A stretch of DNA of 64,000 bases from Flavobacteriaceae bacterium PS02334. GTDB lineage: Bacteria; Bacteroidota; Bacteroidia; Flavobacteriales; Flavobacteriaceae. The stretch is taken from the NCBI GenBank assembly GCA_029959295.1, contig JASCOH010000002.1, positions 1 through 64,000 of the forward strand, in the 5' to 3' direction. Of this stretch, positions 1 to 64,000 are shown piece after piece (position 1 is the first letter of the stretch; every line of letters begins with the position of its first letter). Made by a program: the position numbers and the translations under genes. A model generated the notes under the pieces. It was not told the origin of the DNA. It ran no database searches and was given only the letters and a program-made list of their open reading frames with translations.

Positions 1-63
1 ATAGGCTATAGGTGTAAAGGCAGTAATGCCATAGCCGAGTAGTACTAATAACCCGTAAGCTTA
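1..63 (+). rRNA. 23S rRNA, 3' end (partial)
   Basis: The first bases carry the conserved 3' end of bacterial 23S rRNA (GAGTAGTACTAATAACCCG followed by TAAGCTTA), and a 5S gene follows about 145 bp later, as in an rRNA operon. The 5' part lies outside the window. The exact 3' end is estimated by similarity to other 23S ends, so it may be off by several bases. Confidence 0.85.
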
Positions 64-208
64 TGCGCACTTTCCCCCCGCCCCGGCGGGGGAGGAAACT
101 TTCTTTCTGTCTTTTTATTAATTTTTTATCCCAGTATGCCAAGATATTGCCGAGCACATCGTTAAAAGAGAACTCGGACATGTCGCCCGACGCGACAAGA
201 ATAGCCTA

Positions 209-316
209 AGGTGGTTATTGCGGCGGGGCTCACCTCTTCCCATCCCGAACAGAGAAGTTAAGCCCGCCTGCGCAGATGGTACTGCAATCCTGTGGGAGAG
301 TATGTCGCCGCCTTTC
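209..316 (+). rRNA. rrf: 5S rRNA
   Basis: A stretch of about 108 bases has the 5S hallmarks: the 5' arm GGTGGTTATTGCGGCGG pairing with the 3' GTCGCCGCC end, the loop region CCCATCCCGAACAG, AGAAGTTAAGC, and TGGGAGAGTATG. It sits directly downstream of the 23S end. Ends are approximate. Confidence 0.92.
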
Positions 317-320
317 TTTG

Positions 321-354
321 AGAATCCCTTCAGTAATGAAGGGATTTTTTTTTT
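321..354 (+). terminator. rRNA operon terminator
   Basis: Stem AATCCCTTC / GAAGGGATT around a 6-nt loop, followed by a run of T, immediately after the 5S gene. A standard intrinsic terminator for the rRNA operon. Confidence 0.85.
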
Positions 355-397
355 GGATATATGGTGAAAAAATTTACCGAAGGCATCAGGTCTGATA

Positions 398-439
398 TGA
401 AAAAGCCACGCAGGATAGCAATCTGCGCGGCTTTTTTTG
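398..439. terminator. bidirectional terminator
   Basis: Stem AAAAAGCC-CGCAG / CTGCG-GGCTTTTT with one A/C mismatch and a 9-nt loop, flanked by A and T runs on both sides. It stands between the rRNA operon and the convergent gene at 459-902, so it can end transcription in both directions. Confidence 0.75.
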
Positions 440-458
440 TTCAAATGCCAGGCTGTCA

Positions 459-902
459 TCAAGTATTTACCTCCAAGTCCTCAATATAATCGCGATACTC
501 GTAAAAGAATCTTTCAAAGGAATCCATGTTCTCGTAGAAGAAACTGAAAATATCAGGCCACGTATCCTTATTCATTAAGCTGATTCCCGTTTTTTCAACC
601 CAAATTTTGCTTATTATCTTGCCTGTTTCTAAGTGGAAATTCCTCTCAAAAATGGCTTCTGGAATAAATTCATCTAATAGAATCTGCTTTAAAGATTCCA
701 CTTTTTCATAATAAATCTTTCTTTTTTCCTCATCTTTGGGTTCTATGTCAATTAGAACTTGTGCTTTTTTGTTATCTACATAAAATTTAAAAGAAAAATC
801 CTTAATTTTTGTGTCATACAAAAGCCATTTCCGCGGATATTCTTCTGCAAATTTTACCCAGAAATCTTTTTTTATGAAATGTGCTTCTGCTTTGCTATAC
901 AT
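459..902 (-). CDS. DUF4268 domain protein
   Basis: A 147-residue soluble protein that reads as a single DUF4268 domain: the N-terminal pattern of a charged helix ending in KKDFWVKFAEEYP, the FKFYVDNKKAQVLIDIE strand pair in the middle, and an aromatic C-terminus. This family is common in Bacteroidota and has no firmly known role; related domains are found in restriction-like contexts, but nothing nearby supports that here. It is monocistronic, facing the rRNA operon, and divergent from the Nudix gene 66 bp away. Confidence 0.75.
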   Translation of the reverse strand: MYSKAEAHFIKKDFWVKFAEEYPRKWLLYDTKIKDFSFKFYVDNKKAQVLIDIEPKDEEKRKIYYEKVESLKQILLDEFIPEAIFERNFHLETGKIISKIWVEKTGISLMNKDTWPDIFSFFYENMDSFERFFYEYRDYIEDLEVNT

Positions 903-968
903 CTTTATAAAATATGTTTGATTAAATTTATTTTTGGAATACCTTTAAAACTCAAAAAAATATATCTA

Positions 969-1610
969 ATGGATTTCCAAGAGTTTTTAGAATATATACC
1001 AAAAATAGCAAAAGAAAATCTTCCAGGCGAAGAAGCACAACAAAAAATGATGCCTCAAGAGCGAATAGAAATATTTAAGCGTCTTGATATGTCGTCGATC
1101 AATCCAAGAAGAGCTGCGGTGATGATGCTTTTTTATCCGAAAAATAATGAAGCTCATTTAGTTTTAATTGTTCGAAATTCTTATCCTGGCATTCATTCTT
1201 CTCAAATCGGATTCCCTGGTGGAAAAGTAGAACTTAGCGATATTTCTTTAGACGAAACGGCTCTGCGTGAAACTTTTGAAGAAATTGGGATTGCAAAAGA
1301 TAAGATTACTGTGGTAAAAGCATTTACAGAACTTTATATTCCGCCAAGCAATTTTATGGTTACACCATTTCTAGCCTATAGCGTGGAAGAATTGACTTTT
1401 ATTCCGGATGCAAGAGAAGTTTTTGGATTAATAGAACTGCCACTTTCTGTTTTTTTAGATGACAGTATTTTAGTCACAAAAACATTGAAAACTTCCTATA
1501 TGGAAGAAGCTGGCGTTCCTGCTTTTAAATTTGAGGATTTCTATGTTTGGGGAGCAACAGCCCAGATGATGAATGAACTTAAAGAAGTGATAAAAAGAGT
1601 GCTTAAATAG
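969..1610 (+). CDS. Nudix hydrolase, CoA pyrophosphatase type
   Basis: A 213-residue Nudix hydrolase, probably cleaving CoA or its derivatives to 4'-phosphopantetheine and 3',5'-ADP. The Nudix box is complete at residues 84-107 (GGK-x-E...RETFEEIG). It is preceded by the LVLIVRN...H-x-SQIGFPGG stretch (65-86) typical of the YeaB/NUDT7 CoA-pyrophosphatase subfamily (UPF0035). The frame is open upstream to 759, but the start at 969 (MDFQEF) gives the normal family length, and the upstream part would overlap the divergent gene's coding region. It is followed 49 bp later by an acyltransferase gene. Confidence 0.88.
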   Translation: MDFQEFLEYIPKIAKENLPGEEAQQKMMPQERIEIFKRLDMSSINPRRAAVMMLFYPKNNEAHLVLIVRNSYPGIHSSQIGFPGGKVELSDISLDETALRETFEEIGIAKDKITVVKAFTELYIPPSNFMVTPFLAYSVEELTFIPDAREVFGLIELPLSVFLDDSILVTKTLKTSYMEEAGVPAFKFEDFYVWGATAQMMNELKEVIKRVLK

Positions 1611-1659
1611 CCGTGATTTTGTATGTTTGCCCTTCGGTTTAAAAAAATGCAAAATTCTT

Positions 1660-2475
1660 ATGGGATTATTTAAAAGAAATCCTTTTGGTCATATACTTTT
1701 CCTAAAAAAATGGTTAATCCGTGTTTTTGGAATGCTTACACATAGGCGATATAGGGGTTTTAATCAGCTTGACATTGATGGTTCAGAAATTATAAGAAAT
1801 CTTCCGGGTAAAAATGTTCTGTTTATCTCAAACCACCAAACTTACTTTGCAGATGTTGTGGCTATGTTTCATGTTTTCAATGCAAGCTTGAAAGGGCGTG
1901 AAGATAATATTAAAAATATCGGCTATATCTGGAATCCAAAACTGAATATTTATTATGTTGCCGCAAAAGAAACAATGAAAGAAGGTCTGCTTCCTAGAAT
2001 TTTGTCTTATGCAGGAGCAATTACGGTTGAAAGAACGTGGCGCGCGAAAGGAAAAGACGTGCAGAGAGAAGTAAATCCAAACGATACTGAAAATATAAAA
2101 ATTGCATTGGAAGACGGCTGGGTAATTACTTTTCCGCAAGGAACAACTAAGTCTTTCAAGCCTGTCAGAAAAGGAACGGCACACATTATCAAGCAACATA
2201 AGCCAATAGTAGTTCCAATTGTAATTGATGGCTTTCGACGTTCTTTTGACAAAAAAGGCTTGCGATTAAAGAAGAAAGGAATTCTGCAGTCTTTTATAGT
2301 CAAAGAACCCTTGCAGATTGATTATGAAAATGACACAATTGATGAAATTGTAGAAAAAGTGGAATATGCAATTGAACAGCATCCTTCGTTTTTAAAAGTT
2401 TTACCGCCAGAAATCAGAGATGAAGTTCTGAAGACAGAAGAGGAGCTGAACCAAAAACGCCGTTGGGAATATTAA
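1660..2475 (+). CDS. 1-acyl-sn-glycerol-3-phosphate acyltransferase family
   Basis: A 271-residue membrane-associated acyltransferase of the PlsC/LPLAT family, which transfers acyl chains in phospholipid synthesis. The catalytic block is NHQTYFAD (residues 58-65, pattern NHx4-5D), and the substrate block is FPQGTT (158-163). The frame opens at 1627, but the ATG at 1660 (MGLFKRNPF) is preferred: it puts the family's usual basic, hydrophobic N-terminal segment at the start. It lies 49 bp after the Nudix gene and is closed by a clear terminator; the two probably form one transcript. Confidence 0.85.
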   Translation: MGLFKRNPFGHILFLKKWLIRVFGMLTHRRYRGFNQLDIDGSEIIRNLPGKNVLFISNHQTYFADVVAMFHVFNASLKGREDNIKNIGYIWNPKLNIYYVAAKETMKEGLLPRILSYAGAITVERTWRAKGKDVQREVNPNDTENIKIALEDGWVITFPQGTTKSFKPVRKGTAHIIKQHKPIVVPIVIDGFRRSFDKKGLRLKKKGILQSFIVKEPLQIDYENDTIDEIVEKVEYAIEQHPSFLKVLPPEIRDEVLKTEEELNQKRRWEY

Positions 2476-2511
2476 AAAAAAGAGTCCGATAATTTCGGAC
2501 TCTTTTTTTTA
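2474..2511. terminator. bidirectional terminator
   Basis: Perfect stem AGAGTCCGA / TCGGACTCT with a short loop, A-run before and T-run after. It sits between the converging acyltransferase gene and the membrane protein gene at 2509-3150. Confidence 0.85.
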
Positions 2512-3150
2512 TAAATCTATTTTCTTCAATTCCTGATAATTTTTGTGGAGCTTTCTTAGCAAAAATCCGTAGACCAGTCTGTAGAACAACCAAAAGATGG
2601 CAAACATGGCGGCAAACATTCCCAAAGTTAATCCGATTATTACTGTCCAAATCCAAATAGCATTGTCTTTCTCTCCAATATCATGAAGCATCGTGCTCAT
2701 TCTTTCATCATAATAGCAAGTAGATAAAAGTACTACGAAGAAGATCATGGCAAACATTCCCAGATTATACCAAACATAAAATTGAACTGTTTTTCTAGTC
2801 TTTAAAATGTTCTTCATTAATTTTCTAGCTGAATCTGTCGTAGAAATTGTCTTGAAATTTCTATAAAACAAAAAGATAAAGGAAATAACGACGACATAAT
2901 TTAGAATAGTCAAAATGCTCATGAAAGTATCAATATGGTATTTTTTCAGCATTACAAAATAATTGTCATCTGCTGTAAAAAATCCCAAAGTTGTCATCAA
3001 GGCAAATTCAATGATTCCGATAATTAAAATCCACTTCACTACCGAAGATGAATTTTGGTGAATCATCTTATATATCTCATTTTCAGAAATCTGCTTAAAA
3101 GAATTCTCATTCTTTTTCCAGTCTTTCTTAAGTAAATCTAGCTCTTCCAT
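2509..3150 (-). CDS. membrane protein paired with an ECF sigma factor
   Basis: A 213-residue protein with a charged cytoplasmic N-terminus (about 35 residues) and four predicted membrane helices (near residues 38-60, 80-100, 122-142 and 166-190). It starts 12 bp after the stop of the ECF sigma factor gene, so both are probably cotranscribed, and the layout suggests it modulates the sigma factor. I see no zinc-finger anti-sigma motif (H-x3-C-x2-C), so calling it an anti-sigma factor would be guesswork. Related Flavobacterium proteins are sometimes mislabelled as carotene oxygenases; nothing in the sequence supports that. Confidence 0.6.
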   Translation of the reverse strand: MEELDLLKKDWKKNENSFKQISENEIYKMIHQNSSSVVKWILIIGIIEFALMTTLGFFTADDNYFVMLKKYHIDTFMSILTILNYVVVISFIFLFYRNFKTISTTDSARKLMKNILKTRKTVQFYVWYNLGMFAMIFFVVLLSTCYYDERMSTMLHDIGEKDNAIWIWTVIIGLTLGMFAAMFAIFWLFYRLVYGFLLRKLHKNYQELKKIDL

Positions 3151-3162
3151 AATTTTTTCTCC

Positions 3163-3657
3163 TTACGGATTTAATATTTTTTTCAATTTTCCCTTAATCC
3201 TGTTCATTTTCACACGAGCATTTACCTCGCTGATTCCCAAGGTTTCTGAAATTTCTTCATAATCCTTATCTTCCAAATACATGAAAACCAAGGCTTTTTC
3301 AATGTCATTCAGTTGATAGACAGCTTTATACATTAGCTTGATCTGCTCTTCCTCTTCAAAATTGTAATCTTCCTGTTTGATAAAATGCTTAGAATTGTCA
3401 AATTCTGTCGTAGAAATTGACCGCGTGCTTTTCCTATAAAGCGTGATGGCCGTGTTCAGCGCAACTCGATAAGCCCAAGTGGTAAATTTAGAATCCCCTC
3501 TAAATTTTGGGTATGCTTTCCAAAGTTGAATCGTGATTTCCTGAAATAAATCCTTATGAGCGTCCTCTCCAGAAGTATACAACCTGCATATCTTGTGGAT
3601 AATGTTCTGATTATCTTTTAGTTGTTTTACAAAAGACTGTTCTAAATCTTGGCTCAT
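3163..3657 (-). CDS. ECF-type RNA polymerase sigma factor
   Basis: A 164-residue sigma-70 family factor of the extracytoplasmic-function type. Region 2 (about residues 30-75) contains DLFQEITIQLWKAYPKF followed by FTTWAYRVALNTA, which binds core polymerase and the -10 element. Region 4 (about 110-160) has the helix-turn-helix YEEISETLGISEVNARV. It is the first gene of a two-gene unit with the membrane protein at 2509-3150. The 287 bp upstream (3658-3944) hold no gene, only a hairpin around 3748-3778. Confidence 0.9.
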   Translation of the reverse strand: MSQDLEQSFVKQLKDNQNIIHKICRLYTSGEDAHKDLFQEITIQLWKAYPKFRGDSKFTTWAYRVALNTAITLYRKSTRSISTTEFDNSKHFIKQEDYNFEEEEQIKLMYKAVYQLNDIEKALVFMYLEDKDYEEISETLGISEVNARVKMNRIKGKLKKILNP

Positions 3658-3944
3658 ACCTGTTAGTAGGTCATAAATGGATTTTGTTACAAGTTTACTT
3701 TAATTTTTTTCAGAAGCCAAACTTCAGGCACTTTTTAAATGAAATTCTTGCTGGTGCCACTCGCTTCGCACCAGCTTTTAAGGCTGGCGCAAGAGCTCAA
3801 ACAAAGGCACCATCAGGGCTATTTCCCAAACTTTTAGGCTTCTTTTAAAGGCCATCCCAACTTTGTGCTGAAAAAAACTTCGTATCTTGCAGTAGGCATT
3901 GGTTCAATAATCAGTGTTTGAATCATTCAATTTTTCAATAAAAA

Positions 3945-5249
3945 ATGAACATACCAGCATCAAATCTTCCCAGAGTCATAATAATAGGTGGCGGTTTCGC
4001 AGGAATCTCACTAGCCAAAAAACTAAAAAATAAGCCAGTTCAGGTTGTTCTTCTTGACAAGCATAATTACCACACTTTCCAGCCATTATTATATCAAGTC
4101 GCCACCGGCGGACTCGAAGCAGGTTCGATTGCTTACCCGATCAGAAAAGTGATTCACGAACACAAAGATTTTTATTTCCGCCTATGTCACGTTAATGAAA
4201 TCGATACAAAAAACAATAAGATCATCGCTGATATCGGAGAACTTTCCTTTGATTATCTGGTCATTGCCACTGGCTCAAAAACCAATTATTTCGGCAACAA
4301 AGAAATTGAAAGAAATAGCATTGCGATGAAAACCATTCCGCAATCGCTTAATATCAGGAGTTTGATTCTGGAAAATTTTGAACAGGCGCTTTTGACAAAC
4401 GATATTGCAGAAAGAAATAGCTTGATAAATTTCGTATTAGTAGGAGGAGGCCCAACCGGAGTCGAGCTTGCCGGAGCTTTAGCCGAAATGAAAAACGCAA
4501 TCCTCCAAAAAGACTACCCAGATTTAGATGTGAGCAAAATGCAGATCAATCTAGTGCAAAGTGGCGACAGAATCTTAAACACAATGTCTGAAAAATCATC
4601 TGAAGCCGCAGAAAGATATCTGCAAAAACTAGGAGTGAACGTCTTGAAAAACGTAAGGGTAACAAGCTATGACGGAAGAACAATTTCCACAAACACAGAT
4701 TTAGTCTTAGAAACTGCCACATTAATCTGGACGGCTGGTGTTCAAGGTGCGATGGTCAATGGTTTGCCGGCTTCCGCATTAGTAGAAAAAGTGGAAAGAA
4801 TAAAAGTCAACGAGTTCAACCAAGTTTTAGGTTTTGAAAATATTTTTGCTCTTGGCGATATTGCTTTGATGACCACTGAAGAATATCCGCAAGGCCATCC
4901 GCAGGTCGCACAGCCCGCCATTCAGCAAGGAAAATTATTAGGAGAAAATCTCGCAAAACTCCTTCAAAAAGAAAAAATGAAGCCTTTTGAATACAACGAT
5001 AAAGGTTCAATGGCCACAATCGGAAGAAATAAAGCCGTCGTAGATTTGCCAAAATATCATTTCCACGGTGTTTTTGCGTGGTTTGTCTGGATGTTCGTTC
5101 ATCTTTTTTCCTTAATTGGATTTAAAAATAAAGCTGTTGTTTTCTTGAGCTGGGTTTACAATTACATCCGTTTTGACCGCGAAGGAAGATTGATAATCCG
5201 CCCTTACAAAAAGAAAAGTTTTACGAGTTTTACTTTTGATGAATTTTGA
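3945..5249 (+). CDS. ndh: NADH dehydrogenase type II (NDH-2)
   Basis: A 434-residue flavoprotein that passes electrons from NADH to quinone at the inner membrane without pumping protons. It has two dinucleotide-binding folds: FAD site VIIIGGGFAG at residues 11-20 and NADH site LVGGGPTGVELAG near 165-177. The FAD-closing motif is FALGDIA, near 305. The C-terminus carries a hydrophobic amphipathic stretch (FAWFVWMFVHLFSLIGF), the usual membrane anchor. Length and layout match NDH-2 well. Stands alone, convergent with the DUF3810 gene. Confidence 0.88.
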   Translation: MNIPASNLPRVIIIGGGFAGISLAKKLKNKPVQVVLLDKHNYHTFQPLLYQVATGGLEAGSIAYPIRKVIHEHKDFYFRLCHVNEIDTKNNKIIADIGELSFDYLVIATGSKTNYFGNKEIERNSIAMKTIPQSLNIRSLILENFEQALLTNDIAERNSLINFVLVGGGPTGVELAGALAEMKNAILQKDYPDLDVSKMQINLVQSGDRILNTMSEKSSEAAERYLQKLGVNVLKNVRVTSYDGRTISTNTDLVLETATLIWTAGVQGAMVNGLPASALVEKVERIKVNEFNQVLGFENIFALGDIALMTTEEYPQGHPQVAQPAIQQGKLLGENLAKLLQKEKMKPFEYNDKGSMATIGRNKAVVDLPKYHFHGVFAWFVWMFVHLFSLIGFKNKAVVFLSWVYNYIRFDREGRLIIRPYKKKSFTSFTFDEF

Positions 5250-5312
5250 TTTAGTAAATAGTAATTAGGCAAGAGCCAAAAGTTAATGCAAGATTCAACT
5301 TTTGCTTTTTAG

Positions 5313-6401
5313 CTATTCAATTTTAGCCTTATCCTTGTAATATCCCATCATTAATCCCACAAATTTGCTATATCCTTCCAATCCATCTTTTTGCTGGTTT
5401 GCTTTCAAGAAATGATCATAGAAATAATGAAAAAAAGTATCAATCGGAGTCTGATAACTGTCCCAAAAATCCTGTGATTCTTGAAAGTTTTTCAAAATTC
5501 CGGGATGAATCAACGGCCATAATTCTTTGCTTTTCCCTTCTTCAAATTTTTCAATGCTTCCCAAGCAATATTTCAAGGCATACGAATATCCAGAATATTT
5601 AAAGTAAATATCTTCGTTGTTTATCGAAGCCAGATAGCCAATAAAATTCGCTTCACTTTCAGAAGCATAACCAATTTGGTGCGCCATTTCGTGGCAAACT
5701 GTCGTCGGGAAATTATACTTCGGAATTTTATAATTTACCTGAGCTTCGTTTGTAAACGGATTTAAATAACCACCAAAGCCCATATAAGTTAAGGGCAAAC
5801 TTACTAAAGATTTTTTAATGCTCGGATTTTCATATTTAAAAGAAGCATATTGTTTTCCTAATTTGTCATAACCATTTTGAGTTTTGCCATAAATCGTTTC
5901 AATATTATAAGGATTTGCTATTTTCAAGCTGTCATTTTTTTCAATCTGACTATGGATTTCATTAGTTTTGACAATCATTTTCTTTGTAAAAACAATAAGC
6001 TCTTCCATCGTATATTCCTTGTCTAAATTCATTTTTTCATATAGCGGAACGCGATGGTAATTCAGTCCCCAGAGAAAGTTAAAGAAAAAATAAAATACAG
6101 AAACAAAGCTTAAAACAGTCAACATTTTAGATTTCCATTCCGTTTTCCAAGATTTCCAAGAGAAAATGGTCTTCCTATTTATGAAAATGTAGCGGATAAG
6201 GATTACGATTAAAATCAGATAAATTATATCTCCAATTGAAAAGTTAAAGCTTCCGCAAACGATTCTAGAGATTTTCGAAATCCATAAATACAATCCGTTG
6301 CTGTAGTATTCTTCAATAAATTCTGGAAAAAAAGAAAGAATTTTTATTGTAATTATCTGGATAACAAAAAAAATACTCAAGATAATTTTTGACTTTTTCA
6401 T
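5313..6401 (-). CDS. DUF3810 family membrane metalloprotease-like protein
   Basis: A 362-residue protein. It has N-terminal membrane helices (near residues 5-25, 55-75 and 95-115) and a large outside-facing domain holding the zinc-binding pattern HEMAH (about residues 237-241) followed by ESEANF, as in gluzincin-like peptidases. DUF3810 proteins are conserved in Bacteroidota and predicted to be metallopeptidases; no substrate is known. The frame is open to 6440, but the ATG at 6401 (MKKSKI) before the first membrane helix is the better start. Confidence 0.8.
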   Translation of the reverse strand: MKKSKIILSIFFVIQIITIKILSFFPEFIEEYYSNGLYLWISKISRIVCGSFNFSIGDIIYLILIVILIRYIFINRKTIFSWKSWKTEWKSKMLTVLSFVSVFYFFFNFLWGLNYHRVPLYEKMNLDKEYTMEELIVFTKKMIVKTNEIHSQIEKNDSLKIANPYNIETIYGKTQNGYDKLGKQYASFKYENPSIKKSLVSLPLTYMGFGGYLNPFTNEAQVNYKIPKYNFPTTVCHEMAHQIGYASESEANFIGYLASINNEDIYFKYSGYSYALKYCLGSIEKFEEGKSKELWPLIHPGILKNFQESQDFWDSYQTPIDTFFHYFYDHFLKANQQKDGLEGYSKFVGLMMGYYKDKAKIE

Positions 6402-6571
6402 TAAAAGAATTTTTGGTTCTGTAAATATAAACAGAAACAATTTAAAGTTTTTTTCTGCGCCAAATTTTACATAAAAATTAATAGTTGCAAGGCAGAATCA
6501 TAGCGTAATTAATCGTAAAATTGTACTGGATTTCAGCGTTTGAAATTCGATAGCTTACTTTGAAATTATTT

Positions 6572-6829
6572 ATGAAAAAGAAAGAGGAGAAGACGATAAT
6601 TTTTTTCTGTAATGGGAAAAAGTGCAGTAAGTATAATAAAGAGCCAAAAGAGTATCTGAAAAAGCAGATTATTGAATTTGGATTGGAAGATAAAGTTTGT
6701 CTGTCAAAAATGGATTGCCAAGGAATGTGCAAAAAGGCTCCGGTTCTTTGCATCGAGCCAAAAGATATTTGGAAAAAAGAAGTTTCGGTTAAAAAAGCCA
6801 AAAAACTATTCGAAAAACATATCCTTTAA
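6572..6829 (+). CDS. thioredoxin-like 2Fe-2S ferredoxin
   Basis: An 85-residue protein with four cysteines in the pattern of the small thioredoxin-like [2Fe-2S] ferredoxins: C-x4-C near residues 14-19 (CNGKKC) and a distal cluster CLSKMDCQGMC that would hold the iron-sulfur centre. The start is placed at the ATG at 6572; the frame is open from a TTG twelve bases earlier. Likely an electron carrier; partner unknown. It ends 71 bp before the dipeptidase gene, which has its own promoter. Confidence 0.7.
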   Translation: MKKKEEKTIIFFCNGKKCSKYNKEPKEYLKKQIIEFGLEDKVCLSKMDCQGMCKKAPVLCIEPKDIWKKEVSVKKAKKLFEKHIL

Positions 6830-6840
6830 AAATCTTCTTT

Positions 6841-6873
6841 TTTGACATTTCAGGATATAACTTTGTAACTTTG
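6841..6873 (+). promoter_or_regulatory. Bacteroidetes-type promoter of the dipeptidase gene
   Basis: A -33 TTTG at 6841-6844 and a -7 TAACTTTG at 6866-6873 are 21 bp apart, matching the Bacteroidetes sigma-ABfr consensus (TTTG, 19-21 bp, TAnnTTTG). A second TAACTTTG lies at 6858-6865. The ATG of the dipeptidase gene follows 28 bp later. Confidence 0.65.
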
Positions 6874-6900
6874 CCACACTAAAATTGAAACATAAAAATA

Positions 6901-8370
6901 ATGAGTCAAGAAATAAGAAACCTTGAGCCAAAAGAACTTTGGAACAAATTCGCAGATTTAAATGCAGTGCCCCGACCTTCAAAAAAGGAAGAAAAAGTAA
7001 TCGCATTTATGAAAGATTTCGGAAAAAAATTAGGCTTTGAAACCATCGAAGACGAAGTTGGAAACGTAATCATCAAAAAAACGGCAACTGCTGGAATGGA
7101 AAACCGCAAAACTATCGTGATGCAATCGCATTTAGATATGGTTCACCAAAAAAATAACGATACTGATTTTGATTTCGACACGCAGGGAATCGAAATGTAT
7201 GTTGACGGTGACTGGGTTCGTGCAAAAGGAACGACGCTTGGCGCTGATAACGGACTTGGAGTTGCCACAATTATGGCGATTTTAGAGTCAAAAACGATTC
7301 CGCATCCTGCGATCGAAGCTTTGTTTACAATTGACGAAGAAACTGGAATGACAGGAGCGATGGGTTTAAAAGGAGGTTTGCTTGACGGTGAAATTCTTTT
7401 AAATTTAGATACTGAAGAAGATGATGAAATTGACATAGGCTGTGCCGGAGGAATCGACGTAACTGCAACTGCAGAATATGACGAAGAGGAAACTCCAGAA
7501 GGTTCTGTGGGTTACACAATTACTGTAAAAGGCTTAAAAGGCGGACATTCAGGGATGGATATCCACAAAGGTTTAGGAAACGCAAACAAAATCATGAACC
7601 GTCTTTTATTTGACGGATTTGATAATTTTGGATTGCAGATTTCTGAAATAAAAGGCGGAAGCTTGCGCAATGCGATTCCGCGTGAAAGCGTTGCAAAAGT
7701 GATTATTGCAGAAGTTTATGACGAAGCTTTTGTTTTTGATATGCAAGAAATTGTAAATGAAATCAAAGCAGAATTCAAGACAACAGAACCAAATTTGGAA
7801 GTTGTTTTCCAAAAATTAGAAGAAACTCCAGCGAAAGTGATGCCGACAATCGCTCAGTTTTATTTCGTAAGAGCAATGTATACGGCGCATAACGGAGTTT
7901 ACAGGATGAGTGCTGACTTTGATGATTTGGTGGAAACTTCAAATAATATCGCAAAAGTAGTTTTAGGCGAAGGAAAATTATCAGTTCAATGTCTGACGCG
8001 TTCTTCAGTAGAAACTTCAAAATTAGATTTGGCAAACGCACTTCGTTCAGCTTTTGAATTGATGGGTTGTGAAGTTGAATTTTCAGGTTCTTATCCAGGT
8101 TGGACGCCAAATGCAAAATCTGAAATCTTGGATGTTTTGACAGGTTTGTATGAAAAGCAAAATAATGGCGAAAAACCAGCAGTTGTGGCTTGTCACGCAG
8201 GTTTAGAATGTGGCATCTTAGGAACAAATTATCCTGATATGGATATGATTTCGTTTGGTCCGACAATTAAAGGAGCACACAGTCCTGATGAAAGAGCAAG
8301 TATTTCTTCTGCTCAAAAATATTGGAAATTTGTGTTGGAGATTTTAGAAAATATTCCAAGCAAAAAATAA
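6901..8370 (+). CDS. pepD: aminoacyl-histidine dipeptidase (cytosol nonspecific dipeptidase)
   Basis: A 489-residue M20-family zinc dipeptidase that hydrolyses Xaa-His (carnosine) and other dipeptides in the cytosol. The metal-site motif HLDMVH is at 77-82, GADNG with bridging Asp at 115-119, and the catalytic DEE near 145-147; the lid/dimerisation region HSGMDIHKGLGNANKIMNRLL is characteristic of PepD. Full length for the family. The start is the ATG 28 bp after a good promoter. Confidence 0.9.
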   Translation: MSQEIRNLEPKELWNKFADLNAVPRPSKKEEKVIAFMKDFGKKLGFETIEDEVGNVIIKKTATAGMENRKTIVMQSHLDMVHQKNNDTDFDFDTQGIEMYVDGDWVRAKGTTLGADNGLGVATIMAILESKTIPHPAIEALFTIDEETGMTGAMGLKGGLLDGEILLNLDTEEDDEIDIGCAGGIDVTATAEYDEEETPEGSVGYTITVKGLKGGHSGMDIHKGLGNANKIMNRLLFDGFDNFGLQISEIKGGSLRNAIPRESVAKVIIAEVYDEAFVFDMQEIVNEIKAEFKTTEPNLEVVFQKLEETPAKVMPTIAQFYFVRAMYTAHNGVYRMSADFDDLVETSNNIAKVVLGEGKLSVQCLTRSSVETSKLDLANALRSAFELMGCEVEFSGSYPGWTPNAKSEILDVLTGLYEKQNNGEKPAVVACHAGLECGILGTNYPDMDMISFGPTIKGAHSPDERASISSAQKYWKFVLEILENIPSKK

Positions 8371-8384
8371 AAGTCATAAAGTTG

Positions 8385-8419
8385 AAAAGCCTCGTTTACT
8401 TAAAACGAGGCTTTTTTAT
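8385..8419. terminator. bidirectional terminator
   Basis: Perfect stem AAAAGCCTCGTTT / AAACGAGGCTTTT with a four-base loop and T-run, between the converging dipeptidase and VOC genes. Confidence 0.85.
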
Positions 8420-8456
8420 TGGATTCTTTTGACTTTAAGACTTTTAAACTTTCGAC

Positions 8457-8882
8457 TTATTGTTCATAATCATAATTGACCATCCAATGAATTCCGAATT
8501 TATCGGTAAACATTCCGAAAAATGCACCCCAAAAAGTTTTTTCTAAAGGCATTGTCACTTTTCCGCCAGCTGAAAGTCCGTTAAAAAGTTTTGTTGCTTC
8601 TTCTTCGCTGTCGGTGTTTATTGAAATTGCAACATTCGATCCAGCCTGAGCAACTTGCCCAAAAGCTTCGTTAGCATCGCTTGCCATCAAAATAGTTTCT
8701 GAACTGATTGGAAGCGAAACGTGCATGATCAAATTGCCAACTTCATCAGGAAGCGGCGTTTCTGAAGGCATATCTTTAAACCTTCCGATGTGAGCAAACT
8801 CGCCACCAAACACCGATTTATAAAAATTAAAAGCTTCTTCACAGTTACCGTTAAAGGTAAGATAAGGATTTACTTGTGCCAT
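8457..8882 (-). CDS. VOC family protein (PhnB-like)
   Basis: A 141-residue protein of the vicinal oxygen chelate fold, PhnB/YjdN-like subgroup: it opens with NPYLTFNGNCEEAFNFYKSVFGG and ends with the WGAFFGMFTDKFGIHWMVN block typical of these proteins. The metal-binding residues of true glyoxalases are not obvious, and PhnB-like proteins have no settled function. Monocistronic. Confidence 0.82.
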   Translation of the reverse strand: MAQVNPYLTFNGNCEEAFNFYKSVFGGEFAHIGRFKDMPSETPLPDEVGNLIMHVSLPISSETILMASDANEAFGQVAQAGSNVAISINTDSEEEATKLFNGLSAGGKVTMPLEKTFWGAFFGMFTDKFGIHWMVNYDYEQ

Positions 8883-8927
8883 AATTGTTTGTTTTTGTTT
8901 CCGTAAATCTACTGAACTTTCTTCTTT

Positions 8928-11375
8928 TTAGAAAGTAAATTGCAATGTCGAATAAAAGGTTCTAGAGTCGGAAGGAATAATTCCCGGACCAGGATATCCG
9001 GTTGCTCTTCTGGTAAAATAACTGTTGTCGGTAAAATTATTTATTCCGGCTTCCAGTTTCCAGTTTTTCCATTTGTAAGACGCTGAAAAATCAGCTACAT
9101 AATAAGAAGGAATTGGTCCAGAAACTCCGTTGTTGATATCATCATATCTGTCTGAAACATTAGCACTTGTATATTGTGAAGACAAATAAGTAAATTGAAG
9201 GCTTGACATAAAATTTTTATAACCAATTCCAGTTCCCGTTTTTATATTGAAACGCGGTACAAATTCCACTTCGTTGCCTTTAATGTTTTGGCTTTCCGAA
9301 GGAATATCCGATTTTAAATATTCAGATTCCGTTATGGCTACATTTGAGAAAATATTCCATGTAAAATCTGGATTTACATCAAAAAAAGTACGGCTCAAAC
9401 TCCATTCAATAAGTGTTTCAAAGCCATAAGTTATTGCGGTTCCTAGATTATCTCTTTTGCGAATCAGCAATTGCGCGCCACTATTACTGTTGGTAGTTGT
9501 ATCATATTCTCCAATTTTATGTTCATAAAGCAACCCATAAATGCTGGCGTCAAAAGAAAGCACATTGTTGATCTGGCCTCGAATTCCAATGTCTGAAGTA
9601 TAGCCTTTTTCATCGGTAATATCTTCACTAATTTCAAAACTCGGGTTTACAGTGCGAATATCATTAAAAGTCACCGAACGATAATTTTGAGAAATATTTC
9701 CGTAAAATTCTATCTTTTCAGAGGGTTTATAGCTCAATCCAAGTCCTAAAAGAAGAAAACTTCGGTCTTTAATTTCGTTTTCAGTAATCGTTTCATTCAA
9801 GATTACATTTCCGGCTAAATCAAGATTTATATTTTGATAAGAACCTTCTGCTTTTGTTCTTATTTTCTCAAAACGGAAGCCTGGCGTAATTGAGAATTTG
9901 GAAGTAATCTTGAAAATATTTTCACCAAAAACGGAGACGTTCAAGTTGGGGAAAGAATAATCCGATTGGTTTGCATAATAAGGAAATTCGGTCTTAGCCA
10001 AATTGAAATCAGCACCGCTTCCTGAACTTCCTGGGCCTTGAATCGCACTATTTTCTGATTGGTAATATTTTGCTCCGAGTAAAAATACGCTCGTCTGATT
10101 TTTAATTTGATATTTTTTCAAATATCTTGCTTCTGCGCCCCAATTTACGAAATCCCCTATAATTAAATCTCTGACAGTGTTTGGACTATCTGCTGATGAA
10201 ACCCGGTTTGAACGATAACCAACTGTTTTTCTGCTTGCGTCCAGCCCAAATAACTGCAATGAAAAATCAGCATTATTGTCAAATTTGTGTTTCAATCTCA
10301 AGGCAAATAAATTCCAGTCTACGGCAAACCAATTGCGACTTCTGTTACTTTGTTTTGGATCTTCCTCAAACATCGAATCAGTCAAACCGCCTGCCTGCTG
10401 TGCCAAATAGTGAAAGTAAGTATAGTCAAAATGCAACGAAGTTTTTTCGTTGAATTGATAGTTCAAATTAGCGAAAAAATTCTTGCTTTCAAACTCAGAA
10501 TTTGGTCGAAATCCGTCTCCTTTTTTATAATTGTAAAAAGTATAATAGCTGAATTTGCCATTTGTACCGCTCAAGCTTGTGAAATTGGTAAATAAATTAT
10601 AGGAACCAACTGTATTTCGGGTTACCAATTCAATTGGTTTTTTACTCGGTGATTTCATCTTAAAATTTACCAAACCGCCAAATTGCGTTCCATATTGCAA
10701 AGAAGCTGCGCCGCGAATAATTTGGATTTCTTCCAAGCCTTCTGTTGGAGAGGCATAATAACTTTCAGGATAGCCCAAAACATCGGCGCTGATGTCGTAA
10801 CCGTTTTGCCTCGTATTGAAATTAGAAGTACGATTCGGATCTAAACCGCGTCCGCCGATGCTTAATTGCAGTCCGCCATCGCTTCCTTCATTTATTGTAA
10901 GACCCACAATTTGGCCAAAAATCTGCCTTGTATTATTGGTTGCTTTGTTTGCCGTAATTTTATCCAAAGAAATAACTTCTGTCTTTTTTCCAGCATAAAT
11001 AGCCGTTTCGTCGACATCTTTCATCTTGTTTAAGGCAAATAATTTTTCGCGTTGCGCATTGATTACAACTTCTGAAAGATTATTTATCTCGGCTAAAACA
11101 ATGACATTTTTAGTTGAAACCGATAGCTTTTTCTCCAAAATCAGGAAATTTTCTTTGTAAAACACAAGTTCTTTTTCTTCGGAATTGGAAACTTTCAATT
11201 CAAAAAAACCATCTTTATCAGAAAAAAATTGTGTTCCATCTGTTTTATTGTAGATGGAAACCGAGCCAATTTTTTGTCCTGTTCCTGAAGTAATATTTCC
11301 AGAAATCTGATATTGCGCCCAGCTGTTGGCACAAATAAGTAAAAATAAAATAGTGCTAAAATCCTTTAATTTCAT
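8928..11375 (-). CDS. TonB-dependent outer-membrane receptor (FecA-like)
   Basis: An 815-residue outer-membrane receptor that imports a ligand, probably an iron chelate, using TonB energy. After a signal peptide ending in NSWAQ come a carboxypeptidase-regulatory-like domain (about residues 20-105), a plug domain with IIRGAASLQYG, and a 22-strand-type barrel ending in aromatic F (STLQFTF). The frame opens at 11417, but the ATG at 11375 (MKLKDF) starts the signal peptide. It overlaps the HTTM gene by 20 bp and is the last gene of the imelysin-HTTM-receptor operon, which points to iron as the cargo. Confidence 0.85.
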   Translation of the reverse strand: MKLKDFSTILFLLICANSWAQYQISGNITSGTGQKIGSVSIYNKTDGTQFFSDKDGFFELKVSNSEEKELVFYKENFLILEKKLSVSTKNVIVLAEINNLSEVVINAQREKLFALNKMKDVDETAIYAGKKTEVISLDKITANKATNNTRQIFGQIVGLTINEGSDGGLQLSIGGRGLDPNRTSNFNTRQNGYDISADVLGYPESYYASPTEGLEEIQIIRGAASLQYGTQFGGLVNFKMKSPSKKPIELVTRNTVGSYNLFTNFTSLSGTNGKFSYYTFYNYKKGDGFRPNSEFESKNFFANLNYQFNEKTSLHFDYTYFHYLAQQAGGLTDSMFEEDPKQSNRSRNWFAVDWNLFALRLKHKFDNNADFSLQLFGLDASRKTVGYRSNRVSSADSPNTVRDLIIGDFVNWGAEARYLKKYQIKNQTSVFLLGAKYYQSENSAIQGPGSSGSGADFNLAKTEFPYYANQSDYSFPNLNVSVFGENIFKITSKFSITPGFRFEKIRTKAEGSYQNINLDLAGNVILNETITENEIKDRSFLLLGLGLSYKPSEKIEFYGNISQNYRSVTFNDIRTVNPSFEISEDITDEKGYTSDIGIRGQINNVLSFDASIYGLLYEHKIGEYDTTTNSNSGAQLLIRKRDNLGTAITYGFETLIEWSLSRTFFDVNPDFTWNIFSNVAITESEYLKSDIPSESQNIKGNEVEFVPRFNIKTGTGIGYKNFMSSLQFTYLSSQYTSANVSDRYDDINNGVSGPIPSYYVADFSASYKWKNWKLEAGINNFTDNSYFTRRATGYPGPGIIPSDSRTFYSTLQFTF

Positions 11376-12723
11376 CGTTAAATGGTAATATCCAAGTTTT
11401 TTGTCGGAATGATTCATTTTCTTTTGCGAGATTTATTTTTGGGTCGATATAGCGTTTGCTCAATCTTCCGTTTAGTGCGACGTAGCTTTCAACATAGACT
11501 TCTGGATCGCTCAAACCTATTCGCTGATAATAATCATGCAGATAATGAGCATATTCCAAGATAAAATCAGGCTGAAAAGCCATTTGTTTTTCCTGAAAAG
11601 GAGTTAAAAAACGGCTATTATTGACGTGGGTTTGTTTCTTTGTTTTAGAATCTATAACTATAAATTGCGTATAACCGGCTTTTTCCATCAGCATTACACG
11701 CCACGAAAAACGGAAGCCTTCTTCTGTCCAGAATAATTCATCATTATATCCCAAATAGCGAAAAGGAAAAAGTATTTGTACCGCTAAAAAGCTAAATACA
11801 AAAGCCATTTTTAGGCTGGATAACTTTCCGAAATCTTGAAATTTTGTTTTTCCGTTTTCAAATATATTTTTGCTTACATTTAATTTGTCGGTTATAAAAA
11901 CAAGGCATTTTTTATGAAAATTACTATCAAAAAAGATCAAAGACGAAATGATCATTACGTAAGGAAAAACGCCAATTGGGAAAAGAATTTTGGTCAAAAT
12001 ATGAAAAACTACAACTAAAACGAACGCAAAAATTCGAGTTCGCTTGTGTAAAAGTAAAAAGGGGATCGATAGATCGTAAATCATTCCGGTCCAGCTAAAA
12101 GTGTAATGCACCCAATTTTGATTTAAAAAAGGTCCGATTATGGGCAAATCAGAATTGTTCGGCAGCCATATTTTTAAAGGCATTGCTTCAAAAAGCCAAT
12201 CTGAATTTATTTTGGCAAGTCCGGCATAGAAATAAACAATTCCGAGCAATAATTTCAAAATATCAATTGTCCAGCTTGGAATTTTCTGGAAAGCTTTTTC
12301 CTTGTTTTTATAAGCATCAATTGAAAAAGAAGCATTTGCCGGCAAAAAGATAAGCACAAGACTGACAATTGAAATAAAATAATAATGATTCAAATAAGTC
12401 GTCTTATCCATGAATTCTATGTAAGTAAAACTCAAGAAAAATAGCACTGATGCAGTTTTATATTTATATCCTATAGCTATCCCGAGTGCCGATAATCCGC
12501 ATAAGATAAATAGCAAATAAGTATAAATTCCAAATGGTTTTACCCATTCGAAACCATAATAGGTAAAGTGAAATTCAGGAGCTATGTAAAACTTTTCAAT
12601 CCAGCCATAAGAAGCAAAACGGATTAAACTTAACACCATCATGCTTCCAAAAGCGAGCCTGAAAAAAGCCAATGAGCTTGATTCAGAATAAGAATTTAAA
12701 TAGTTTTTAACGATGGAATTCAT
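11356..12723 (-). CDS. HTTM domain protein (gamma-carboxylase-like)
   Basis: A 455-residue integral membrane protein with about eight hydrophobic helices in the first 300 residues and a soluble tail. The start, with LAFFRLAFGSMMVLSLIRF, and the later FYAGLAKINSDWL and PFLLLHKRTR blocks are those of HTTM proteins, relatives of vitamin-K-dependent gamma-carboxylase. The bacterial role is unknown. It sits between an imelysin gene (2 bp) and the TonB receptor gene (20-bp overlap), an arrangement that suggests a role in the same metal-uptake pathway. Confidence 0.8.
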   Translation of the reverse strand: MNSIVKNYLNSYSESSSLAFFRLAFGSMMVLSLIRFASYGWIEKFYIAPEFHFTYYGFEWVKPFGIYTYLLFILCGLSALGIAIGYKYKTASVLFFLSFTYIEFMDKTTYLNHYYFISIVSLVLIFLPANASFSIDAYKNKEKAFQKIPSWTIDILKLLLGIVYFYAGLAKINSDWLFEAMPLKIWLPNNSDLPIIGPFLNQNWVHYTFSWTGMIYDLSIPFLLLHKRTRIFAFVLVVVFHILTKILFPIGVFPYVMIISSLIFFDSNFHKKCLVFITDKLNVSKNIFENGKTKFQDFGKLSSLKMAFVFSFLAVQILFPFRYLGYNDELFWTEEGFRFSWRVMLMEKAGYTQFIVIDSKTKKQTHVNNSRFLTPFQEKQMAFQPDFILEYAHYLHDYYQRIGLSDPEVYVESYVALNGRLSKRYIDPKINLAKENESFRQKTWILPFNDEIKGF

Positions 12724-12725
12724 CT

Positions 12726-13841
12726 TTAATCGCCATCACCATCGACGTAATCGATGCTGATATTTAGCGCCTGCATCATGTCAAGTTTGATATAAACTAC
12801 GTTTTGCTGCAACACATTATAAGTAGCAATTACTTTTGCATTATCGCTTGTAATTTGTTGTGAAAGGCTTGTATTCAGTGAATTAATCGATGTGTAAGTT
12901 GCCGTAAATTGATTGTTGATAATGTCGCTTAATTTTTGTCCGCTTCTCATAGCATTCAAATAATCTAAATAGCTTTTCAAGCTTTCTCCTGTTGTAGAAT
13001 TGCTGAAATGTTTACCGTTGAAAAAATCTTGTTCGGCTTTTATTGCAACAGTCAAAAGCTCTCTTGAAACGTCATTTTTATAGTAAGCTTCTGTTTTTTC
13101 AGGATATTTTGTTCCATTTGAAAAAAGACCTGCAGGAATTCCAAGTTTTCCTGAACGGATATCTTTTTCAAGATTTTTTACAAAATTATTGGTCATTTTA
13201 TTCAAAGAACTGCTTACGGAATTTCCGTTGTTTGAAATAAAAGTATTTCTGTAAGTTGATCTCCAGTCATTAACAATTGCGTCGGCTTGTGATTTTAGTC
13301 TTGTAGTTACTGCTGTCAAATAGATTTTTCTATTTGAAGCAAGCGCATCAGTCGTGTAAAAAGCCGTGATTCCAGAATCTGTGTTTGCCAAACCATTGAT
13401 TAAATAATCAAGTCCAGGAAAACCTTGTCGGTCAAACTGAAGATTTTGGCTTAAATTGTAGTTTGCGGTAGAAATGTTAGCTTCGATTTGGGTTGCATTT
13501 GCAGGATAAGTATTGGCGCTTTCCTTGAAAGTTATTTCTTCGGCTTTTCCAATAGTATACATTGAAACATATTGAAATGCTTTGTAAGCTTCTAGCCAAG
13601 AAGTTCTTAATGCGGCAAGATTCGCTTCTGAAGGTGTTCCATTAAATGTAGCAACGCTAGCGGATAAAACATTTACTTTGGCTTGATAATTCTCGAAACT
13701 AGGAATAATAATATTGTCTGCCCAGTTGGTTAAAAGTGCAGTTTTGTCATAGCTTGTTGCTGGCGAATCGTTTGAATCTTCGCTTGAAGAACAGGCTGCG
13801 ATTAAAGATATAAAGCTGAATAAAAATAGTATTTTCTTCAT
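12726..13841 (-). CDS. imelysin family lipoprotein
   Basis: A 371-residue lipoprotein: signal peptide with lipobox SLIAAC, acidic serine-rich linker, then an all-helical imelysin domain. Imelysins are periplasmic iron-binding or iron-regulated proteins (IrpA, EfeO-like). The second signature region reads FPGLDYLINGL, lacking the G-x-H-x2-E motif seen in the paralogue at 14009, so its metal site may differ. The frame opens at 13880 but the ATG at 13841 begins the signal peptide. First gene of the operon continuing to the TonB receptor. Confidence 0.82.
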   Translation of the reverse strand: MKKILFLFSFISLIAACSSSEDSNDSPATSYDKTALLTNWADNIIIPSFENYQAKVNVLSASVATFNGTPSEANLAALRTSWLEAYKAFQYVSMYTIGKAEEITFKESANTYPANATQIEANISTANYNLSQNLQFDRQGFPGLDYLINGLANTDSGITAFYTTDALASNRKIYLTAVTTRLKSQADAIVNDWRSTYRNTFISNNGNSVSSSLNKMTNNFVKNLEKDIRSGKLGIPAGLFSNGTKYPEKTEAYYKNDVSRELLTVAIKAEQDFFNGKHFSNSTTGESLKSYLDYLNAMRSGQKLSDIINNQFTATYTSINSLNTSLSQQITSDNAKVIATYNVLQQNVVYIKLDMMQALNISIDYVDGDGD

Positions 13842-13950
13842 TATATTAAATTTGTGCCAAAAGTACGAAAGGAAATTCAAATTATTTTTATTAGTTCTAA
13901 ATTATATTTTTAAAATTGATAATTATTTTCTCAAAATTGTGTCCTTAAAA

Positions 13951-13981
13951 TTTGCGAGTTAAGGTAGAATATATAAATTTG
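13951..13981 (+). promoter_or_regulatory. Bacteroidetes-type promoter upstream of imelysin gene
   Basis: A -33 TTTG (13951-13954) and a -7 TAAATTTG (13974-13981) are 19 bp apart, with the ATG of the imelysin gene 27 bp downstream. It lies in the divergent region shared with the minus-strand imelysin operon. Confidence 0.6.
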
Positions 13982-14008
13982 CTTAAATTTAATTAATCTA
14001 AATAAGAG

Positions 14009-15193
14009 ATGGCAAATAAATATTTTAAAGTAACTTTTCTTTCCCTAGTCGGAGTCGGAGCTTTAGTAGCATCATGTAGTAGTGATGACAACAATAATGA
14101 CAGCATGTCAAATTCTAAGCAAGCCGTAGTTGAAAACTATGCAAACATTGTTTCGGCAAATTATCAAAAAGCTTATGATGACGCTGTCGTTTTAAAAACA
14201 GCTATCAATCAATTTACAGCTACGCCAACTCAAGCTAATTTTGACAATGCAAAAACTAAGTGGAAAGATTCAAGAGAAAGTTATGGAACTACTGAAGCTT
14301 TTCGTTTTGCAAATGGTCCGATCGATGATGAAAATGGACCAGAAGGATTGCTAAATGCTTGGCCGTTAGATGAAAATTATATTGATTATGTAGACGGCGG
14401 ACTTCCAAATGGTGGAATTATTAATAATGCTATTGAATTTCCAGCAATTACTAAAGAAGTTTTAGAAGCATTAAATGAAGAAGGCGGTGAAAAAAATATC
14501 AGCGTCGGATACCACGCCATTGAATTTTTATTGTGGGGACAAGATTTGACAGCTCCTTCTGCACATCAAGCAGGCTTGCGTCCATATACTGATTTTGTAA
14601 ATGGAGGAACAGCTGCAAATCAATCGAGAAGAAGAGATTATTTAAATGTATGTGCTGATTTATTAGTTGATAATTTAGCTTACCTCGTTAACCAATGGAA
14701 AGTTGGCGGACCTTACAGAACTACATTTTTAGCTTTGCCAGCTGATGAAGCAATCAGAAATATCTACTTAGGAATTGCTACTTTGGCACAAGCAGAATTG
14801 GCTGAAGAGAGAATGAACGTAGCTTTAGGAAATGCAGATCAAGAAGACGAGCATTCTTGCTTTAGCGATAATACGCACAGAGATATTGCTACAAATCTTC
14901 AAGGAATCATCAACGTTTACCAAGGTAAATATGGTTCAATCGACGGTCCGTCTTTAGAAGAACTTGTAAAAAATGCTGACGTAAATGCTTACAACGACAC
15001 AAAATCTTCAGTCGATGCCTCATTGGCAAAAACAAGAGCTATTTTGACACCGTTTGACCACGCAATTTCCGGAGGTTTAGAATCTGCTGAAGGTGCTAAG
15101 GTTCGTGTTGCGGTTTTAGAATTGAAAAATTTAGGAGCCAACCTTATTGCTGGCGCTTCAAAAATTGGCGTAACTGTAAATGTTGTAGAATAA
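14009..15193 (+). CDS. imelysin family lipoprotein with GxHxxE motif
   Basis: A 394-residue lipoprotein (lipobox near VASC, residue 23, then a Ser/Asp/Asn linker) with a full imelysin domain. The signature GYHAIEFLLWGQD (about residues 166-178) carries the G-x-H-x2-E metal-site motif. The second part holds the conserved AELAEERM helix and the STQ-free C-terminal repeat. Likely a periplasmic or surface iron-binding protein. It has its own promoter and is followed 70 bp later by a di-haem oxidoreductase gene, while the second imelysin lies in the divergent operon. Confidence 0.87.
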   Translation: MANKYFKVTFLSLVGVGALVASCSSDDNNNDSMSNSKQAVVENYANIVSANYQKAYDDAVVLKTAINQFTATPTQANFDNAKTKWKDSRESYGTTEAFRFANGPIDDENGPEGLLNAWPLDENYIDYVDGGLPNGGIINNAIEFPAITKEVLEALNEEGGEKNISVGYHAIEFLLWGQDLTAPSAHQAGLRPYTDFVNGGTAANQSRRRDYLNVCADLLVDNLAYLVNQWKVGGPYRTTFLALPADEAIRNIYLGIATLAQAELAEERMNVALGNADQEDEHSCFSDNTHRDIATNLQGIINVYQGKYGSIDGPSLEELVKNADVNAYNDTKSSVDASLAKTRAILTPFDHAISGGLESAEGAKVRVAVLELKNLGANLIAGASKIGVTVNVVE

Positions 15194-15263
15194 TTTATAG
15201 CCATTATATGATTTATAATATAAATGTCCTTATTTTTAAGGGCATTTATTTTTGTTTAAAACA

Positions 15264-16670
15264 ATGAAAAATTTATTAAAAGGTTTTCTTTTTCTTTTCT
15301 GCTTTCACTTTGCAAGTTGCAGTAAATCAGACAATGATGAAGATTACATTGCATTAGTTCCAGAAGAAGGCGAGCATTTGTTAGGAGGAACGACAACTGT
15401 TTTTAATGCGACGCAAGAAGCTTTTGGCTTTTTTGCTCCAAATTTAACGCTCGATGAACAGTCTGATTTTGGCATCGGAAATTCTTTTTTTCGCCAGAGC
15501 TGGGTTTCCGCTCCGTCATCCACAACTGCACGCGACGGATTAGGGCCTTTTTACAATGCCACGTCTTGCGCTTCTTGCCATTTTAAAGATGGAAGGGGAA
15601 GACCGCCTTTATTTGACAAAGAATTCGGAACCGGTTTGTTATTGCGCTTTTCCATTGACGGAACCGATGCTCACGGCTCTTTTCATCCTGATCCCACCTA
15701 TGGAAATCAGCTTCAAGACAATTCAATTCTTGGGCAAACAACTAAAGGCTGGTACTCGATTACCTATGAAACTATTACAGAAACTTTAGCAGATGGAACA
15801 AAAGTAATGCTCCAAAAACCGATTTATACTATTCACGATCTTGCTTATGGAGCTTTGGCTTCCGGCATAAAAATATCTCCTAGAGTTGCCAATCAGATGG
15901 TTGGTTTGGGTTTGCTGGAAGCAATTCCTGATGCCACAATTTTAGGTTTTGCAGATGAAAATGATGCAAATGGTGACGGAATTTCAGGAAAAGTAAACTA
16001 TGTTTATGATGTTGCCACAAACAGCACAAAAATGGGAAGATTTGGATGGAAAGCAAACCAGCCCAATGTACGCCAGCAAGTTGCGGCCGCTTTTTCAGGA
16101 GATTTAGGAATTACTTCTTTTCTTTTTCCAAATGAAAATTGCCCTCCAGGAGTGGATTGCAATGCAATTCCAAATGGCGGAACTCCAGAAATTACAGATA
16201 TAAGTTTAAACAGAGTTGCTTTGTATTCTGCAACTTTGGGTGTTCCGGTTAGAAGAAATTACAAAAACCAAAATGTTTTAGAAGGCAAGAAAGTTTTTGA
16301 AAATATAAAGTGCATAAGCTGTCATATTCCAAAAATCCAAACGGGCAATGATCATGCGATTGCAGCGCTTAGAAACCAAACCATTCGCCCTTTTACAGAT
16401 TTGTTGCTTCATGATATGGGACCAGGTTTGGCTGATAATGCACCCGATTTTAAAGCCACGGGTTCTGAATGGAGAACACAGCCTTTGTGGGGAATTGGCC
16501 TGATTAATACTGTAAATCGACACACAAGATTGTTGCATGACGGAAGAGCAAGAAATATCGAAGAAGCTATTTTATGGCATGGAGGCGAAGCACAAGCTCC
16601 CAAAGAAAAATACAAACAGCTAACGGCACAAGAACGAAGCAATTTGCTGGAATATATAAATTCTTTATAA
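15264..16670 (+). CDS. di-haem oxidoreductase family lipoprotein (DHOR)
   Basis: A 468-residue lipoprotein of the putative thiol/di-haem oxidoreductase family. It has a lipobox near FASC, a first CxxCH haem site (CASCH, about residue 102) followed by KDGRGRPP, and a second one (CISCH, about residue 352). The closing part WRTQPLWGIG...RLLHDGRA is typical of DHOR proteins, relatives of MauG. In Bacteroidota and proteobacteria these are often next to imelysin genes, as here. Possible role: redox handling of iron at the cell surface (inference). The frame opens at a TTG at 15252; ATG 15264 is used. Confidence 0.87.
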   Translation: MKNLLKGFLFLFCFHFASCSKSDNDEDYIALVPEEGEHLLGGTTTVFNATQEAFGFFAPNLTLDEQSDFGIGNSFFRQSWVSAPSSTTARDGLGPFYNATSCASCHFKDGRGRPPLFDKEFGTGLLLRFSIDGTDAHGSFHPDPTYGNQLQDNSILGQTTKGWYSITYETITETLADGTKVMLQKPIYTIHDLAYGALASGIKISPRVANQMVGLGLLEAIPDATILGFADENDANGDGISGKVNYVYDVATNSTKMGRFGWKANQPNVRQQVAAAFSGDLGITSFLFPNENCPPGVDCNAIPNGGTPEITDISLNRVALYSATLGVPVRRNYKNQNVLEGKKVFENIKCISCHIPKIQTGNDHAIAALRNQTIRPFTDLLLHDMGPGLADNAPDFKATGSEWRTQPLWGIGLINTVNRHTRLLHDGRARNIEEAILWHGGEAQAPKEKYKQLTAQERSNLLEYINSL

Positions 16671-16671
16671 A

Positions 16672-16705
16672 AAAAAGCGGTAACTCAAATTACCGCTTTT
16701 TTATT
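16672..16705. terminator. bidirectional terminator
   Basis: Stem AAAAAGCGGTAA / TTACCGCTTTTTT between converging genes, with A and T runs on either side. Confidence 0.85.
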
Positions 16706-17219
16706 ATTTTACTTTCTTCATTTTAAAAATTTCGCTTTTCGGTTTGCCGTCTTTTGTTCCAAAAATTTCTGCAACCAAACTATCGTTTCCAACTTTTTGA
16801 TACACAATTTTATTCGGAAAATCATGCGCTGGATTTTCCCAAACCATTTCTGTTTCAGAAGATTTTGTCAATTTAAACGGAACCGGTTTTTCATCATTTT
16901 GTTTCGCCACTCTAGCTTCAAAAATAAAGTCTTTCCCGCGTTGCATTAATTCTACTTTTTCACCAAAAACGGTGTCTTTTCCAATCACAAAATAACTTTC
17001 TCCGTGAAAAGTAGAATCATTTGTTTTAGTCCAAAATTCAGATAAATTTCCTTCTTTGGAGTTGTTTTCCCAACGACCAATCAGCCAATTTGCATTTTCA
17101 AGAGCTTTATATTCTTTTACAATAATTTCCTTCGGAGGCAATTTTGAATCGTGTGCTTCCTTGCAAGAAATTACGGAAATTAAAAGACAAGTAATCAGAT
17201 AAGTAAGTATTTTTTTCAT
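16704..17219 (-). CDS. DUF6265 family lipoprotein
   Basis: A 171-residue exported protein: signal peptide with lipobox ISVISC, then a single beta-rich domain with the DUF6265 pattern (LIGRWEN...SEFWTKTNDSTFHGESYF in the first half, ENPAHDFPNKIVYQ in the second). Function unknown. The start at 17219 (MKKILT) is preferred over ATG 17225 by convention; they differ by two residues. Divergent from prfA. Confidence 0.78.
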   Translation of the reverse strand: MKKILTYLITCLLISVISCKEAHDSKLPPKEIIVKEYKALENANWLIGRWENNSKEGNLSEFWTKTNDSTFHGESYFVIGKDTVFGEKVELMQRGKDFIFEARVAKQNDEKPVPFKLTKSSETEMVWENPAHDFPNKIVYQKVGNDSLVAEIFGTKDGKPKSEIFKMKKVK

Positions 17220-17334
17220 AATCAAAAGTTAAGTTATTGGAACTACGAATTTAGCATTTTCCAAATCAAAAAAGACGCATTTAAATTCAAAAACTTTTTC
17301 GTAAATTTGCACTCCAAACAACGATAGAAAAAAG

Positions 17335-18411
17335 ATGTTAGATAGATTGCAGATAGTAAAACAGCGTTTCGACGAGATTTCAGATTTAATCATCCAGCCA
17401 GATGTTATTTCTGATCAAAAACGTTATGTTCAGTTGAATAAAGAATACAAAGATTTGAAGGCGTTGGCTGAAAAGCGTGACGAATATGTGACAATAATGG
17501 GAAATATCGACGAAGCAAACGAAATTATTGCTGACGGAAGCGACCCAGAAATGACCGAAATGGCAAAAATGCAATTGGAAGAAGCCAAAGATCGTTTGCC
17601 AGAATTGGAAGAAGAAATCAAATTCATGCTGATTCCAAAAGACGCCGAAGACGCTAAAAACGTAATGGTCGAAGTTCGTGCCGGAACCGGTGGCGACGAG
17701 GCCAGTATCTTTGCAGGAGATTTATTCAGAATGTACACCAAATATTGCGAAAGCAAAGGTTGGAAAACGTCAGTTGTCGATATGAACGAAGGAACTTCAG
17801 GCGGTTTCAAAGAGGTAATTTTTGAAGTTACTGGTGAAGATGTTTACGGGACCTTGAAATTTGAAGCAGGAGTTCACCGCGTACAGCGTGTTCCGCAAAC
17901 TGAAACTCAAGGTCGTGTTCACACTTCTGCGGCGACTGTTATGGTTTTGCCAGAAGCTGAAGAATTTGACGTTCAGATAGATATGAACGACGTTCGTGTA
18001 GATTTTTTCTGTTCTTCAGGTCCTGGAGGTCAGTCGGTTAACACCACGAAATCAGCGGTACGTTTGACGCACATCCCAACGGGTTTGGTGGCACAATGTC
18101 AAGATCAGAAATCACAGCACAAAAATAAAGACAAGGCGTTCGGCGTTTTGCGTTCTCGTTTATACGAGCAAGAATTAGCTAAAAAACAAGCGGAAGATGC
18201 TACAAAACGTACGTCTCAAGTAAGTTCTGGCGACCGTTCTGCAAAAATCCGTACCTATAATTATTCTCAAGGCCGCGTAACTGATCACAGAATCGGGATG
18301 GATATTTTCGATATGGATGGCGTAATGAACGGAAAAATCCAAAAATTAATTGACGAATTGCAACTCGTTAATAATATGGAGAAATTGAAAGAAGCAAGCG
18401 AAGTTTTCTAA
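17335..18411 (+). CDS. prfA: peptide chain release factor 1
   Basis: A 358-residue class I release factor that reads UAA and UAG stop codons and triggers peptide release on the ribosome. The GGQ loop is present ([11 protein letters not shown], about residues 226-236), and the anticodon-like region contains [16 protein letters not shown] with the domain 2 loop in the RF1 style. Full length. A TAAATTTG box lies at 17302-17309, 25 bp before the start. Followed by a terminator. Confidence 0.95.
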
Positions 18412-18442
18412 TTAGAAACTAAACTAAAGAATAAAGATAAAA

Positions 18443-18478
18443 GATGCCAGACTAATTCAGTTTGGCATTTTTTTTTGA
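18443..18478 (+). terminator. prfA terminator
   Basis: Stem ATGCCA-ACT / AGT-TGGCAT with a single mismatch pair and a run of T, 30 bp after the prfA stop. The rest of the 483-bp gap to pyrF holds only the two repeat elements listed next and no gene. Confidence 0.75.
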
Positions 18479-18540
18479 AGCAAATCGTCGTTTCATTTTC
18501 AGGAAAGGCAATTCCCGCTTTCCGTTCCAATCCTTTTTTG

Positions 18541-18563
18541 TCACCTCGAGCGCAGTCGAGAGG
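18541..18563. repeat. short palindromic intergenic repeat (CTCGA...TCGAG)
   Basis: The inverted repeat CACCTCGAG-CGCAG-TCGAGAGG is of the REP-like type that recurs between genes in many Flavobacteriia (recalled, not searched). Only this one copy is seen in the window. No coding potential. Confidence 0.5.
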
Positions 18564-18691
18564 CTGTTGTTTAAAAAAAAGGATTTCCGCTACAATCGGG
18601 GCTATTTGAAAAACTTTCCGCATTTTATTAAACACCTGAACCATTGTGTGATTATAGCAATCGAAACCCCGCAAACTTATCATTCCACAAT

Positions 18692-18767
18692 CTTGTCATT
18701 CCGAGGAACGAGGAATTTTCACAGGAAACTAACATTGCAGAGATTCCTCGTTCCTCGGAATGACAAG
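18692..18767. repeat. 25-bp perfect inverted repeat (intergenic mobile repeat)
   Basis: Arms at 18692-18716 and 18743-18767 are exact reverse complements over 25 bases (outer end CTTGTCATTCCGAGG), separated by 26 bases. It lies between prfA and pyrF and encodes nothing. The long perfect arms suggest a REP/BIME- or MITE-type element; as RNA it would form a strong hairpin. Confidence 0.8.
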
Positions 18768-18894
18768 AATACTTAAACTTAGCGTCAAAAATCCAAAAAC
18801 CTTAATGAAACTTAATCTCATAATGGCTCAAAACGTAAAACTTTCCTAACTTTGCGAAATAACTTCCAACCTTTGCGTTAAAACAACTACAACA

Positions 18895-19707
18895 ATGACC
18901 TCACAACAACTAACACAAGAAATTAAAAACAAAAAATCCTTCCTCTGCATAGGCTTAGACGTGGATTTAAACAAAATCCCGCAGCATTTGCTTGCAACCG
19001 AAGACCCGATTTTTGAATTCAATAAAGCCATAATCGACGCGACTCACGATTTGGCCGTCGCATACAAACCAAACACAGCTTTCTACGAAGCGTATGGAAT
19101 AAAAGGCTGGATTTCTCTAGAAAAAACAATCAATTACTTAAATCAAAAACATCCAGAAATTTTCACGATTGCAGACGCAAAACGTGGCGATATCGGAAAT
19201 ACTTCATCAATGTATGCCAAAGCTTTTTTGGAAGATTTAGCATTCGATTCAGTAACAGTCGCTCCTTATATGGGAAAAGATTCTGTCGAGCCATTTTTAG
19301 CCGTAAAAAATAAATTCACCATACTTTTAGCTTTGACTTCAAACGAAGGCGCATTCGATTTCCAAACTAAATCAGTTGGAGGGAAAGAATTGTACAAACA
19401 AGTAATCGAAACTTCTAAAACTTGGGAGAATTCTGAAAATCTAATGTACGTTGTCGGAGCTACAAAAGCTGAATATTTTACCGAAATCAGAAAAATTATT
19501 CCAGACAGCTTTCTCTTAGTTCCTGGAGTTGGCGCACAAGGCGGAAGCTTATCCGAAGTCTGCAAATATGGAATGTCAGAAAATGTAGGTTTGTTAATTA
19601 ATTCTTCAAGAGGAATTATCTATGCTTCATCAGAAAAAGATTTTGCCCAAAAAGCAAGAGAAGAAGCGCTGAAAATCCAAAAAGAAATGGCTGAAATCTT
19701 GAATTAA
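18895..19707 (+). CDS. pyrF: orotidine 5'-phosphate decarboxylase
   Basis: A 270-residue type 2 OMP decarboxylase, the last step of UMP synthesis. The catalytic block [10 protein letters not shown] (about residues 88-97) supplies the Asp-Lys-x-Lys/Arg-Asp residues, and the C-terminal [13 protein letters not shown] binds the phosphate. Length fits the long (type 2, about 270-residue) subfamily. A TAACTTTG -7-like box lies at 18847-18854. The ATG start leads directly into a helix as in homologues. Confidence 0.93.
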
Positions 19708-19710
19708 TAA

Positions 19711-19781
19711 AACACAGATTTCACGGATTTCCACAGATTTTTCTACGTATGCTTTCTGTGAAAATTTGTGAAATCTGTGTT
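19711..19781. repeat. 14-bp inverted repeat, intergenic
   Basis: AACACAGATTTCAC at 19711-19724 is mirrored exactly at 19768-19781. Between the arms there is a partial copy of the same words (CACAGATT, GTGAAAAT). This type of CACAGATTTCAC repeat is frequent between Flavobacterium genes (recalled). It may also act as a weak terminator for pyrF. Confidence 0.55.
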
Positions 19782-19846
19782 CTGTTTTAAAGCAGGTTTT
19801 GTGAATATCTACAAAAAAACTTTGTGAATCTCCGTGAAATAAAACT

Positions 19847-20665
19847 ATGAAAACTTACCAAGACCAAATAGGAAACATTTTAACTTTTGAAAATGCTCCA
19901 AAAAGAATCATTTCCTTAGTTCCGTCGCAAACAGAATTGCTTTATGATCTAGGTCTTGAAGAAAAAATCATCGGAGTCACAAAATTCTGCGTGCATCCTT
20001 ATCATTTGAAGCAGACCAAAAAAGTTATCGGTGGAACCAAAAAAGTACATTACGAAAAAATAAAACTTCTCCAGCCCGATATAATCATTGCCAATAAAGA
20101 AGAAAATACGTTGGAAATGGTGGAAGAATTACGGAAAATTGCTCCAGTTTGGGTAACGAATGTAATTACGATTGAAGATAATTTTCAGATGATTGCTGAT
20201 TTCGGAAAACTTTTCAATTGCAGGACAGAAGCCCAAAAATGGACTGATAAAATCAGTAATGCTTATAAAGATTTTCTAGATTTTATAAAAGATAAGCCTG
20301 AAAGAAAAGTAGCTTATTTTATTTGGAAAGATCCCTACATGGTTGCGGGCTCAGACAATTTTATCAACGAAATATTGAAGCTGAACAACTTCAAAAATAT
20401 TTATGACAATCCTGAAAAATTCCCAGGGCGCTATCCTGAAATAATCATCCAAAAAATCAGGATTCAAGGAGATCCAGAGATTGTTTTCCTTTCTTCAGAA
20501 CCTTATCCTTTTAAAGACGAGCACGCTTTTGAAATAGGAAGATTTACGCACCACGCCAAAACTATTTTTGTAGACGGCGAAATGTTTTCTTGGTATGGAA
20601 GTCGAATTTTAAAAGCTTTTGACTATTTTAAAAATATTCACAACCGCATTAAAAGCTTTGACTAA
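19847..20665 (+). CDS. helical-backbone metal receptor (BtuF-like substrate-binding protein)
   Basis: A 272-residue protein with the two-lobed periplasmic-binding fold of the BtuF/FecB/TroA class: RIISLVPSQTELLYDLGLEEKIIGVTKFC at the start (split here only for naming: the motif runs about residues 19-46), KLLQPDIIIANKEEN near 75, and a long linking helix around 140. It would bind cobalamin, haem or an iron chelate. No signal peptide is visible and no permease or ATPase gene is adjacent, so it may act in the cytoplasm or the export signal may be missing. Confidence 0.75.
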   Translation: MKTYQDQIGNILTFENAPKRIISLVPSQTELLYDLGLEEKIIGVTKFCVHPYHLKQTKKVIGGTKKVHYEKIKLLQPDIIIANKEENTLEMVEELRKIAPVWVTNVITIEDNFQMIADFGKLFNCRTEAQKWTDKISNAYKDFLDFIKDKPERKVAYFIWKDPYMVAGSDNFINEILKLNNFKNIYDNPEKFPGRYPEIIIQKIRIQGDPEIVFLSSEPYPFKDEHAFEIGRFTHHAKTIFVDGEMFSWYGSRILKAFDYFKNIHNRIKSFD

Positions 20666-20681
20666 ATAGATCCAATAAAAA

Positions 20682-20718
20682 AGCCAGAACTTAGTAAAAA
20701 GCGCTGGCATTTTTTTTC
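20682..20718 (+). terminator. possible terminator
   Basis: A weak stem GCCAG / CTGGC with a long loop followed by a run of T, just after the metal-receptor gene. Only five pairs, so low confidence. Confidence 0.35.
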
Positions 20719-20836
20719 TAACTAACCCTAACCAAATGAGAAAACCATTAATCTCATTGCAAATGTCCGACTATTTTCAGTTCGTTTGTGTTAAGGCAAT
20801 GTTATTTATATGTTACTGATTATTAATTTTTTACAA

Positions 20837-21547
20837 TTATTTCTTGTCTTGCATTGCAAACACTTTTTTAAGCAAATCTGAAGTTCTTGCAGACAAATTG
20901 GTGCGGATATCTTTTTCTTCCACGGCAATCATCTTGAAAACACCTTCCATTGCTTTATCCGTCACATAATCGGTCAAATCAGGATTTACGTCAGTCGTTA
21001 ACGGAACGGCATTGTACTTCGTAATAATGTTTGTCCATACTTTATCAGCGCCCACTTTTCCTAAAGAATTTTTAACGACAGGACTGAATTTTGAATACAA
21101 AGCTGTCGAAGTTGAACTCTGCAAATAAGCTGTTGCGGCATTGTCTGTTCCTAAAAGGATATTTTTGGCATCTGTAAAAGTCATGTTTTTCACAGCTGAA
21201 ACAAAAATCGGAGTCGCTTCTTTCACAGCGTCTTCTGCAGCGCGGTTTAATACTTTCAAGCCTTCATCAGCCAAGCTAGAAAGGCCGATGTTTCTTAAGG
21301 TTTTGTCTACTTTCTGTAATTCTGTCGGAAGCAAAATCTTAACTGCCTGATTTTTAAAGAAACCGTCAGTTGCCGTTAATTTTGTTACTTCTTTGGTGAT
21401 TCCGTTATTTAAGGCTTCTTTCAAGCCGGCTGCGATGTCTGGATTTCCTAAAACGGTTCCCAACTGCGGATATTGGCTGGCTACTTGCTGCAACTCTGCG
21501 CAGCTGAAAAACGAAAGCACTGAGGCTAAAACAATAATTTTTTTCAT
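20837..21547 (-). CDS. DUF4197 lipoprotein, copy 1
   Basis: A 236-residue exported protein: signal sequence with lipobox FFSC, then a DUF4197 domain. It is a close paralogue of the next gene upstream: both share ADEG-x-K-x-LNRAAEDAVKEATPIF and the C-terminal DYVTDKAMEGVFKMIAVEE block. DUF4197 is all-helical and of unknown role. The two genes are 26 bp apart and probably cotranscribed. The N-terminus of this copy is a lipoprotein signal, while the other has a cleaved signal peptide ending in FGQ. Confidence 0.8.
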   Translation of the reverse strand: MKKIIVLASVLSFFSCAELQQVASQYPQLGTVLGNPDIAAGLKEALNNGITKEVTKLTATDGFFKNQAVKILLPTELQKVDKTLRNIGLSSLADEGLKVLNRAAEDAVKEATPIFVSAVKNMTFTDAKNILLGTDNAATAYLQSSTSTALYSKFSPVVKNSLGKVGADKVWTNIITKYNAVPLTTDVNPDLTDYVTDKAMEGVFKMIAVEEKDIRTNLSARTSDLLKKVFAMQDKK

Positions 21548-21573
21548 GGTGTAAATTTATTTATAAAGTATTA

Positions 21574-22317
21574 TTAATCTTGCAAAGCAAACACTTTTTT
21601 TAATAGGGGAGAAGTTCTTGCCGATATATTTGTGCGGATATCTTTTTCTTCCACGGCAATCATTTTGAAAACGCCTTCCATCGCCTTATCGGTCACATAA
21701 TCATTCAAATCTGGATTTACTTTTGTTACCATCGGCACCTTATTATATCTAGCAATCAGATTGGCCCAAATTTTATCAGCGCCTACTTTGCTCAAAGATT
21801 CTTGCACGACAGGACTGAATTTCGCATACAGAGCAGTAGAAGTATTTCCCTGCAAATAAGTAGTTGCAGCCGTTTCGTTTCCTAACAAGATGTTTTTAGC
21901 ATCTGAAATTTTCATGCTCGTGATTGCATTTACAAAAATCGGGGTTGCTTCTTTCACTGCATCTTCCGCAGCACGATTTAAAGCTTTTACGCCTTCATCT
22001 GCCAAGCTTGACATCCCGAGACTTCTGAGGGTTTTGTCTACTTTTTGCAATTCTTCTGGGAAAAGAATCTTTACGGCTTCATTTTTATAAAAACCGTCTA
22101 AGGCAGTAAGTTTTGTCACTTGCTCTGTAACTCCTTTTTGTAGCGCTTCTTTTAATCCGGCACTGATATCAAGCGATCCGGTTAAGGGATTTGATTTTGA
22201 TGCAGAAGTTGAGCCAGTTTTTGCTTTTACTTTTTCAGAAGCTTTTTTTAATAAACCATCTAGTTGTCCAAAACTGAGCATTGGAATAAATAAGGCGAAA
22301 AGGAATAGTTTTTTCAT
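21574..22317 (-). CDS. DUF4197 secreted protein, copy 2
   Basis: A 247-residue protein with a signal peptide ending in SFGQ, a short Lys/Ser-rich linker, then a DUF4197 domain that is clearly the same as in the next gene (most of the last 180 residues align without gaps). The frame opens at 22347; the ATG at 22317 begins the signal peptide. Tandem duplication of unknown function. Confidence 0.8.
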   Translation of the reverse strand: MKKLFLFALFIPMLSFGQLDGLLKKASEKVKAKTGSTSASKSNPLTGSLDISAGLKEALQKGVTEQVTKLTALDGFYKNEAVKILFPEELQKVDKTLRSLGMSSLADEGVKALNRAAEDAVKEATPIFVNAITSMKISDAKNILLGNETAATTYLQGNTSTALYAKFSPVVQESLSKVGADKIWANLIARYNKVPMVTKVNPDLNDYVTDKAMEGVFKMIAVEEKDIRTNISARTSPLLKKVFALQD

Positions 22318-22406
22318 AATCTTAATTTTTAAATCAAAGATAAGCAAACATCATACCGAGAATAAATAGTTTTAAGCTATGAAAATATCAAAACAATCAA
22401 TTTTAC

Positions 22407-22440
22407 TTATTGAAATCGAGAGAGAAATTGATTAAATTTG
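22407..22440 (+). promoter_or_regulatory. candidate catalase promoter
   Basis: TTATTG at 22407-22412 and TAAATTTG at 22433-22440, 20 bp apart, resemble the Bacteroidetes -33 and -7 elements; the catalase ATG follows 24 bp after. The -33 element is imperfect. Confidence 0.5.
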
Positions 22441-22463
22441 AGAAACAAATAATACTACAGCTT

Positions 22464-23945
22464 ATGGAAAATCACAACAAACTTACGACAGCATCAGGAA
22501 AACCTTATGCAGAAAATGAAGATTCACAGTCAGTAGGACCAAGAGGACCGCTTTTATTGCAAGATTTTATTCTGCATGAAAAGATGGCGCACTTTAACAG
22601 AGAGCGAATTCCGGAAAGAGTTGTACATGCAAAAGGTTCTGCCGCGTTCGGAACTTTTACTGTGACGAATGATATTACAAAATATACAAAAGCCAAGATT
22701 TTTTCAGAAGTAGGAAAAAAAACCGACATGCTTTTGCGCTTTTCAACTGTTGGGGGCGAAAAAGGTTCGGCAGATACTGAAAGAGATCCTCGGGGTTTCG
22801 CCCTAAAATTTTATACGGAAGATGGAAACTGGGATTTAGTTGGGAACAATACGCCGGTTTTCTTCGTAAAAGATCCGAAGAAATTTGGAGATTTTATCCA
22901 TACCCAAAAGCGTGATCCTTATACAAATATGAAATCGCCAACGATGATGTGGGATTTTTGGTCGCTGAATCCAGAAAGCTTGCACCAAGTTACGATTTTG
23001 ATGTCTGACCGCGGAACGCCACATGGTTACCGCCACATGCACGGTTTCAGCAGCCATACTTTTTCTTTTATCAACAATCAAAATGAGCGCCATTATGTAA
23101 AATTCCACTTCTTGACCAAACAAGGAATCAAGAATTTTACTGATGCTGAAGCTGCTGCAATGAAATCTCAAGATCCAGATTTTGCGCAAAGAGATTTGCT
23201 TGACAATATCGATGCTGGAAACTTTCCGCGCTGGGACATGAAAATTCAAGTCATGACGGAAGCAGAATCTAAGACATACCATATAAATCCGTTTGACTTG
23301 ACAAAAGTTTGGCCTCACGGCGATTATCCTTTGATTGATGTTGGTGTGATTGAATTGAACAGAAATCCTGATAATTATTTCCAAGATGTAGAACAGGCCG
23401 CTTTTGCGCCAGCACACGTTGTGGACGGAATTGGTTTTTCTCCAGATAAAATGCTGCAAGGAAGATTATTGTCTTATCCAGATGCACAGCGTTATCGATT
23501 AGGTGCAAATTATGAGCAGATTCCGGTAAACAGGTGTCCTTATTTTACAAATAACTATCAAAGAGACGGACAAATGCGAATTGACGGAAACGGTGGCAGA
23601 ATGCCGAATTATTTCCCAAATAGCTTTGATAATATTACGGTTGATGAATCTTACAAAGAACCATCTTGGGAACTTGAAAACAATGTTGCAGGTTGGTATG
23701 ACAGAAATGCGGAAGGTGAAAACGACCATTATACACAGCCAGGAAATTTGTTTAGATTAATGGTTCCGGAACAACAGCAGCATTTAATTGGCAATATTGT
23801 TGGCGCAATGTCAGGAATTGACGGACCGAAAAAACTTGAAATTATCAATAGACAATTGTGCCATTGGTTTAGAGCTGATCCAAGATTAGGAATGGGCGTT
23901 GCTCAAGGTCTCGGAATCAATATTGATCCGAGCATGTTGCGATAA
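22464..23945 (+). CDS. katA: catalase (monofunctional haem, small subunit)
   Basis: A 493-residue clade-3-type catalase that breaks hydrogen peroxide into water and oxygen. The active-site His is in [14 protein letters not shown] (His about 55), the Asn in the conserved distal region near 128, and the proximal haem Tyr in [11 protein letters not shown] (about 338). The frame is open to 22410, but the ATG at 22464 (MENHNK) gives the usual length and lies behind a promoter. Monocistronic with its own terminator. Confidence 0.94.
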
Positions 23946-23969
23946 TTTTTCTAAATTTTTTATAAATAA

Positions 23970-24009
23970 TAAAGGCTGCCAAGAGTAATTTGGCAGCCTT
24001 ATTTTTTTG
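23970..24009 (+). terminator. catalase terminator
   Basis: Stem AAGGCTGCCAA / TTTGGCAGCCTT with a six-base loop and T-run, 26 bp after the catalase stop. Confidence 0.85.
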
Positions 24010-24046
24010 CATAAAAAAAGCCGAACATTGCTGTTCAGCTTAAAGC

Positions 24047-24070
24047 GTCGGGGTGGCAGGACGACCTGCC
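24047..24070 (-). other. tRNA 3'-end-like fragment
   Basis: GTCGGGGTGGCAGGA followed by CGACCTGCC reads, on the minus strand, like the T-arm and acceptor end of a tRNA ending CCACCCCGA, but the T-loop core (TTCGAA) is missing and no anticodon arm follows. It could be a relic of a tRNA used as an attachment site, or chance. Apart from it and a small hairpin at 24015-24042, the 410-bp gap 23946-24355 shows nothing. Confidence 0.3.
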
Positions 24071-24355
24071 TATTCCTTAATCCGTTGGGTTTATTGGTGT
24101 TTCCAAGCATCCTCCCAAAAAGGGTAGCCGAATGGGTCTCATCGGAAATGAGCTGTTTTGGAGGCCTTTGCATCCTGTTTAATACCTCAATCAGTCAATG
24201 TGCTTTTGTATAGGTAAATGTATTAAAAAATTTTTGAAAAGCGGAAGCAATCTTGTAAGTAACTGTCATTTAAGATATTTTCGAAACATGAAACCAAAAT
24301 AGTTATATATTTGGGAAGTTGAAACCATTCTCGAAATAACTTCTTAATATACAAT

Positions 24356-26716
24356 ATGAAATTAAAATTACTTTACCTGATTCTCTTAATTCAAGTAGCA
24401 ACGTATGGTCAGCAACAATGGCGGCCTTTAGGACCGGACGATTTTAACCAAATTTCATATGAAGATACGGAGAGTTTTAGTGCCGCTCTTGATGGCAATG
24501 ATATTCCGTACATGGCGTTCACGTCGATAGAGTCGGGTATTTTTAAAGTATCCGTTAGAAAATTTATTAATGGACACTGGGAATATGTGGGAGAGCCCCG
24601 TTTTTCTGACAATGTATTCTTACAGAAAGTTTCACTGGCAATTGACAATAACAACGTTCCCTTTGTCGCCTATCGCACTTTTACGGGTCAGAGTAAAATT
24701 CAAAAGTTTGTCAACGGCGTGTGGACCAATATTGCAATCCCAGAATCTTTTGTTTTGCCAAAACTTGTTTTTGATTCCCAAAACAATTTGAATATCCTTG
24801 CCCTATTTGGAACATCGGAACATGCTGGTTTACGTAAATTCAATGGCAGCACGTGGAGTTCAGTAGGGCCGACCAGCATTTCAAATGGATTTACAGACAA
24901 CTTATCAGTGGATTTTGACTCCAATGACATTCCATATGTTGCCTACAGCAATTTTGCTTCAAATCAAACACTCACTGTCAAAAAATTGAACAATGGTGCA
25001 TGGCAAAATGTTGGAGCTACTATGCTATCAGCCGATGATGCTGAAGATATCACCATCCGATTAAACGATGATAATGTTCCGTATGTAGTTTACAAAAACG
25101 TCAATTTCTTCAATCCTGTAACTATTTTAAAAACCTTCAACGGAACGCAATGGATCCCGGTCGGGTCTTCAAGTGGAGTGATCGCGTCGAATGTCAGAAA
25201 CGTTTCCTTTGAAATCGATCAAAATGATGATCTTGTGCTTGCTACTTCCAGTGAAAGTACAGGAACTACAACCGTAAGCAAATTTGATGGCACCAATTGG
25301 AACGTCGTTGGCCAACCTTGGCTGCACGGACTTAGAAACGCACTCGTGCTTAACAGTGCCAATGAGCCAATGGTCGGTTTTACGGATAATTTGGCTGGAA
25401 TGAAACGCTTTGATGGTACACAATGGATTATTCTTGGCGGCGAATCGCAGTCTGGAAATTCAATCTCAGAACATTTCAGTATGACGATTGCCAGCGACGA
25501 CACACCCTATTTTGCCTATCATACAAAAGGTGATACCGATATTGTGGTAAAAAAATGGAATGGGGTTTTATGGGAAAATCTTTCTGACGAAACATTGACA
25601 GCCACCCAAAGCGTGCCGCTGACGATGGCCGCAGACGCCAACAATATTCCGTATGTGCTGTACCGAAATTGGAATACTAAAAAATTAAGTGTCAAAAAGC
25701 TAATTGCAAATAATTGGGTTTCCGCTGGTGCAGAAACTTTCACTGCCGTGCAAGATGGAACAGCCGATGCGCATCTTGTAATTGATAATTCGGGTGTTCT
25801 GTACGTGGCCATAAAAAGTGTTTACAATAGTGTTACGAAGCTCAAATTTTATAAAAATACGGGTACCAATTGGATTTTGATGAATTTCGACCAAGTCATT
25901 CACAGCAGTTCAGATATTGGATTTACCGTTGGAAATGACAACCGCCCGGCCGTAGTCTATACAGATGCCAATGCAGCGGGAAAGTTACAGGTAAGGAAAT
26001 TGGACAGTACGGGTCTGCAATGGGAGCTAGTTGGCGATGGCATTCAGCTGACTGCCAATCCTGATTATTCCTATATTGCCGTAGACAGCCAAAACGTCCC
26101 TTACATTTCTTATGCGGGTTTTGACTCCTCGATGCAGGTAGGGGTCTATCGGTACTTTGCTGGAACTTGGGAGGTGGTTGGAACAAATCTGCCGTCACAA
26201 TTTATTGAACGACCTAGAGTGCTTATTGACAAAGCTGATGTTCCACATATCGTATATCATGACAGAGATGCCGATAATCCTGGAAAAATAACTGTAAGAA
26301 AATTAGAGGGCTCCAATTGGAATGTTGTGGGAACTGCGAAGCTTTCCGCATCGACGGCAAGTCCGATTGCAATGCCTTATTTATGCTTTACTTCCAATAA
26401 TGTACCTGTTATAGGATACTCTTCGTTGGGCTATTTTGCAAAGTTTTTTGGTGAAGAAAGTGCGCTTTCAGTTGCCCAAAATCCTATAGCTCATAACAAC
26501 CTTAAACTTTATCCCAATCCCGTATCATCATTACTACACATTGAATCTGATTCGGATATTGACCACATTCAGATTTATGATCTTACTGGAAAACAAATGA
26601 ATTTGTTGAGGTTCGAAAATAAAACTGTAGATGTTAGCGCACTACAAAACGGAATTTATATTATTGAAGTTCAAACTAATGATTCGACATTCAAAAGTAA
26701 ATTTGTAAAAAAGTAG
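24356..26716 (+). CDS. T9SS-secreted repeat protein (type A sorting domain)
   Basis: A 786-residue secreted protein. A signal peptide (to about residue 18, ending TYGQ) is followed by some 15 degenerate repeats of about 45 residues. Each has a D-x-N-x-x-P-Y-V/I-A/V-Y strand followed by K-x-x-N-G-x-W-x-x-V-G, a pattern suggesting beta-propeller blades. The last 75 residues form a Por-secretion (type A, T9SS) sorting domain: LKLYPNPVSSLLHIES, YDLTGKQ, GIYIIEV and a final KFVKK. It would be exported by the type IX system and anchored or released at the surface. No enzyme motif seen. Confidence 0.85.
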   Translation: MKLKLLYLILLIQVATYGQQQWRPLGPDDFNQISYEDTESFSAALDGNDIPYMAFTSIESGIFKVSVRKFINGHWEYVGEPRFSDNVFLQKVSLAIDNNNVPFVAYRTFTGQSKIQKFVNGVWTNIAIPESFVLPKLVFDSQNNLNILALFGTSEHAGLRKFNGSTWSSVGPTSISNGFTDNLSVDFDSNDIPYVAYSNFASNQTLTVKKLNNGAWQNVGATMLSADDAEDITIRLNDDNVPYVVYKNVNFFNPVTILKTFNGTQWIPVGSSSGVIASNVRNVSFEIDQNDDLVLATSSESTGTTTVSKFDGTNWNVVGQPWLHGLRNALVLNSANEPMVGFTDNLAGMKRFDGTQWIILGGESQSGNSISEHFSMTIASDDTPYFAYHTKGDTDIVVKKWNGVLWENLSDETLTATQSVPLTMAADANNIPYVLYRNWNTKKLSVKKLIANNWVSAGAETFTAVQDGTADAHLVIDNSGVLYVAIKSVYNSVTKLKFYKNTGTNWILMNFDQVIHSSSDIGFTVGNDNRPAVVYTDANAAGKLQVRKLDSTGLQWELVGDGIQLTANPDYSYIAVDSQNVPYISYAGFDSSMQVGVYRYFAGTWEVVGTNLPSQFIERPRVLIDKADVPHIVYHDRDADNPGKITVRKLEGSNWNVVGTAKLSASTASPIAMPYLCFTSNNVPVIGYSSLGYFAKFFGEESALSVAQNPIAHNNLKLYPNPVSSLLHIESDSDIDHIQIYDLTGKQMNLLRFENKTVDVSALQNGIYIIEVQTNDSTFKSKFVKK

Positions 26717-26749
26717 GTTCAGATTTTTGAATGATGAGGGATCCGAACT

Positions 26750-27960
26750 TTAGCGCCTAAACCCTTGCCATCGCTCTATTGTGAGAGGTTCATTTTTTAT
26801 GTGCCACAAAACTGCAATAAATTAATAAATCTTTTTCAGACTGCCAAATTTTAGAGCTATAATTTAATGCAAATTTACGGATTTTATTAATATTTATTAA
26901 TTAGAATTTGTGTTATTTATGAATGTTAATGGTCATGACAAGTTTCTGTTAAATACCTTTCAGATAAAGCTTCATAAAAAATCGTCAAAAAGGAAACTGT
27001 TATTTAGTGTTCGATGTCATCTTTTTACAATTGTACTTGGTCTTATCGAACACTGATATTCGAAAAATTATATTCTATCATAAGCAGCCTAGAGGCGAAA
27101 CGGGTTCTAGTTTTTAAAGAATTAGCAACAAATTGTATATCATCCCTCACGGCGGGCTGTCAGTGAATACAGTCGAACACTTAATACCTATTTTGACGTT
27201 TTTCGAAGATATAAATGAAATATTTGGTAAAAAGTTAGGTATGCTAAAAACGTTTCAGGGTTTGCTTTCCGATGGGTTATCAAAGGTTTCAGTGAATTGA
27301 TCGTCAGAATAATAGGTATTAACGCCCCTTTGCTTCGAAATTTCTATAATCGCGGATTCGTCCCTTCTGATGGACTTGGCGGTATTGATGCTAAGACATC
27401 CAAATCACGTATTAATACCGGTAAAGAATTCTCAAACATAATCGTGTTTGCTATAGCATTTCTGTAGAAATATCCAGGAACAGCTATTGTCATTGATGGC
27501 TCTGATAGACGACACCTACCTGTATCACAGAATATCGAGTCTAACTATAAATCACTTTAGTAATTACAGGCGTCGACTGGTATGTCAGATTGCTTCAAAA
27601 TGGTGATATTGAACGTGATGCACAAGGTGTAGCACTTCAAACGAGATCCGAACCGTTTAATTTACAGAAAAACCGACCTGTACCGATTTATATGATAGAC
27701 ATAAAGGAATAGTTTTTTGGTAGAAATAATAAAACTTAATATATTTGTTATTATCAAAGAGAGAATACAAAATACTATTGACAGAATTAAAAACATTGCA
27801 GGTGTTTCTTGTTTCTAATGCTGCTTTTACTGCTAAAAACGTAGCAGAACAGCATAGGTATGACAATGCTTTTTCTCGTTCTATTTGAAATGAGAAAGAG
27901 GCTAAGCAATTTAATGTTGAATTAAAAGCAACTGTTGCGTTAGGTAAAGCACAATAGTTA
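26750..27960 (+). pseudogene. decayed coding region, family not recognised
   Basis: The 1.3 kb after the T9SS gene holds no intact gene, but translated pieces look like former protein. Examples are one frame at about 27265-27545 (W-V-I-K-G-F-S-E-L-I..., G-F-V-P-S-D-G-L-G-G-I-D, interrupted by in-frame TAGs at 27465 and 27557), then a +1 shifted piece 27554-27655 (V-I-T-G-V-D-W-Y-V-R-L-L), and a piece at about 27775-27960 interrupted by a TGA. Frameshifts and stops are too many for a gene. Ends at a good terminator. I cannot name the family; a phage or mobile element origin is possible. Confidence 0.5.
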
Positions 27961-27979
27961 AAAGCAAATAAAACGATAT

Positions 27980-28004
27980 AAAAGCCCGCACTGCGGGCTT
28001 TTTA
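27980..28004 (+). terminator. terminator before the defence genes
   Basis: Stem AAAAGCCCGCA / TGCGGGCTTTT with a minimal loop and T-run. It ends the decayed region and isolates the small gene at 28036. Confidence 0.8.
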
Positions 28005-28035
28005 TTTAGACAAAAAGCAATCTAATTTATAACGT

Positions 28036-28191
28036 ATGGGAATATTTGATGGATTTATAAAGTATTTAACCGAAGATGCTAAAAAGGATGGGTTTCGGTT
28101 ATGGGTTGGTAAGACGGGGAACAGCTATATTAAAAAAGGAGGAAAAGGTCGTGGCGGGACAACAATTTCATTTTCTAAAAAGAAGAAGTAA
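28036..28191 (+). CDS. 51-residue basic protein coupled to the GHKL ATPase gene
   Basis: A short ORF from ATG to TAA whose last base is the first base of the next gene's ATG (TAATG), the classic sign of translational coupling. The product starts MGIFDGFIKYLTEDAK and ends in a very basic tail (G-K-G-R-G-G then a KKKK end); about a quarter of residues are Lys or Arg. No family recognised. The coupling, and the position directly before a large ATPase, suggest a regulatory or accessory subunit of that protein. Confidence 0.6.
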   Translation: MGIFDGFIKYLTEDAKKDGFRLWVGKTGNSYIKKGGKGRGGTTISFSKKKK

Positions 28192-31100
28192 TGGGCGATA
28201 ATGATATAAGAACCGCAGCACGTAAACAGGCTGAAGACAATTCCAAGTACAACGACATGAAACAGCATGCCGACAAACTAATTCAGGGATTTCAAAAATT
28301 AAATAACAGCCATGCGAAAAGAGCCATTTGGGAATTATTCCAAAATGCAATTGACTTATCTGATAAGGCCGAGATAATAATTGAGCATAGATTGGGAGCA
28401 TTAATATTTAAGCACAGTGGGAAACCCTTTGACGACAATACACTTAACTGCCTAATCAAGCAGGTAAGTTCTAAGTCAGCAGAAAGCAACGATGACGAAA
28501 TTGGGCAATACGGCACCGGATTTATTACTACGCATTCATTTGGAAGAAGGATATTGTTAAGTGGTTCGTTGAAAAATAATAATGCGTTTATTCCGCTTAA
28601 AGAATTTGAAATCGACAGGACTGCAAAAACTTCACCTGATTTAATCAAAGATTTAGTCAGACAGCAAGAATCAGTCTTTGATTTAATAGAGATGGGTGAA
28701 TATTTAAATGATAGTTCCCCATTTACGGAATTTGCCTATATTTCTGAAAGTCAGTTAGAACAGCAATATGTAAGTGATGCAATTAAAAGTCTACCTTTTA
28801 TTTTACCATATGTAATGGTGCTGAACAAAAAACTCCATGAAGTTAAAGTTTTGGAAAGTGACAATCAAACAACTATTTATAAAAAAGGGGAGATAACGCA
28901 AAATGGAATTTTTTTCAAGTCTGAAATTTTAATAAATGGCACAAGCGAATTTATTTTATCAATAGAAAATTATGAACCTCAATTAACAGTCATACTACCA
29001 CTTACCATAGAGAATGAAGCAAAAGTGTTTAATGAGCAACTTTCACGATTATTTCTTTTCTATCCACTAATCGGTACTGAGAATTTCGGTATAAACTACA
29101 TTATTCATTCAAGACTTTTTTTTCCGACAGAACAGCGGGATGGAATATATTTGAATAGCGTCACAGAGCAAGTTAAAGAAAATGAAGAACAGAATCGAGA
29201 ATTAATCCTAAAAGCTTCGGAAATGATATTTGCGTTTGTTAAGGAATATGCTATTGAAATCAAGAACCCAATAAATCTTGCTCAAATAAACTTTAATATC
29301 AATAGTGACAAACCACTTTTAAATACTTATTTCCAATCACTTAAAACACTATGGATTGAGAACTTTAAAACTTTCCCACTCGTAGAAACCGCAGTAGGAA
29401 ATTTAGAAGCAGCAGTATCACATTTCGTAGATAAAGAATTGCTCACATCAGAAGTACATAATGAAGCGATTTATAACCTTGTAAATAAGTATTGGAAAAA
29501 CATACCACTCAAAGAAATCAGCAATGAATGGACGAGAAAAATTGATGAATGGAGCATAGAATCAATTAATTACATAAAAATTAAAGACCTAATCGATAAA
29601 ATTCAAACAGACGGATCATTGCATGCATTTGCGAAACCTGAAGAACTAAAAACTTTCTATAAATTTTTGCTTAAAGATCATGACGGTGCATTTACACACT
29701 ATGCATTACTTCCAAATATCAGGGGAGATTTTAAGCATTTTTCATCACTAAACAGAATCACAAACCTACCCCAAACCCTAATAGAAATTGCTGACATTTT
29801 AATGCCGGAAATAACAGAAAAACATATTAATGAAAATTTTAAATTCAATCTGGAACTAAATGTTTACAGTAGAAAGCAATATTCGACTGACATAAATGGA
29901 CAAGTTATTAAACTTGTTACCGATAATACTAAAAGTTCAGAACTTGCTCCTGATTTTTTAGGAAAGCTCGTTGCATATTGCAATATTTCTTCGAGCAACG
30001 ATGCAAATAACGCTCCTGGCAAGATAATGAAACTCATAAGTAATTATTACTGTTTAAGCGATCAGGTAATAATAATTCCGACAATCAAAGATGATGAAAT
30101 AAATATCGGGCCTGCACAAAGAAGATTGCTAAGAATGTTTTTAAACGACCTGAGTAATCAAGAACCATCGTGGGTAGAAGAAAACCTTTTATTCCTCCAC
30201 AAGTTGCACGAACTTGGGAGTTACAAAGATTATGAAGAAATGTTTTTAACTATGAGGATTTTTCCAAATCAATTGAACGAACTTGAATCGCAAACGGCGC
30301 TAAAAACAGAGCAAAATATCCCTGATGAATTAAAAGTATATTACGACTATATAGTACAGCCAAATTTGCCTATAAAAGCAACTTTAATAAGAAGGGATTT
30401 TGCAAAGTATCTAATTAACAAAGAGACTAAATCTGCCCGAAGTTTAGGCGAAGCAATTGAATCGGTTCTATCAAATGATGGACAATATGGTGATGTGATA
30501 GGACATAAATTTCAAATCGAAATTCGCGAAATACTCCAAAAGGTTATACAAGATAGCAATTGGGCATCCTACTTTTCATTTCTGAATGCACGAAGGGCAA
30601 ATATAGTTCTTGATTCAGTAACAGAGGACAGCATAATCAGTGATGTCTTTTCGATTGTTTCCCTAGAAACTAAACAAATTAATAAACTAGGTATTCTAGC
30701 CAGAAATAAAAATCTGGATCAAATAATTTCTTTAGGAATGCAAGCTTTTGAAGACAACTCAAAAAAGGACAACGATTTCCTATTTAAAAAAGTGATAGGA
30801 ACCAGAATTGAGGCATTAATCAGAAATAAAATTGGAAAAGATCTTAGTCAATTTAACATTGTTCCCAAAGATGTACAAAATGGTCAAGATATCGTAATCA
30901 GTCTAGCTGGCGTTGACGTTTTTTACATTGAGGTAAAATCCAGATGGAATTCCGACAATTCTATTATGATGAGCAAAAACCAGTTTTTAAATGCTGCAAA
31001 AAATAAAGATATTTATTCACTTTGCTGTGTAGAAATGTCAAATTATAAAACTAATGAACCAGGGAGGTATGAGGTTGAAGATGTAACTGTTATTTTTGAT

Positions 31101-31301
31101 AGGATTAAATTTTGCAATACTATTGGCGTTGAACTTGAACCACTGATTAATGGCATGCTAGTCAATACGGATTTAAGCAACGACATTACGCTAACGGGAG
31201 ATTATAAAGCAACAATACCGCAAAGAATCATCAAAACTGGGCAATCACTAGACGAATTTATAGCCTATTTGATTTCAAAATTGAAATTAGAAACGATTTA
31301 A
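28191..31301 (+). CDS. GHKL ATPase with C-terminal DUF3883 (NO VEIN/sacsin-like) domain, probable defence protein
   Basis: A 1036-residue protein. The N-terminal 120 residues are a GHKL (Hsp90/MutL/histidine-kinase-type) ATP-binding module of the sacsin kind: ELFQNAID (N box, Glu48/Asn52), HSGKPFDD (75-82) and GQYGTGFITTHSFG (105-118). A long helical middle follows. The C-terminus (about 890-1000) matches DUF3883: a GTRIEALIRNKIG helix, then GQDIVI and FYIEVKSRW, an acidic-E-x-K layout like PD-(D/E)xK nucleases. Proteins of this build are enriched in anti-phage islands; here it faces a DISARM-like operon. ATP-gated DNA cleavage is inferred, not shown. GC is low compared with the core genes. 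Confidence 0.75.
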   Translation: MGDNDIRTAARKQAEDNSKYNDMKQHADKLIQGFQKLNNSHAKRAIWELFQNAIDLSDKAEIIIEHRLGALIFKHSGKPFDDNTLNCLIKQVSSKSAESNDDEIGQYGTGFITTHSFGRRILLSGSLKNNNAFIPLKEFEIDRTAKTSPDLIKDLVRQQESVFDLIEMGEYLNDSSPFTEFAYISESQLEQQYVSDAIKSLPFILPYVMVLNKKLHEVKVLESDNQTTIYKKGEITQNGIFFKSEILINGTSEFILSIENYEPQLTVILPLTIENEAKVFNEQLSRLFLFYPLIGTENFGINYIIHSRLFFPTEQRDGIYLNSVTEQVKENEEQNRELILKASEMIFAFVKEYAIEIKNPINLAQINFNINSDKPLLNTYFQSLKTLWIENFKTFPLVETAVGNLEAAVSHFVDKELLTSEVHNEAIYNLVNKYWKNIPLKEISNEWTRKIDEWSIESINYIKIKDLIDKIQTDGSLHAFAKPEELKTFYKFLLKDHDGAFTHYALLPNIRGDFKHFSSLNRITNLPQTLIEIADILMPEITEKHINENFKFNLELNVYSRKQYSTDINGQVIKLVTDNTKSSELAPDFLGKLVAYCNISSSNDANNAPGKIMKLISNYYCLSDQVIIIPTIKDDEINIGPAQRRLLRMFLNDLSNQEPSWVEENLLFLHKLHELGSYKDYEEMFLTMRIFPNQLNELESQTALKTEQNIPDELKVYYDYIVQPNLPIKATLIRRDFAKYLINKETKSARSLGEAIESVLSNDGQYGDVIGHKFQIEIREILQKVIQDSNWASYFSFLNARRANIVLDSVTEDSIISDVFSIVSLETKQINKLGILARNKNLDQIISLGMQAFEDNSKKDNDFLFKKVIGTRIEALIRNKIGKDLSQFNIVPKDVQNGQDIVISLAGVDVFYIEVKSRWNSDNSIMMSKNQFLNAAKNKDIYSLCCVEMSNYKTNEPGRYEVEDVTVIFDRIKFCNTIGVELEPLINGMLVNTDLSNDITLTGDYKATIPQRIIKTGQSLDEFIAYLISKLKLETI

Positions 31302-31654
31302 TTTTTTTACTTAATATACTTTAGCATTTTTAAAGTATTCGCTTGAATTTAATCTATAGAATTTTGTATTCTTGTTAAATGCAGATTGTGGAGGAATATG
31401 CTCATACGTTAATTCTTTCTCCTCTTTACAAAGTTTACATATTCCCAACTTAGTTCTTTGCATTACAAGAGTTTTTAAGGTTAATTACAATTCGCTTACA
31501 AGCCAAATAACGGATATTGCCTTTGGAGGAAATAATGTTGTTGGATAACCCCTGAGTTGGTTTATAGGTTGATGGAAAAGGAGTTTAAACACACTCTGAT
31601 TGAGGTTGTTTTTAGTGAATGCCAATAAAATACTGAAAAATATTAATACTTTTA
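31302..31654. other. gap between convergent operons, with possible gene relic
   Basis: 353 bp without an intact gene. Near 31545-31625 one plus frame reads as a short protein-like piece (P-E-L-V-Y-R-L-M-E-K-E-F-K-H-T-L-I-E-V-V) that resembles the helix before a Fis-type HTH in sigma-54 activators, but it is broken upstream and ends after some 25 codons. No clear terminator hairpin seen. Confidence 0.3.
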
Positions 31655-32710
31655 CTACAATAATTCGAACCGATATAGTTTACTGAAAAATTCAATTTTC
31701 TTCTTTTTAAAAAAATTATCTCCCATTATAACGTTGATTGAATTTAGTTCATCTTCCGTTGGTAAAATTGTACTATCTAATTTTAGATAAATTTGGGAGG
31801 TAATATTTTGTTTAGATAAAGCATCAATATCTGACTCTGCTAATTTTAAAAACAATTCACAATAACTATAGTCATCATAAGACTCATTCAAATTTTTAGA
31901 GAAAAATATTTTTTCCTTGAAAATCTTTAATTTTTCATAGTATCCTGTACCATAAAAGTCATCAATGGAATTATCGGTTAAGGGTGTTGAAAAATATCCC
32001 GAAACGAAAACTTCGTCTAGTATGATGTTCAATTTTTCATAGAACGAATTAATATTGATGAAATTATTTTTATGAATTTCATTATCGAAACTTTGTATTA
32101 AGCTATGCAAAAAAATAATAGCTTTAGAAGTTTTGTGGTCACTAACAAAGCCAATATCGTCTATCCAAATTTTGTTAAATAGTATAGCAGAATATATGAC
32201 GATATCTTCACTTTCGTTTAAACTATTTATTACCCATTCCGCATAAGTTTTTAAAAATTTGTTGTTAGACAAATTCGATTTATTTATCCAAACAGTTTCC
32301 TCGATGCCGACAACATCTAAAAATTCACTCTTTAAAAACTCTTCGGTTTTGAATTCACGAAAATCTTTTAACTTATTAATATAATTTAAAAATCTCATGA
32401 CCAGTAAATCATTTGAATTTATTTCATTGAATTTTGTCTGCTCCAGTAAAACGACAATATCCTCGAAATTCTCTTCGAAAAATAGATTGATAAATAGAAA
32501 AGAAAACTCATAGTGTTGCAAAATTTCTAAACATTCAATAAAGAAAGCCTTTGAATTATTGCAATTATTATAAGAGTTGATTAAGCGTTTTCTTGTATCT
32601 GCCTTTAATTTGCTTCTATAATTTTCTGTTTTTGCAGACAAATCCAATCCTTTCATTTCTGAATAGAACCTCTGGTTAATAAAATTTTTATTTTCTTCGT
32701 AAAAACCCAT
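31655..32710 (-). CDS. unknown helical protein, last gene of the DISARM-like operon
   Basis: A 351-residue protein, mostly alpha-helical by composition (rich in Leu, Phe, Asn, Lys, Glu), without signal peptide or membrane helix. Its ATG shares one base with the stop of the DrmB gene (TAATG), so it is translationally coupled and part of the system. In DISARM this place is usually taken by DrmC, a phospholipase-D-like protein with an HxK(x4)D motif; no such motif is present here. I do not recognise the family. It could be a structural partner of DrmA/DrmB or a trigger/effector. Confidence 0.6.
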   Translation of the reverse strand: MGFYEENKNFINQRFYSEMKGLDLSAKTENYRSKLKADTRKRLINSYNNCNNSKAFFIECLEILQHYEFSFLFINLFFEENFEDIVVLLEQTKFNEINSNDLLVMRFLNYINKLKDFREFKTEEFLKSEFLDVVGIEETVWINKSNLSNNKFLKTYAEWVINSLNESEDIVIYSAILFNKIWIDDIGFVSDHKTSKAIIFLHSLIQSFDNEIHKNNFININSFYEKLNIILDEVFVSGYFSTPLTDNSIDDFYGTGYYEKLKIFKEKIFFSKNLNESYDDYSYCELFLKLAESDIDALSKQNITSQIYLKLDSTILPTEDELNSINVIMGDNFFKKKKIEFFSKLYRFELL

Positions 32711-34839
32711 TATAATACAGCTTTAAAGAATCCACCATCATCATCTACTAAAATTCTTCTATCCAAGTACACGTTCCTGTGTTCACAAGAAGTCTCACTA
32801 ACTAAGCTACAAGAAAAACATGAAGCAAAATTTAAATCGAACAATCCTTGTCCTTCCGATTCCCAACAAAGAGGGTCACTATGGCAAATAGTAGCTCTTT
32901 TTAACGCGCTTTTAATCAGTTTGTTTAGATTGTTCGGTCTTGTCTGAGCAATTATCCCACCCATACTTCCTTCAGCTCCTTCAGCAGTATAAATCATACA
33001 TCCGTACATTCTATATTTTTCATCATTTGATACATATATTCTTTCAGATAAAGATGCAGTTGGATAGCCACATCTAAATTCCATTTCTCGCATAATCAAA
33101 TGAGAAAAAGTATGTACCAAATATAATTGCCAATTGACTAAATTCCCATAATCAATAGCGCCCTTATTAAATGGATTACTGTCTTTTTTTAAATCGGAAA
33201 GTTTTTCTCTTAATCCATCAATTAAAATAATACCAGCTTCACTTGATGCAAATCCATCAATTAGTTTTTCATCAAAGCCAATGAAAATTCCCTCACCGAA
33301 ATTTTCAACAACTGGATAAACATTAACATCTTCTGGCTTATTACGAAAGATGTTTTTTGACGTAATGTCCTCAGCATCTGCATCAGCAGGAACAACCCTT
33401 GAAAAATCTAATTGGGCAGAGGTTATTTTCATATTGTCGATTCTTAAAATCCTCGAAAAAAACTTTCTTAATTCAAGGTCTAAATTATCTGTGACATCTT
33501 TTACCTTCAAATCTTTTTCTTCTTTATTAATATCAACGTCAGATTGAAAACTAAAGACTTTATATTCTTGATTCCTAAATTTAATCTCTTTCTCCGAATC
33601 AGTTAATTCGAGTTTTGGTTCGATATTTTCGGCAATAGTTTTTAACTCTGCAACTAATTCAATCCATTTTTTTTCATTATAAGCTTCATCTTCTTTATCT
33701 CCGGAATCTATAGCATCCTCCCAATTTTTTTTATGTCTGCTAATTCTTTTTTCTAACTTATCTTTTTCAATTTCTAATTCATCCTTAAATAATTCATCGG
33801 GCATAAAAATGCTAGATAAAATTCTGGAATAATATAGATTATTACCCGTTGTAAGTGCTACACTCATTGGTTTATCCTTACCAAGACTATTTTTTGCTCT
33901 ACATATTTCACTAGGAGGGCTTTGTTTTCTAACCAGCTTGTCTCCGGAATAATACTGGTTATCTCCAGTTTTAACCTCCATCGGACTGTGGCCTGGGCAT
34001 TTAATTTTAACTCCCATCAATCCCTGTAACGATACACTTTTTTTGCAATTATCACATTTTAGCCACTTCCCATCAAATCCACTAGCATTGGCAGTGCTCG
34101 AAGTTATTTTAATTTTAGAAGTAGGCGATTCTTTTGTGCCACAGCATGGATTTTTTTCAAATAAATTAACGGCTTCATCATTGTGTATCGCTAAAGGTTC
34201 GTCCTTACGCCACCACAAAAATTGAGACCACGGAAAATCACTAATATGTCCGTGCTCACATATAAGAACTATGTTATCTTGAGTCAGTAATTCTTTCCAT
34301 GTTTTTTTTGGTGGGAAAAATTTATTGCCATATTGATCTTTTTCTTTATTGTTTAAAATCCAGTCATTAAGCCATTCACCATAACTTTTATAAACATTCT
34401 GTCTATCGGCAAATACTTTTGGCATGAAAGTGCTTGGAATTGTAAACTCTACATTGTCAACCTTATTACCAAAATCTTTTATTTCAATATCTGGTATAAG
34501 AGACAAGTATTTTAAGTTAACAAGTTTTTTTCTGTCAATTAAAGATTCAAAAAGCCTTTTGTCATTTGAAATTCCGATACTTCCATTCTTTTCTAATCTA
34601 GCCTGCTTGTAAACATATTTAAATACTTTATCATCTGTATTATTTTCAGAATCATCTATTGCTTCTTTATGAATTTCAAGTACTCTTTTTAAAAACCCCC
34701 ATTCTTCAATGCATGAAATAATTATACTGCCGTATTGCGTGTGAACAATTGAACCAGGTCCGCCGTAAGCCGATAAAAGTTTATATTTACTTACAGTCTC
34801 GTTCGCTTGATTTATTTCAAATAATTCTTTTACTGACAT
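32710..34839 (-). CDS. drmB: DrmB, DUF1998 protein of DISARM
   Basis: A 709-residue protein ending in a DUF1998 domain (about residues 560-700): HTFSHLIMREMEFRCGYPTA, then YGCMIYTAEGAEGSMGGI, and the cysteine clusters CHSDPLCW and CFSCSLVSETSCEH, which would hold zinc. An earlier cysteine set (CCGTKE and CDNCKK near 230-265) gives a second zinc site. DrmB works with the DrmA helicase in DISARM to hinder incoming phage DNA. It follows DrmA by 4 bp and overlaps the next gene by one base. The typical size for DrmB is 600-700 residues. Confidence 0.85.
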   Translation of the reverse strand: MSVKELFEINQANETVSKYKLLSAYGGPGSIVHTQYGSIIISCIEEWGFLKRVLEIHKEAIDDSENNTDDKVFKYVYKQARLEKNGSIGISNDKRLFESLIDRKKLVNLKYLSLIPDIEIKDFGNKVDNVEFTIPSTFMPKVFADRQNVYKSYGEWLNDWILNNKEKDQYGNKFFPPKKTWKELLTQDNIVLICEHGHISDFPWSQFLWWRKDEPLAIHNDEAVNLFEKNPCCGTKESPTSKIKITSSTANASGFDGKWLKCDNCKKSVSLQGLMGVKIKCPGHSPMEVKTGDNQYYSGDKLVRKQSPPSEICRAKNSLGKDKPMSVALTTGNNLYYSRILSSIFMPDELFKDELEIEKDKLEKRISRHKKNWEDAIDSGDKEDEAYNEKKWIELVAELKTIAENIEPKLELTDSEKEIKFRNQEYKVFSFQSDVDINKEEKDLKVKDVTDNLDLELRKFFSRILRIDNMKITSAQLDFSRVVPADADAEDITSKNIFRNKPEDVNVYPVVENFGEGIFIGFDEKLIDGFASSEAGIILIDGLREKLSDLKKDSNPFNKGAIDYGNLVNWQLYLVHTFSHLIMREMEFRCGYPTASLSERIYVSNDEKYRMYGCMIYTAEGAEGSMGGIIAQTRPNNLNKLIKSALKRATICHSDPLCWESEGQGLFDLNFASCFSCSLVSETSCEHRNVYLDRRILVDDDGGFFKAVL

Positions 34840-34843
34840 ATTA

Positions 34844-37800
34844 TTATTGTTGAACGGTTTTTATTACTGTCGACGCACCAATTTCTCGTAAAGAATATGA
34901 AACTTTCCATCGGTCAGGGTAATTATCATCAATCGCATTAATAAATAATGAATTTAGTTCTGATTCTAACTTATTAGTTCGAAATTTTAATTCTGGTCTG
35001 GTATCAGTGCCAATAATTTTATCAATCCAATTCTTTAAAAGTACATCTAGTTTTTTCATTAAATCTTCAACCTCATCTTGTGAAATAATTCCATCTATGC
35101 TTGATTTAATTCCGGGTTTATTTTCATCATTTAAATAAGATTCTAGTTTTACTGAATTCTCGTGAATTTCTATGATTTCTGCTTGAATCATACTTCTTAT
35201 TTTATTTATTTTAGATGAGTCAATTTGATTTGCCTCATCATTATTCCTTAGGTTTAGAGTAGAATCTGTATTATGCCTAATCAATACTATAGCAAACATC
35301 GCTAAATATCGATCTAATGCTTTACTTGCAAATGGAGTTACAGAAATAGGTTCAACATAACTATAGAATTTTTCGTGGAACTCTTTGAATTTTTGATAAT
35401 GTGATATATCTCTAGATCTTAAAGGATGATGGATAGTAAATACAATACCTTCCTTATTTCGAGCAACCCTACTTGATGCCTGAATATACTCTGCTACATT
35501 TCTTGGCATTGAACTAATTATCATAGTATTAAATCTAGAGACATCAATACCTACCGAAATCATATTAGTGGAAATTACAAATTCAGGAGGATTACTAGTA
35601 TTTAACGAAAACACTTCACCATTTCGAGATAAGAAACTCCATTTTTTTTCTATATCTGATAGATTTGTTTTTACCTCTTCGCCTGTTAATCTTCCGGTTA
35701 ATTCAGAATAATTTATCTCGCCTTCTTTTCGGATTAACTTCGATAAGAAACTCCATGGAATAGTGTTGTTAGTAACGTAATTAATATCACCTGGTAAATA
35801 ATGACTCAGTTGAGATTGCGTTTTGCCAACATCTTTTAAACTATTGAAATATGCTAATACCGTATGATAATAATCGAAAACCTCTTTTAAAATTTCAAGA
35901 TTAGCTGGCTTTTCAAAGATTTCATCTATTGCATACTTTTCTTTTAAATATTTTAATCTATGGGTAAGTACTATTGCAGCAACCCGGAGTTGCATCCAGA
36001 CCTGTGTTTTACCGATTGGTAATACACCGACATATTTTCTATTAGATTCAATATTTTCCACATTGAGAGTGTTTCTTTCATAAAATGCAAAAAATGAGTC
36101 ATCACAAAAAATTCCTTGTTTTGGAAAAATTTCTGACCTCCTATTGAATAGTGCAAATATTTGTTTGTCCGTATTTCTTGTTGTTGCGGTAGATGTTATA
36201 ATTTTTGGCTTAATCTTATTTCCTACTTCGTCGGTATAAGTGCATAATACATCAATACTTTTTTCAAACAAACCAACTGAAGAACCTAATGGGCCTAAAA
36301 GTAAATGTAACTCGTCTTGAATTATTAATTCTGGTGGAAGGACATCATGAAGGTAGCCATTCCCAATAATTCTACGTGAATCCTTATTTCTATTGCTCGG
36401 TTCAGTACTAACATTATTAGCAAATGCTGCAAATTTATCTACAGTGCCAAATAATAAAGTTGGCGGATATTTGTATATATCGTCATCAAATAATCTCAAT
36501 GGTAAACTCCTATCATTACTTGAGCGGTGACTATAGAAAGTACACCCAATAGAATTGCACGCAATATTTAATTGATCATTAATTCCATAATTATTTCCAC
36601 TTCTAGTATGATTGGGTTTTATGTTTGGTAATTTGGAATCAATAAATAAATTACCGCCGCACCATGGACAATTAGTAAAAGGTAGGTTTGTTGAAATCTT
36701 TGTATTGTGTTCAATAGCCTCAGAAATTTTAGTAAGTTCAGTCGTCATTGAATTGTCTCCAGCCCAATAATTAGGTAACGAACCTCCTCCGACAAATAAG
36801 CCAATAGTTATTCTTTCTGTTCCTAAGTTTTCATTGTGTGGAATAAAATATTTATCCTTTCGTATTGCTTCTAATGCACAGATTAATATAGTTGCGCGCT
36901 GAAACTGTTGCAATGTTAACATTCTTAGCGTATATCGCATCAATACTGTCGTACCATAACCCTTCTTTTGATTTTTAAATCTCCTGTATGATATTGCAAA
37001 TGCTATAATTCCTAAATAAGCTTCTGTTTTACCACCACCAGTAGGAAACCACACCAAATCGGCAATCTCATTTCTCTCAGGCCAGCCAGTGCCAAAAACA
37101 TCTTTTACGGTGGCATCGTTAAGTTTGGGTTTCACGAAAGCATCGACATTTAAGAGTATAAATGCTAACTGAAAAGAACGCCATTTATAGTCATTTGAAA
37201 TTGTTACTTGGCTGTAAAATTCTTCTGAATTGGAGTCAGGAATAAAAGACTTATTTCCTTTACTATTTATGCTATGATGTAATTGCATAAACATAGCAGT
37301 ATTCATTATTCTAAATGCAACTATTGCTTTTTTATCATTTTTAAGCAACTCAATATTCCTTTTGAGCCTATTATAATCATTAACACACGCTTTAATTTGC
37401 TTTGTAAGTAGTTTTAAGGCAGCAGCTCCATCTAAGCTCTCAGCATTAGATTCAACCTCTCCACGCTTCTCATCGATCCAAATTTTATAAGCATCAATAA
37501 AGTGAGATAATGAATTTAAAACGTCTGCGTCAGATATTGTATTTATCGATAAGGTCGATAAATATCTCATTGACAAAACTTGTTCGTCATTCAATCGACT
37601 AACAATTTCCGACCCAACAATTTTACTTGGTTTAAAATCAACCTTTGGTGTTTCTTGCTCTGGAAGAAAATCGGTGCTAACGTATTTTAGATTTGCTTCA
37701 TTTGCTCCCCAAGTGACTGATGTGTTATAACCTTCGCCATAATCAATATAACGGCGATAAATTAATTTATTAAAATTATCTTCCTCATCAAATTCTAATA

Positions 37801-39145
37801 GTTGTGGAGGATTATATTGCTTTAAGCACGATGCTTTGTTCTCTTCAATTCTTAACTCTACGCCAAAATATGATTTAACATTTGCTTTGTCTTTTTTGTT
37901 AAGTTGTCGAGGTTCTCCATTTTTTAAATCAATAAAGCTTTTATTAATGAGTAGAATTTTGATGAATATTTTATCTTTATCGGTTATATACTGTACTGTA
38001 TATTTCAAGTCTTTTAGTTCAGAATCCTGATCTATTGAAATTGGCTCCTGATTTCGAAATATTTTTTTGGTTGCGTCAAATAAAGGTAGTGAGAGATTTC
38101 TATTATACAGCTTGGACTCCCATATAGTGGTAGCCTGATTATCTTTATAAATCGATTTTAGATTAGTAACAATATCCTTAAGCTGACTGTAAATTTCAAA
38201 TTGTTTGATTAGTTCTTTATAAGTTGAATAATTGACGGTGTCAATTTCCAATTGGTCTTTTAGTAATTCTATGAGAGCATAATCAAATAATGTAAATACG
38301 TTTTGATAATCAATACGGTTGTAGGATTTGGATGAAGTTATTGAATATAACTTTTTGTCATAATCACCAAGTAATCCATAATATACAATGCCCTTATCCT
38401 TATCTTCTTCAAGAATTATTAATTTGTCCTTTAAGCTTCCTCTAAGTTCATTTATTAAATTGCTTTCCAAATATTTATTCAAATAGATGTAATCAATATC
38501 ATAGAGGTTTTCTCCAGTGATTTCAGACTTTACAGTAATAAACAAATTATCGTCTTTTCTTTCACAAGAAAAAATTAAATTAAAATGCTTAATAATCGCA
38601 TCTTCTATTTCCGTTTCATATTCAGAAACCCAAATGGCAATTTTTCTAGAAAAGCAAGACCTCTTTTTTACATTACTATATTTTCTAAACGATAGGGAGA
38701 CTGTCAAATCTTTTTGGAAGTCTGTTTTTCGGTCGACGACAAATGTTAATCCTAGTACATTGGGATAATTTTGTTGTTTACTGACAACACTTTCAGTGGT
38801 GTCTTCTTTCAGATTATCATCATCTGCGGAAGGATTTAAAATTATTTCAGAATCTGCGGTATCATTTTCATCATTAGTTCCATCTTTTATTTCCGCAGTT
38901 AACAATGTTGCTTTTTCCCTAGTTTCAGGAAACAAGATAGCTGAACTATATTGATAAGCTGGTACTTCAGGAATAATTTCACTTACGTTATTAATTGATT
39001 TTTCACTAGAAATTTTCTTTCCAGCAAATTCAGATTTTTCCCAACTATCAAGAAAAAAAAATCTTTTATTATACGCGCCAGGTCCAATTATTTGCTCTTT
39101 AACAAACTGTTCGAGACTTGTTCTTTTATCTAAAAAATCACTCAT
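34844..39145 (-). CDS. drmA: DrmA, DISARM SF2 helicase
   Basis: A 1433-residue superfamily-2 helicase. Motif I WFPTGGGKTEA is near residue 700, motif II IQDELHLL near 942 (DELH in place of DEAH), motif III STATT near 985, and motifs V-VI (MISVGIDVSRFN...QASSRVAR) near 1200-1230. A four-cysteine site (CPWCGG ... CNSIGC) lies between motifs I and II. The length and layout fit DrmA, the helicase core of DISARM that binds DNA and, with DrmB, blocks unmodified phage DNA. It overlaps the upstream DrmE-like gene by 8 bp and precedes drmB by 4 bp. The first 650 residues hold no recognised domain. Confidence 0.85.
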   Translation of the reverse strand: MSDFLDKRTSLEQFVKEQIIGPGAYNKRFFFLDSWEKSEFAGKKISSEKSINNVSEIIPEVPAYQYSSAILFPETREKATLLTAEIKDGTNDENDTADSEIILNPSADDDNLKEDTTESVVSKQQNYPNVLGLTFVVDRKTDFQKDLTVSLSFRKYSNVKKRSCFSRKIAIWVSEYETEIEDAIIKHFNLIFSCERKDDNLFITVKSEITGENLYDIDYIYLNKYLESNLINELRGSLKDKLIILEEDKDKGIVYYGLLGDYDKKLYSITSSKSYNRIDYQNVFTLFDYALIELLKDQLEIDTVNYSTYKELIKQFEIYSQLKDIVTNLKSIYKDNQATTIWESKLYNRNLSLPLFDATKKIFRNQEPISIDQDSELKDLKYTVQYITDKDKIFIKILLINKSFIDLKNGEPRQLNKKDKANVKSYFGVELRIEENKASCLKQYNPPQLLEFDEEDNFNKLIYRRYIDYGEGYNTSVTWGANEANLKYVSTDFLPEQETPKVDFKPSKIVGSEIVSRLNDEQVLSMRYLSTLSINTISDADVLNSLSHFIDAYKIWIDEKRGEVESNAESLDGAAALKLLTKQIKACVNDYNRLKRNIELLKNDKKAIVAFRIMNTAMFMQLHHSINSKGNKSFIPDSNSEEFYSQVTISNDYKWRSFQLAFILLNVDAFVKPKLNDATVKDVFGTGWPERNEIADLVWFPTGGGKTEAYLGIIAFAISYRRFKNQKKGYGTTVLMRYTLRMLTLQQFQRATILICALEAIRKDKYFIPHNENLGTERITIGLFVGGGSLPNYWAGDNSMTTELTKISEAIEHNTKISTNLPFTNCPWCGGNLFIDSKLPNIKPNHTRSGNNYGINDQLNIACNSIGCTFYSHRSSNDRSLPLRLFDDDIYKYPPTLLFGTVDKFAAFANNVSTEPSNRNKDSRRIIGNGYLHDVLPPELIIQDELHLLLGPLGSSVGLFEKSIDVLCTYTDEVGNKIKPKIITSTATTRNTDKQIFALFNRRSEIFPKQGIFCDDSFFAFYERNTLNVENIESNRKYVGVLPIGKTQVWMQLRVAAIVLTHRLKYLKEKYAIDEIFEKPANLEILKEVFDYYHTVLAYFNSLKDVGKTQSQLSHYLPGDINYVTNNTIPWSFLSKLIRKEGEINYSELTGRLTGEEVKTNLSDIEKKWSFLSRNGEVFSLNTSNPPEFVISTNMISVGIDVSRFNTMIISSMPRNVAEYIQASSRVARNKEGIVFTIHHPLRSRDISHYQKFKEFHEKFYSYVEPISVTPFASKALDRYLAMFAIVLIRHNTDSTLNLRNNDEANQIDSSKINKIRSMIQAEIIEIHENSVKLESYLNDENKPGIKSSIDGIISQDEVEDLMKKLDVLLKNWIDKIIGTDTRPELKFRTNKLESELNSLFINAIDDNYPDRWKVSYSLREIGASTVIKTVQQ

Positions 39146-41498
39146 TAATTAATAATTTTAATTTTTTTACTTCTCTAAACTTAAGTTCATGTATTATTGA
39201 TGAAGCAATTGACGAAGCAATTTCATGAGAATCGTAGTATTTATCTTGAGCAAAGACATCATGAGATTCATCAACAATTTTCTGAATTTGATTTAATATT
39301 GTTTCATTGCCAGTCATACCGAAGTACTCATTTTCTAAAAATAAATTGATAACCGACTTATATATTTCTACTAGCCGATTTCGTTTTGTTCTTCCATAGT
39401 AAGCAATAAAACCGATATTCATATCGCTGTGATCAATTGATAATAATTTACAAATTATTAGCCAATCACTTTTTCTTCTTGGAACCCTAAAAGTAGGATC
39501 ATTTAAATGATTTATTGGTACCAAATATTTTTTTTCAAAGTATGTCTGACCAATATATGAAACCCCTTTACTTTTTAATATTTTAAATATATTGGGATAT
39601 GCAAAAAGTTCATTTTGATAAGTTCTTACGCGCGAAGGAACCTCTACCAATTTGTTAAAAAACTTATCACTCGAGATTAAGGAATTCAAATCCTTGTTGA
39701 GTAAAAAAAAATCTCCTTCTTTCAAAGCTTTAGCAGGTGATTTAATAATAGAATCCCTCTGCAATAAAATCATGTCATTTGATAAAATATTAAATTCATC
39801 TCCCTGCGTTGTAGTAATATTTAATATAAATGAATTCGTAATATCTACCTGTAGTGGTAGTATTGCAATTTCCTCTGCATTTAATAACTCAATATCTTCG
39901 TTTTGTTCCAATTGAATCTCTTCTATTATTGGATCTTCAATTTCAATTTCATACTTTTTATTGTACGCCTTAATCTCAGTCTTGATTTCACGTATCAGAT
40001 TTGTTCTAATCAAATCATTATTCGATTTATTAAATTCAAAATTATCATCTAAAGCGTTTCGTGCTTGGTTAAACAATGTGCTTGATTGAAAGTCAAATAA
40101 ATGATATTTAATCCATGGCTGATAATTAAAGTATATAAAATCAGGCACTAAAACAGTTAGATTATTTTGCTTGCTATTTTGTTGGACATTTACTAACTCT
40201 ATTATATTAAATGCATCTAATAGCAGTAAATTTGAATAAGCATTATAATCATAGGACGTATTTTCGTCAATAAAAATGATATCTGGATTTATAGTAGTGA
40301 CATAATTCTTAAATGAATTAAATGCATTACTGAGTCTTTTCTTTCTTAATCCTTTTAATTCAGGAAATAAAATTTTTACGTTATTAGTATTTATTAATTT
40401 TTCAATCCAATTTAAATCATGCAGTTCAGATATAATTTTTTCAATTTGCCTTATAATTGGCTTATTTGCAAGAGATGGATAATCCTCTAAAAACTGATTT
40501 AACCATTTCTCTTTTGGAAGCCCTTTATTTATGAATAAAAACCAATATTTTGGAAAAGGAGCAATAAATTTATTCAAATCTAGATTTCTCCAATTGGTTT
40601 TAAAATCTTGTAGTAATTTGAACAAACTAGAGCTATGGTTAGTACTTACAATATTGAAGTCAACATTATTTAATAGTTGGTTTTGATTATTACCTAATTC
40701 TCGTGGCAATAAAAAAATATCATTTTTTGAAATATCATGGTAAAAAAATCTATTATTGAATACTATATCAAAACGTTTATTACCAATATCTACTAAATAC
40801 TTATGTTGTCTTTTTGAATATGGAAACTTTATATTAATTCTTCGTGCAATATCTTTTTCTTTTAATTCCAGCTCCAAGTCTGCTGCGTCATCATCATCCA
40901 TTTTATTATTTGATGAAACAATCATCTCGGAAATTAATTCTTTCGCTAAATTTTGACCTATGCAATTAAAGAATAATGATATATCCTCTTCAAAATCAAT
41001 TAAAATTGGGTATTTAATTAATTCATGTTTTCTAATAATTTTAAATAATTGAAATGAATTATAAACTTTGTCCAAAGTTTTCTTCGAGTTTAGCTGCGCA
41101 GTTTTGAAAACCGGAAGGAAGTTATTACTATCAGTCATAGTTCCATTCGCCCATACAATTCTATTGTTTTTTATGCAATCATAATTTAGAATATAATCAT
41201 GGAAATGGTTTGCATTGGTCGTTTTATAACTAAAGATATCGAACAAGCTAGTGTCTTGAAAATTACTTAACTCAACTTTAAAAAGTAAACTGTAACAGAG
41301 AGAAATGTTTTGCAAATAACTGTAAGTAACAGCTATAAACTCGAAATCATATTTTGGAAGAGTAAGAATCAATTCTTCCTCGTCAGAAATTAAAAACTTT
41401 AAATACCATTTGCCGATAATTTCTAATCGCAAATCATTATCAATTCCTATCGCCTCAATAGAAATATTGTGAATCTTATAAAATTCTATTTCTTCCAT
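39138..41498 (-). CDS. DrmE-like protein of class 2 DISARM
   Basis: A protein of 786-792 residues (ATG at 41498, or 41516 six codons earlier) with no enzyme motif I can name. Size, place directly before drmA, and C-terminal features (LLQRDSI...AKALKEGDFFLLNKD, then RVPRRKSDWLIICKLL) fit DrmE, the class 2-specific DISARM component, whose role is unknown. It overlaps the NERD-helicase gene upstream by 13-31 bp and drmA downstream by 8 bp. The assignment rests mainly on context and length. Confidence 0.6.
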   Translation of the reverse strand: MEEIEFYKIHNISIEAIGIDNDLRLEIIGKWYLKFLISDEEELILTLPKYDFEFIAVTYSYLQNISLCYSLLFKVELSNFQDTSLFDIFSYKTTNANHFHDYILNYDCIKNNRIVWANGTMTDSNNFLPVFKTAQLNSKKTLDKVYNSFQLFKIIRKHELIKYPILIDFEEDISLFFNCIGQNLAKELISEMIVSSNNKMDDDDAADLELELKEKDIARRINIKFPYSKRQHKYLVDIGNKRFDIVFNNRFFYHDISKNDIFLLPRELGNNQNQLLNNVDFNIVSTNHSSSLFKLLQDFKTNWRNLDLNKFIAPFPKYWFLFINKGLPKEKWLNQFLEDYPSLANKPIIRQIEKIISELHDLNWIEKLINTNNVKILFPELKGLRKKRLSNAFNSFKNYVTTINPDIIFIDENTSYDYNAYSNLLLLDAFNIIELVNVQQNSKQNNLTVLVPDFIYFNYQPWIKYHLFDFQSSTLFNQARNALDDNFEFNKSNNDLIRTNLIREIKTEIKAYNKKYEIEIEDPIIEEIQLEQNEDIELLNAEEIAILPLQVDITNSFILNITTTQGDEFNILSNDMILLQRDSIIKSPAKALKEGDFFLLNKDLNSLISSDKFFNKLVEVPSRVRTYQNELFAYPNIFKILKSKGVSYIGQTYFEKKYLVPINHLNDPTFRVPRRKSDWLIICKLLSIDHSDMNIGFIAYYGRTKRNRLVEIYKSVINLFLENEYFGMTGNETILNQIQKIVDESHDVFAQDKYYDSHEIASSIASSIIHELKFREVKKLKLLINE

Positions 41499-43168
41499 AG
41501 AATAATATTTATACATTCCATAGCTCTCGTTATTGCAACGTAGTTCTGGACTTTTGATTTTTCGTCTAAATTATCAGTAAATAAGTATATTGCCTTATTT
41601 TCTAGGCCTTTATATTTTAACGGAGTAGTGAACCTGATTTTTGAAGTTAAATGATTTATATTCTGTTCGGTTAATTCCTCAATATCTGACTTATAATAGT
41701 CTATTACAAAATCTTTAAAATTTTCAATCAATAGGCTATGTACTAAAATTATTTTTTCACTATTTACAAATCGAGAATCACCAATTATATCTTTAAATAT
41801 TTTTAGTTTATCACCTGCTGTCTGGGGAGTGGATATTAAATGTTTGCAATTTTTTTGTATTTCATCATTTCTGTTATTTAAAACATTACTAGACATTATG
41901 GATATGCCTTTGTTCTGAACACATCTATAAATTTCGTCAAATAAATAGTGGGTATACCCGCTTTCAATAAAGAAATCCGTATACCAAGAAAGATCTTTAG
42001 AATTGGAAACTATACTTTGCTTTGGGTCATATAATATTAATATTTTAGGATTTTCTAGTTTTTCGTTTAGCATATCTATGAAATCATATAGGCCATCATC
42101 AAAATATTCCTGCGCTTCATCAAATACCAAAAAGTCAATATCTACCGGTATGCTATCAAGTGATACATTGTCTGAAAATATTCTAAAAGCAATATTATTT
42201 GGATCTAATCCATAATGGCTAATGATTATGTGTTCAAGTTTTGAGCGAATTAATTTATTTGCGCAAAAAACAATACCCTTGTGTTGCTTCAAAAGATTTT
42301 CGGCAAGAAATTTTGTCGCTAATACGGTTTTTCCTGTTCCCGGAGCACCTTGAATTAAAACTCTTAAATTTCTTCTTAACCCTTTTAAAGTTTCATAGTT
42401 TTCTTCAAGAATAATTTCATCATTAATCTTTTCCGGATTATAACCATAAGAGGACTGAATTGGAAATAATTCCGATTTGAGCCTTTTTAATTCTATAGAT
42501 TTTATTTCCGGGAAATGTTCAAAAAGCTTTTTATTTACTTTTTCTAAAGTTAATTTAGGGTATAATTCTTGAATTATTTTTCTTTTCGACTTATTAGCAA
42601 GATCAGAAATGAATTTAAAAAAAAGATTATTAATCTCTTTTGAGTCATAATTTTCATTTAAATGCTTAAAATCTCTTTTTGAAAAAAAAAGGGAAGAATA
42701 ACCCACTAACTGAATGCCTTTTAGTTCGAAGCCCGCTTCATGAGGCAATACTACAGCTCTGTAAACAAATGCTTTAGAATCAAGAAGTTCTTTTAGTGTG
42801 TGAGTGTATTCTTTTGCTTGAATAAATGGATTTTGTGTTTGGTACTCACCAGTGTTATTTCCAGAATAGTAACAATCATTTTCGTCTACTCTCAATCCAC
42901 CGCCTTTAATTTCAATAACCAGTAGCCCTTCTTTCGAAAGCATTAAAAAGTCACATTGCCCCTCAACTTTTCCTTTACTGGCAGGGTGTTGGGACAAGTT
43001 GTAATTGTGTTTTAAATACCAAGTGTCATTTGGAAGTAGATTATATTGTTCAAATTGAAGAAATTGTTTGTAAAGCCATATTTCCCCATGCAAGGGACTG
43101 CCATCTTTTTTTATAATTGCTGACTCAAGATTATTCGCGGCATAATTATCTAAAAAATGGATTGGCAT
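41486..43168 (-). CDS. NERD nuclease-domain / SF1 (UvrD-DUF2075-like) helicase
   Basis: A 560-residue fusion. Residues about 20-130 are a NERD domain (nuclease-related): GKVEGQCDFLMLSKEGLLVIEIKGG holds the D...E-x-K core (about residues 67-92). Residues 260-560 are an SF1 helicase: Walker A QGAPGTGKTV (about 273-282), Walker B FLVFDEAQEYF (about 347-357), motif V YKGLENKAIYL, and motif VI AITRAMECINIIL near the end. It starts 4 bp after the methyltransferase stop and overlaps the DrmE-like gene, so it belongs to the operon. It is not one of the classic DISARM parts and may supply a cutting function. Confidence 0.82.
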   Translation of the reverse strand: MPIHFLDNYAANNLESAIIKKDGSPLHGEIWLYKQFLQFEQYNLLPNDTWYLKHNYNLSQHPASKGKVEGQCDFLMLSKEGLLVIEIKGGGLRVDENDCYYSGNNTGEYQTQNPFIQAKEYTHTLKELLDSKAFVYRAVVLPHEAGFELKGIQLVGYSSLFFSKRDFKHLNENYDSKEINNLFFKFISDLANKSKRKIIQELYPKLTLEKVNKKLFEHFPEIKSIELKRLKSELFPIQSSYGYNPEKINDEIILEENYETLKGLRRNLRVLIQGAPGTGKTVLATKFLAENLLKQHKGIVFCANKLIRSKLEHIIISHYGLDPNNIAFRIFSDNVSLDSIPVDIDFLVFDEAQEYFDDGLYDFIDMLNEKLENPKILILYDPKQSIVSNSKDLSWYTDFFIESGYTHYLFDEIYRCVQNKGISIMSSNVLNNRNDEIQKNCKHLISTPQTAGDKLKIFKDIIGDSRFVNSEKIILVHSLLIENFKDFVIDYYKSDIEELTEQNINHLTSKIRFTTPLKYKGLENKAIYLFTDNLDEKSKVQNYVAITRAMECINIILWKK

Positions 43169-43172
43169 ATTT

Positions 43173-44870
43173 CTATTTATTATTTGTTACTGTTGCAATC
43201 TTATTAATTGCATATAATGAATAAAGCTGCTTCTTGGAAACCTTAGGTTTTTTGAAAATTTTGTTATCATCTTGAATAAAAAATTCATTGTTTGAATCAA
43301 ACTCCTCTACAAGATTCTTTACCACCTCGATTAGCTTAATTGGCTCATAATAATCTTTAACAGATTCTTGTTTTTCATACATTTGTTGCAGGGCATCTTT
43401 ATTAGCGATTTTTTCGCTAAATCCATTATTGATAATTTGGATAAAACGTTTACCATTAGAAAAGCTTGAAATAATTGGCTCTAATTTTTTATAATCTCCT
43501 TCTTGAAATTCTTCGATACCAAATCCTTCTCCAGTACCATAAAAGACAGTTGACCTCCATTTTCCAATTGTCTTGTCATTTTTTTTAACATCATAATTAG
43601 AAAGAGCTACTGTTATGTTATCAGTTTTAAACGGATGTCTTCTAAATCTTGCTCCTCTATTTTTCATCGGAGGATTGTTAAATTCTTTGACATTAAATAA
43701 ATTTAAATTTTGAACTCCTTCAAGTTTTATTTCTTTGTCAATTATATCGTCTACGCTTTCAAAGTTTAGTTCTTCTCTTACTAGCTTGGCTAAAGCTTTG
43801 CTTACAGATGGGCAAACAGCATTACCTACTAATCTCCATTTTGTGGGTTCCGATCCTAAAAACTGAAATGTAATGGGGAAGCCCATGAGGCATGCACCCT
43901 CTCTAATAGTTGCCGTCCTAAATTCCCCATTGCCTACACGTTTTATCTCGGATTTATAAATAACTGACTCCCTAGAATTTGCAATTTTAGTTGCTGTTAT
44001 AGTCCTGCTAGGATTCAAATCATTTTCGGGAAAGGACATTTTACCCATAAAAGGATGATTGGTTTTAAAAAATTTTGAACTTTCTGATTCACATTCATAA
44101 ACCCCTGTATCATAAAAATGATCTGTAATAAATTTTAATTTTAGACTAATAGCGTAAGAAGGATCATTAACATCCAGATTTAGGTCTTTGGTGAACGGGG
44201 TTGGAAAGTTATTTTTGAAATCGCCTAGTGTTTTATGTTTCAAGAAATTTGCATCATTATTTTTAGAATGAGTTTTCTTAGGTATTATGAGTTTTCCCTT
44301 AGAGATAATTTCTCCAGTAATTAATCTCTTTCTTGATTGAAACGATCCATAATCTACAGAATTTAATACACAATTATTATCCTCAAATTTTATTGCAGTC
44401 ATATTTGGGGGAAGATCATTCTCCTGAGCCCAATCTTCTAAATTTAAATCTATAAAAGTGTATTCGTTCTTAAGATGTTTCTTGGAATTAGTTACATTTT
44501 CCATAAACCAAGCTTTTAAAACAGAGTTCTTTTGAAATTTTTTCACAGCTACTACTCTCAAAAAACTTTCGGTTAATTTAAGACCTAACGTTTTGTCAGC
44601 TTTTCCTGATTTATTAGAATTGGAAAAACTTACACAAGGCGGGCTTCCTAAAATTACCTGCGTATCTGGAAGTAGATTAATCTCTTTAATGTCATCATAA
44701 AAATCTAAAACATCTTTTGCTTTAAAATCTTTGTCAAAATTATGATTATACGTATTTATCGCCGGTTGCCATTTATCAATACCTAAGATGATATTGAAAC
44801 CCTGTTGTCTGAAGCCTTCTGAAAATCCCCCTGCACCACAGAAAAAATCAATTACTGTTAATTCATTCAT
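43173..44870 (-). CDS. drmMII: DNA (cytosine-5) methyltransferase, DrmMII-like
   Basis: A 565-residue C5-cytosine methyltransferase. Motif I DFFCGAGGFSEGF (8-20) binds SAM, motif IV GSPPCVSFS (75-83) supplies the catalytic Cys79, motif VI is MENV (123-126), motif VIII QSRKRLITGEI, and motif X RLVGNAVCPSVSKAL. The target-recognition region is between VIII and X, and a 150-residue C-terminal extension of unknown role follows. In class 2 DISARM such an enzyme (DrmMII) marks host DNA as self. It is the first gene of the operon, with a 409-bp control region upstream. Confidence 0.85.
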   Translation of the reverse strand: MNELTVIDFFCGAGGFSEGFRQQGFNIILGIDKWQPAINTYNHNFDKDFKAKDVLDFYDDIKEINLLPDTQVILGSPPCVSFSNSNKSGKADKTLGLKLTESFLRVVAVKKFQKNSVLKAWFMENVTNSKKHLKNEYTFIDLNLEDWAQENDLPPNMTAIKFEDNNCVLNSVDYGSFQSRKRLITGEIISKGKLIIPKKTHSKNNDANFLKHKTLGDFKNNFPTPFTKDLNLDVNDPSYAISLKLKFITDHFYDTGVYECESESSKFFKTNHPFMGKMSFPENDLNPSRTITATKIANSRESVIYKSEIKRVGNGEFRTATIREGACLMGFPITFQFLGSEPTKWRLVGNAVCPSVSKALAKLVREELNFESVDDIIDKEIKLEGVQNLNLFNVKEFNNPPMKNRGARFRRHPFKTDNITVALSNYDVKKNDKTIGKWRSTVFYGTGEGFGIEEFQEGDYKKLEPIISSFSNGKRFIQIINNGFSEKIANKDALQQMYEKQESVKDYYEPIKLIEVVKNLVEEFDSNNEFFIQDDNKIFKKPKVSKKQLYSLYAINKIATVTNNK

Positions 44871-44975
44871 TATTATCGCTATATTTTAATCTTATAGTTT
44901 AATTGTTGCTTTTCTAAAATATATATATTAATATGTAAAATTTGGATATGCAGCATTGAAAAATATAATTAGTAA

Positions 44976-45000
44976 AGTTAACCACCGGTAAGTGGTAACT
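44976..45000. promoter_or_regulatory. inverted repeat in the DISARM-like promoter region
   Basis: AGTTAACCAC (44976-44985) and GTGGTAACT (44992-45000) form an inverted repeat with one extra A, 106 bp before the methyltransferase start. It is a plausible operator for the neighbouring Xre-type regulator. The rest of the 409-bp gap (44871-45279) is AT-rich, with a terminator at 45172-45201 and no gene. Confidence 0.4.
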
Positions 45001-45171
45001 AAATAATAATTTACTTGCTTTTGTCTTCTAAAATTATTAATGGCTAAATATATAAAAAGAGATATATATAATAGTACGGAAAACCGTAAAAGGGTTAAAA
45101 ATATATACTAATATCAGAAAACAGGTAATTATACCTATTTAAATGAAGGTTGTAATTAGTCAAATAGCGTT

Positions 45172-45201
45172 TAAACAAAAAAGAGACTCGATAGTCTCTT
45201 G
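45172..45201 (-). terminator. terminator of the Xre regulator gene
   Basis: Perfect stem AAGAGACT / AGTCTCTT with a CGAT loop; read on the minus strand it is followed by a T-rich run, so it ends the regulator's transcript before the methyltransferase operon. Confidence 0.75.
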
Positions 45202-45279
45202 GTGTTTATAATATAATTTTTACTAATGCTTATTCCGCTTTGGCTGGTTTGAACTAATAACATTGTAAATTTCCCGAAA

Positions 45280-45684
45280 TTATTTATTTATTAATTTTTC
45301 AAGTCTTTGCATCATTGCATCCTTCTCCTTCAACATCCGCTCATACAAAGCAATCTTCTCTTCATGGAGTTTTACAATTTCTTGTAATGGATTAACATTA
45401 TAAGTACCTCCAGAATTACCAATGAATGCTTCATTGTGAAAAGTATTTGAAATAATATTAATCGCCTGCTCCTCATCAAAATTTTGAAAAGCTTCCACAG
45501 GAATTTTTAACACATCTGAAATTCGCCTAAGCATATCTTCTTCGATTAAATCTTTTTGCTCCAGCATAGAAATTTTCTTTTGATTCCAGTCATTTCCAAG
45601 ATTAAAAGCTAGTGCCTCCTGCTTAATGCCAAGCATCTCCCTGAATCGTTTTACGTTTCTTCCCTGATGTATTTTTTGTTCCAT
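45280..45684 (-). CDS. Xre-type HTH regulator with C-terminal coiled coil
   Basis: A 134-residue protein: helix-turn-helix of the Xre/Cro kind in residues 8-65 (VKRFREMLGIKQEALAF, QKKISMLEQK, LRRISDVLKIPVEAF), then a short linker and a C-terminal coiled coil (LHEEKIALYERMLKEKDAMM) for oligomerisation. It lies upstream of the DISARM-like operon, same strand, separated by a terminator, and is the obvious candidate to control it. Such regulators also occur alone in Bacteroidota mobile DNA. The ATG at 45684 is used; the frame opens at 45696. Confidence 0.75.
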   Translation of the reverse strand: MEQKIHQGRNVKRFREMLGIKQEALAFNLGNDWNQKKISMLEQKDLIEEDMLRRISDVLKIPVEAFQNFDEEQAINIISNTFHNEAFIGNSGGTYNVNPLQEIVKLHEEKIALYERMLKEKDAMMQRLEKLINK

Positions 45685-46168
45685 AATGAGTAACAATTTT
45701 CTGAAGGCTCAAAGATAAAGCCATTTGGATTAAAAATTATGAGTATCAAAGGTAAAAAAATATCCTGTAAAACATCCATTTTTTTAGATAATATACTTAT
45801 TAGCAGAATAGAATATCCCTTAACACATTCTCAACTTTACAAAAGCTAATTTTTATAATATGAGGAATGATAAAACTTTAACAAAAAAAATAGGATTGTA
45901 AAAACGATTAAACAGGCAAAGACAGCATTGAATATGCTACTGCAAGATAGCAAAATCTCGGCAAGCAATTTCAGGACTTCTGGACAAACTATAAATCCAA
46001 ATCCCGATTTATCATTGGACGGATATCCATTGATGCCAAGATACAGAACATCAAAAAATAGCAGGCTTTTTTCCTGTCTGCCATTACAGCTGCATTTTAT
46101 TAATCAAAAGAAATTTCAAATGGAGACGGGGACCGCTCCGCAAATGTCAAATCTAAATCACTATTACC
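45685..46168. other. gap without recognised gene
   Basis: About 480 bp between divergent genes. Short open frames exist (for example 45934-46194) but show no codon pattern, known domain or good start. One frame near 45920-46050 looks faintly protein-like (D-F-W-T-N-Y-K-S-K-S-R-F-I-I-G) and may be a relic. No hairpin or clear promoter seen. Confidence 0.3.
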
Positions 46169-47929
46169 ATGAGCCATTACATCATTATTCCTGAAGACTA
46201 CTCAAAGGTGCAACAGCTGCAAACTGCTATTGAAAAACTGCTTACCTGCTTGACTGCGGGCACCATTTATTATTCATTTGACTTCCTTCCCGATGGGAAA
46301 GAAGTGCTCATCAGCATTTTAATTAATAAGGAGCATTGGCAGGTAGAGCGGGAGCTTTACCCAGTTGCGTCGAGTGTTTTCCAGAACTATCCAGAATTCG
46401 GATTTGAGCTTTTTTCCTGCGACTATGCAGAAGATGCCCTGCGCAAGGGAAACCTATACTTCCTACAGCACTGCACGCTAGGGAAATTTGCATATGCCAA
46501 TTGCGAAATCGGCCACCCGGTCTATCCTGATGAGGCCATAGTGATGCTCTCAGTGCAGAGGGCAAGAAAGCTTTTTAAAAGGAGCACCGAAAAGATCAAA
46601 AGCATACTGTTCGATTTTTCCAGATGCCTCGAATACGAAAACCTGACAGAAGCTTTCTACATCCTGCACCGCGCACTTGAACTGCTGTTCAAACAGGCTG
46701 CCATCCTATTAAAAGGAAAAGCGCTTGTTTCTAAAAGCATCGCCCTGCAACAGGATAACCTTCGCCAACACGCGCCTGAAATGGCCAGCCTATTTGATCC
46801 AGCAAATGCGACGGAGCAGGAGCTATTGACGATGTTAGATGACAACTACTGGAATTTCAAGCGGAAAAAGAAGCTTGCCGGAGTTCCAAAAAACGAAGCA
46901 AGGGCAGTCGTAGAAAAGGTAATGCTTATGCAGAAATATGTGAAGCAAAGGTTTGAAGCCGCGGCAGCAAATTGCGAGAAAATTTTAAGAAAAGAAAATG
47001 CCGACGGGCGTTCTGAAAACGATTTCACAGTTGCAGATGACCAAGACAAGAAAGAAGAAATTGAAGAGGGAGCGGTTGCTGAACATAATTCAGACACAAA
47101 AGAACATGAAACTGATAAAGCAATTATAGTCAGGATCATCACTTCGCTTGCCGAGACTTACGCGATTTACAGCATTGCGCACCATAATTTATTCTTCGCC
47201 AGTCAAGGAATCGGATCTCTCGAAACGCAGCAGGACTCCAGCCATTATTACCTTCTCGTTTTTGTAAAGACCATCCCTAACAATGCCCAGGCCGATATCG
47301 CATATGCAATCTCGCAGGAGACACAGGGACGGTGTAAGGCTACACCGCTCCTCCATACTTTGAAATCCGTACGAAGAGACAAGGCACGGCAAAGGTATTT
47401 TTTCCAAAACGCCATCAATGGAGGCGCGCTTTTTTTTGGAAATTGGAACGGGAAGTTCCCTTTTGACATTGCTTTGAAGACCGAGAGAAATGCGGACAAG
47501 ATTCGTAAATACTGGCAGAACCGAACATTTATCGCCCTTGCGCTTTTGGAGGCAGAGTTCACCATAGACAATGATAACGTGGACGAATTGAAAGTATCAA
47601 TGCTGCACCAGGCGGTCGAGCAGCTATGCCTGGGGCTGATTTTCGTATTTCTCGGCTACCGCCCCAACCATTTCGCTCTCGGCTACCTTTTTGACCTGTG
47701 CGACCTCTTTACGCCGCTCGCTTCTGATTTCTTTCCCAGAAAAGCCAAGGAAGAGGCGGCAATTTTCAAGGAACTCTGTCGGCATGCCAGCCAGCTGCGG
47801 CACTCCTCTTTGCGATTCCAATATGGCAACAACACGATGCTTCTGGAAAGACGATGCAAGTCGTTTTATAAGAGTGCTGTCCAATTAGGTGAAGAAGAAA
47901 TAGAGCGTATTGATAAGGGGAACAACTAA
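46169..47929 (+). CDS. tandem HEPN-type protein (internally duplicated)
   Basis: A 586-residue soluble protein that seems to contain the same two-part unit twice. Each has an alpha/beta part (about 1-130 and 320-430) followed by a helical HEPN-like part (about 140-275 and 445-575). HEPN hallmarks are LHRALELLFKQAA in the first and LHQAVEQLCLGLIFVFLG with the later RHASQLRHSSL (R-x4-6-H-like) in the second. A low-complexity acidic linker joins the halves. HEPN proteins are often RNases or partners of nucleotidyltransferases in toxin-antitoxin and defence systems; no GSxxxG...DxD nucleotidyltransferase motif is seen. GC is clearly higher than in the neighbouring defence island. Confidence 0.55.
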   Translation: MSHYIIIPEDYSKVQQLQTAIEKLLTCLTAGTIYYSFDFLPDGKEVLISILINKEHWQVERELYPVASSVFQNYPEFGFELFSCDYAEDALRKGNLYFLQHCTLGKFAYANCEIGHPVYPDEAIVMLSVQRARKLFKRSTEKIKSILFDFSRCLEYENLTEAFYILHRALELLFKQAAILLKGKALVSKSIALQQDNLRQHAPEMASLFDPANATEQELLTMLDDNYWNFKRKKKLAGVPKNEARAVVEKVMLMQKYVKQRFEAAAANCEKILRKENADGRSENDFTVADDQDKKEEIEEGAVAEHNSDTKEHETDKAIIVRIITSLAETYAIYSIAHHNLFFASQGIGSLETQQDSSHYYLLVFVKTIPNNAQADIAYAISQETQGRCKATPLLHTLKSVRRDKARQRYFFQNAINGGALFFGNWNGKFPFDIALKTERNADKIRKYWQNRTFIALALLEAEFTIDNDNVDELKVSMLHQAVEQLCLGLIFVFLGYRPNHFALGYLFDLCDLFTPLASDFFPRKAKEEAAIFKELCRHASQLRHSSLRFQYGNNTMLLERRCKSFYKSAVQLGEEEIERIDKGNN

Positions 47930-47941
47930 ATATTATATGTA

Positions 47942-48268
47942 ATGAAAACAGACCAGAAAGAATATATAGATGATTTTATCAAAGAGCTGTCGGATGGATG
48001 GGTTTTTAGGACCCTGGTACCTCAACAGCAGCGGGAGGGAATTTCTTACGCCAAAATAAGATTTGAAAGATACTCAGAACTACTATATGCGGTGCAGGAT
48101 CTGTTGCAGATCGCGCTCCAAACGCTCTACAATGACGGGCTGGAAAACTCAGGCCAAATAGAAGACCTGACCGCCCATCTTGTGAGCGTCTTGGAAATTG
48201 CGGTACAGTTATTACCCTGCAGTGAAGGTGAGGGGCTGGATAAAATGCATGCCCTATTCCAAAAATAG
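47942..48268 (+). CDS. small helical protein, paralogue 1
   Basis: A 108-residue soluble protein 12 bp after the HEPN-type gene and probably cotranscribed. It aligns along its length with the next gene (Y-S-E-L-L-Y-A-V-Q-D-L-L against Y-S-D-L-F-C-T-I-M-D-L-L, and L-P-C-S-E-G-E-G-L-D against I-P-L-E-E-G-D-L-L-D), so both arose by duplication. No family recognised; likely a partner of the HEPN-type protein. Confidence 0.6.
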   Translation: MKTDQKEYIDDFIKELSDGWVFRTLVPQQQREGISYAKIRFERYSELLYAVQDLLQIALQTLYNDGLENSGQIEDLTAHLVSVLEIAVQLLPCSEGEGLDKMHALFQK

Positions 48269-48331
48269 CTAATGATACAGAAGTCAAGGATAATTAGGCG
48301 GACTTAAGTGTCCCAATAAAATGAAAACATC

Positions 48332-48670
48332 ATGGAAGAAGACAAAGCAAAACTAAGCGGGCTCATCTCAAATCCGCAGGATTATTTCACACTGCTGGAG
48401 CCGGCATCAGCGACACGAAAAAACATCTACAACGTGCAGGTAGATTTTACAGGCTACTCAGACCTGTTCTGCACGATCATGGATCTGCTAAAAGCGGCAA
48501 TGCTGGCCTTGGATGGGATCGAGCTGGACGATTCCGGGCGCGGCAGTGCGGAAAAATACGTGCATACCCTGCTCAGGATAACGGAAAAACTGATTCCGTT
48601 GGAAGAAGGAGATCTCTTGGATATCCTGCATCAGCAATATCTGCACGAAAAAGAGGAGTCTAAAGCGTGA
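48332..48670 (+). CDS. small helical protein, paralogue 2
   Basis: A 112-residue soluble protein, 63 bp after its paralogue. Helical and acidic, with the same core (FTGYSDLFCTIMDLLKAAM, then KLIPLEEGDLLDILHQQY) as the gene before it. Function unknown. A terminator follows at 48788, so the three genes 46169-48670 likely form one unit. Confidence 0.6.
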   Translation: MEEDKAKLSGLISNPQDYFTLLEPASATRKNIYNVQVDFTGYSDLFCTIMDLLKAAMLALDGIELDDSGRGSAEKYVHTLLRITEKLIPLEEGDLLDILHQQYLHEKEESKA

Positions 48671-48787
48671 TAATTCTAGCCTCTTGACTCCGTAAACTGG
48701 CTTACATTTTCCCTCAAATCGCAAAATTTATTTCAAGCAATTGTATAAAATAACCTATTTACAATTCGGAAAAAATCAAATTGAAAG

Positions 48788-48818
48788 CATCTGCCAATCG
48801 CGCATGGCAGATTTTTGA
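48788..48818 (+). terminator. terminator of the HEPN-type operon
   Basis: Stem ATCTGCCA / TGGCAGAT with a seven-base loop followed by TTTTTGATTT. Confidence 0.75.
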
Positions 48819-48908
48819 TTTAAAATTAATAGGCTGATTTGCAATCGAAATTTTCATTTCTAATTTTAAAAAACGCCGACTTCGGAGGCGTTTTCCAGCC
48901 CCCGGCAG

Positions 48909-48964
48909 GGCAAGTGGTTTTGAGATGCGGAATTCATTTCAAGCATCTCAAAACACAACTTGCC
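48909..48964. repeat. imperfect inverted repeat upstream of mobA
   Basis: Arms 48909-48928 (GGCAAGT-GGTTTTGAGATGC) and 48943-48964 (its near reverse complement with a two-base insertion) flank 14 bases. It lies in the noncoding stretch 48671-49973 ahead of mobA. Such structures are expected near transfer origins or replication control sites of mobile elements, but I cannot assign it. Confidence 0.55.
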
Positions 48965-49004
48965 ATTACCTTCGAGGTAATATTTTGCGGTTACATTTTT
49001 ATCG

Positions 49005-49029
49005 GAAAGGGCATCAAGCCCTTTTTTTT
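49005..49029 (+). terminator. intrinsic terminator
   Basis: Stem AAGGGC / GCCCTT with ATCAA loop and eight Ts. Lies in noncoding DNA upstream of the tetranucleotide tract. Confidence 0.65.
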
Positions 49030-49190
49030 GCAGCAGTGGGAGCAGGCAATTTATTTTAAGTCATTGCAAGTGATGGGCATAGCCTGATAATGTTTCCAGT
49101 AAAGGCGAATGACCGCGGGAATTATTAAGGCGATAATCAAGTGATGGTTCTAAAACAGTAACTTATAGTTAAGGCCTAAGAATATAGCCT

Positions 49191-49455
49191 TGCAAGCATG
49201 CGGAAATGCTGGTAAGCAAGTATGGGAGATATAAGCATTCAAGTACGAAATAACGCAAGCAGGCAGGCAAGCATGCTGGACTGTAGGTGTGCAGGCAGGC
49301 AAATATGTAGGTATGTAAGCAAGTGGGCATGCAGGAATGCAAGGAGGCAAGTGTGCTGGGATGCAATTTTGGTGATATGTAGGTATGCAAGTAAGAGAGC
49401 ATGCAAGCATGCAAATATGCAAGCATGCAACAATGCAAGAATGCAGGCAGTCAAG
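49191..49455. repeat. degenerate tetranucleotide-periodic tract (G-Y-A-N)
   Basis: About 66 successive 4-bp units, most of the form GCAA, GCAG, GCAT, GTAG, GTAA or GTAT, keeping phase for some 265 bp. It is not a simple microsatellite: the third and first positions are fixed while the others vary. Because 4 and 3 are coprime and the words lack stop triplets on the minus strand, all three minus frames stay open, which makes false ORFs here. It lies about 500 bp ahead of mobA. Function unknown; a protein-binding or structural (transfer/replication) role is possible. Confidence 0.8.
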
Positions 49456-49945
49456 TATATGCCTATTTGTAAAAGCGTTTTTAAAACTGTAAAAAAGCTT
49501 TTACGATTTTCCAAAACTTTGCAATTGATGCAAACCTTTAAGACATAATTGAACCAGTACAAGTCCCAATAAAAAATATTTTTCCAAAGAAAACAGAAAA
49601 GCGGAAAAAAGAAAAAGAAAGCGATTCTACAGGACGGGATGCGGGCAGGCCAAAAGGAAACGGAATAAGTCCCGAAGGGTGGCTTGCGAGGCACGAGCAG
49701 GTCATTATGCCGTAGTCTTTTTGCCAGGCGGAGCACAAGCCCGGCCTAGCTTCGTTTTCTTTTTTCTTTTTTTGGAATCTATATTAAGTAAAAAGAATCT
49801 GGTATAAACAGCTCCTGCCGGAAGAATATTTGGAGGTGGCTTACGTTGGGTGAGCTGCCCAGCGCTTAAATAATGAACAAGAAACAATAAGCCAATTGCG
49901 TCCATATCGTGCCATATTGCGGATAGGTACTGTAAATAAGATACC
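49456..49945. other. noncoding region before mobA, possible transfer origin
   Basis: 490 bp with no gene: an AT-rich part, a purine-rich tract (about 49580-49625) and a GC-rich stretch (about 49625-49750) with an imperfect inverted repeat CCAGGCGGAG / CCCGGCCTAG at 49727-49749. Transfer origins of Bacteroidetes elements commonly lie just upstream of mobA, so an oriT could be here; no nick-site motif is recognised. Confidence 0.25.
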
Positions 49946-49963
49946 TTGGCTTTGCAAAGCCAA
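49946..49963 (+). promoter_or_regulatory. 18-bp perfect palindrome at the mobA start
   Basis: TTGGCTTTGCAAAGCCAA is fully self-complementary and ends 10 bp before the mobA ATG. MobA has a ribbon-helix-helix-like N-terminus, and such proteins usually bind short palindromes, so autoregulation is likely (inference). Confidence 0.55.
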
Positions 49964-49973
49964 AATTGGAGAC

Positions 49974-50405
49974 ATGGGAAGCGAAAAAAATAAGAATCGG
50001 AACGCAGGAGGAAGGCCTCCAAAAATTGATCCCGCCGTCCACCGCTATTCCATCAGCCTTACTGCGGAAGAAAATGCGCGCTTCCTGTCGCTCTTTGAGG
50101 CATCGGGGATGCATGCGATGGCACACTTTATCACAGCCTGCGTTTTTCAGAAAGGCGTAAAGACAGTCACGATCGATAAGGCGGCGATGGACTACTACAT
50201 GCGCCTGACTTCTTTTTACAGCCAGTTCAGGGCTGTCGGGGTAAACTACAACCAGGTTGTCAAGATGCTCTACCGCAGTTTTTCCGAGAGAAAGGCCGCG
50301 GCCTACCTGTACAAGCTCGAAAAGCAGACCATCGAATTGGCTGTCCTGTCCAAAAAGATCGCGCAGCTCACGGAAGAATTTGAAAACAAGCACCTCAAAA
50401 AGTAA
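49974..50405 (+). CDS. mobA: MobA-like mobilisation accessory protein
   Basis: A 143-residue protein of the Bacteroidetes MobA type, a relaxosome component that binds the transfer origin and helps a MobB relaxase nick DNA. It starts with a basic NAGGRPPK segment and a ribbon-helix-helix-like region (VHRYSISLTAEENARFLSLF, about residues 22-41). It continues with the family core FYSQFRAVGVNYNQVVKMLY and ends in YLYKLEKQTIEL...LTEEFE. The ATG at 49974 follows the palindrome; the frame is open to 49896. In related elements mobB follows; here it is absent, so the mobilisation unit is incomplete. A second, diverged 3' end of this gene is at 61783-61892. Confidence 0.82.
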   Translation: MGSEKNKNRNAGGRPPKIDPAVHRYSISLTAEENARFLSLFEASGMHAMAHFITACVFQKGVKTVTIDKAAMDYYMRLTSFYSQFRAVGVNYNQVVKMLYRSFSERKAAAYLYKLEKQTIELAVLSKKIAQLTEEFENKHLKK

Positions 50406-50582
50406 CGCTTGCAATATTTAAACTTTAGCAGAACGACTGCCGGCAAACTTTTGGATAGGGCAAAAAAACAAGGCAAATTTCGATAGCTGTTTTTTGAATT
50501 CGTTTTGCTTAGTATAGAGTTTTCAAATCTGCCTTTTTTAAATGCATCTTCTTTCATAGATTTCCTCTATGATACTGCTAGT

Positions 50583-50707
50583 GTTTGGATGCTAGCCGTT
50601 GGTTCCTGATGAAAGCGGACTGGGATTTCTCTGCCAGGATAAAAATTTCTTCCAAAAAGTAAACGTGCTGTAAACCGAAATTCGGCAATTGCGGTCAGTG
50701 GCATTTA
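50583..50707 (-). repeat. degenerate attC-like repeat
   Basis: This 125-bp stretch matches the repeat at 54564-54680 along much of its length (shared words TCTCTGCCA-GATAAAA, TTTCTTC, CTGTAA-CCGAAA, GCAATTGCGGT). The outer box near 50590 has decayed. It lies just past the stop of the flavin monooxygenase gene, so that gene could be an old member of the cassette array. It fills most of the 314-bp gap after mobA. Confidence 0.5.
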
Positions 50708-50719
50708 ACGTCATTTTTA

Positions 50720-51892
50720 TTATTCCTGTTTGTTGCCGCTAAAAAAGCCAGTCATCGCCGCCAGCGCATTTTCGCTGTGCATCAGTTCTCCATTTTCAAG
50801 CGATTCCTGCGCTATCTGTGAAGCCCGTTTTCGCATGGCTGTTTCATAAAAAGAAATGGATTTTTCAATAGAATCGTGTTCGCAGGCTGTCAGGCACTCG
50901 CTCAATTCCAATGCGTCAAGCATCGCCATGTTGACGCCTTCGCCGGCGAATGGCGGCATGACGTGGGCCGCATCTCCAAGCATGGTCAAGTTGGACTGTG
51001 CTTTCCAGGACTGGTCTAAAGGCATGCAGTATATTGGACGCGGGACAAACGGCATTGCCGTATTTTCAAACAGTTCTTCCCAGATCGTACTCCACTCGGA
51101 ATATTCTTTCCTAAACCAGCCAAGCACCTGCGATGGATCCGCAAAATCCAATCCGCTTGTGGAAACCCAATCTTTTTCTGCCCTGAAACTGGCGTAAAAT
51201 CCAATTTCCCCGTTGGCCTTCTGTCCCATCAGGATATTTTTTCCATTTCCGAAAGCCATTATTTTTCCTCCCCGAAGGATGGCAGCAACCTGCGGCACTG
51301 TCTTTTCTCCTTCATAAATGTTTCCCTCCAGCATCGTTATTCCTGAATAGAAGGGCTTGATATCTGTGATGTAGGGGCGGATCTTTGAATTCGCGCCGTC
51401 TGCGGCAATCACAATATCCGCGTAGACGCTTTTTCCATTTTTGAAATGCAAGAGCCAGCCCTCGCCCTGCTTTTCCATGGCTAAGAAGTGGCTGTCCCAA
51501 GCGATGCTTTCAGGATGCAGGGAATCTATCAATAGTTTTCGAAGCACGCCACGGTCTATTTCCGGACGGAAATGTTCGTGGCCGAAATTCTCTTCTTTTT
51601 TGGTATCGTGGTCGCTGAATACTGCTTTTGCCTGATCGTCAGTGATGGTAGTCCTGTCGGCTCCCGGCATATAATTCATTTTGAACTCCTCAAATAAGTT
51701 GGCTTTCCGCAGGGCTGCCAGCCCCGAATTTTCGTGCAAATCGAGAGGCGCGCCCTGTACTCGTGCATTTTTGTCTACATCCCTTTCATATACTTTTGCA
51801 TTCACGTTTTTCAACTGTAAAAGCCTGGCCAGTGTCAGTCCGCCCGGACCGCCGCCAACGATGGCTACCTGCTTGTTTTGTATCAGCATCAT
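50720..51892 (-). CDS. TetX-like FAD-dependent monooxygenase
   Basis: A 390-residue class A flavin monooxygenase. FAD motifs: VAIVGGGPGGLTLARLL (9-25), the DG-type motif IVIAADGANSKIR (about 160-172), and MLGDAAHVMPPFAGEGVNMAMLDALEL (about 301-327, named here in parts: GDAAH, then GEGVN). The sequence layout is that of TetX, which hydroxylates tetracyclines (similar YERD, LDLH and PEI-R blocks), but similarity is partial and resistance cannot be claimed. It follows an AraC-type regulator by 22 bp on the same strand. GC is higher than in the cassette genes beyond. Confidence 0.8.
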   Translation of the reverse strand: MMLIQNKQVAIVGGGPGGLTLARLLQLKNVNAKVYERDVDKNARVQGAPLDLHENSGLAALRKANLFEEFKMNYMPGADRTTITDDQAKAVFSDHDTKKEENFGHEHFRPEIDRGVLRKLLIDSLHPESIAWDSHFLAMEKQGEGWLLHFKNGKSVYADIVIAADGANSKIRPYITDIKPFYSGITMLEGNIYEGEKTVPQVAAILRGGKIMAFGNGKNILMGQKANGEIGFYASFRAEKDWVSTSGLDFADPSQVLGWFRKEYSEWSTIWEELFENTAMPFVPRPIYCMPLDQSWKAQSNLTMLGDAAHVMPPFAGEGVNMAMLDALELSECLTACEHDSIEKSISFYETAMRKRASQIAQESLENGELMHSENALAAMTGFFSGNKQE

Positions 51893-51914
51893 TTTGAATT
51901 TTTATCTTCCAAAA

Positions 51915-52664
51915 TTACTGATCGCCATAGGCTAAAAATTGTAAAAAACGGTCATTCTCATTTTTATGGAGCTCTTTGGGCGAGACGCCCGAAAATTGCC
52001 TGATTTCTTTGATAAAATGGGATTGGTCGGTGAAATTCAGCTTTGGATAAAGTTCGCCATTCTTTATATGGGGAAGCGAAGATTGAAAACGGAGTATCTT
52101 GCAGTAGGCTTTCGCTGAAAGTCCGAACTGCTGGTTGAAATACCGATTGATCTGGCGTTCGCTCCAGTGCACTCTTTCGGAAAGTTCCCTGATGGAGATC
52201 TCGCCGTTCGAAGAAAATAGCAGCTGGAACAATTGGCGCTTGCGCTCATCTATTTTTTTCGGCAAGAGAGAGCTGATCTTTTGCGTCGCTTTCTCACAGA
52301 ACCCTTCGAAGTCATCCATGTCATTCCTGCTGAAATCCCAAAAATTATCAGGCAAAATCATTCCCGTATTTAGGATATCGGCGACTGGCTGCTTAAAGAC
52401 ATATTCTATGGCAAGCGGATTAAAGCTGACCGAATAAAAACTGACCACTTCATGATTGGTGTATTTCGGTTTTGTCTCCAAGCCCAAAAGCACTGCGATT
52501 AATTGATTGTCGCCAGTCTTTGAAAATATCAGGTCAATTTTCCCATTTGGAATTATTACCGCTTCCTGCTGATTTGAGAAATCTTGCAGGGAAGTAAAGC
52601 AATGGACAAAATCAGATAGCGATTTGTCGGGTTCAACGAGTTGAAAATGCAATGTGTTTTTCAT
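51915..52664 (-). CDS. AraC-family regulator
   Basis: A 249-residue regulator. The N-terminal 130 residues resemble DUF6597-type sensor domains (FHC-like LSDFVHCFTSLQ, VIIPNGKIDLIF). The C-terminal 95 residues are an AraC DNA-binding domain with two HTHs (ISIRELSERVHWSERQINRYF, and LNFTDQSHFIKEIRQFSGVSP). It sits 22 bp before the flavin monooxygenase gene and probably controls it. Confidence 0.82.
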   Translation of the reverse strand: MKNTLHFQLVEPDKSLSDFVHCFTSLQDFSNQQEAVIIPNGKIDLIFSKTGDNQLIAVLLGLETKPKYTNHEVVSFYSVSFNPLAIEYVFKQPVADILNTGMILPDNFWDFSRNDMDDFEGFCEKATQKISSLLPKKIDERKRQLFQLLFSSNGEISIRELSERVHWSERQINRYFNQQFGLSAKAYCKILRFQSSLPHIKNGELYPKLNFTDQSHFIKEIRQFSGVSPKELHKNENDRFLQFLAYGDQ

Positions 52665-52700
52665 TTGTCTCTTTACGCTATAAGAATATTACAAAATTGG

Positions 52701-52829
52701 CATAACGTCTCGGGCTTTGCTAGTTTCAGAACTTCGTAACGGTGTATTTTTTGTTAAATATAAAATTTGTTCCGAAACGAAAACGTGAATTAACTACAAA
52801 ATTCGCAATTTTGCCAAACGCTTCCTATG
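52701..52829 (-). repeat. attC-like site 1 (degenerate)
   Basis: Resembles the site at 60674-60800: left end ATAACGTCTCGGGCTTTGC, right end TTTTGCCAAACGCTTCC, with a similar AT-rich interior, but the right GTTA box has decayed to CCTATG. It would be the outermost, oldest site of the array. No gene lies between it and the next element at 52924. Confidence 0.4.
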
Positions 52830-52923
52830 TTTGTAAATTCTTATATTTAATTAATTTAAAATTAATACTTGAAAGAACAAATGAGCAGAATAATATAGGC
52901 AAACCCTTTAAGCACAAAGCTTC

Positions 52924-52949
52924 GCTAACGTGATTATCCCTGCGTTAGT
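52924..52949 (-). repeat. short inverted TAAC/GTTA element
   Basis: GCTAACG (52924-52930) and CGTTAGT (52943-52949) enclose only 12 bases. It has the outer boxes of the attC-like sites but not the arms, so it looks like a site with its middle deleted. It follows the stop of the lipoprotein gene at 52966 by 17 bp. Confidence 0.45.
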
Positions 52950-52965
52950 GGCTGTTTTTCTTTTG

Positions 52966-53724
52966 TCAATAATACTCGTAACGTCCGTATTGAAATTCTT
53001 GTGCTCGTCTAAGATAAAAATTGTCTGTGATTAGCTTGTCAAGTTCATCAGCTATTTTATTAAGTTTTTTGGTTCGTTCAATCTTTTCTTGTCCTAACGT
53101 ATTGAAGTCAATTTTACTTTCGTCTTCTATGAGCTGTCGCAATGATTTGATGTAAAGTTCTTTTTGCTTTGTAATGTCGTATGTTTTGGAAATGTCTTTT
53201 TTGGTTTTTTGGAATAGGTAAATCGAATATTCTGCATAACCTAAAATTCGTCTGCTTTGGTGCCCAAAGTATGTTCCGCCATATTCAAAATGTCCAAATA
53301 ATGAATTTATGTTTGAGTAAATGTCTATCAGCTTTTGTCGATGTTGGGCAAATTCTTTAACTCCATTTTTTTGTTTGAGAAAGTAAGCGTACAAAACGTA
53401 ATAATTGTCTTGGCCAACTTCACTTCCAAATAGTTCTTTGTCATTGGCGTTGAAATATGCTTGGTCTGGGTTGTCTGGATATTCTTCAAAAAATTCTGTG
53501 TGTTTGTCTACAATGTTATTGAAGTCTGGTTTTGCATATTTCAGATTTTCACCAATTTCAGTTGCAATTAAAATGGTGTCTTGTTGTGTGTAGTATTTTG
53601 AGTTGTCAACCCTTGAGGTTTTAGTGTCTGTACTAACAATACTTCTCTTGTCAACCTGTTTTTGTTGATTGTTACAACTTAAAAATCCGATAGTAATTGT
53701 CAGTATGTAAATTGTCTGTTTCAT
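52966..53724 (-). CDS. cassette-encoded lipoprotein, unknown
   Basis: A 252-residue lipoprotein: signal peptide with lipobox GFLSC, a polar linker, then a helical domain rich in Tyr, Lys and Gln. No family recognised. It is one of the minus-strand genes separated by attC-like repeats; site 53742-53819 stands before it and the element 52924-52949 after it. Confidence 0.65.
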   Translation of the reverse strand: MKQTIYILTITIGFLSCNNQQKQVDKRSIVSTDTKTSRVDNSKYYTQQDTILIATEIGENLKYAKPDFNNIVDKHTEFFEEYPDNPDQAYFNANDKELFGSEVGQDNYYVLYAYFLKQKNGVKEFAQHRQKLIDIYSNINSLFGHFEYGGTYFGHQSRRILGYAEYSIYLFQKTKKDISKTYDITKQKELYIKSLRQLIEDESKIDFNTLGQEKIERTKKLNKIADELDKLITDNFYLRRAQEFQYGRYEYY

Positions 53725-53741
53725 GGTCGTCTTAAAATAGC

Positions 53742-53819
53742 CATTAACGTCCCCGCGCTACAAGCAGTTTGGGACTAAATTAAGCGTAATGCCCAAATTG
53801 CTTGTAGCGTGTGTTATGT
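53742..53819 (-). repeat. attC-like site 2
   Basis: 78 bp. Arms CGCTACAAGCAGTTTGGG (53755-53772) and its reverse complement with one mismatch (53792-53808) close a short loop. Outer boxes are CATTAAC and GTTATG. The stop codon of the gene at 53814-54083 lies inside the outer TAAC box, as in many integron cassettes. The shortest well-formed site of the array. Confidence 0.65.
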
Positions 53820-54083
53820 GCCGTATTTTGTTCGTTTATAAATATTTCGTCCGATAAATATAAGTCCAAGTATGTTTAGAATGTTCCAAAGTTGTAATGC
53901 AAAGTAAAAAATTAATTGTTGGTTATTCATACTCACTAAACTCCAATATTCTCCTTTTGAACTGTCGTAATTGTCGTCATAATCCATTTGCAAAACACCC
54001 AAAATCATATAAATAAAAATGTCAGCTATAATAACCGCAACCCAATAAATAACTTTTTTAAAGTAAACTTTCGTGTTATCCAT
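53814..54083 (-). CDS. small membrane protein, cassette-encoded
   Basis: An 89-residue protein with two membrane helices (about residues 10-32 and 54-76) joined by an acidic loop (DYDDNYDSSKGEYW). No family recognised. It starts 14 bp after the DUF5063 gene on the same strand with no repeat between, so the two share a cassette. The stop codon is in the attC-like box. Confidence 0.55.
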   Translation of the reverse strand: MDNTKVYFKKVIYWVAVIIADIFIYMILGVLQMDYDDNYDSSKGEYWSLVSMNNQQLIFYFALQLWNILNILGLIFIGRNIYKRTKYGT

Positions 54084-54097
54084 TTTTCTGTTTCATA

Positions 54098-54532
54098 TTA
54101 GTTTAAGAGGTCAAGAATGTGTTGTTGTGTATGGGCGTAAAAAATCAGTTTAAAAAACCAAAGTCCATCAGCTAGACTATTATTTTCAATTCCCCATTTT
54201 ATTTCTGAAAGGTCAATTATTATGTCTGTTAAGTCGTCAATTGCGTCACCGATTGCGTCATCCTTTAAGTTGTCAATATCTTCAATATCAAGTATTGCTT
54301 TATATAAACCAAAATCTTTAAAATTGCTTGTAACGTTTTGTCTAATGTCAGGATACTCAGTTTTATCGAACTCTGGAAAATCAGTTTCATCATACTTATA
54401 TTTTATGTCAAAATAGAGTTGATAAATTTTCACAAGATTTTTTTCTAACTTTTTTTCTTTATCAAAAGTAGCCAAGTTTGGTTCAAGTCCATACTTAACA
54501 ATTTCGTTTATTGTCGGAATTAATTCTCTCAT
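54098..54532 (-). CDS. DUF5063 domain protein
   Basis: A 144-residue acidic soluble protein with the DUF5063 pattern: EYPDIRQNVTSNFKDFGLY in the middle, then GDAIDDLTDIIIDLSEIKW, and the C-terminal GLWFFKLIFYAHTQQHILDLL. Function unknown; proteins of this kind are common in Bacteroidota accessory DNA. First gene of a two-gene cassette. Confidence 0.72.
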   Translation of the reverse strand: MRELIPTINEIVKYGLEPNLATFDKEKKLEKNLVKIYQLYFDIKYKYDETDFPEFDKTEYPDIRQNVTSNFKDFGLYKAILDIEDIDNLKDDAIGDAIDDLTDIIIDLSEIKWGIENNSLADGLWFFKLIFYAHTQQHILDLLN

Positions 54533-54563
54533 TTAGGTGTTTTTCTAATATGGCAAAACGCTT

Positions 54564-54680
54564 GGCCTGTAACCGCAGTTGCTGATGCAAGCGAGCTGAG
54601 TTTTCTCTGCCAAGATAAAACTTTCTTCGTGAAAATGGACGTTCTGTAACCCGAAAATCAGCAATTGCGGTTAAAGGCGG
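54564..54680 (-). repeat. attC-like site 3
   Basis: 117 bp. Outer parts CCTGTAACCGCAGTTGCTGA and TCAGCAATTGCGGTTAAAG are reverse complements with two mismatches. The interior contains TTTTCTCTGCCAAGATAAAA. A related decayed copy is at 50583-50707. The stop of the upstream cassette gene (54671) overlaps its outer box. Confidence 0.6.
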
Positions 54681-55317
54681 CTGTGCGATGTTTGTATTGG
54701 AAGAATTGTTTCAATTTGGATTTCTCGATGTTTTTTACTTGTCGTGAGTTCTAAAATGTAAGTGTCAATTCTATTAGATATTTTATCACCAGGAAAAGGT
54801 AAGTCTTGTTGTCCAACATCCAACATGATTAAATTGTGATTTTTCTCTAAAATTTTTAAAATCATTTTATAACATGAATCTTTATACATATACGATTGTT
54901 CAACCCAACCAATTTCTATTGGAGTTTTCAAAAAACAATCTAGCAGTTTTGTGTTTTCAATATCGAAAGCTAATTCATATTTCTCATTATTTTCACCACT
55001 GTAAGTATGTTGGATTACTTCCAAATAATTTTCCATTTGCTTGTTAAATACAACTTTTGCGTTACTTACCGTAAAATTCAAGGGATTGTCTTCTATTAAA
55101 AAATATTTTCCACATTCAATTTTTTTAATTTGTTGACGCCATCAAACTCAAAGAAAAGATACGTTCCGTCAATTCGATAATTTCGATTTGGATAAAATGA
55201 TTCTAGATTTTTTTCAAGATTGTATATTTCGAAATTAGCGAATTTTTGATCGATATATTCAAGCCAATTTTTCATAGGTATTCGAATTGTTTCGGGATTT
55301 ACTGTCAAATATCGCAA
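54671..55317 (-). pseudogene. one cassette gene split by a frameshift, also 5'-truncated
   Basis: Two open frames, 55317-55096 and 55081-54671, read as one protein. The first ends NVENIF-stop, while the frame of the second continues protein-like upstream of its TTG start (C-G-K-Y-F-L-I-E-D-N-P-L-N-F-T-V). The switch falls at a run of seven T (A on the coding strand) at 55120-55126, so one base gained or lost there joins the frames to about 215 residues. The 5' end is doubtful too: the frame runs back without an ATG (only ATG 55275 inside) into a half attC-like box at 55318-55337. Family unknown. Either a real mutation or an assembly error in the homopolymer. Confidence 0.55.
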
Positions 55318-55337
55318 AGCCCTTGTTAGCCGTTCGC
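55318..55337 (-). repeat. half attC-like site
   Basis: CCCTTGTTAGCCG is the outer GTTAG box plus a few bases of arm, as at other sites, but the matching opposite arm is missing and coding sequence begins directly. Looks like a deletion that removed most of the site and the start of the next gene. Confidence 0.45.
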
Positions 55338-55361
55338 TTTTTTGTCCACCGAAATTTGTTT

Positions 55362-55871
55362 TTAAATATTTGGTTCGTCATAAGCGTCTCCTAATTTTTC
55401 GAAGTCGTCTTGTAGCCAGTACCAATGTTCTCCTTTATTTGCGTATAAATTTTTCAGCAGTTCAGTGAAATTTTTCGCAACAATTTCACTGTCTCCTTCT
55501 AATGTGTGAATTTCATAAAAGCTGTCATAACATTGTCCAAGCCTCTCTTCAGTAAGGTCAATGCTTATATATTGGCTTAATTGTTCAGTTTCCGCAATTA
55601 AATACCATTCATTTGAAACTGAGCCCTCAAGTTCGTCCCACATAATATCGTCGGCTGGATATAGTCTTTTACTTGTTGGAATAAAATCTTTTCGTCCGAC
55701 AATATTTATTCCGAATGATTTTTTTTCAAAAAGCCAAATTCCGTCTGTCAATTCGTAAAACTCTTTTAAGTCGTTCGGAATATTTGTCGGCAAGCTAATT
55801 TCTTTATTCGCTGGTCTGACTTCGCAGTTTTCGTCTTGCTTTATTAAGTTTATAAGTTCTGTTATATTCAT
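55362..55871 (-). CDS. SMI1/KNR4 (SUKH) family protein
   Basis: A 169-residue SUKH-superfamily protein: IPNDLKEFYELTDGIWLF (about 32-49) is the core signature, followed by the strands EWYLIAETEQLSQYISID and a C-terminal FTELLKNLYAN helix. In bacteria many SUKH proteins are immunity proteins against secreted toxins. No toxin gene is next to it, so here it would be an orphan immunity-like cassette. Preceded by site 55909-56043. Confidence 0.78.
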   Translation of the reverse strand: MNITELINLIKQDENCEVRPANKEISLPTNIPNDLKEFYELTDGIWLFEKKSFGINIVGRKDFIPTSKRLYPADDIMWDELEGSVSNEWYLIAETEQLSQYISIDLTEERLGQCYDSFYEIHTLEGDSEIVAKNFTELLKNLYANKGEHWYWLQDDFEKLGDAYDEPNI

Positions 55872-55908
55872 AATTCTTTCTTATGTTTTCGGTCGGTCAT
55901 AAAGTGAC

Positions 55909-56043
55909 GGCTAACGTTCTCGCGCTACAAGCAGTTTGGGACTAAATCAGCGTTATCTTTCGTATTTGCCAAATATCACAAATACAAAACCGACTTTCCA
56001 TTAAGCCTATTGCCTAAATCCGTCGTAGTAGCTGCTTTAGGGA
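55909..56043 (-). repeat. attC-like site 4
   Basis: 135 bp. Left part GGCTAACGTTCTCGCGCTAC then AAGCAGTTTGGGACTAAAT; right part GCCTAAATCCGTCGTAGTAG then CTGCTTTAGGG, a mutated GTTAGG box. Interior CCAAAT..CACAAATACAAAACC..CCATTAAGCC is shared with the sites at 58843-58978 and 60160-60243. Confidence 0.6.
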
Positions 56044-56050
56044 GTGCATT

Positions 56051-56623
56051 TTATATTTCGTTATTACGGAGTTTTTGTTTCCATTTTTCAGTAACTTCTG
56101 CATTGTTGCCAAAATCAGATTCTATATCAAACTCATTAAGAGCTTTATCTCGCGCATTTAAATGTGTCTCTATAATTCCATTAATTTTATTTACATTTCC
56201 TGCATTTATTTTTTTACTATTAATCTCTTTTTCTGATTTTTTTGCAAAAAAATGTGCAATCTCATATTTCAATTGAAGATAATTTAAAAGTTGTTGCGAT
56301 TCACGTTGTGGATTAACCCACGATAAATCCCTTCTAATTCCTCCATATGATTCAACGGTAATAACTCCCGTCCAGGCATTTACTTTTTTGTTAAAAACGC
56401 CAAATGTCAACTCTATATTAGCATTCAAATCTTTGTTTAATTCAGGTGACATTTTAAAATCAGACCATTCTAAAATGTTTTTTGACCTCATACTAATGGT
56501 GTCTCCTTTGTTTGCTTTGGTCATTTCTGAAATAACTTTCTCCCATTTTTCTTGATTTTTTGCCTGACCAAAAGTCAAAAGTGTTAAACAAAGAGCTAAA
56601 AAAGTTAATGTAATTTTAATCAT
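56051..56623 (-). CDS. secreted protein, DUF922-like
   Basis: A 190-residue exported protein (signal peptide ending LLTFGQ). The WSDFK motif (about residue 54), the later SWVNPQRESQQLLNYLQLKYEIAHFFAKK (named in parts) and overall size recall DUF922 proteins, thought to be secreted zinc proteases, but the HEQ-x-HF zinc motif reads LKYEIAHFF here, so the active site looks lost. ATG 56623 is chosen as it starts the signal peptide; the frame opens at 56656. Confidence 0.55.
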   Translation of the reverse strand: MIKITLTFLALCLTLLTFGQAKNQEKWEKVISEMTKANKGDTISMRSKNILEWSDFKMSPELNKDLNANIELTFGVFNKKVNAWTGVITVESYGGIRRDLSWVNPQRESQQLLNYLQLKYEIAHFFAKKSEKEINSKKINAGNVNKINGIIETHLNARDKALNEFDIESDFGNNAEVTEKWKQKLRNNEI

Positions 56624-56696
56624 TTTTTCCAATTTATTAGGTAAGTTAAATTTCAAAAGTGTTTTTTATAATGTGTTTTTCGTCATTGCTTGCATT

Positions 56697-56833
56697 GCCT
56701 ACAACGTCCTGTGGCTTTGCGACTGTTGCGGAAATTGGAACTGAGTTCGCTCGGCTGGACTGGACGAAGTTAGGAAATCATATTTTAATTTTATAACTTA
56801 TTGAGCAACAGGGTAAAACCGCTGTTAGCCGTT
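56697..56833 (-). repeat. attC-like site 5
   Basis: 137 bp. Left part CTACAACGTCCTGTGGCTTT then GCGACTGTTGCGG; right part GAGCAACAGGGTAAAACC then GCTGTTAGCCG; the parts are imperfect reverse complements (GCAACAG / CTGTTGC). Interior CCAATT/CGGCTGGAC words are shared with the site at 57256-57394, so sites 5 and 6 are sisters. Confidence 0.6.
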
Positions 56834-56838
56834 CGTTG

Positions 56839-57234
56839 TTACTCAATATTGTTTTGAAAAATTCCTCGCATCATTTTTGAAATTTTCCATGAATCATTTA
56901 AATCGTTTTCAAAATCCGACCAGTAATAAATCGAATATTCATGCAACAAAAAATTATTTAAAAGTAGTTTCCGAATGACATCAGAATATTTATCAAAATC
57001 CTTCTCGTTTTCTTGATCTTCGGTCGCTTGAATTATTATTTCCATCAACGCAAACTTTTTATCATCATCAATTTCTTTAATGTAATGAGTAATATATTTT
57101 TCAATCTGATTTTTGTCACCGATTGTCCATTCCCAATCGTGGCAAGATTTATTTATATCGTAACCAAAATTAAAATCGATTGACAATTCTCTTTTCGCTT
57201 TTTCAGTAACGAATCTAAAGTTTGGTTCTTTCAT
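56839..57234 (-). CDS. cassette-encoded protein, unknown
   Basis: A 131-residue soluble acidic protein with many Asp, Glu, Asn and aromatic residues (DINKSCHDWEWTIGDK near 27-42). No family recognised. The frame is open to 57321, but that part translates the attC-like repeat; the ATG at 57234 (MKEPNF) just inside the site is the natural start. Confidence 0.6.
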   Translation of the reverse strand: MKEPNFRFVTEKAKRELSIDFNFGYDINKSCHDWEWTIGDKNQIEKYITHYIKEIDDDKKFALMEIIIQATEDQENEKDFDKYSDVIRKLLLNNFLLHEYSIYYWSDFENDLNDSWKISKMMRGIFQNNIE

Positions 57235-57255
57235 AATCGCGGATTTCGTACAATA

Positions 57256-57394
57256 ACAGCTAACGTTCTGTGGCTTTGCGACTGTTGCGGAAATTGGAAC
57301 TGAATACACTCGGCTGGACAAAACGAAATTAGGATACTAAAATGTAATTTTCATAACTTAATGCAGCAGCAGCGCAAAACCGCTGTTAGCAAAC
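57256..57394 (-). repeat. attC-like site 6
   Basis: 139 bp. Left part AGCTAACGTTCTGTGGCTTT then GCGACTGTTGC; right part GCAGCAGCGCAAAACC then GCTGTTAGCAAACG. Closely related to site 5 (56697-56833), including the interior CGGAAATTGGAACTGA. Confidence 0.65.
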
Positions 57395-57398
57395 GTAT

Positions 57399-58268
57399 TT
57401 ATTCTTTTTCAAAACATTGTCGTCCCACTGCACCGCCTCCAAATTCTAAAACAATATTTCTCTCATAATAAATATAAGAACAGCCATCATTAAATTCAGC
57501 TTGTTGTTTTTCACTTAAATCTTCTTCAAAGAATTTATATGAATATTTCCCCATTCCACTTCTTGCGAAGCCAACAGTAGATATTTTCCCATTTTCTATT
57601 GATCTACATTTTGCACTTTCAAGTAAATTCTCTATATTTATTAATGTTTTTTCATTCCATCCTAAAATCTTGATTTGGTCCAATAAGGCTTCTGAATTAA
57701 GTTGCAAATTCCATTCTTGAAAATCCAATTCAATACCGCTATTTTTACTTTTCTTATTTGAATGGATTCGTAAGTCGATACTTTTGTTAGTGCTCAAAAT
57801 AATGTCTTTCGGATTAAATTCAATAAATACAGTAAGGCCATCTGGAACTAACTTAGCATATTCTTTAATAAGTTTTTTTATGTTATTCTCATTTGCTTTT
57901 AAGTTTCTTATCTGTTCTTTTTTACTGCTTTCAGGCATAGAAAACATCATTAATAAAAACTCTCTACTTACTTCATTTCCTTCTTCATATGTTCTAGTAA
58001 ATCCTTCAACTTGAGAAGGATGAATTTTATTAGTAATTACTTGAAATAGTGAGTCTTTATTGATCTTCGGATTAAATTTTGGTTCATCTTTTTTAATAAT
58101 TCCCTTTTTAGATAATGAGGCACTATCTTTATTTTCAACAAATAGAAAATCTCCAGCAAGAATTGATTTTTCTAATTCTTTTTCAGTATAAGATTTTGCA
58201 TTTTTGCATTTTTGCGATGAGCAACTTAAAATCAAAGAGCAAATAAATATATAGAGTATGTGTTTCAT
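57399..58268 (-). CDS. cassette-encoded lipoprotein, unknown
   Basis: A 289-residue lipoprotein: signal peptide with lipobox LILSC (Cys about 16), Lys/Ser linker, then a mixed alpha/beta domain with KLVPDGLTVFIEFNPKDI and a Gly-rich end (VLEFGGGAVGRQCFEKE). No family recognised. Largest cassette gene. Confidence 0.65.
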   Translation of the reverse strand: MKHILYIFICSLILSCSSQKCKNAKSYTEKELEKSILAGDFLFVENKDSASLSKKGIIKKDEPKFNPKINKDSLFQVITNKIHPSQVEGFTRTYEEGNEVSREFLLMMFSMPESSKKEQIRNLKANENNIKKLIKEYAKLVPDGLTVFIEFNPKDIILSTNKSIDLRIHSNKKSKNSGIELDFQEWNLQLNSEALLDQIKILGWNEKTLINIENLLESAKCRSIENGKISTVGFARSGMGKYSYKFFEEDLSEKQQAEFNDGCSYIYYERNIVLEFGGGAVGRQCFEKE

Positions 58269-58275
58269 AATATGT

Positions 58276-58413
58276 TTGCTAACGTTCTGGCGCTACACTA
58301 GGTTTGGGATTAAAGATGCGAGTTTTTTTTCGGTTAAGCACAATTTTCCAAGTGCAAAACTATCTTTAAATTCAGCCTAACCCAAATCTCGTGTAACGGC
58401 TGTCAGCGGTTGT
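58276..58413 (-). repeat. attC-like site 7
   Basis: 138 bp. Left part TTGCTAACGTTCTGGCGC then TACACTAGGTTTGGGATTA; right part TAACCCAAATCTCGTGTAAC then GGCTGTCAGCGG (GTTAG box changed to GTCAG). Arms CTACACTAGGTTTGGG and CCCAAATCTCGTGTAA pair with a few mismatches. Confidence 0.6.
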
Positions 58414-58434
58414 GTTTTTATTCACTTTTATAAT

Positions 58435-58815
58435 TCAAATGGTATATTTTTTTTGCCAACAATCTATACACATTGTAATTCCACTTTTTCCTAACCGTTT
58501 CATTTCTTTCGGATTAAATTCCATTCCACATTGTTGGTCATATTCATAGTTTAACCAGAATGTTATATGCTTTTTCTTAATTCCTATTTTTTTGAGTTCG
58601 GCAAATTTTGGTTCAATTAGATCTAAAAAAATATTTATGAAATCATAATACGGCGTTTCGAGTTCATCTTCATCAAAAGTATAAGTCCATAAACGATATA
58701 AATCGTCTTTTTTTTCAGTATCAAATTCCGCTGGCTTAACTTCAAGAATTTCAGTTATTTTGGAATAAGTTTCAAAATTATTCTTGCAGTCAATATGTAA
58801 TCTATAATATTTCAT
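58435..58815 (-). CDS. DUF4279-like protein
   Basis: A 126-residue soluble protein. The pattern of YRLHIDCKN at the start, ITEILEVKPAEF (about 22-33), RLWTYTF and a helix FINIFLDLIEPKFAELKKIG matches DUF4279 proteins, small proteins often found near toxin immunity genes. The identification is by layout only. Confidence 0.5.
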   Translation of the reverse strand: MKYYRLHIDCKNNFETYSKITEILEVKPAEFDTEKKDDLYRLWTYTFDEDELETPYYDFINIFLDLIEPKFAELKKIGIKKKHITFWLNYEYDQQCGMEFNPKEMKRLGKSGITMCIDCWQKKYTI

Positions 58816-58842
58816 CTTTTCCGTTTCGTTCTTTCAACATAA

Positions 58843-58978
58843 CTGCTAACGTTCTCGCGCTACAAGCAGTTTGGGACTAAATTAAGCCTAAACTTTCGGT
58901 TTTGCCAAATCTTCCAAATACAAAACCATTTTTCCATTAAGCCAATTGCCCAAATCCGTTGTAGTAGCTGTTAGGCAT
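58843..58978 (-). repeat. attC-like site 8 (best consensus boxes)
   Basis: 136 bp. Left part CTGCTAACGTTCTCGCGC then TACAAGCAGTTTGGGAC; right part GCCCAAATCCGTTGTAGTAG then CTGTTAGGC. On the coding (minus) strand the outer box is GCCTAAC, which fits the integron R'' consensus RYYYAAC. Interior shared with sites 4 and the half-site at 60160. Confidence 0.65.
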
Positions 58979-59007
58979 AGTGTTTTTGGTTATTCAAAAC
59001 GCCTTTT

Positions 59008-59481
59008 TTAATTAGGATTTTTGAAGATTCTATCATAATTACCACTCCAAGAAGTTACATAATATGTAATACAATCATAATCAAATTTTTCAAGTTTCTG
59101 TCCGCTTTCTATAATGTTAATTTCTTCATTTGTTAGTAAAGTAGTAGTTCCGCCACCTGCACAAACAACAAAAAGTTCCTCATTTAATATTTTATAAACA
59201 TATTCTAATGCAATTTTTATTTCTTCTTCGAAATCTTGCTCACTAAAACTATCAAAATGACAATGATAACTATCAAATCCAACAGTTAATTCGTTGTCTT
59301 CGGAACTTAAGAATAAATTTGAAGTACTGTTTTGGTTTTCGGTTATAAGCTCTATGAAAATGTGGTTTTTTCCAAAATCAGAAGGCTGTAATGATATGTT
59401 TTCTAGTAATTTGCTATTATTCTTTTTTAAATATTCATAAACTTTATTTGAATAATCATTTAATTCATTCGAATCAATCAT
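59008..59481 (-). CDS. cassette-encoded protein, unknown
   Basis: A 157-residue soluble acidic protein (MIDSNELNDYSNK start) with FVVCAGGGTTTLLTNEEINI near 110-129. No family recognised; possible immunity-like protein by size and charge. The frame runs back to 59568 through a repeat; the ATG at 59481 is preferred. Confidence 0.55.
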   Translation of the reverse strand: MIDSNELNDYSNKVYEYLKKNNSKLLENISLQPSDFGKNHIFIELITENQNSTSNLFLSSEDNELTVGFDSYHCHFDSFSEQDFEEEIKIALEYVYKILNEELFVVCAGGGTTTLLTNEEINIIESGQKLEKFDYDCITYYVTSWSGNYDRIFKNPN

Positions 59482-59551
59482 AACATTTGGTTTAGTTTTT
59501 AAGTTTTGTCTTTTGTTATTTAATATTGTTGATTTCGTTTTTGCAACATTA

Positions 59552-59687
59552 TGCCTAACGTTTTGCAACTTGCAGAAGTGGCGGATTCAGAAAGCCTAAA
59601 CTTTCGGTTAAACACAGACTTTGCAATCACAAAACCAACTTTAAATTAAGCCTAAAACCTGCCATTTTGCAAACTGCTGTTAGCTGA
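59552..59687 (-). repeat. attC-like site 9
   Basis: 136 bp. Left part TGCCTAACGTTTTGCAACTT then GCAGAAGTGGCGG; right part CCTGCCATTTTGCAAAC then TGCTGTTAGCTG. The left box, read on the coding strand, is GTTAGGC, which fits the integron R' consensus GTTRRRY. Interior has AGCCTAAACTTTCGGTTAA as in site 8. Confidence 0.65.
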
Positions 59688-59691
59688 TGTT

Positions 59692-60156
59692 TTATAATTC
59701 AGATTGAGCTTCCGTTTTTAATTTTTCTCTTAACTCGCTGATTTGTTTTCTTTCTTTCGAAATCATTTTATAGCTAATATGATAACCAGGAATTTGAGTA
59801 TTATCTCCTTCTATACTACATTCGATTTTATTAGTTCTCCAAATGAATTTTGTTCCTTGCTCAACAGCATATGCTCTTTCCAAAGTAGAATACACATTTA
59901 GCACCTTTTCAGTAACTACTCGAATTTCGGTAATAATGTTATTTTCTGTTATTAAATATATAAACAGTATTCTTGCCGAGTTGATTTTGTCATTTTCGTT
60001 TCCTTTATAAACATGCGTTGACTTTTGATTCATACTTAACTTAAATAAGTCTTTGTTCAATTCGTTTTTCAATTCGAATTCCGGATAATTACTTACGGAT
60101 GTTTCTAATTTGACATTTCGGAATCCATATTTTGAATCTAGAAAAGTATAAGCCCA
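59692..60156 (-). pseudogene. 5'-truncated cassette gene
   Basis: The open frame 60072-59692 (126 residues from a TTG) continues protein-like upstream to 60156 (A-Y-T-F-L-D-S-K-Y-G-F-R-N-V-K-L-E-T), then meets an in-frame TAA inside half of an attC-like site. No ATG exists upstream of the internal ATG at 60033. The gene has therefore lost its start and probably a signal peptide, when the half-site joined it. Family unknown. Confidence 0.6.
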
Positions 60157-60159
60157 TTA

Positions 60160-60243
60160 TTCGGACTTGCCAAATCTTCCAAATACAAACCAATTTTTCC
60201 ATTAAGCCTAATGTCCAAATTGCTTGTAGCGTGTGTTATAAGC
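60160..60243 (-). repeat. half attC-like site fused to a gene
   Basis: Carries the interior CCAAATCTTCCAAATACAAA, the CCATTAAGCC word, the arm CCAAATTGCTTGTAGCG and the outer GTTATAAGC box, but the other arm is missing: sequence changes into coding DNA at about 60157, inside what is the loop in complete sites. Confidence 0.6.
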
Positions 60244-60248
60244 AAGTT

Positions 60249-60641
60249 TTATTCGTCATTTTTGATAAATTTTCCAGTTCCACATTGAATATGTAAATCT
60301 ATTCGGCAAACAAAGTAATAGGTGTTTCCTTCAACCTTTATAATTTCAAAATAAGGTTTTTGTTTTGAAATTATTTTTTGAAACTCTGTGAGTTTGGATT
60401 CGTCAACTTTTTCATTGTTCTTTAATTGGAAGCTACAATCACTCAGTGTTACAATTTCGTAATCTTTTTTTGCGTTATCTTCATAAGTATAATAATGATT
60501 TTCTTTTATTTCAAATAAACTTGAACCGTGATTTTTGTCGTCATATTGAGTTTCGTATTTTCCATTTTTCAGAATTGAACAATTCTGTCCAAAAGAACTT
60601 AAGCATAAACTCAAAATAATTATGGTCAAATATTTTTTCAT
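60249..60641 (-). CDS. secreted protein, cassette-encoded
   Basis: A 130-residue exported protein with a signal peptide ending SSFGQ, then a small domain with four Cys (including DCSF and CRIDLHIQCG), which may form disulfides. No family recognised. The ATG at 60641 starts the signal peptide; the upstream frame to 60707 is repeat sequence. Confidence 0.6.
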   Translation of the reverse strand: MKKYLTIIILSLCLSSFGQNCSILKNGKYETQYDDKNHGSSLFEIKENHYYTYEDNAKKDYEIVTLSDCSFQLKNNEKVDESKLTEFQKIISKQKPYFEIIKVEGNTYYFVCRIDLHIQCGTGKFIKNDE

Positions 60642-60673
60642 TCTTGATTTTGATCTGTTTAGTGCGTGAAACT

Positions 60674-60800
60674 TGCTTATAACGTTCCGGCGCTTGGCGA
60701 AGTGCAAAACTTCGGAAAGTAGGTTTTTCTATTTAATTTATTTGTCTTGCGAAATCGTAATTCCACTAAATTTTGCATTTTGCCAAACGCCTGTTAGCAC
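60674..60800 (-). repeat. attC-like site 10
   Basis: 127 bp. Left part TTATAACGTTCCGGCGCTTG then GCGAAGTGCAAAACTT; right part TTTTGCATTTTGCCAAACGCC then TGTTAGCAC. Arms GGCGCTTGGCGAAGTGCAAAA and TTTTGCATTTTGCCAAACGCC (each named here only as words) pair with few mismatches. Resembles site 1. Confidence 0.65.
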
Positions 60801-61372
60801 TAGTTTTTTAATTTAGATTTCAATTCTTCAATTTTTTGAGCAAAATCTTTTTTGTCAAAATCACTCATTTTCCTTGATAATTTATATTTCACACAAAACT
60901 CGTCAAGAGAATTACTTAAATCAGATGTTTCATTGATAGAAACTTGTATTAATAAAACCCCTTCTTTTAGTTTTTCCGCATCGAATATTTCAGATTGATT
61001 CGGTTCATTTAAGTGTTTAATTAATGGCAATATAAAACTATCCAATATTTTTTCACCAGATTCTAAATATTTTATTGTTTTTTGTTTAAGGTTCATTTTA
61101 TCGTCAACCTCTGTTAATTCAATAATAAACTTTCTATTTGCTATTAATGTAGATTTACAATTATAGTATTCACTCATTGATAAACTATCTATATCTCCAT
61201 CATTAAGAAGAGTGTTTATTTTTTTAATTAAAGGATTTATACTATTGCTAGAAGATTCGATTGAAGACTCAATTGAATTTTTAAAATTTAACTCATTATT
61301 ATTCTTTTGTTGAGAGCAACCATAATTAGTAACAATCAAAAGTAAGAACAATAAAAATTTTGCGTTTTTCAT
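60800..61372 (-). CDS. cassette-encoded lipoprotein, unknown
   Basis: A 190-residue lipoprotein: signal peptide with lipobox NYGC, Asn/Ser-rich linker, then a helical domain. No family recognised. ATG 61372 begins the signal peptide; the frame is open to 61453. It is the first gene of the array on the coding strand. Confidence 0.6.
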   Translation of the reverse strand: MKNAKFLLFLLLIVTNYGCSQQKNNNELNFKNSIESSIESSSNSINPLIKKINTLLNDGDIDSLSMSEYYNCKSTLIANRKFIIELTEVDDKMNLKQKTIKYLESGEKILDSFILPLIKHLNEPNQSEIFDAEKLKEGVLLIQVSINETSDLSNSLDEFCVKYKLSRKMSDFDKKDFAQKIEELKSKLKN

Positions 61373-61414
61373 TTGTGTAATAGATATTAAGTTCAGTTTG
61401 TCTAAAATTAGTGC

Positions 61415-61500
61415 TAACTTGTATATATCCGCTACGTTATAGCGCATAGCCACCCCATTATAGCTGTATATCTGCTGCTTTATAAGGTATATTCCACAAT
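61415..61500 (-). repeat. possible attC-like or array-end element
   Basis: Contains GTGCTAACTTGTATATATCC, CGCTACGTTATAGCGCATAG and TATAGCTGTATATCTGC: a TAAC box followed by inverted and repeated words, unlike the other sites. It may be the array's first site or a different repeat. Low confidence. Confidence 0.35.
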
Positions 61501-61624
61501 GCTACGAAAAAAAGCAATTCAATTTACATTTTTTGGTTAATCGAACTTTCTTTTTTTTAAGCGAGTTGGCTGTTATCAGATTTGTGCTGATGACTATCGA
61601 TATTTTTACCTTTAGCACAACCAT

Positions 61625-61659
61625 TAAAAAAAAGCTACCAATACTGGTGGCTTTTTTCC
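61625..61659. terminator. hairpin terminator
   Basis: Stem AAAAAGCTACCA / TGGTGGCTTTTTT with one mismatch and an ATAC loop, in noncoding DNA between the array and the mobA fragment. Confidence 0.6.
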
Positions 61660-61782
61660 GATATTTTAAGGACCGAAGTCCTCTTCTTGAAAACATAGTG
61701 CAGCTTCTGTTGCAGTACTTCCTTGTCAGGAAGCTGGGTGCGGTCGGCCACTACCGTGGTAGGATTCGGCTCAGTGCATATG

Positions 61783-61892
61783 CAGCGACATACCTGTACA
61801 GGCTGGAAAAGCAGACCATCGAATTGGCAGTCTTGTCCGAAAAGATCGCGCAGCTCACGGAGGAGTTTGATAACAGGCACCTTAAGAGCTAA
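61783..61892 (+). pseudogene. mobA 3' fragment
   Basis: The last 35 codons match the end of MobA at 49974-50405 (YLYRLEKQTIELAVLSEKIA against YLYKLEKQTIELAVLSKKIA) with about 85 % DNA identity by eye, in the same orientation. The sequence before it (61700-61782) keeps only scraps (K-L-G-A-V-G). It is a relic of a second mobilisation gene, not a recent copy. A GGCGGC-AGG-CCGCC hairpin follows at 61921-61934. Confidence 0.7.
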
Positions 61893-62079
61893 ATATTTCC
61901 AGCGTCTTAAACTTATGTCAGGCGGCAGGCCGCCATAGGCATCCTTAATAGGCGAGCCCTTTATTGACTTAAAAGCAGAACCGTCCAATTTAAAACGCAA
62001 AATATCCAACCAGGGGGTTGAATATTTTGGGTTTCCATTAATCTGGCTTAAGATCGGGTTCCATTATCGCCCTTGCCGG

Positions 62080-62676
62080 TTATGCAGCTGGAGGTTGCTT
62101 GATCAATTGGATATTGCCTACGATATCCACATCATCGGAAACGATCAGCTTGCCTGAATGCAGGACGCCTGCCCAGTCGAGACCGAAATCTTTTCTGCTT
62201 ATGCGGCCTCTCACGGTAAAGCCTGCCCGCACTTCCCCAGCAAGATCCGTAGCCAGCCCTCCAAATTCACCATTCAAAACCACCATTCTGGACAGGCCCT
62301 TGATGCTCAAGAGCCCCTGGATTTTAAAATCCCTGCGCAGGGCTCCTAAAAATGACGGCGGCGACATGCCTCCCTTTTCAAAATCTACGCTTTGAAATTC
62401 TAGGTATGGAAATTTTTTGGCATCAAGGAAGTCCTGTGACATCAGGTGCTTGTCCCTGGGGCCGTGTTCTGTGGAAAGTGAATCCAGGTATGCTTTCAGC
62501 TGGAGAGAAATGACATTGCCAAAATCACTGCCTGTGGTCTGGACTTCCAACTCGAAATTACTGATTCGGCCGGTTACCGTGGTGATCATTATATGCCGTG
62601 TCCGGAATGCTAGCTCGCTGTGAATCGGATCCACGCTCCATTTAGTTGCTGCTTCTTCTTGTGAATTTATATCCAT
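62080..62676 (-). CDS. YceI family protein
   Basis: A 198-residue protein of the YceI lipocalin-like family (isoprenoid-binding barrel): WSVDPIHSELAFRTRHIMIT at the start, LSTEHGPRDKHLMSQDFLDA in the middle, and RISRKDFGLDW near 160. No signal peptide, so this is a cytoplasmic variant; such forms are often tied to stress or redox functions. Higher GC than the cassette array. Same strand as the acyltransferase 172 bp upstream. Confidence 0.88.
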   Translation of the reverse strand: MDINSQEEAATKWSVDPIHSELAFRTRHIMITTVTGRISNFELEVQTTGSDFGNVISLQLKAYLDSLSTEHGPRDKHLMSQDFLDAKKFPYLEFQSVDFEKGGMSPPSFLGALRRDFKIQGLLSIKGLSRMVVLNGEFGGLATDLAGEVRAGFTVRGRISRKDFGLDWAGVLHSGKLIVSDDVDIVGNIQLIKQPPAA

Positions 62677-62848
62677 AATTGCTGGCGTATTTGTTTTGTG
62701 ACCTGTAATTTAAATTGTTGAATCTGACGATCCGTGAGAAATAGTAGTATGATTTTTATCGCGCTTGGCTATAGCGCCGAAGCCTGTGGCAGACTGGTCT
62801 GGCGCTGCGGCGCTATCGGGTAATTTGCTGGCGCCAGAGTAAAGATTT

Positions 62849-64000
62849 TTAGCAAGCCCCATAAAGTATCTCCTCCACTTTTTGCAAGAGGGATCCGGAA
62901 GGGGCCAGGCCCGTCAGCGTCAGCGTCAGTTCGCCATTTAGGGTTGCAACTCCGATAGTCAGGGCGGCCTCATGCGGCGTAAGTACCATCGGGCCCCAAA
63001 GCGATTTTATCTTAACGGAACCAAAGCCAGGCTCCAGGGAAAGGTTGCCAAGATTGGTCAGCATGACTTCGTGTGCCGTTCCCTGGTGCAGCGCTTCCTC
63101 GATATGCGCTACCTGCAGGCCGTTGCTGAACAGCGCGCCGGTCGCCTTGATGTCTGTTCGGATCCAGTCCGGCGTCTGCAAGGGAGCGATGCCTTCGCGG
63201 ATTTCTCTGGCGAGACTCCAGAAGTGCTGCTGGGGCGTTGGATCGTAGGCAAGGATAGCGATGTTGATAAAAAGCCCGTATGCTTCTCCGATTCCCAGGG
63301 TCTTGCGGGCTGAGAGCGGATGCAGTATGCGGACCGGTTTTTCCTGCAGGGCAGGATTTATCTTTTTAAGTGCCATAACGGTGGCGGCGCTCAGGGCTCC
63401 ATGCACGGTAGTCCCTTCTGTTTTGGCTCTTTCAATCAGCTTTGAAGTCAGGTCGCCGGATAATTTATGCCGTTCGATAGCTACGGAAGATCTTGGCAGC
63501 ACCTTTTTTTTGACCTGCCCAAATCCATCGGTCCTGCCCACATCCATTTTGACTGGAAGCACTCCCGCGAGTTCGTCCAAGGATAGTGAAGGTGCGGGGT
63601 GGCTTACCGCCTTCCCGGATACAGCCCCTACGATATCGCGAACTGTCAAGGCGACTGACATGCCGTCTCCAATAGAATGGTTCGACAAGAACATAAATAC
63701 GCACTGCCCTGGCTGCTGGATGAGCACCGCCCTGGCCAATGGCGCAACTGCCATATCGATCGGCAGGCTGAGCTCTTCTTCAATAATGCTGTTCCAGCTT
63801 TCAGAATTGTCTTTCATCGCAAATATCTTCAAAGGAATCGGGCAATGGCCTGCATGCTGGAAACGCGCTTCTGAATAGTCATTTCCTGAAATCTGCACGG
63901 ATAGCCTGGGATGCCTTTTCTGTACTTCGTCCAGAGCCGTTCGCCACGCCTGATCTTCATAATGGCCTTCAATTTCTGCCACGATGGCAAATTGGGTAGT
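62849..64000 (-). CDS. condensation-domain-like acyltransferase (partial)
   Basis: At least 383 residues of a CoA-dependent acyltransferase of the condensation/PapA/WES superfamily. The catalytic HxxxD motif is in FLSNHSIGDGMSVAL (about residues 98-112), and the C-terminal part has the LTNLGNLSLEPG region typical of this fold. It would transfer an acyl group to an alcohol or amine; the product is unknown. The frame stays open through the window edge (a GTG at 63982 is not a convincing start), so the gene begins outside. Confidence 0.75.
   Translation of the reverse strand, partial: TTQFAIVAEIEGHYEDQAWRTALDEVQKRHPRLSVQISGNDYSEARFQHAGHCPIPLKIFAMKDNSESWNSIIEEELSLPIDMAVAPLARAVLIQQPGQCVFMFLSNHSIGDGMSVALTVRDIVGAVSGKAVSHPAPSLSLDELAGVLPVKMDVGRTDGFGQVKKKVLPRSSVAIERHKLSGDLTSKLIERAKTEGTTVHGALSAATVMALKKINPALQEKPVRILHPLSARKTLGIGEAYGLFINIAILAYDPTPQQHFWSLAREIREGIAPLQTPDWIRTDIKATGALFSNGLQVAHIEEALHQGTAHEVMLTNLGNLSLEPGFGSVKIKSLWGPMVLTPHEAALTIGVATLNGELTLTLTGLAPSGSLLQKVEEILYGAC

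Follow-up and report, generated by a model that had tools for sequence, protein, structure and literature searches.

The window analysed here, a 64,000-nucleotide stretch of Flavobacteriaceae bacterium PS02334, carries near its end a run of small minus-strand genes separated by folded repeats and preceded by a putative attI (Table 1). The sites, the attI, gene order, cassette exchange and the positions at which shared blocks break were all computed in silico. The gene of cassette 1 is listed as 60800-61453, and its true ATG probably lies near 61372. Searches of the cassette genes with Pfam, NCBIfam and padloc returned almost nothing besides one SUKH-1 immunity-like protein (55362-55871), the only one of 14 proteins searched to reach E ≤ 0.01 in Pfam; the ten genes scanned with padloc gave one weak match of 15 bits. 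What we infer to be the last cassette, with two genes, starts behind site 11. After it lies a 79% copy of site 9 (50602-50702) that the covariance model R2, described below, did not report, and the array probably extends down to 50.6 kb.

Table 1. Features of the cassette array, listed from the attI onward.
Feature	Position	Strand	Evidence or remark
attI, clade B type	61415..61489	-	ends in GTTA core where first cassette starts
attC-type site 1	60678..60801	-	end of cassette 1; R2 83.5 bits, E 6.6e-17
attC-type site 2, degenerate	60104..60243	-	R2 39.3 bits, E 1.1e-6; R1 partial match 60135-60221
attC-type site 3	59554..59687	-	R2 105.8 bits
attC-type site 4	58845..58978	-	R2 93.8 bits
attC-type site 5	58278..58410	-	R2 104.6 bits
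attC-type site 6	57259..57393	-	R2 79.6 bits
attC-type site 7	56700..56832	-	R2 54.9 bits
attC-type site 8	55910..56042	-	R2 71.1 bits
attC-type site 9, divergent type	54554..54688	-	R2 34.5 bits, E 1.4e-5; no R1 match at E ≤ 1
attC-type site 10, short	53743..53821	-	R2 63.8 bits
attC-type site 11	52701..52837	-	R2 31.5 bits, E 6.8e-5
cassette genes, small proteins	52966..61453	-	ORFs, Pfam, padloc
probable last cassette, two genes: FAD monooxygenase and AraC-type regulator	50720..52664	-	Pfam, NCBIfam

Two covariance models were used to describe the sites. R1 was trained on the eight best window sites and R2 on 59 sites of other genomes; since the latter were gathered with R1, R2 is not completely independent of the window. 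R2 found 11 structured minus-strand sites of 79-140 bp between 52.7 and 60.8 kb, all at E ≤ 7e-5 (the E-values are rough). This bears out an earlier note made from the letters alone, which had described minus-strand genes parted by imperfect inverted repeats. R2 also matched 58286-58402 on the plus strand (E 0.009), a weak opposite-strand echo of the palindrome, and gave a weak match elsewhere in the window (17237-17317, E 0.44). The common arms and interiors that the note had seen in the repeats are real in sequence comparison, and the gene's stop codon does lie inside three of the 11 sites (53814, 54671 and 60800). When aligned with MAFFT, with limits set by eye, the eight window sites show a 23-bp structure with 83.4% of cells paired and a covariation score of 0.548, versus 0.08-0.16 with the partners slid. 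A structure-fitted site alignment has 87.9% of 3,012 cells paired and a covariation of 0.613 (0.06-0.07 slid). An Rfam scan of 50-64 kb gave no relevant match, and one irrelevant match below its gathering score.

The sites have the architecture of attC: they are imperfect palindromes in which the R and L boxes pair, as do the arms, whose sequence varies; AAC and GTT are near-invariant and the spacers asymmetric. The consensus of the attC R-box is RYYYAAC and GTTRRRY. Across all loci searched, weak matches included, AAC is present in 190 of 205 sites and GTT in 179, while RYYYAAC fits 24 sites, GTTRRRY 13 and both together 2, so that most sites do not have the full boxes. The GTTAG and CTAAC boxes pointed out earlier exist. 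The note had remarked that some boxes fit the 7-mers and others deviate; most of the 205 sites fail both. The likening of the repeats to attC also held up: AAC and GTT are kept, the arms covary, and shared blocks are often broken at the GTT core.

The window attI was located by nhmmer with a profile of 37 clade B attI sites, all from other genomes (29.9 bits, E 1.1e-7; best match in reversed sequence, E 0.46); the same profile has a second match in the C68 array of this genome. In relatives, an attI of the window type lies directly behind the gene of a tyrosine recombinase, here called clade B, and is followed by co-oriented cassettes. A further recombinase lineage, clade A, also has an attI beside its gene: an ATATTTG...GTTR motif with variants lies upstream in the 17 loci listed, GATG replacing GTTR in two of them. 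The attI and the non-IntI enzyme are both points that the earlier note had missed.

Gene order is nearly constant within each clade. In clade B loci, 60 of 63 sites are downstream of the recombinase gene on the same strand; in clade A loci, 35 of 37 are upstream on the opposite strand. Three of the five exceptions are opposite-strand echoes of palindromes. One or more sites were found in 25 of the 41 loci of clade B and in 15 of the 28 of clade A, counts that include 30 clade B loci only ~4 kb long and several loci cut by contig ends. In the initial set of 20 recombinase regions, L088, L091, L096 and L099 had no site, and L084, L087 and L093 had only matches at E 0.09-0.22. A contig end adjoins the gene in L096 and L084; L088 and L099 had more than 9 kb on the array side.

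Comparison across loci reveals cassette exchange. In L047, L128 and L129 the recombinase module is common at 89-93% up to GTT, with different cassettes beyond. The modules of L128 and L129 are 91% alike, yet a cassette stretch of at least 4,530 bp is identical between them. L085 and L086 have 2.39 kb in common at 99.9%; in one locus this block opens at a site core, in the other at the attI. Cassette breaks in integrons fall at the GTT core. Here, a core or attI is no more than 10 bp away from 19 of 33 shared-block ends (three of them use attI positions from the same comparisons, and two are in a canonical-IntI array), against a maximum of five in 2,000 draws of random placement; 14 lie more than 10 bp from any core. 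This distribution points to crossover at the GTT of the core. Both L047 and a plasmid integron contain group II introns that lie on the strand opposite to the cassettes and no more than 10 bp from the same site end, which is the usual behaviour of IIC-attC introns.

Two window cassettes recur with different neighbours in other genomes of the genus. The whole of cassette 1 (60681-61418) matches L211:1501-2249 at 75%, site to site, and the cassette of site 5 (58279-58823) is 77% like L213:2037-1501, a match that begins ~40 bp behind the previous site and takes in the cassette's own site. A plasmid search matched one window site only; site 11 resembles, at 77%, part of a Chryseobacterium plasmid that is itself a site of that plasmid's integron (L237:16397-16529). 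The flank at 61420-63900 had no syntenic locus in 150 genomes of the genus; the search turned up only a partial self-copy at 88% and a single 194-bp match at 71%.

Neither the clade A nor the clade B enzyme is a canonical IntI. The IntI insertion of ~40 residues, between patch III and the HxxR box, is present in all nine canonical IntI aligned and in none of the four clade A and four clade B enzymes aligned. Clade A and B enzymes have an extra N-terminal domain, and four full-length ones score 178 to 209 bits, below the TIGR02249 cut-off of 265. In the tree both clades fall outside the IntI clade; the XerC and XerD branches are long and their position is unsure. R-K-HxxR-H-Y, which we take to be the catalytic residues of these recombinases, is intact in the aligned proteins of both clades. 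The enzymes of both clades presumably catalyse the cassette recombination. The predicted structure of the clade A enzyme of L128 has a mean pLDDT of 81.9 and a pTM of 0.59. A phage search returned distant recombinases only, in three records. Both clades may belong to the Integron-like subgroup of tyrosine recombinases (PMC8138268).

The window has no PF00589 match, as the earlier note had said of tyrosine integrases, and the nearest on the contig is C22:76670. The note had also proposed searching the genome for an integrase. In that search no recombinase exceeded the TIGR02249 cut-off and no gene of clade B reached E ≤ 1e-70, but one clade A recombinase was recovered on contig C44, the sole recombinase of either clade found in this genome. 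It forms a second platform, with an attI, cassettes and three sites in the classical divergent layout. Candidate clade B remnants upstream of two further arrays of the genome (E 0.083 and 0.11) are at chance level, a chance match of the other query elsewhere in the window having E 0.099. In the genus as a whole, 209 of 249 genomes have sites and 112 have a clade B match, and, judged from sequence, the same kind of platform is widespread. A canonical IntI was found at E ≤ 1e-45 in none of the 249; the same search was positive in 108 of 395 genomes of the phylum and negative in all 14 named control genomes.

Very probably, then, the cassettes at 52.7-61.5 kb form the array of an integron-like platform whose integrase has been lost. 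One cassette would consist of one or two minus-strand genes and a folded attC-type site. The attI, now at 61489-61415, would have been the entry point for cassettes taken in by a clade B tyrosine recombinase of ~340 aa, which would also excise cassettes at their own sites. The sites would recombine as single-strand hairpins, with strand exchange at the GTT of the core. Because no clade B gene was found in this genome, the array would be immobile without provision of the enzyme in trans. Because the attI is retained, the array looks like an integron minus its integrase rather than like off-target scattered cassettes. Several observations weigh against this reading: the window has no recombinase and the genome no clade B gene at the threshold above; the search upstream of the window attI found no trace of an integrase; most sites are off the consensus 7-mers; the enzymes lack a domain said to be needed for integron recombination; 14 of the 33 block ends are away from the core; and some recombinase regions are without clear sites (four of 20 with none, three of 20 with weak ones).

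An ordinary CALIN, with canonical attC sites served by a canonical IntI that was lost or acts in trans and with the clade A and B recombinases as bystanders, would have identical site architecture. R1 matches do occur in canonical-IntI genomes (e.g. G301 and G310), and weak sites lie beside canonical IntI in one of 15 loci with R1 (L278) and three of 15 with R2 (L278, L280 and L282). We nevertheless regard this as unlikely, given that the genus is rich in sites yet has no canonical IntI at the threshold used, and that the attI directly adjoins clade A and B genes in constant orientation. It is similarly improbable that the window array depends in trans on the C44 clade A platform instead of on clade B: the window attI has the clade B form, and R1 scores 40-50 bits at the three C44 sites versus 68-117 at the eight best window sites (its own training set), even though the C44 enzyme has no clade A or B companion in the genome and one model finds all sites. 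The least probable alternative takes the palindromes for REP/MITE-like or terminator repeats that lie between ordinary genes and play no role in recombination. They are imperfect and intergenic, and some could act as terminators, but pairing is kept though arm sequences differ, one fixed side of the palindrome is often the end of a shared block, a distinct attI stands at the array start, and single cassettes recur beside other neighbours.

Beyond the window, we think it likely that the Bacteroidota, and this genus above all, have a second kind of integron, in which at least two non-IntI lineages, without the IntI insertion, with an N-terminal domain and, in clade B, with inverted gene-attI order, take up and shuffle cassettes at attC-type hairpins. 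If so, the IntI insertion would not be generally required for integron recombination. One source (PMC9668308) describes the IntI additional domain as defining and necessary; likewise, Smyshlyaev et al., 2021 (PMC8138268), in their section 7, call the insertion essential for integron function and name there no cassette arrays for members without it. The IntegronFinder 2 paper says that the extra domain makes IntI 'easily distinguished', and a 2008 survey used this domain for selection. As surveys recognise integrons in this way, a platform without the domain could escape notice, and the genus would seem devoid of integrons though 209 of its 249 genomes have sites. Our literature search, with most subscription papers and all of bioRxiv outside its reach, returned no title on Flavobacterium integrons or on cassette arrays whose recombinases are without the IntI insertion. 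The platform makes folded-site reading by a recombinase without the insertion testable, and opens a large, almost unannotated cassette pool that is also present on at least one plasmid.

Chromosomal integrons, exemplified in the Bacteroidetes by Salinibacter ruber (PMC9024848), resemble these platforms in having an attI, tandem cassettes of small uncharacterised genes that all point the same way, breaks at GTT, and folded sites that keep AAC and GTT and whose 5' spacer is short and 3' spacer longer (by eye, against the L278 sites); clade A also shares their divergent layout. They differ in the enzyme, which in clades A and B lacks the ~40-residue insertion, carries an extra N-terminal domain, lies outside the IntI clade and misses TIGR02249, in the clade B attI, which lies past the 3' end of its recombinase gene, and in R-box 7-mers from which these sites mostly deviate. 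A CALIN has at least two attC sites and no nearby integrase, and with 11 attC-type sites and no recombinase in the window, the earlier description of an integron-like, CALIN-like array without integrase stands as a description. As a classification it falls short, because the attI is kept and the relatives' enzyme for this attI type is non-IntI. Finally, the XerA-type family NF040815 ('site-specific tyrosine recombinase/integron integrase') is the top NCBIfam match for each of the four full-length enzymes scanned from clades A and B; at a cut-off of 220, that of L094 passes (231.6 bits) and the other three fall below (198-219 bits). Unlike XerA-type enzymes, those of clades A and B have an IntI-like C-terminal SPxD motif, an N-terminal extension and neighbouring cassette arrays.

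In silico evidence gives good support to the view that the array in the window works as integron arrays do. Of the 14 cassette genes scanned, the single one with a Pfam match at E<=0.01 encodes a SUKH-1 immunity-like protein; the G+C content of the array is 30.8%, against 35.3% for the whole window. Imperfect palindromes of 79-140 bp separate the genes. A 23-bp structure in eight aligned window sites displays strong compensatory change, and across 135 sites from many genomes, in an alignment fitted to the structure on which both figures rest, 87.9% of cells are paired and covariation is 0.613, versus 0.06-0.07 with slid partners. R2, a covariance model built from 59 sites of other genomes, recovers 11 sites in the window and no other convincing match in 64 kb; those 59 sites were gathered with a window-trained model, R1, so that the independence of R2 is incomplete. 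An earlier note on this DNA had described minus-strand genes parted by imperfect inverted repeats of attC form, and the recovered sites and covarying arms bear this out. By the same model, more arrays lie on contigs C68, C22 (two places), C67 and C44 of this genome, with a lone site on C11.

In the gene sense, the 135 sites read CTAAC, a 3-nt spacer (most commonly A-G-C), arm, loop, returning arm, a 7-nt spacer (most commonly CCAGAAC) and GTTAG; AAC and GTT are almost invariant and the arms vary freely. By the earlier note several boxes fit RYYYAAC or GTTRRRY and others deviate; among 205 sites, a set that counts weak matches too, 24 fit the former, 13 the latter and only 2 both, and most deviate. 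Group II introns are present in L047 (contig C44) and L237 (a Chryseobacterium plasmid), with reverse transcriptases 70% alike; each is oriented against the cassettes (opposite strand), and at most 10 bp separate its 5' end from the first box of a site. IIC-attC introns are placed in attC in this way. The placement in L047 and L237 lends some independent support to the attC nature of the sites. No site was found near a related third reverse transcriptase, in locus L165.

The earlier note had asked for a genome-wide search for an integrase. This search gave a 372-aa tyrosine recombinase that heads the C44 array and is transcribed away from it; no other protein of the genome matches the integron integrase model (TIGR02249) better, yet its 178 bits fall under the cut-off of 265, and model positions 179-242 are unmatched. 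It adjoins genes that resemble MobA and MobC by eye, the window MobC being the only one tested against Pfam. The C44 array also contains an IS1182-like (by eye) transposase gene; an element 71.5% identical to it occurs in the L094 array, within a 1.8-kb block that is repeated there at 98.6%.

Matches to the C44 protein at E<=1e-50 occur in 65 of 296 genomes of the order. Two groups stand out: clade A, with 45-64% identity along most of the protein, and clade B (~340 aa), with about 38-41%. Sites were sought initially in 19 regions around enzymes of these types and one of another group, and later in 79 named loci of a contig scan, in two Chryseobacterium plasmids and in the 30 loci that matched clade B best within the genus. 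At clade A loci, 35 of 37 sites are found upstream of the recombinase gene and on the other strand from it; at clade B loci 60 of 63 lie downstream and on its strand. At least one site is present in 15/28 clade A and 25/41 clade B loci, many of them short or cut by a contig edge; none was found in L088 and L099 despite long flanks. Upstream of a more distant recombinase, a Bacteroidales MAG (L186) carries six sites at E<=0.1; it may represent a third platform lineage. Among plasmid records matching the clade A query, 50 of 67 are from Acinetobacter; those listed (H12-H20) match 63% of it at 45.8% identity, as does a record from an uncultured bacterium in which the protein is annotated TnpF.

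At most clade B loci, the ~110 bp past the recombinase stop codon have a conserved layout, a variable-arm palindrome around a CACCC...GGGTG-like centre followed by TATATACAAGTTR or a near variant. A profile of this attI, made from 37 sites of 41 clade B loci, none from the present genome (the L101 row is imperfect, cut at an earlier AGTT), matches the window at the array start and a second place, L048 on C68 (E 8.8e-6); the best match in a reversed-sequence control has E 0.46. A search beside the window attI found no recombinase remnant, and a clade B recombinase at E<=1e-70 is absent from the genome, in keeping with the earlier claim of an array without integrase. Short possible remnants upstream of the C67 (E 0.083) and C22:301k (E 0.11) arrays score no better than a chance match that the clade A query has at another place in the window (E 0.099). 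With its attI retained, the array thus looks like an integron that lost its integrase and not like a random heap of cassettes.

Coordinates of features in the window and in two other loci
Feature	Sequence	Position	Strand	Remark
Cassette array	window	52.7-61.5 kb	minus throughout	~14 small genes
attI profile match	window	61489-61415	minus	E 1.1e-7; end is the exact start of the first cassette
Recurring cassette	window	58279-58823		77%
Recurring cassette	window	60681-61418		75%
FAD monooxygenase	window	50720-51892		259.5 bits
MobC-like gene	window	49896-50405
Partial copy of MobC-like gene	window	61782-61892		86%, 111 nt of 3' end
Transposase gene	L047	9621-11159
ORF-less, hairpin-rich stretch	L128	about 7310-7465

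The FAD monooxygenase resembles the Tet(X) family, far short of the NCBI cut-off of 750 bits; with the AraC-type regulator gene adjoining it, it is probably the last cassette of the array. The MobC-like gene and its partial copy bracket the array segment, and a mobilisable element may have carried the window integron, similarly to C44.

By comparison between loci, cassettes move, and shared blocks often end at the GTT of a core. The recombinase and mobilisation module is 89-93% identical among L047, L128 (Flavobacterium erciyesense) and L129 (F. notoginsengisoli); likeness ends at ...ATATTTGTGC/GTT (slash, breakpoint; GTGT/GTT in L129), and the cassettes beyond differ. From /GTTACTAAATT on, at the far end, 202 bp are 99.5% identical between L047 and L128, and the preceding sites differ. 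Between L128 and L129, at least 4,530 bp of cassettes are 100% identical, versus 91% for their modules, with the break at AACG/ATG, not GTT. A 2.39-kb stretch is 99.9% identical between L085 and L086; it begins at attI in one of them and at a site core in the other. Seventeen shared blocks touch arrays; of their 33 ends, 19 come within 10 bp of an attI or site core (3 by attI positions derived from the same comparisons, 2 in L278, an array beside canonical IntI), and at most 5 did so in 2,000 draws of random placement over the loci; the other 14 are more than 10 bp from either. Two window cassettes recur elsewhere in the genus, own site included, with other neighbours; matches in the remaining nine loci of that comparison are shorter than one whole cassette. 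L278 also holds two pairs of identical 421-bp stretches, one end of each pair at a site core. The ORF-less, hairpin-rich stretch of L128 and similar ones in L084, L087, L096, L237, L264 and L266 coincide with the crossover point of attI or of a site, in platforms of both clades, and could be gene-less cassettes or core-targeting elements.

Under strict filters, with few candidates scored per genome, sites at E<=1e-6 were found in 209 of 249 genomes of the genus, presumably Flavobacterium to judge by L128 and L129. Clade B is matched at E<=1e-70 in 112 of the 249, with fragments, broken copies and some only 41-50% identical among the matches. Canonical IntI at E<=1e-45 was found in none of the 249; 14 named control genomes were negative too, and the zero by itself is no proof of absence, but across the phylum the same search was positive in 108/395 genomes, of which 105 exceed the cut-off and none belongs to the window's order. 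R1 matches at E<=1e-6 occur in 44/148 genomes of the phylum, several of which carry canonical IntI (e.g. G301, G310). The sites of L278 are similar by eye, with spacers of ~3 and ~6 nt, and are matched weakly by R1 and R2; sites were found in 1 of 15 canonical-IntI loci by R1 and 3 of 15 by R2.

In the strict sense the array is not an integron, and it is the recombinase that excludes it. Judged from position, attI and orientation, clade A and B enzymes are putative catalysts of cassette exchange. IntI, A and B each form one group in an IQ-TREE analysis of 40 proteins (support 100/99); a wider group, supported at 80/91, unites A and B with their other relatives, the placement of Xer being unsure owing to long branches. 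Both clades have an extra N-terminal domain of about 70-100 residues, a small beta-alpha fold by AlphaFold (block pLDDT mostly near 85) that may be an arm-binding domain. In alignment, they agree with canonical IntI in the catalytic residues and in having a C-terminal SPxD motif but lack its ~40-residue insertion. This insertion is treated as a mark of IntI in the IntegronFinder 2 paper and as needed for activity in PMC9668308, and is incompletely conserved in the integron-like subgroup of Smyshlyaev et al. (PMC8138268). Clades A and B may therefore already have been classified in that subgroup, without a link to arrays.
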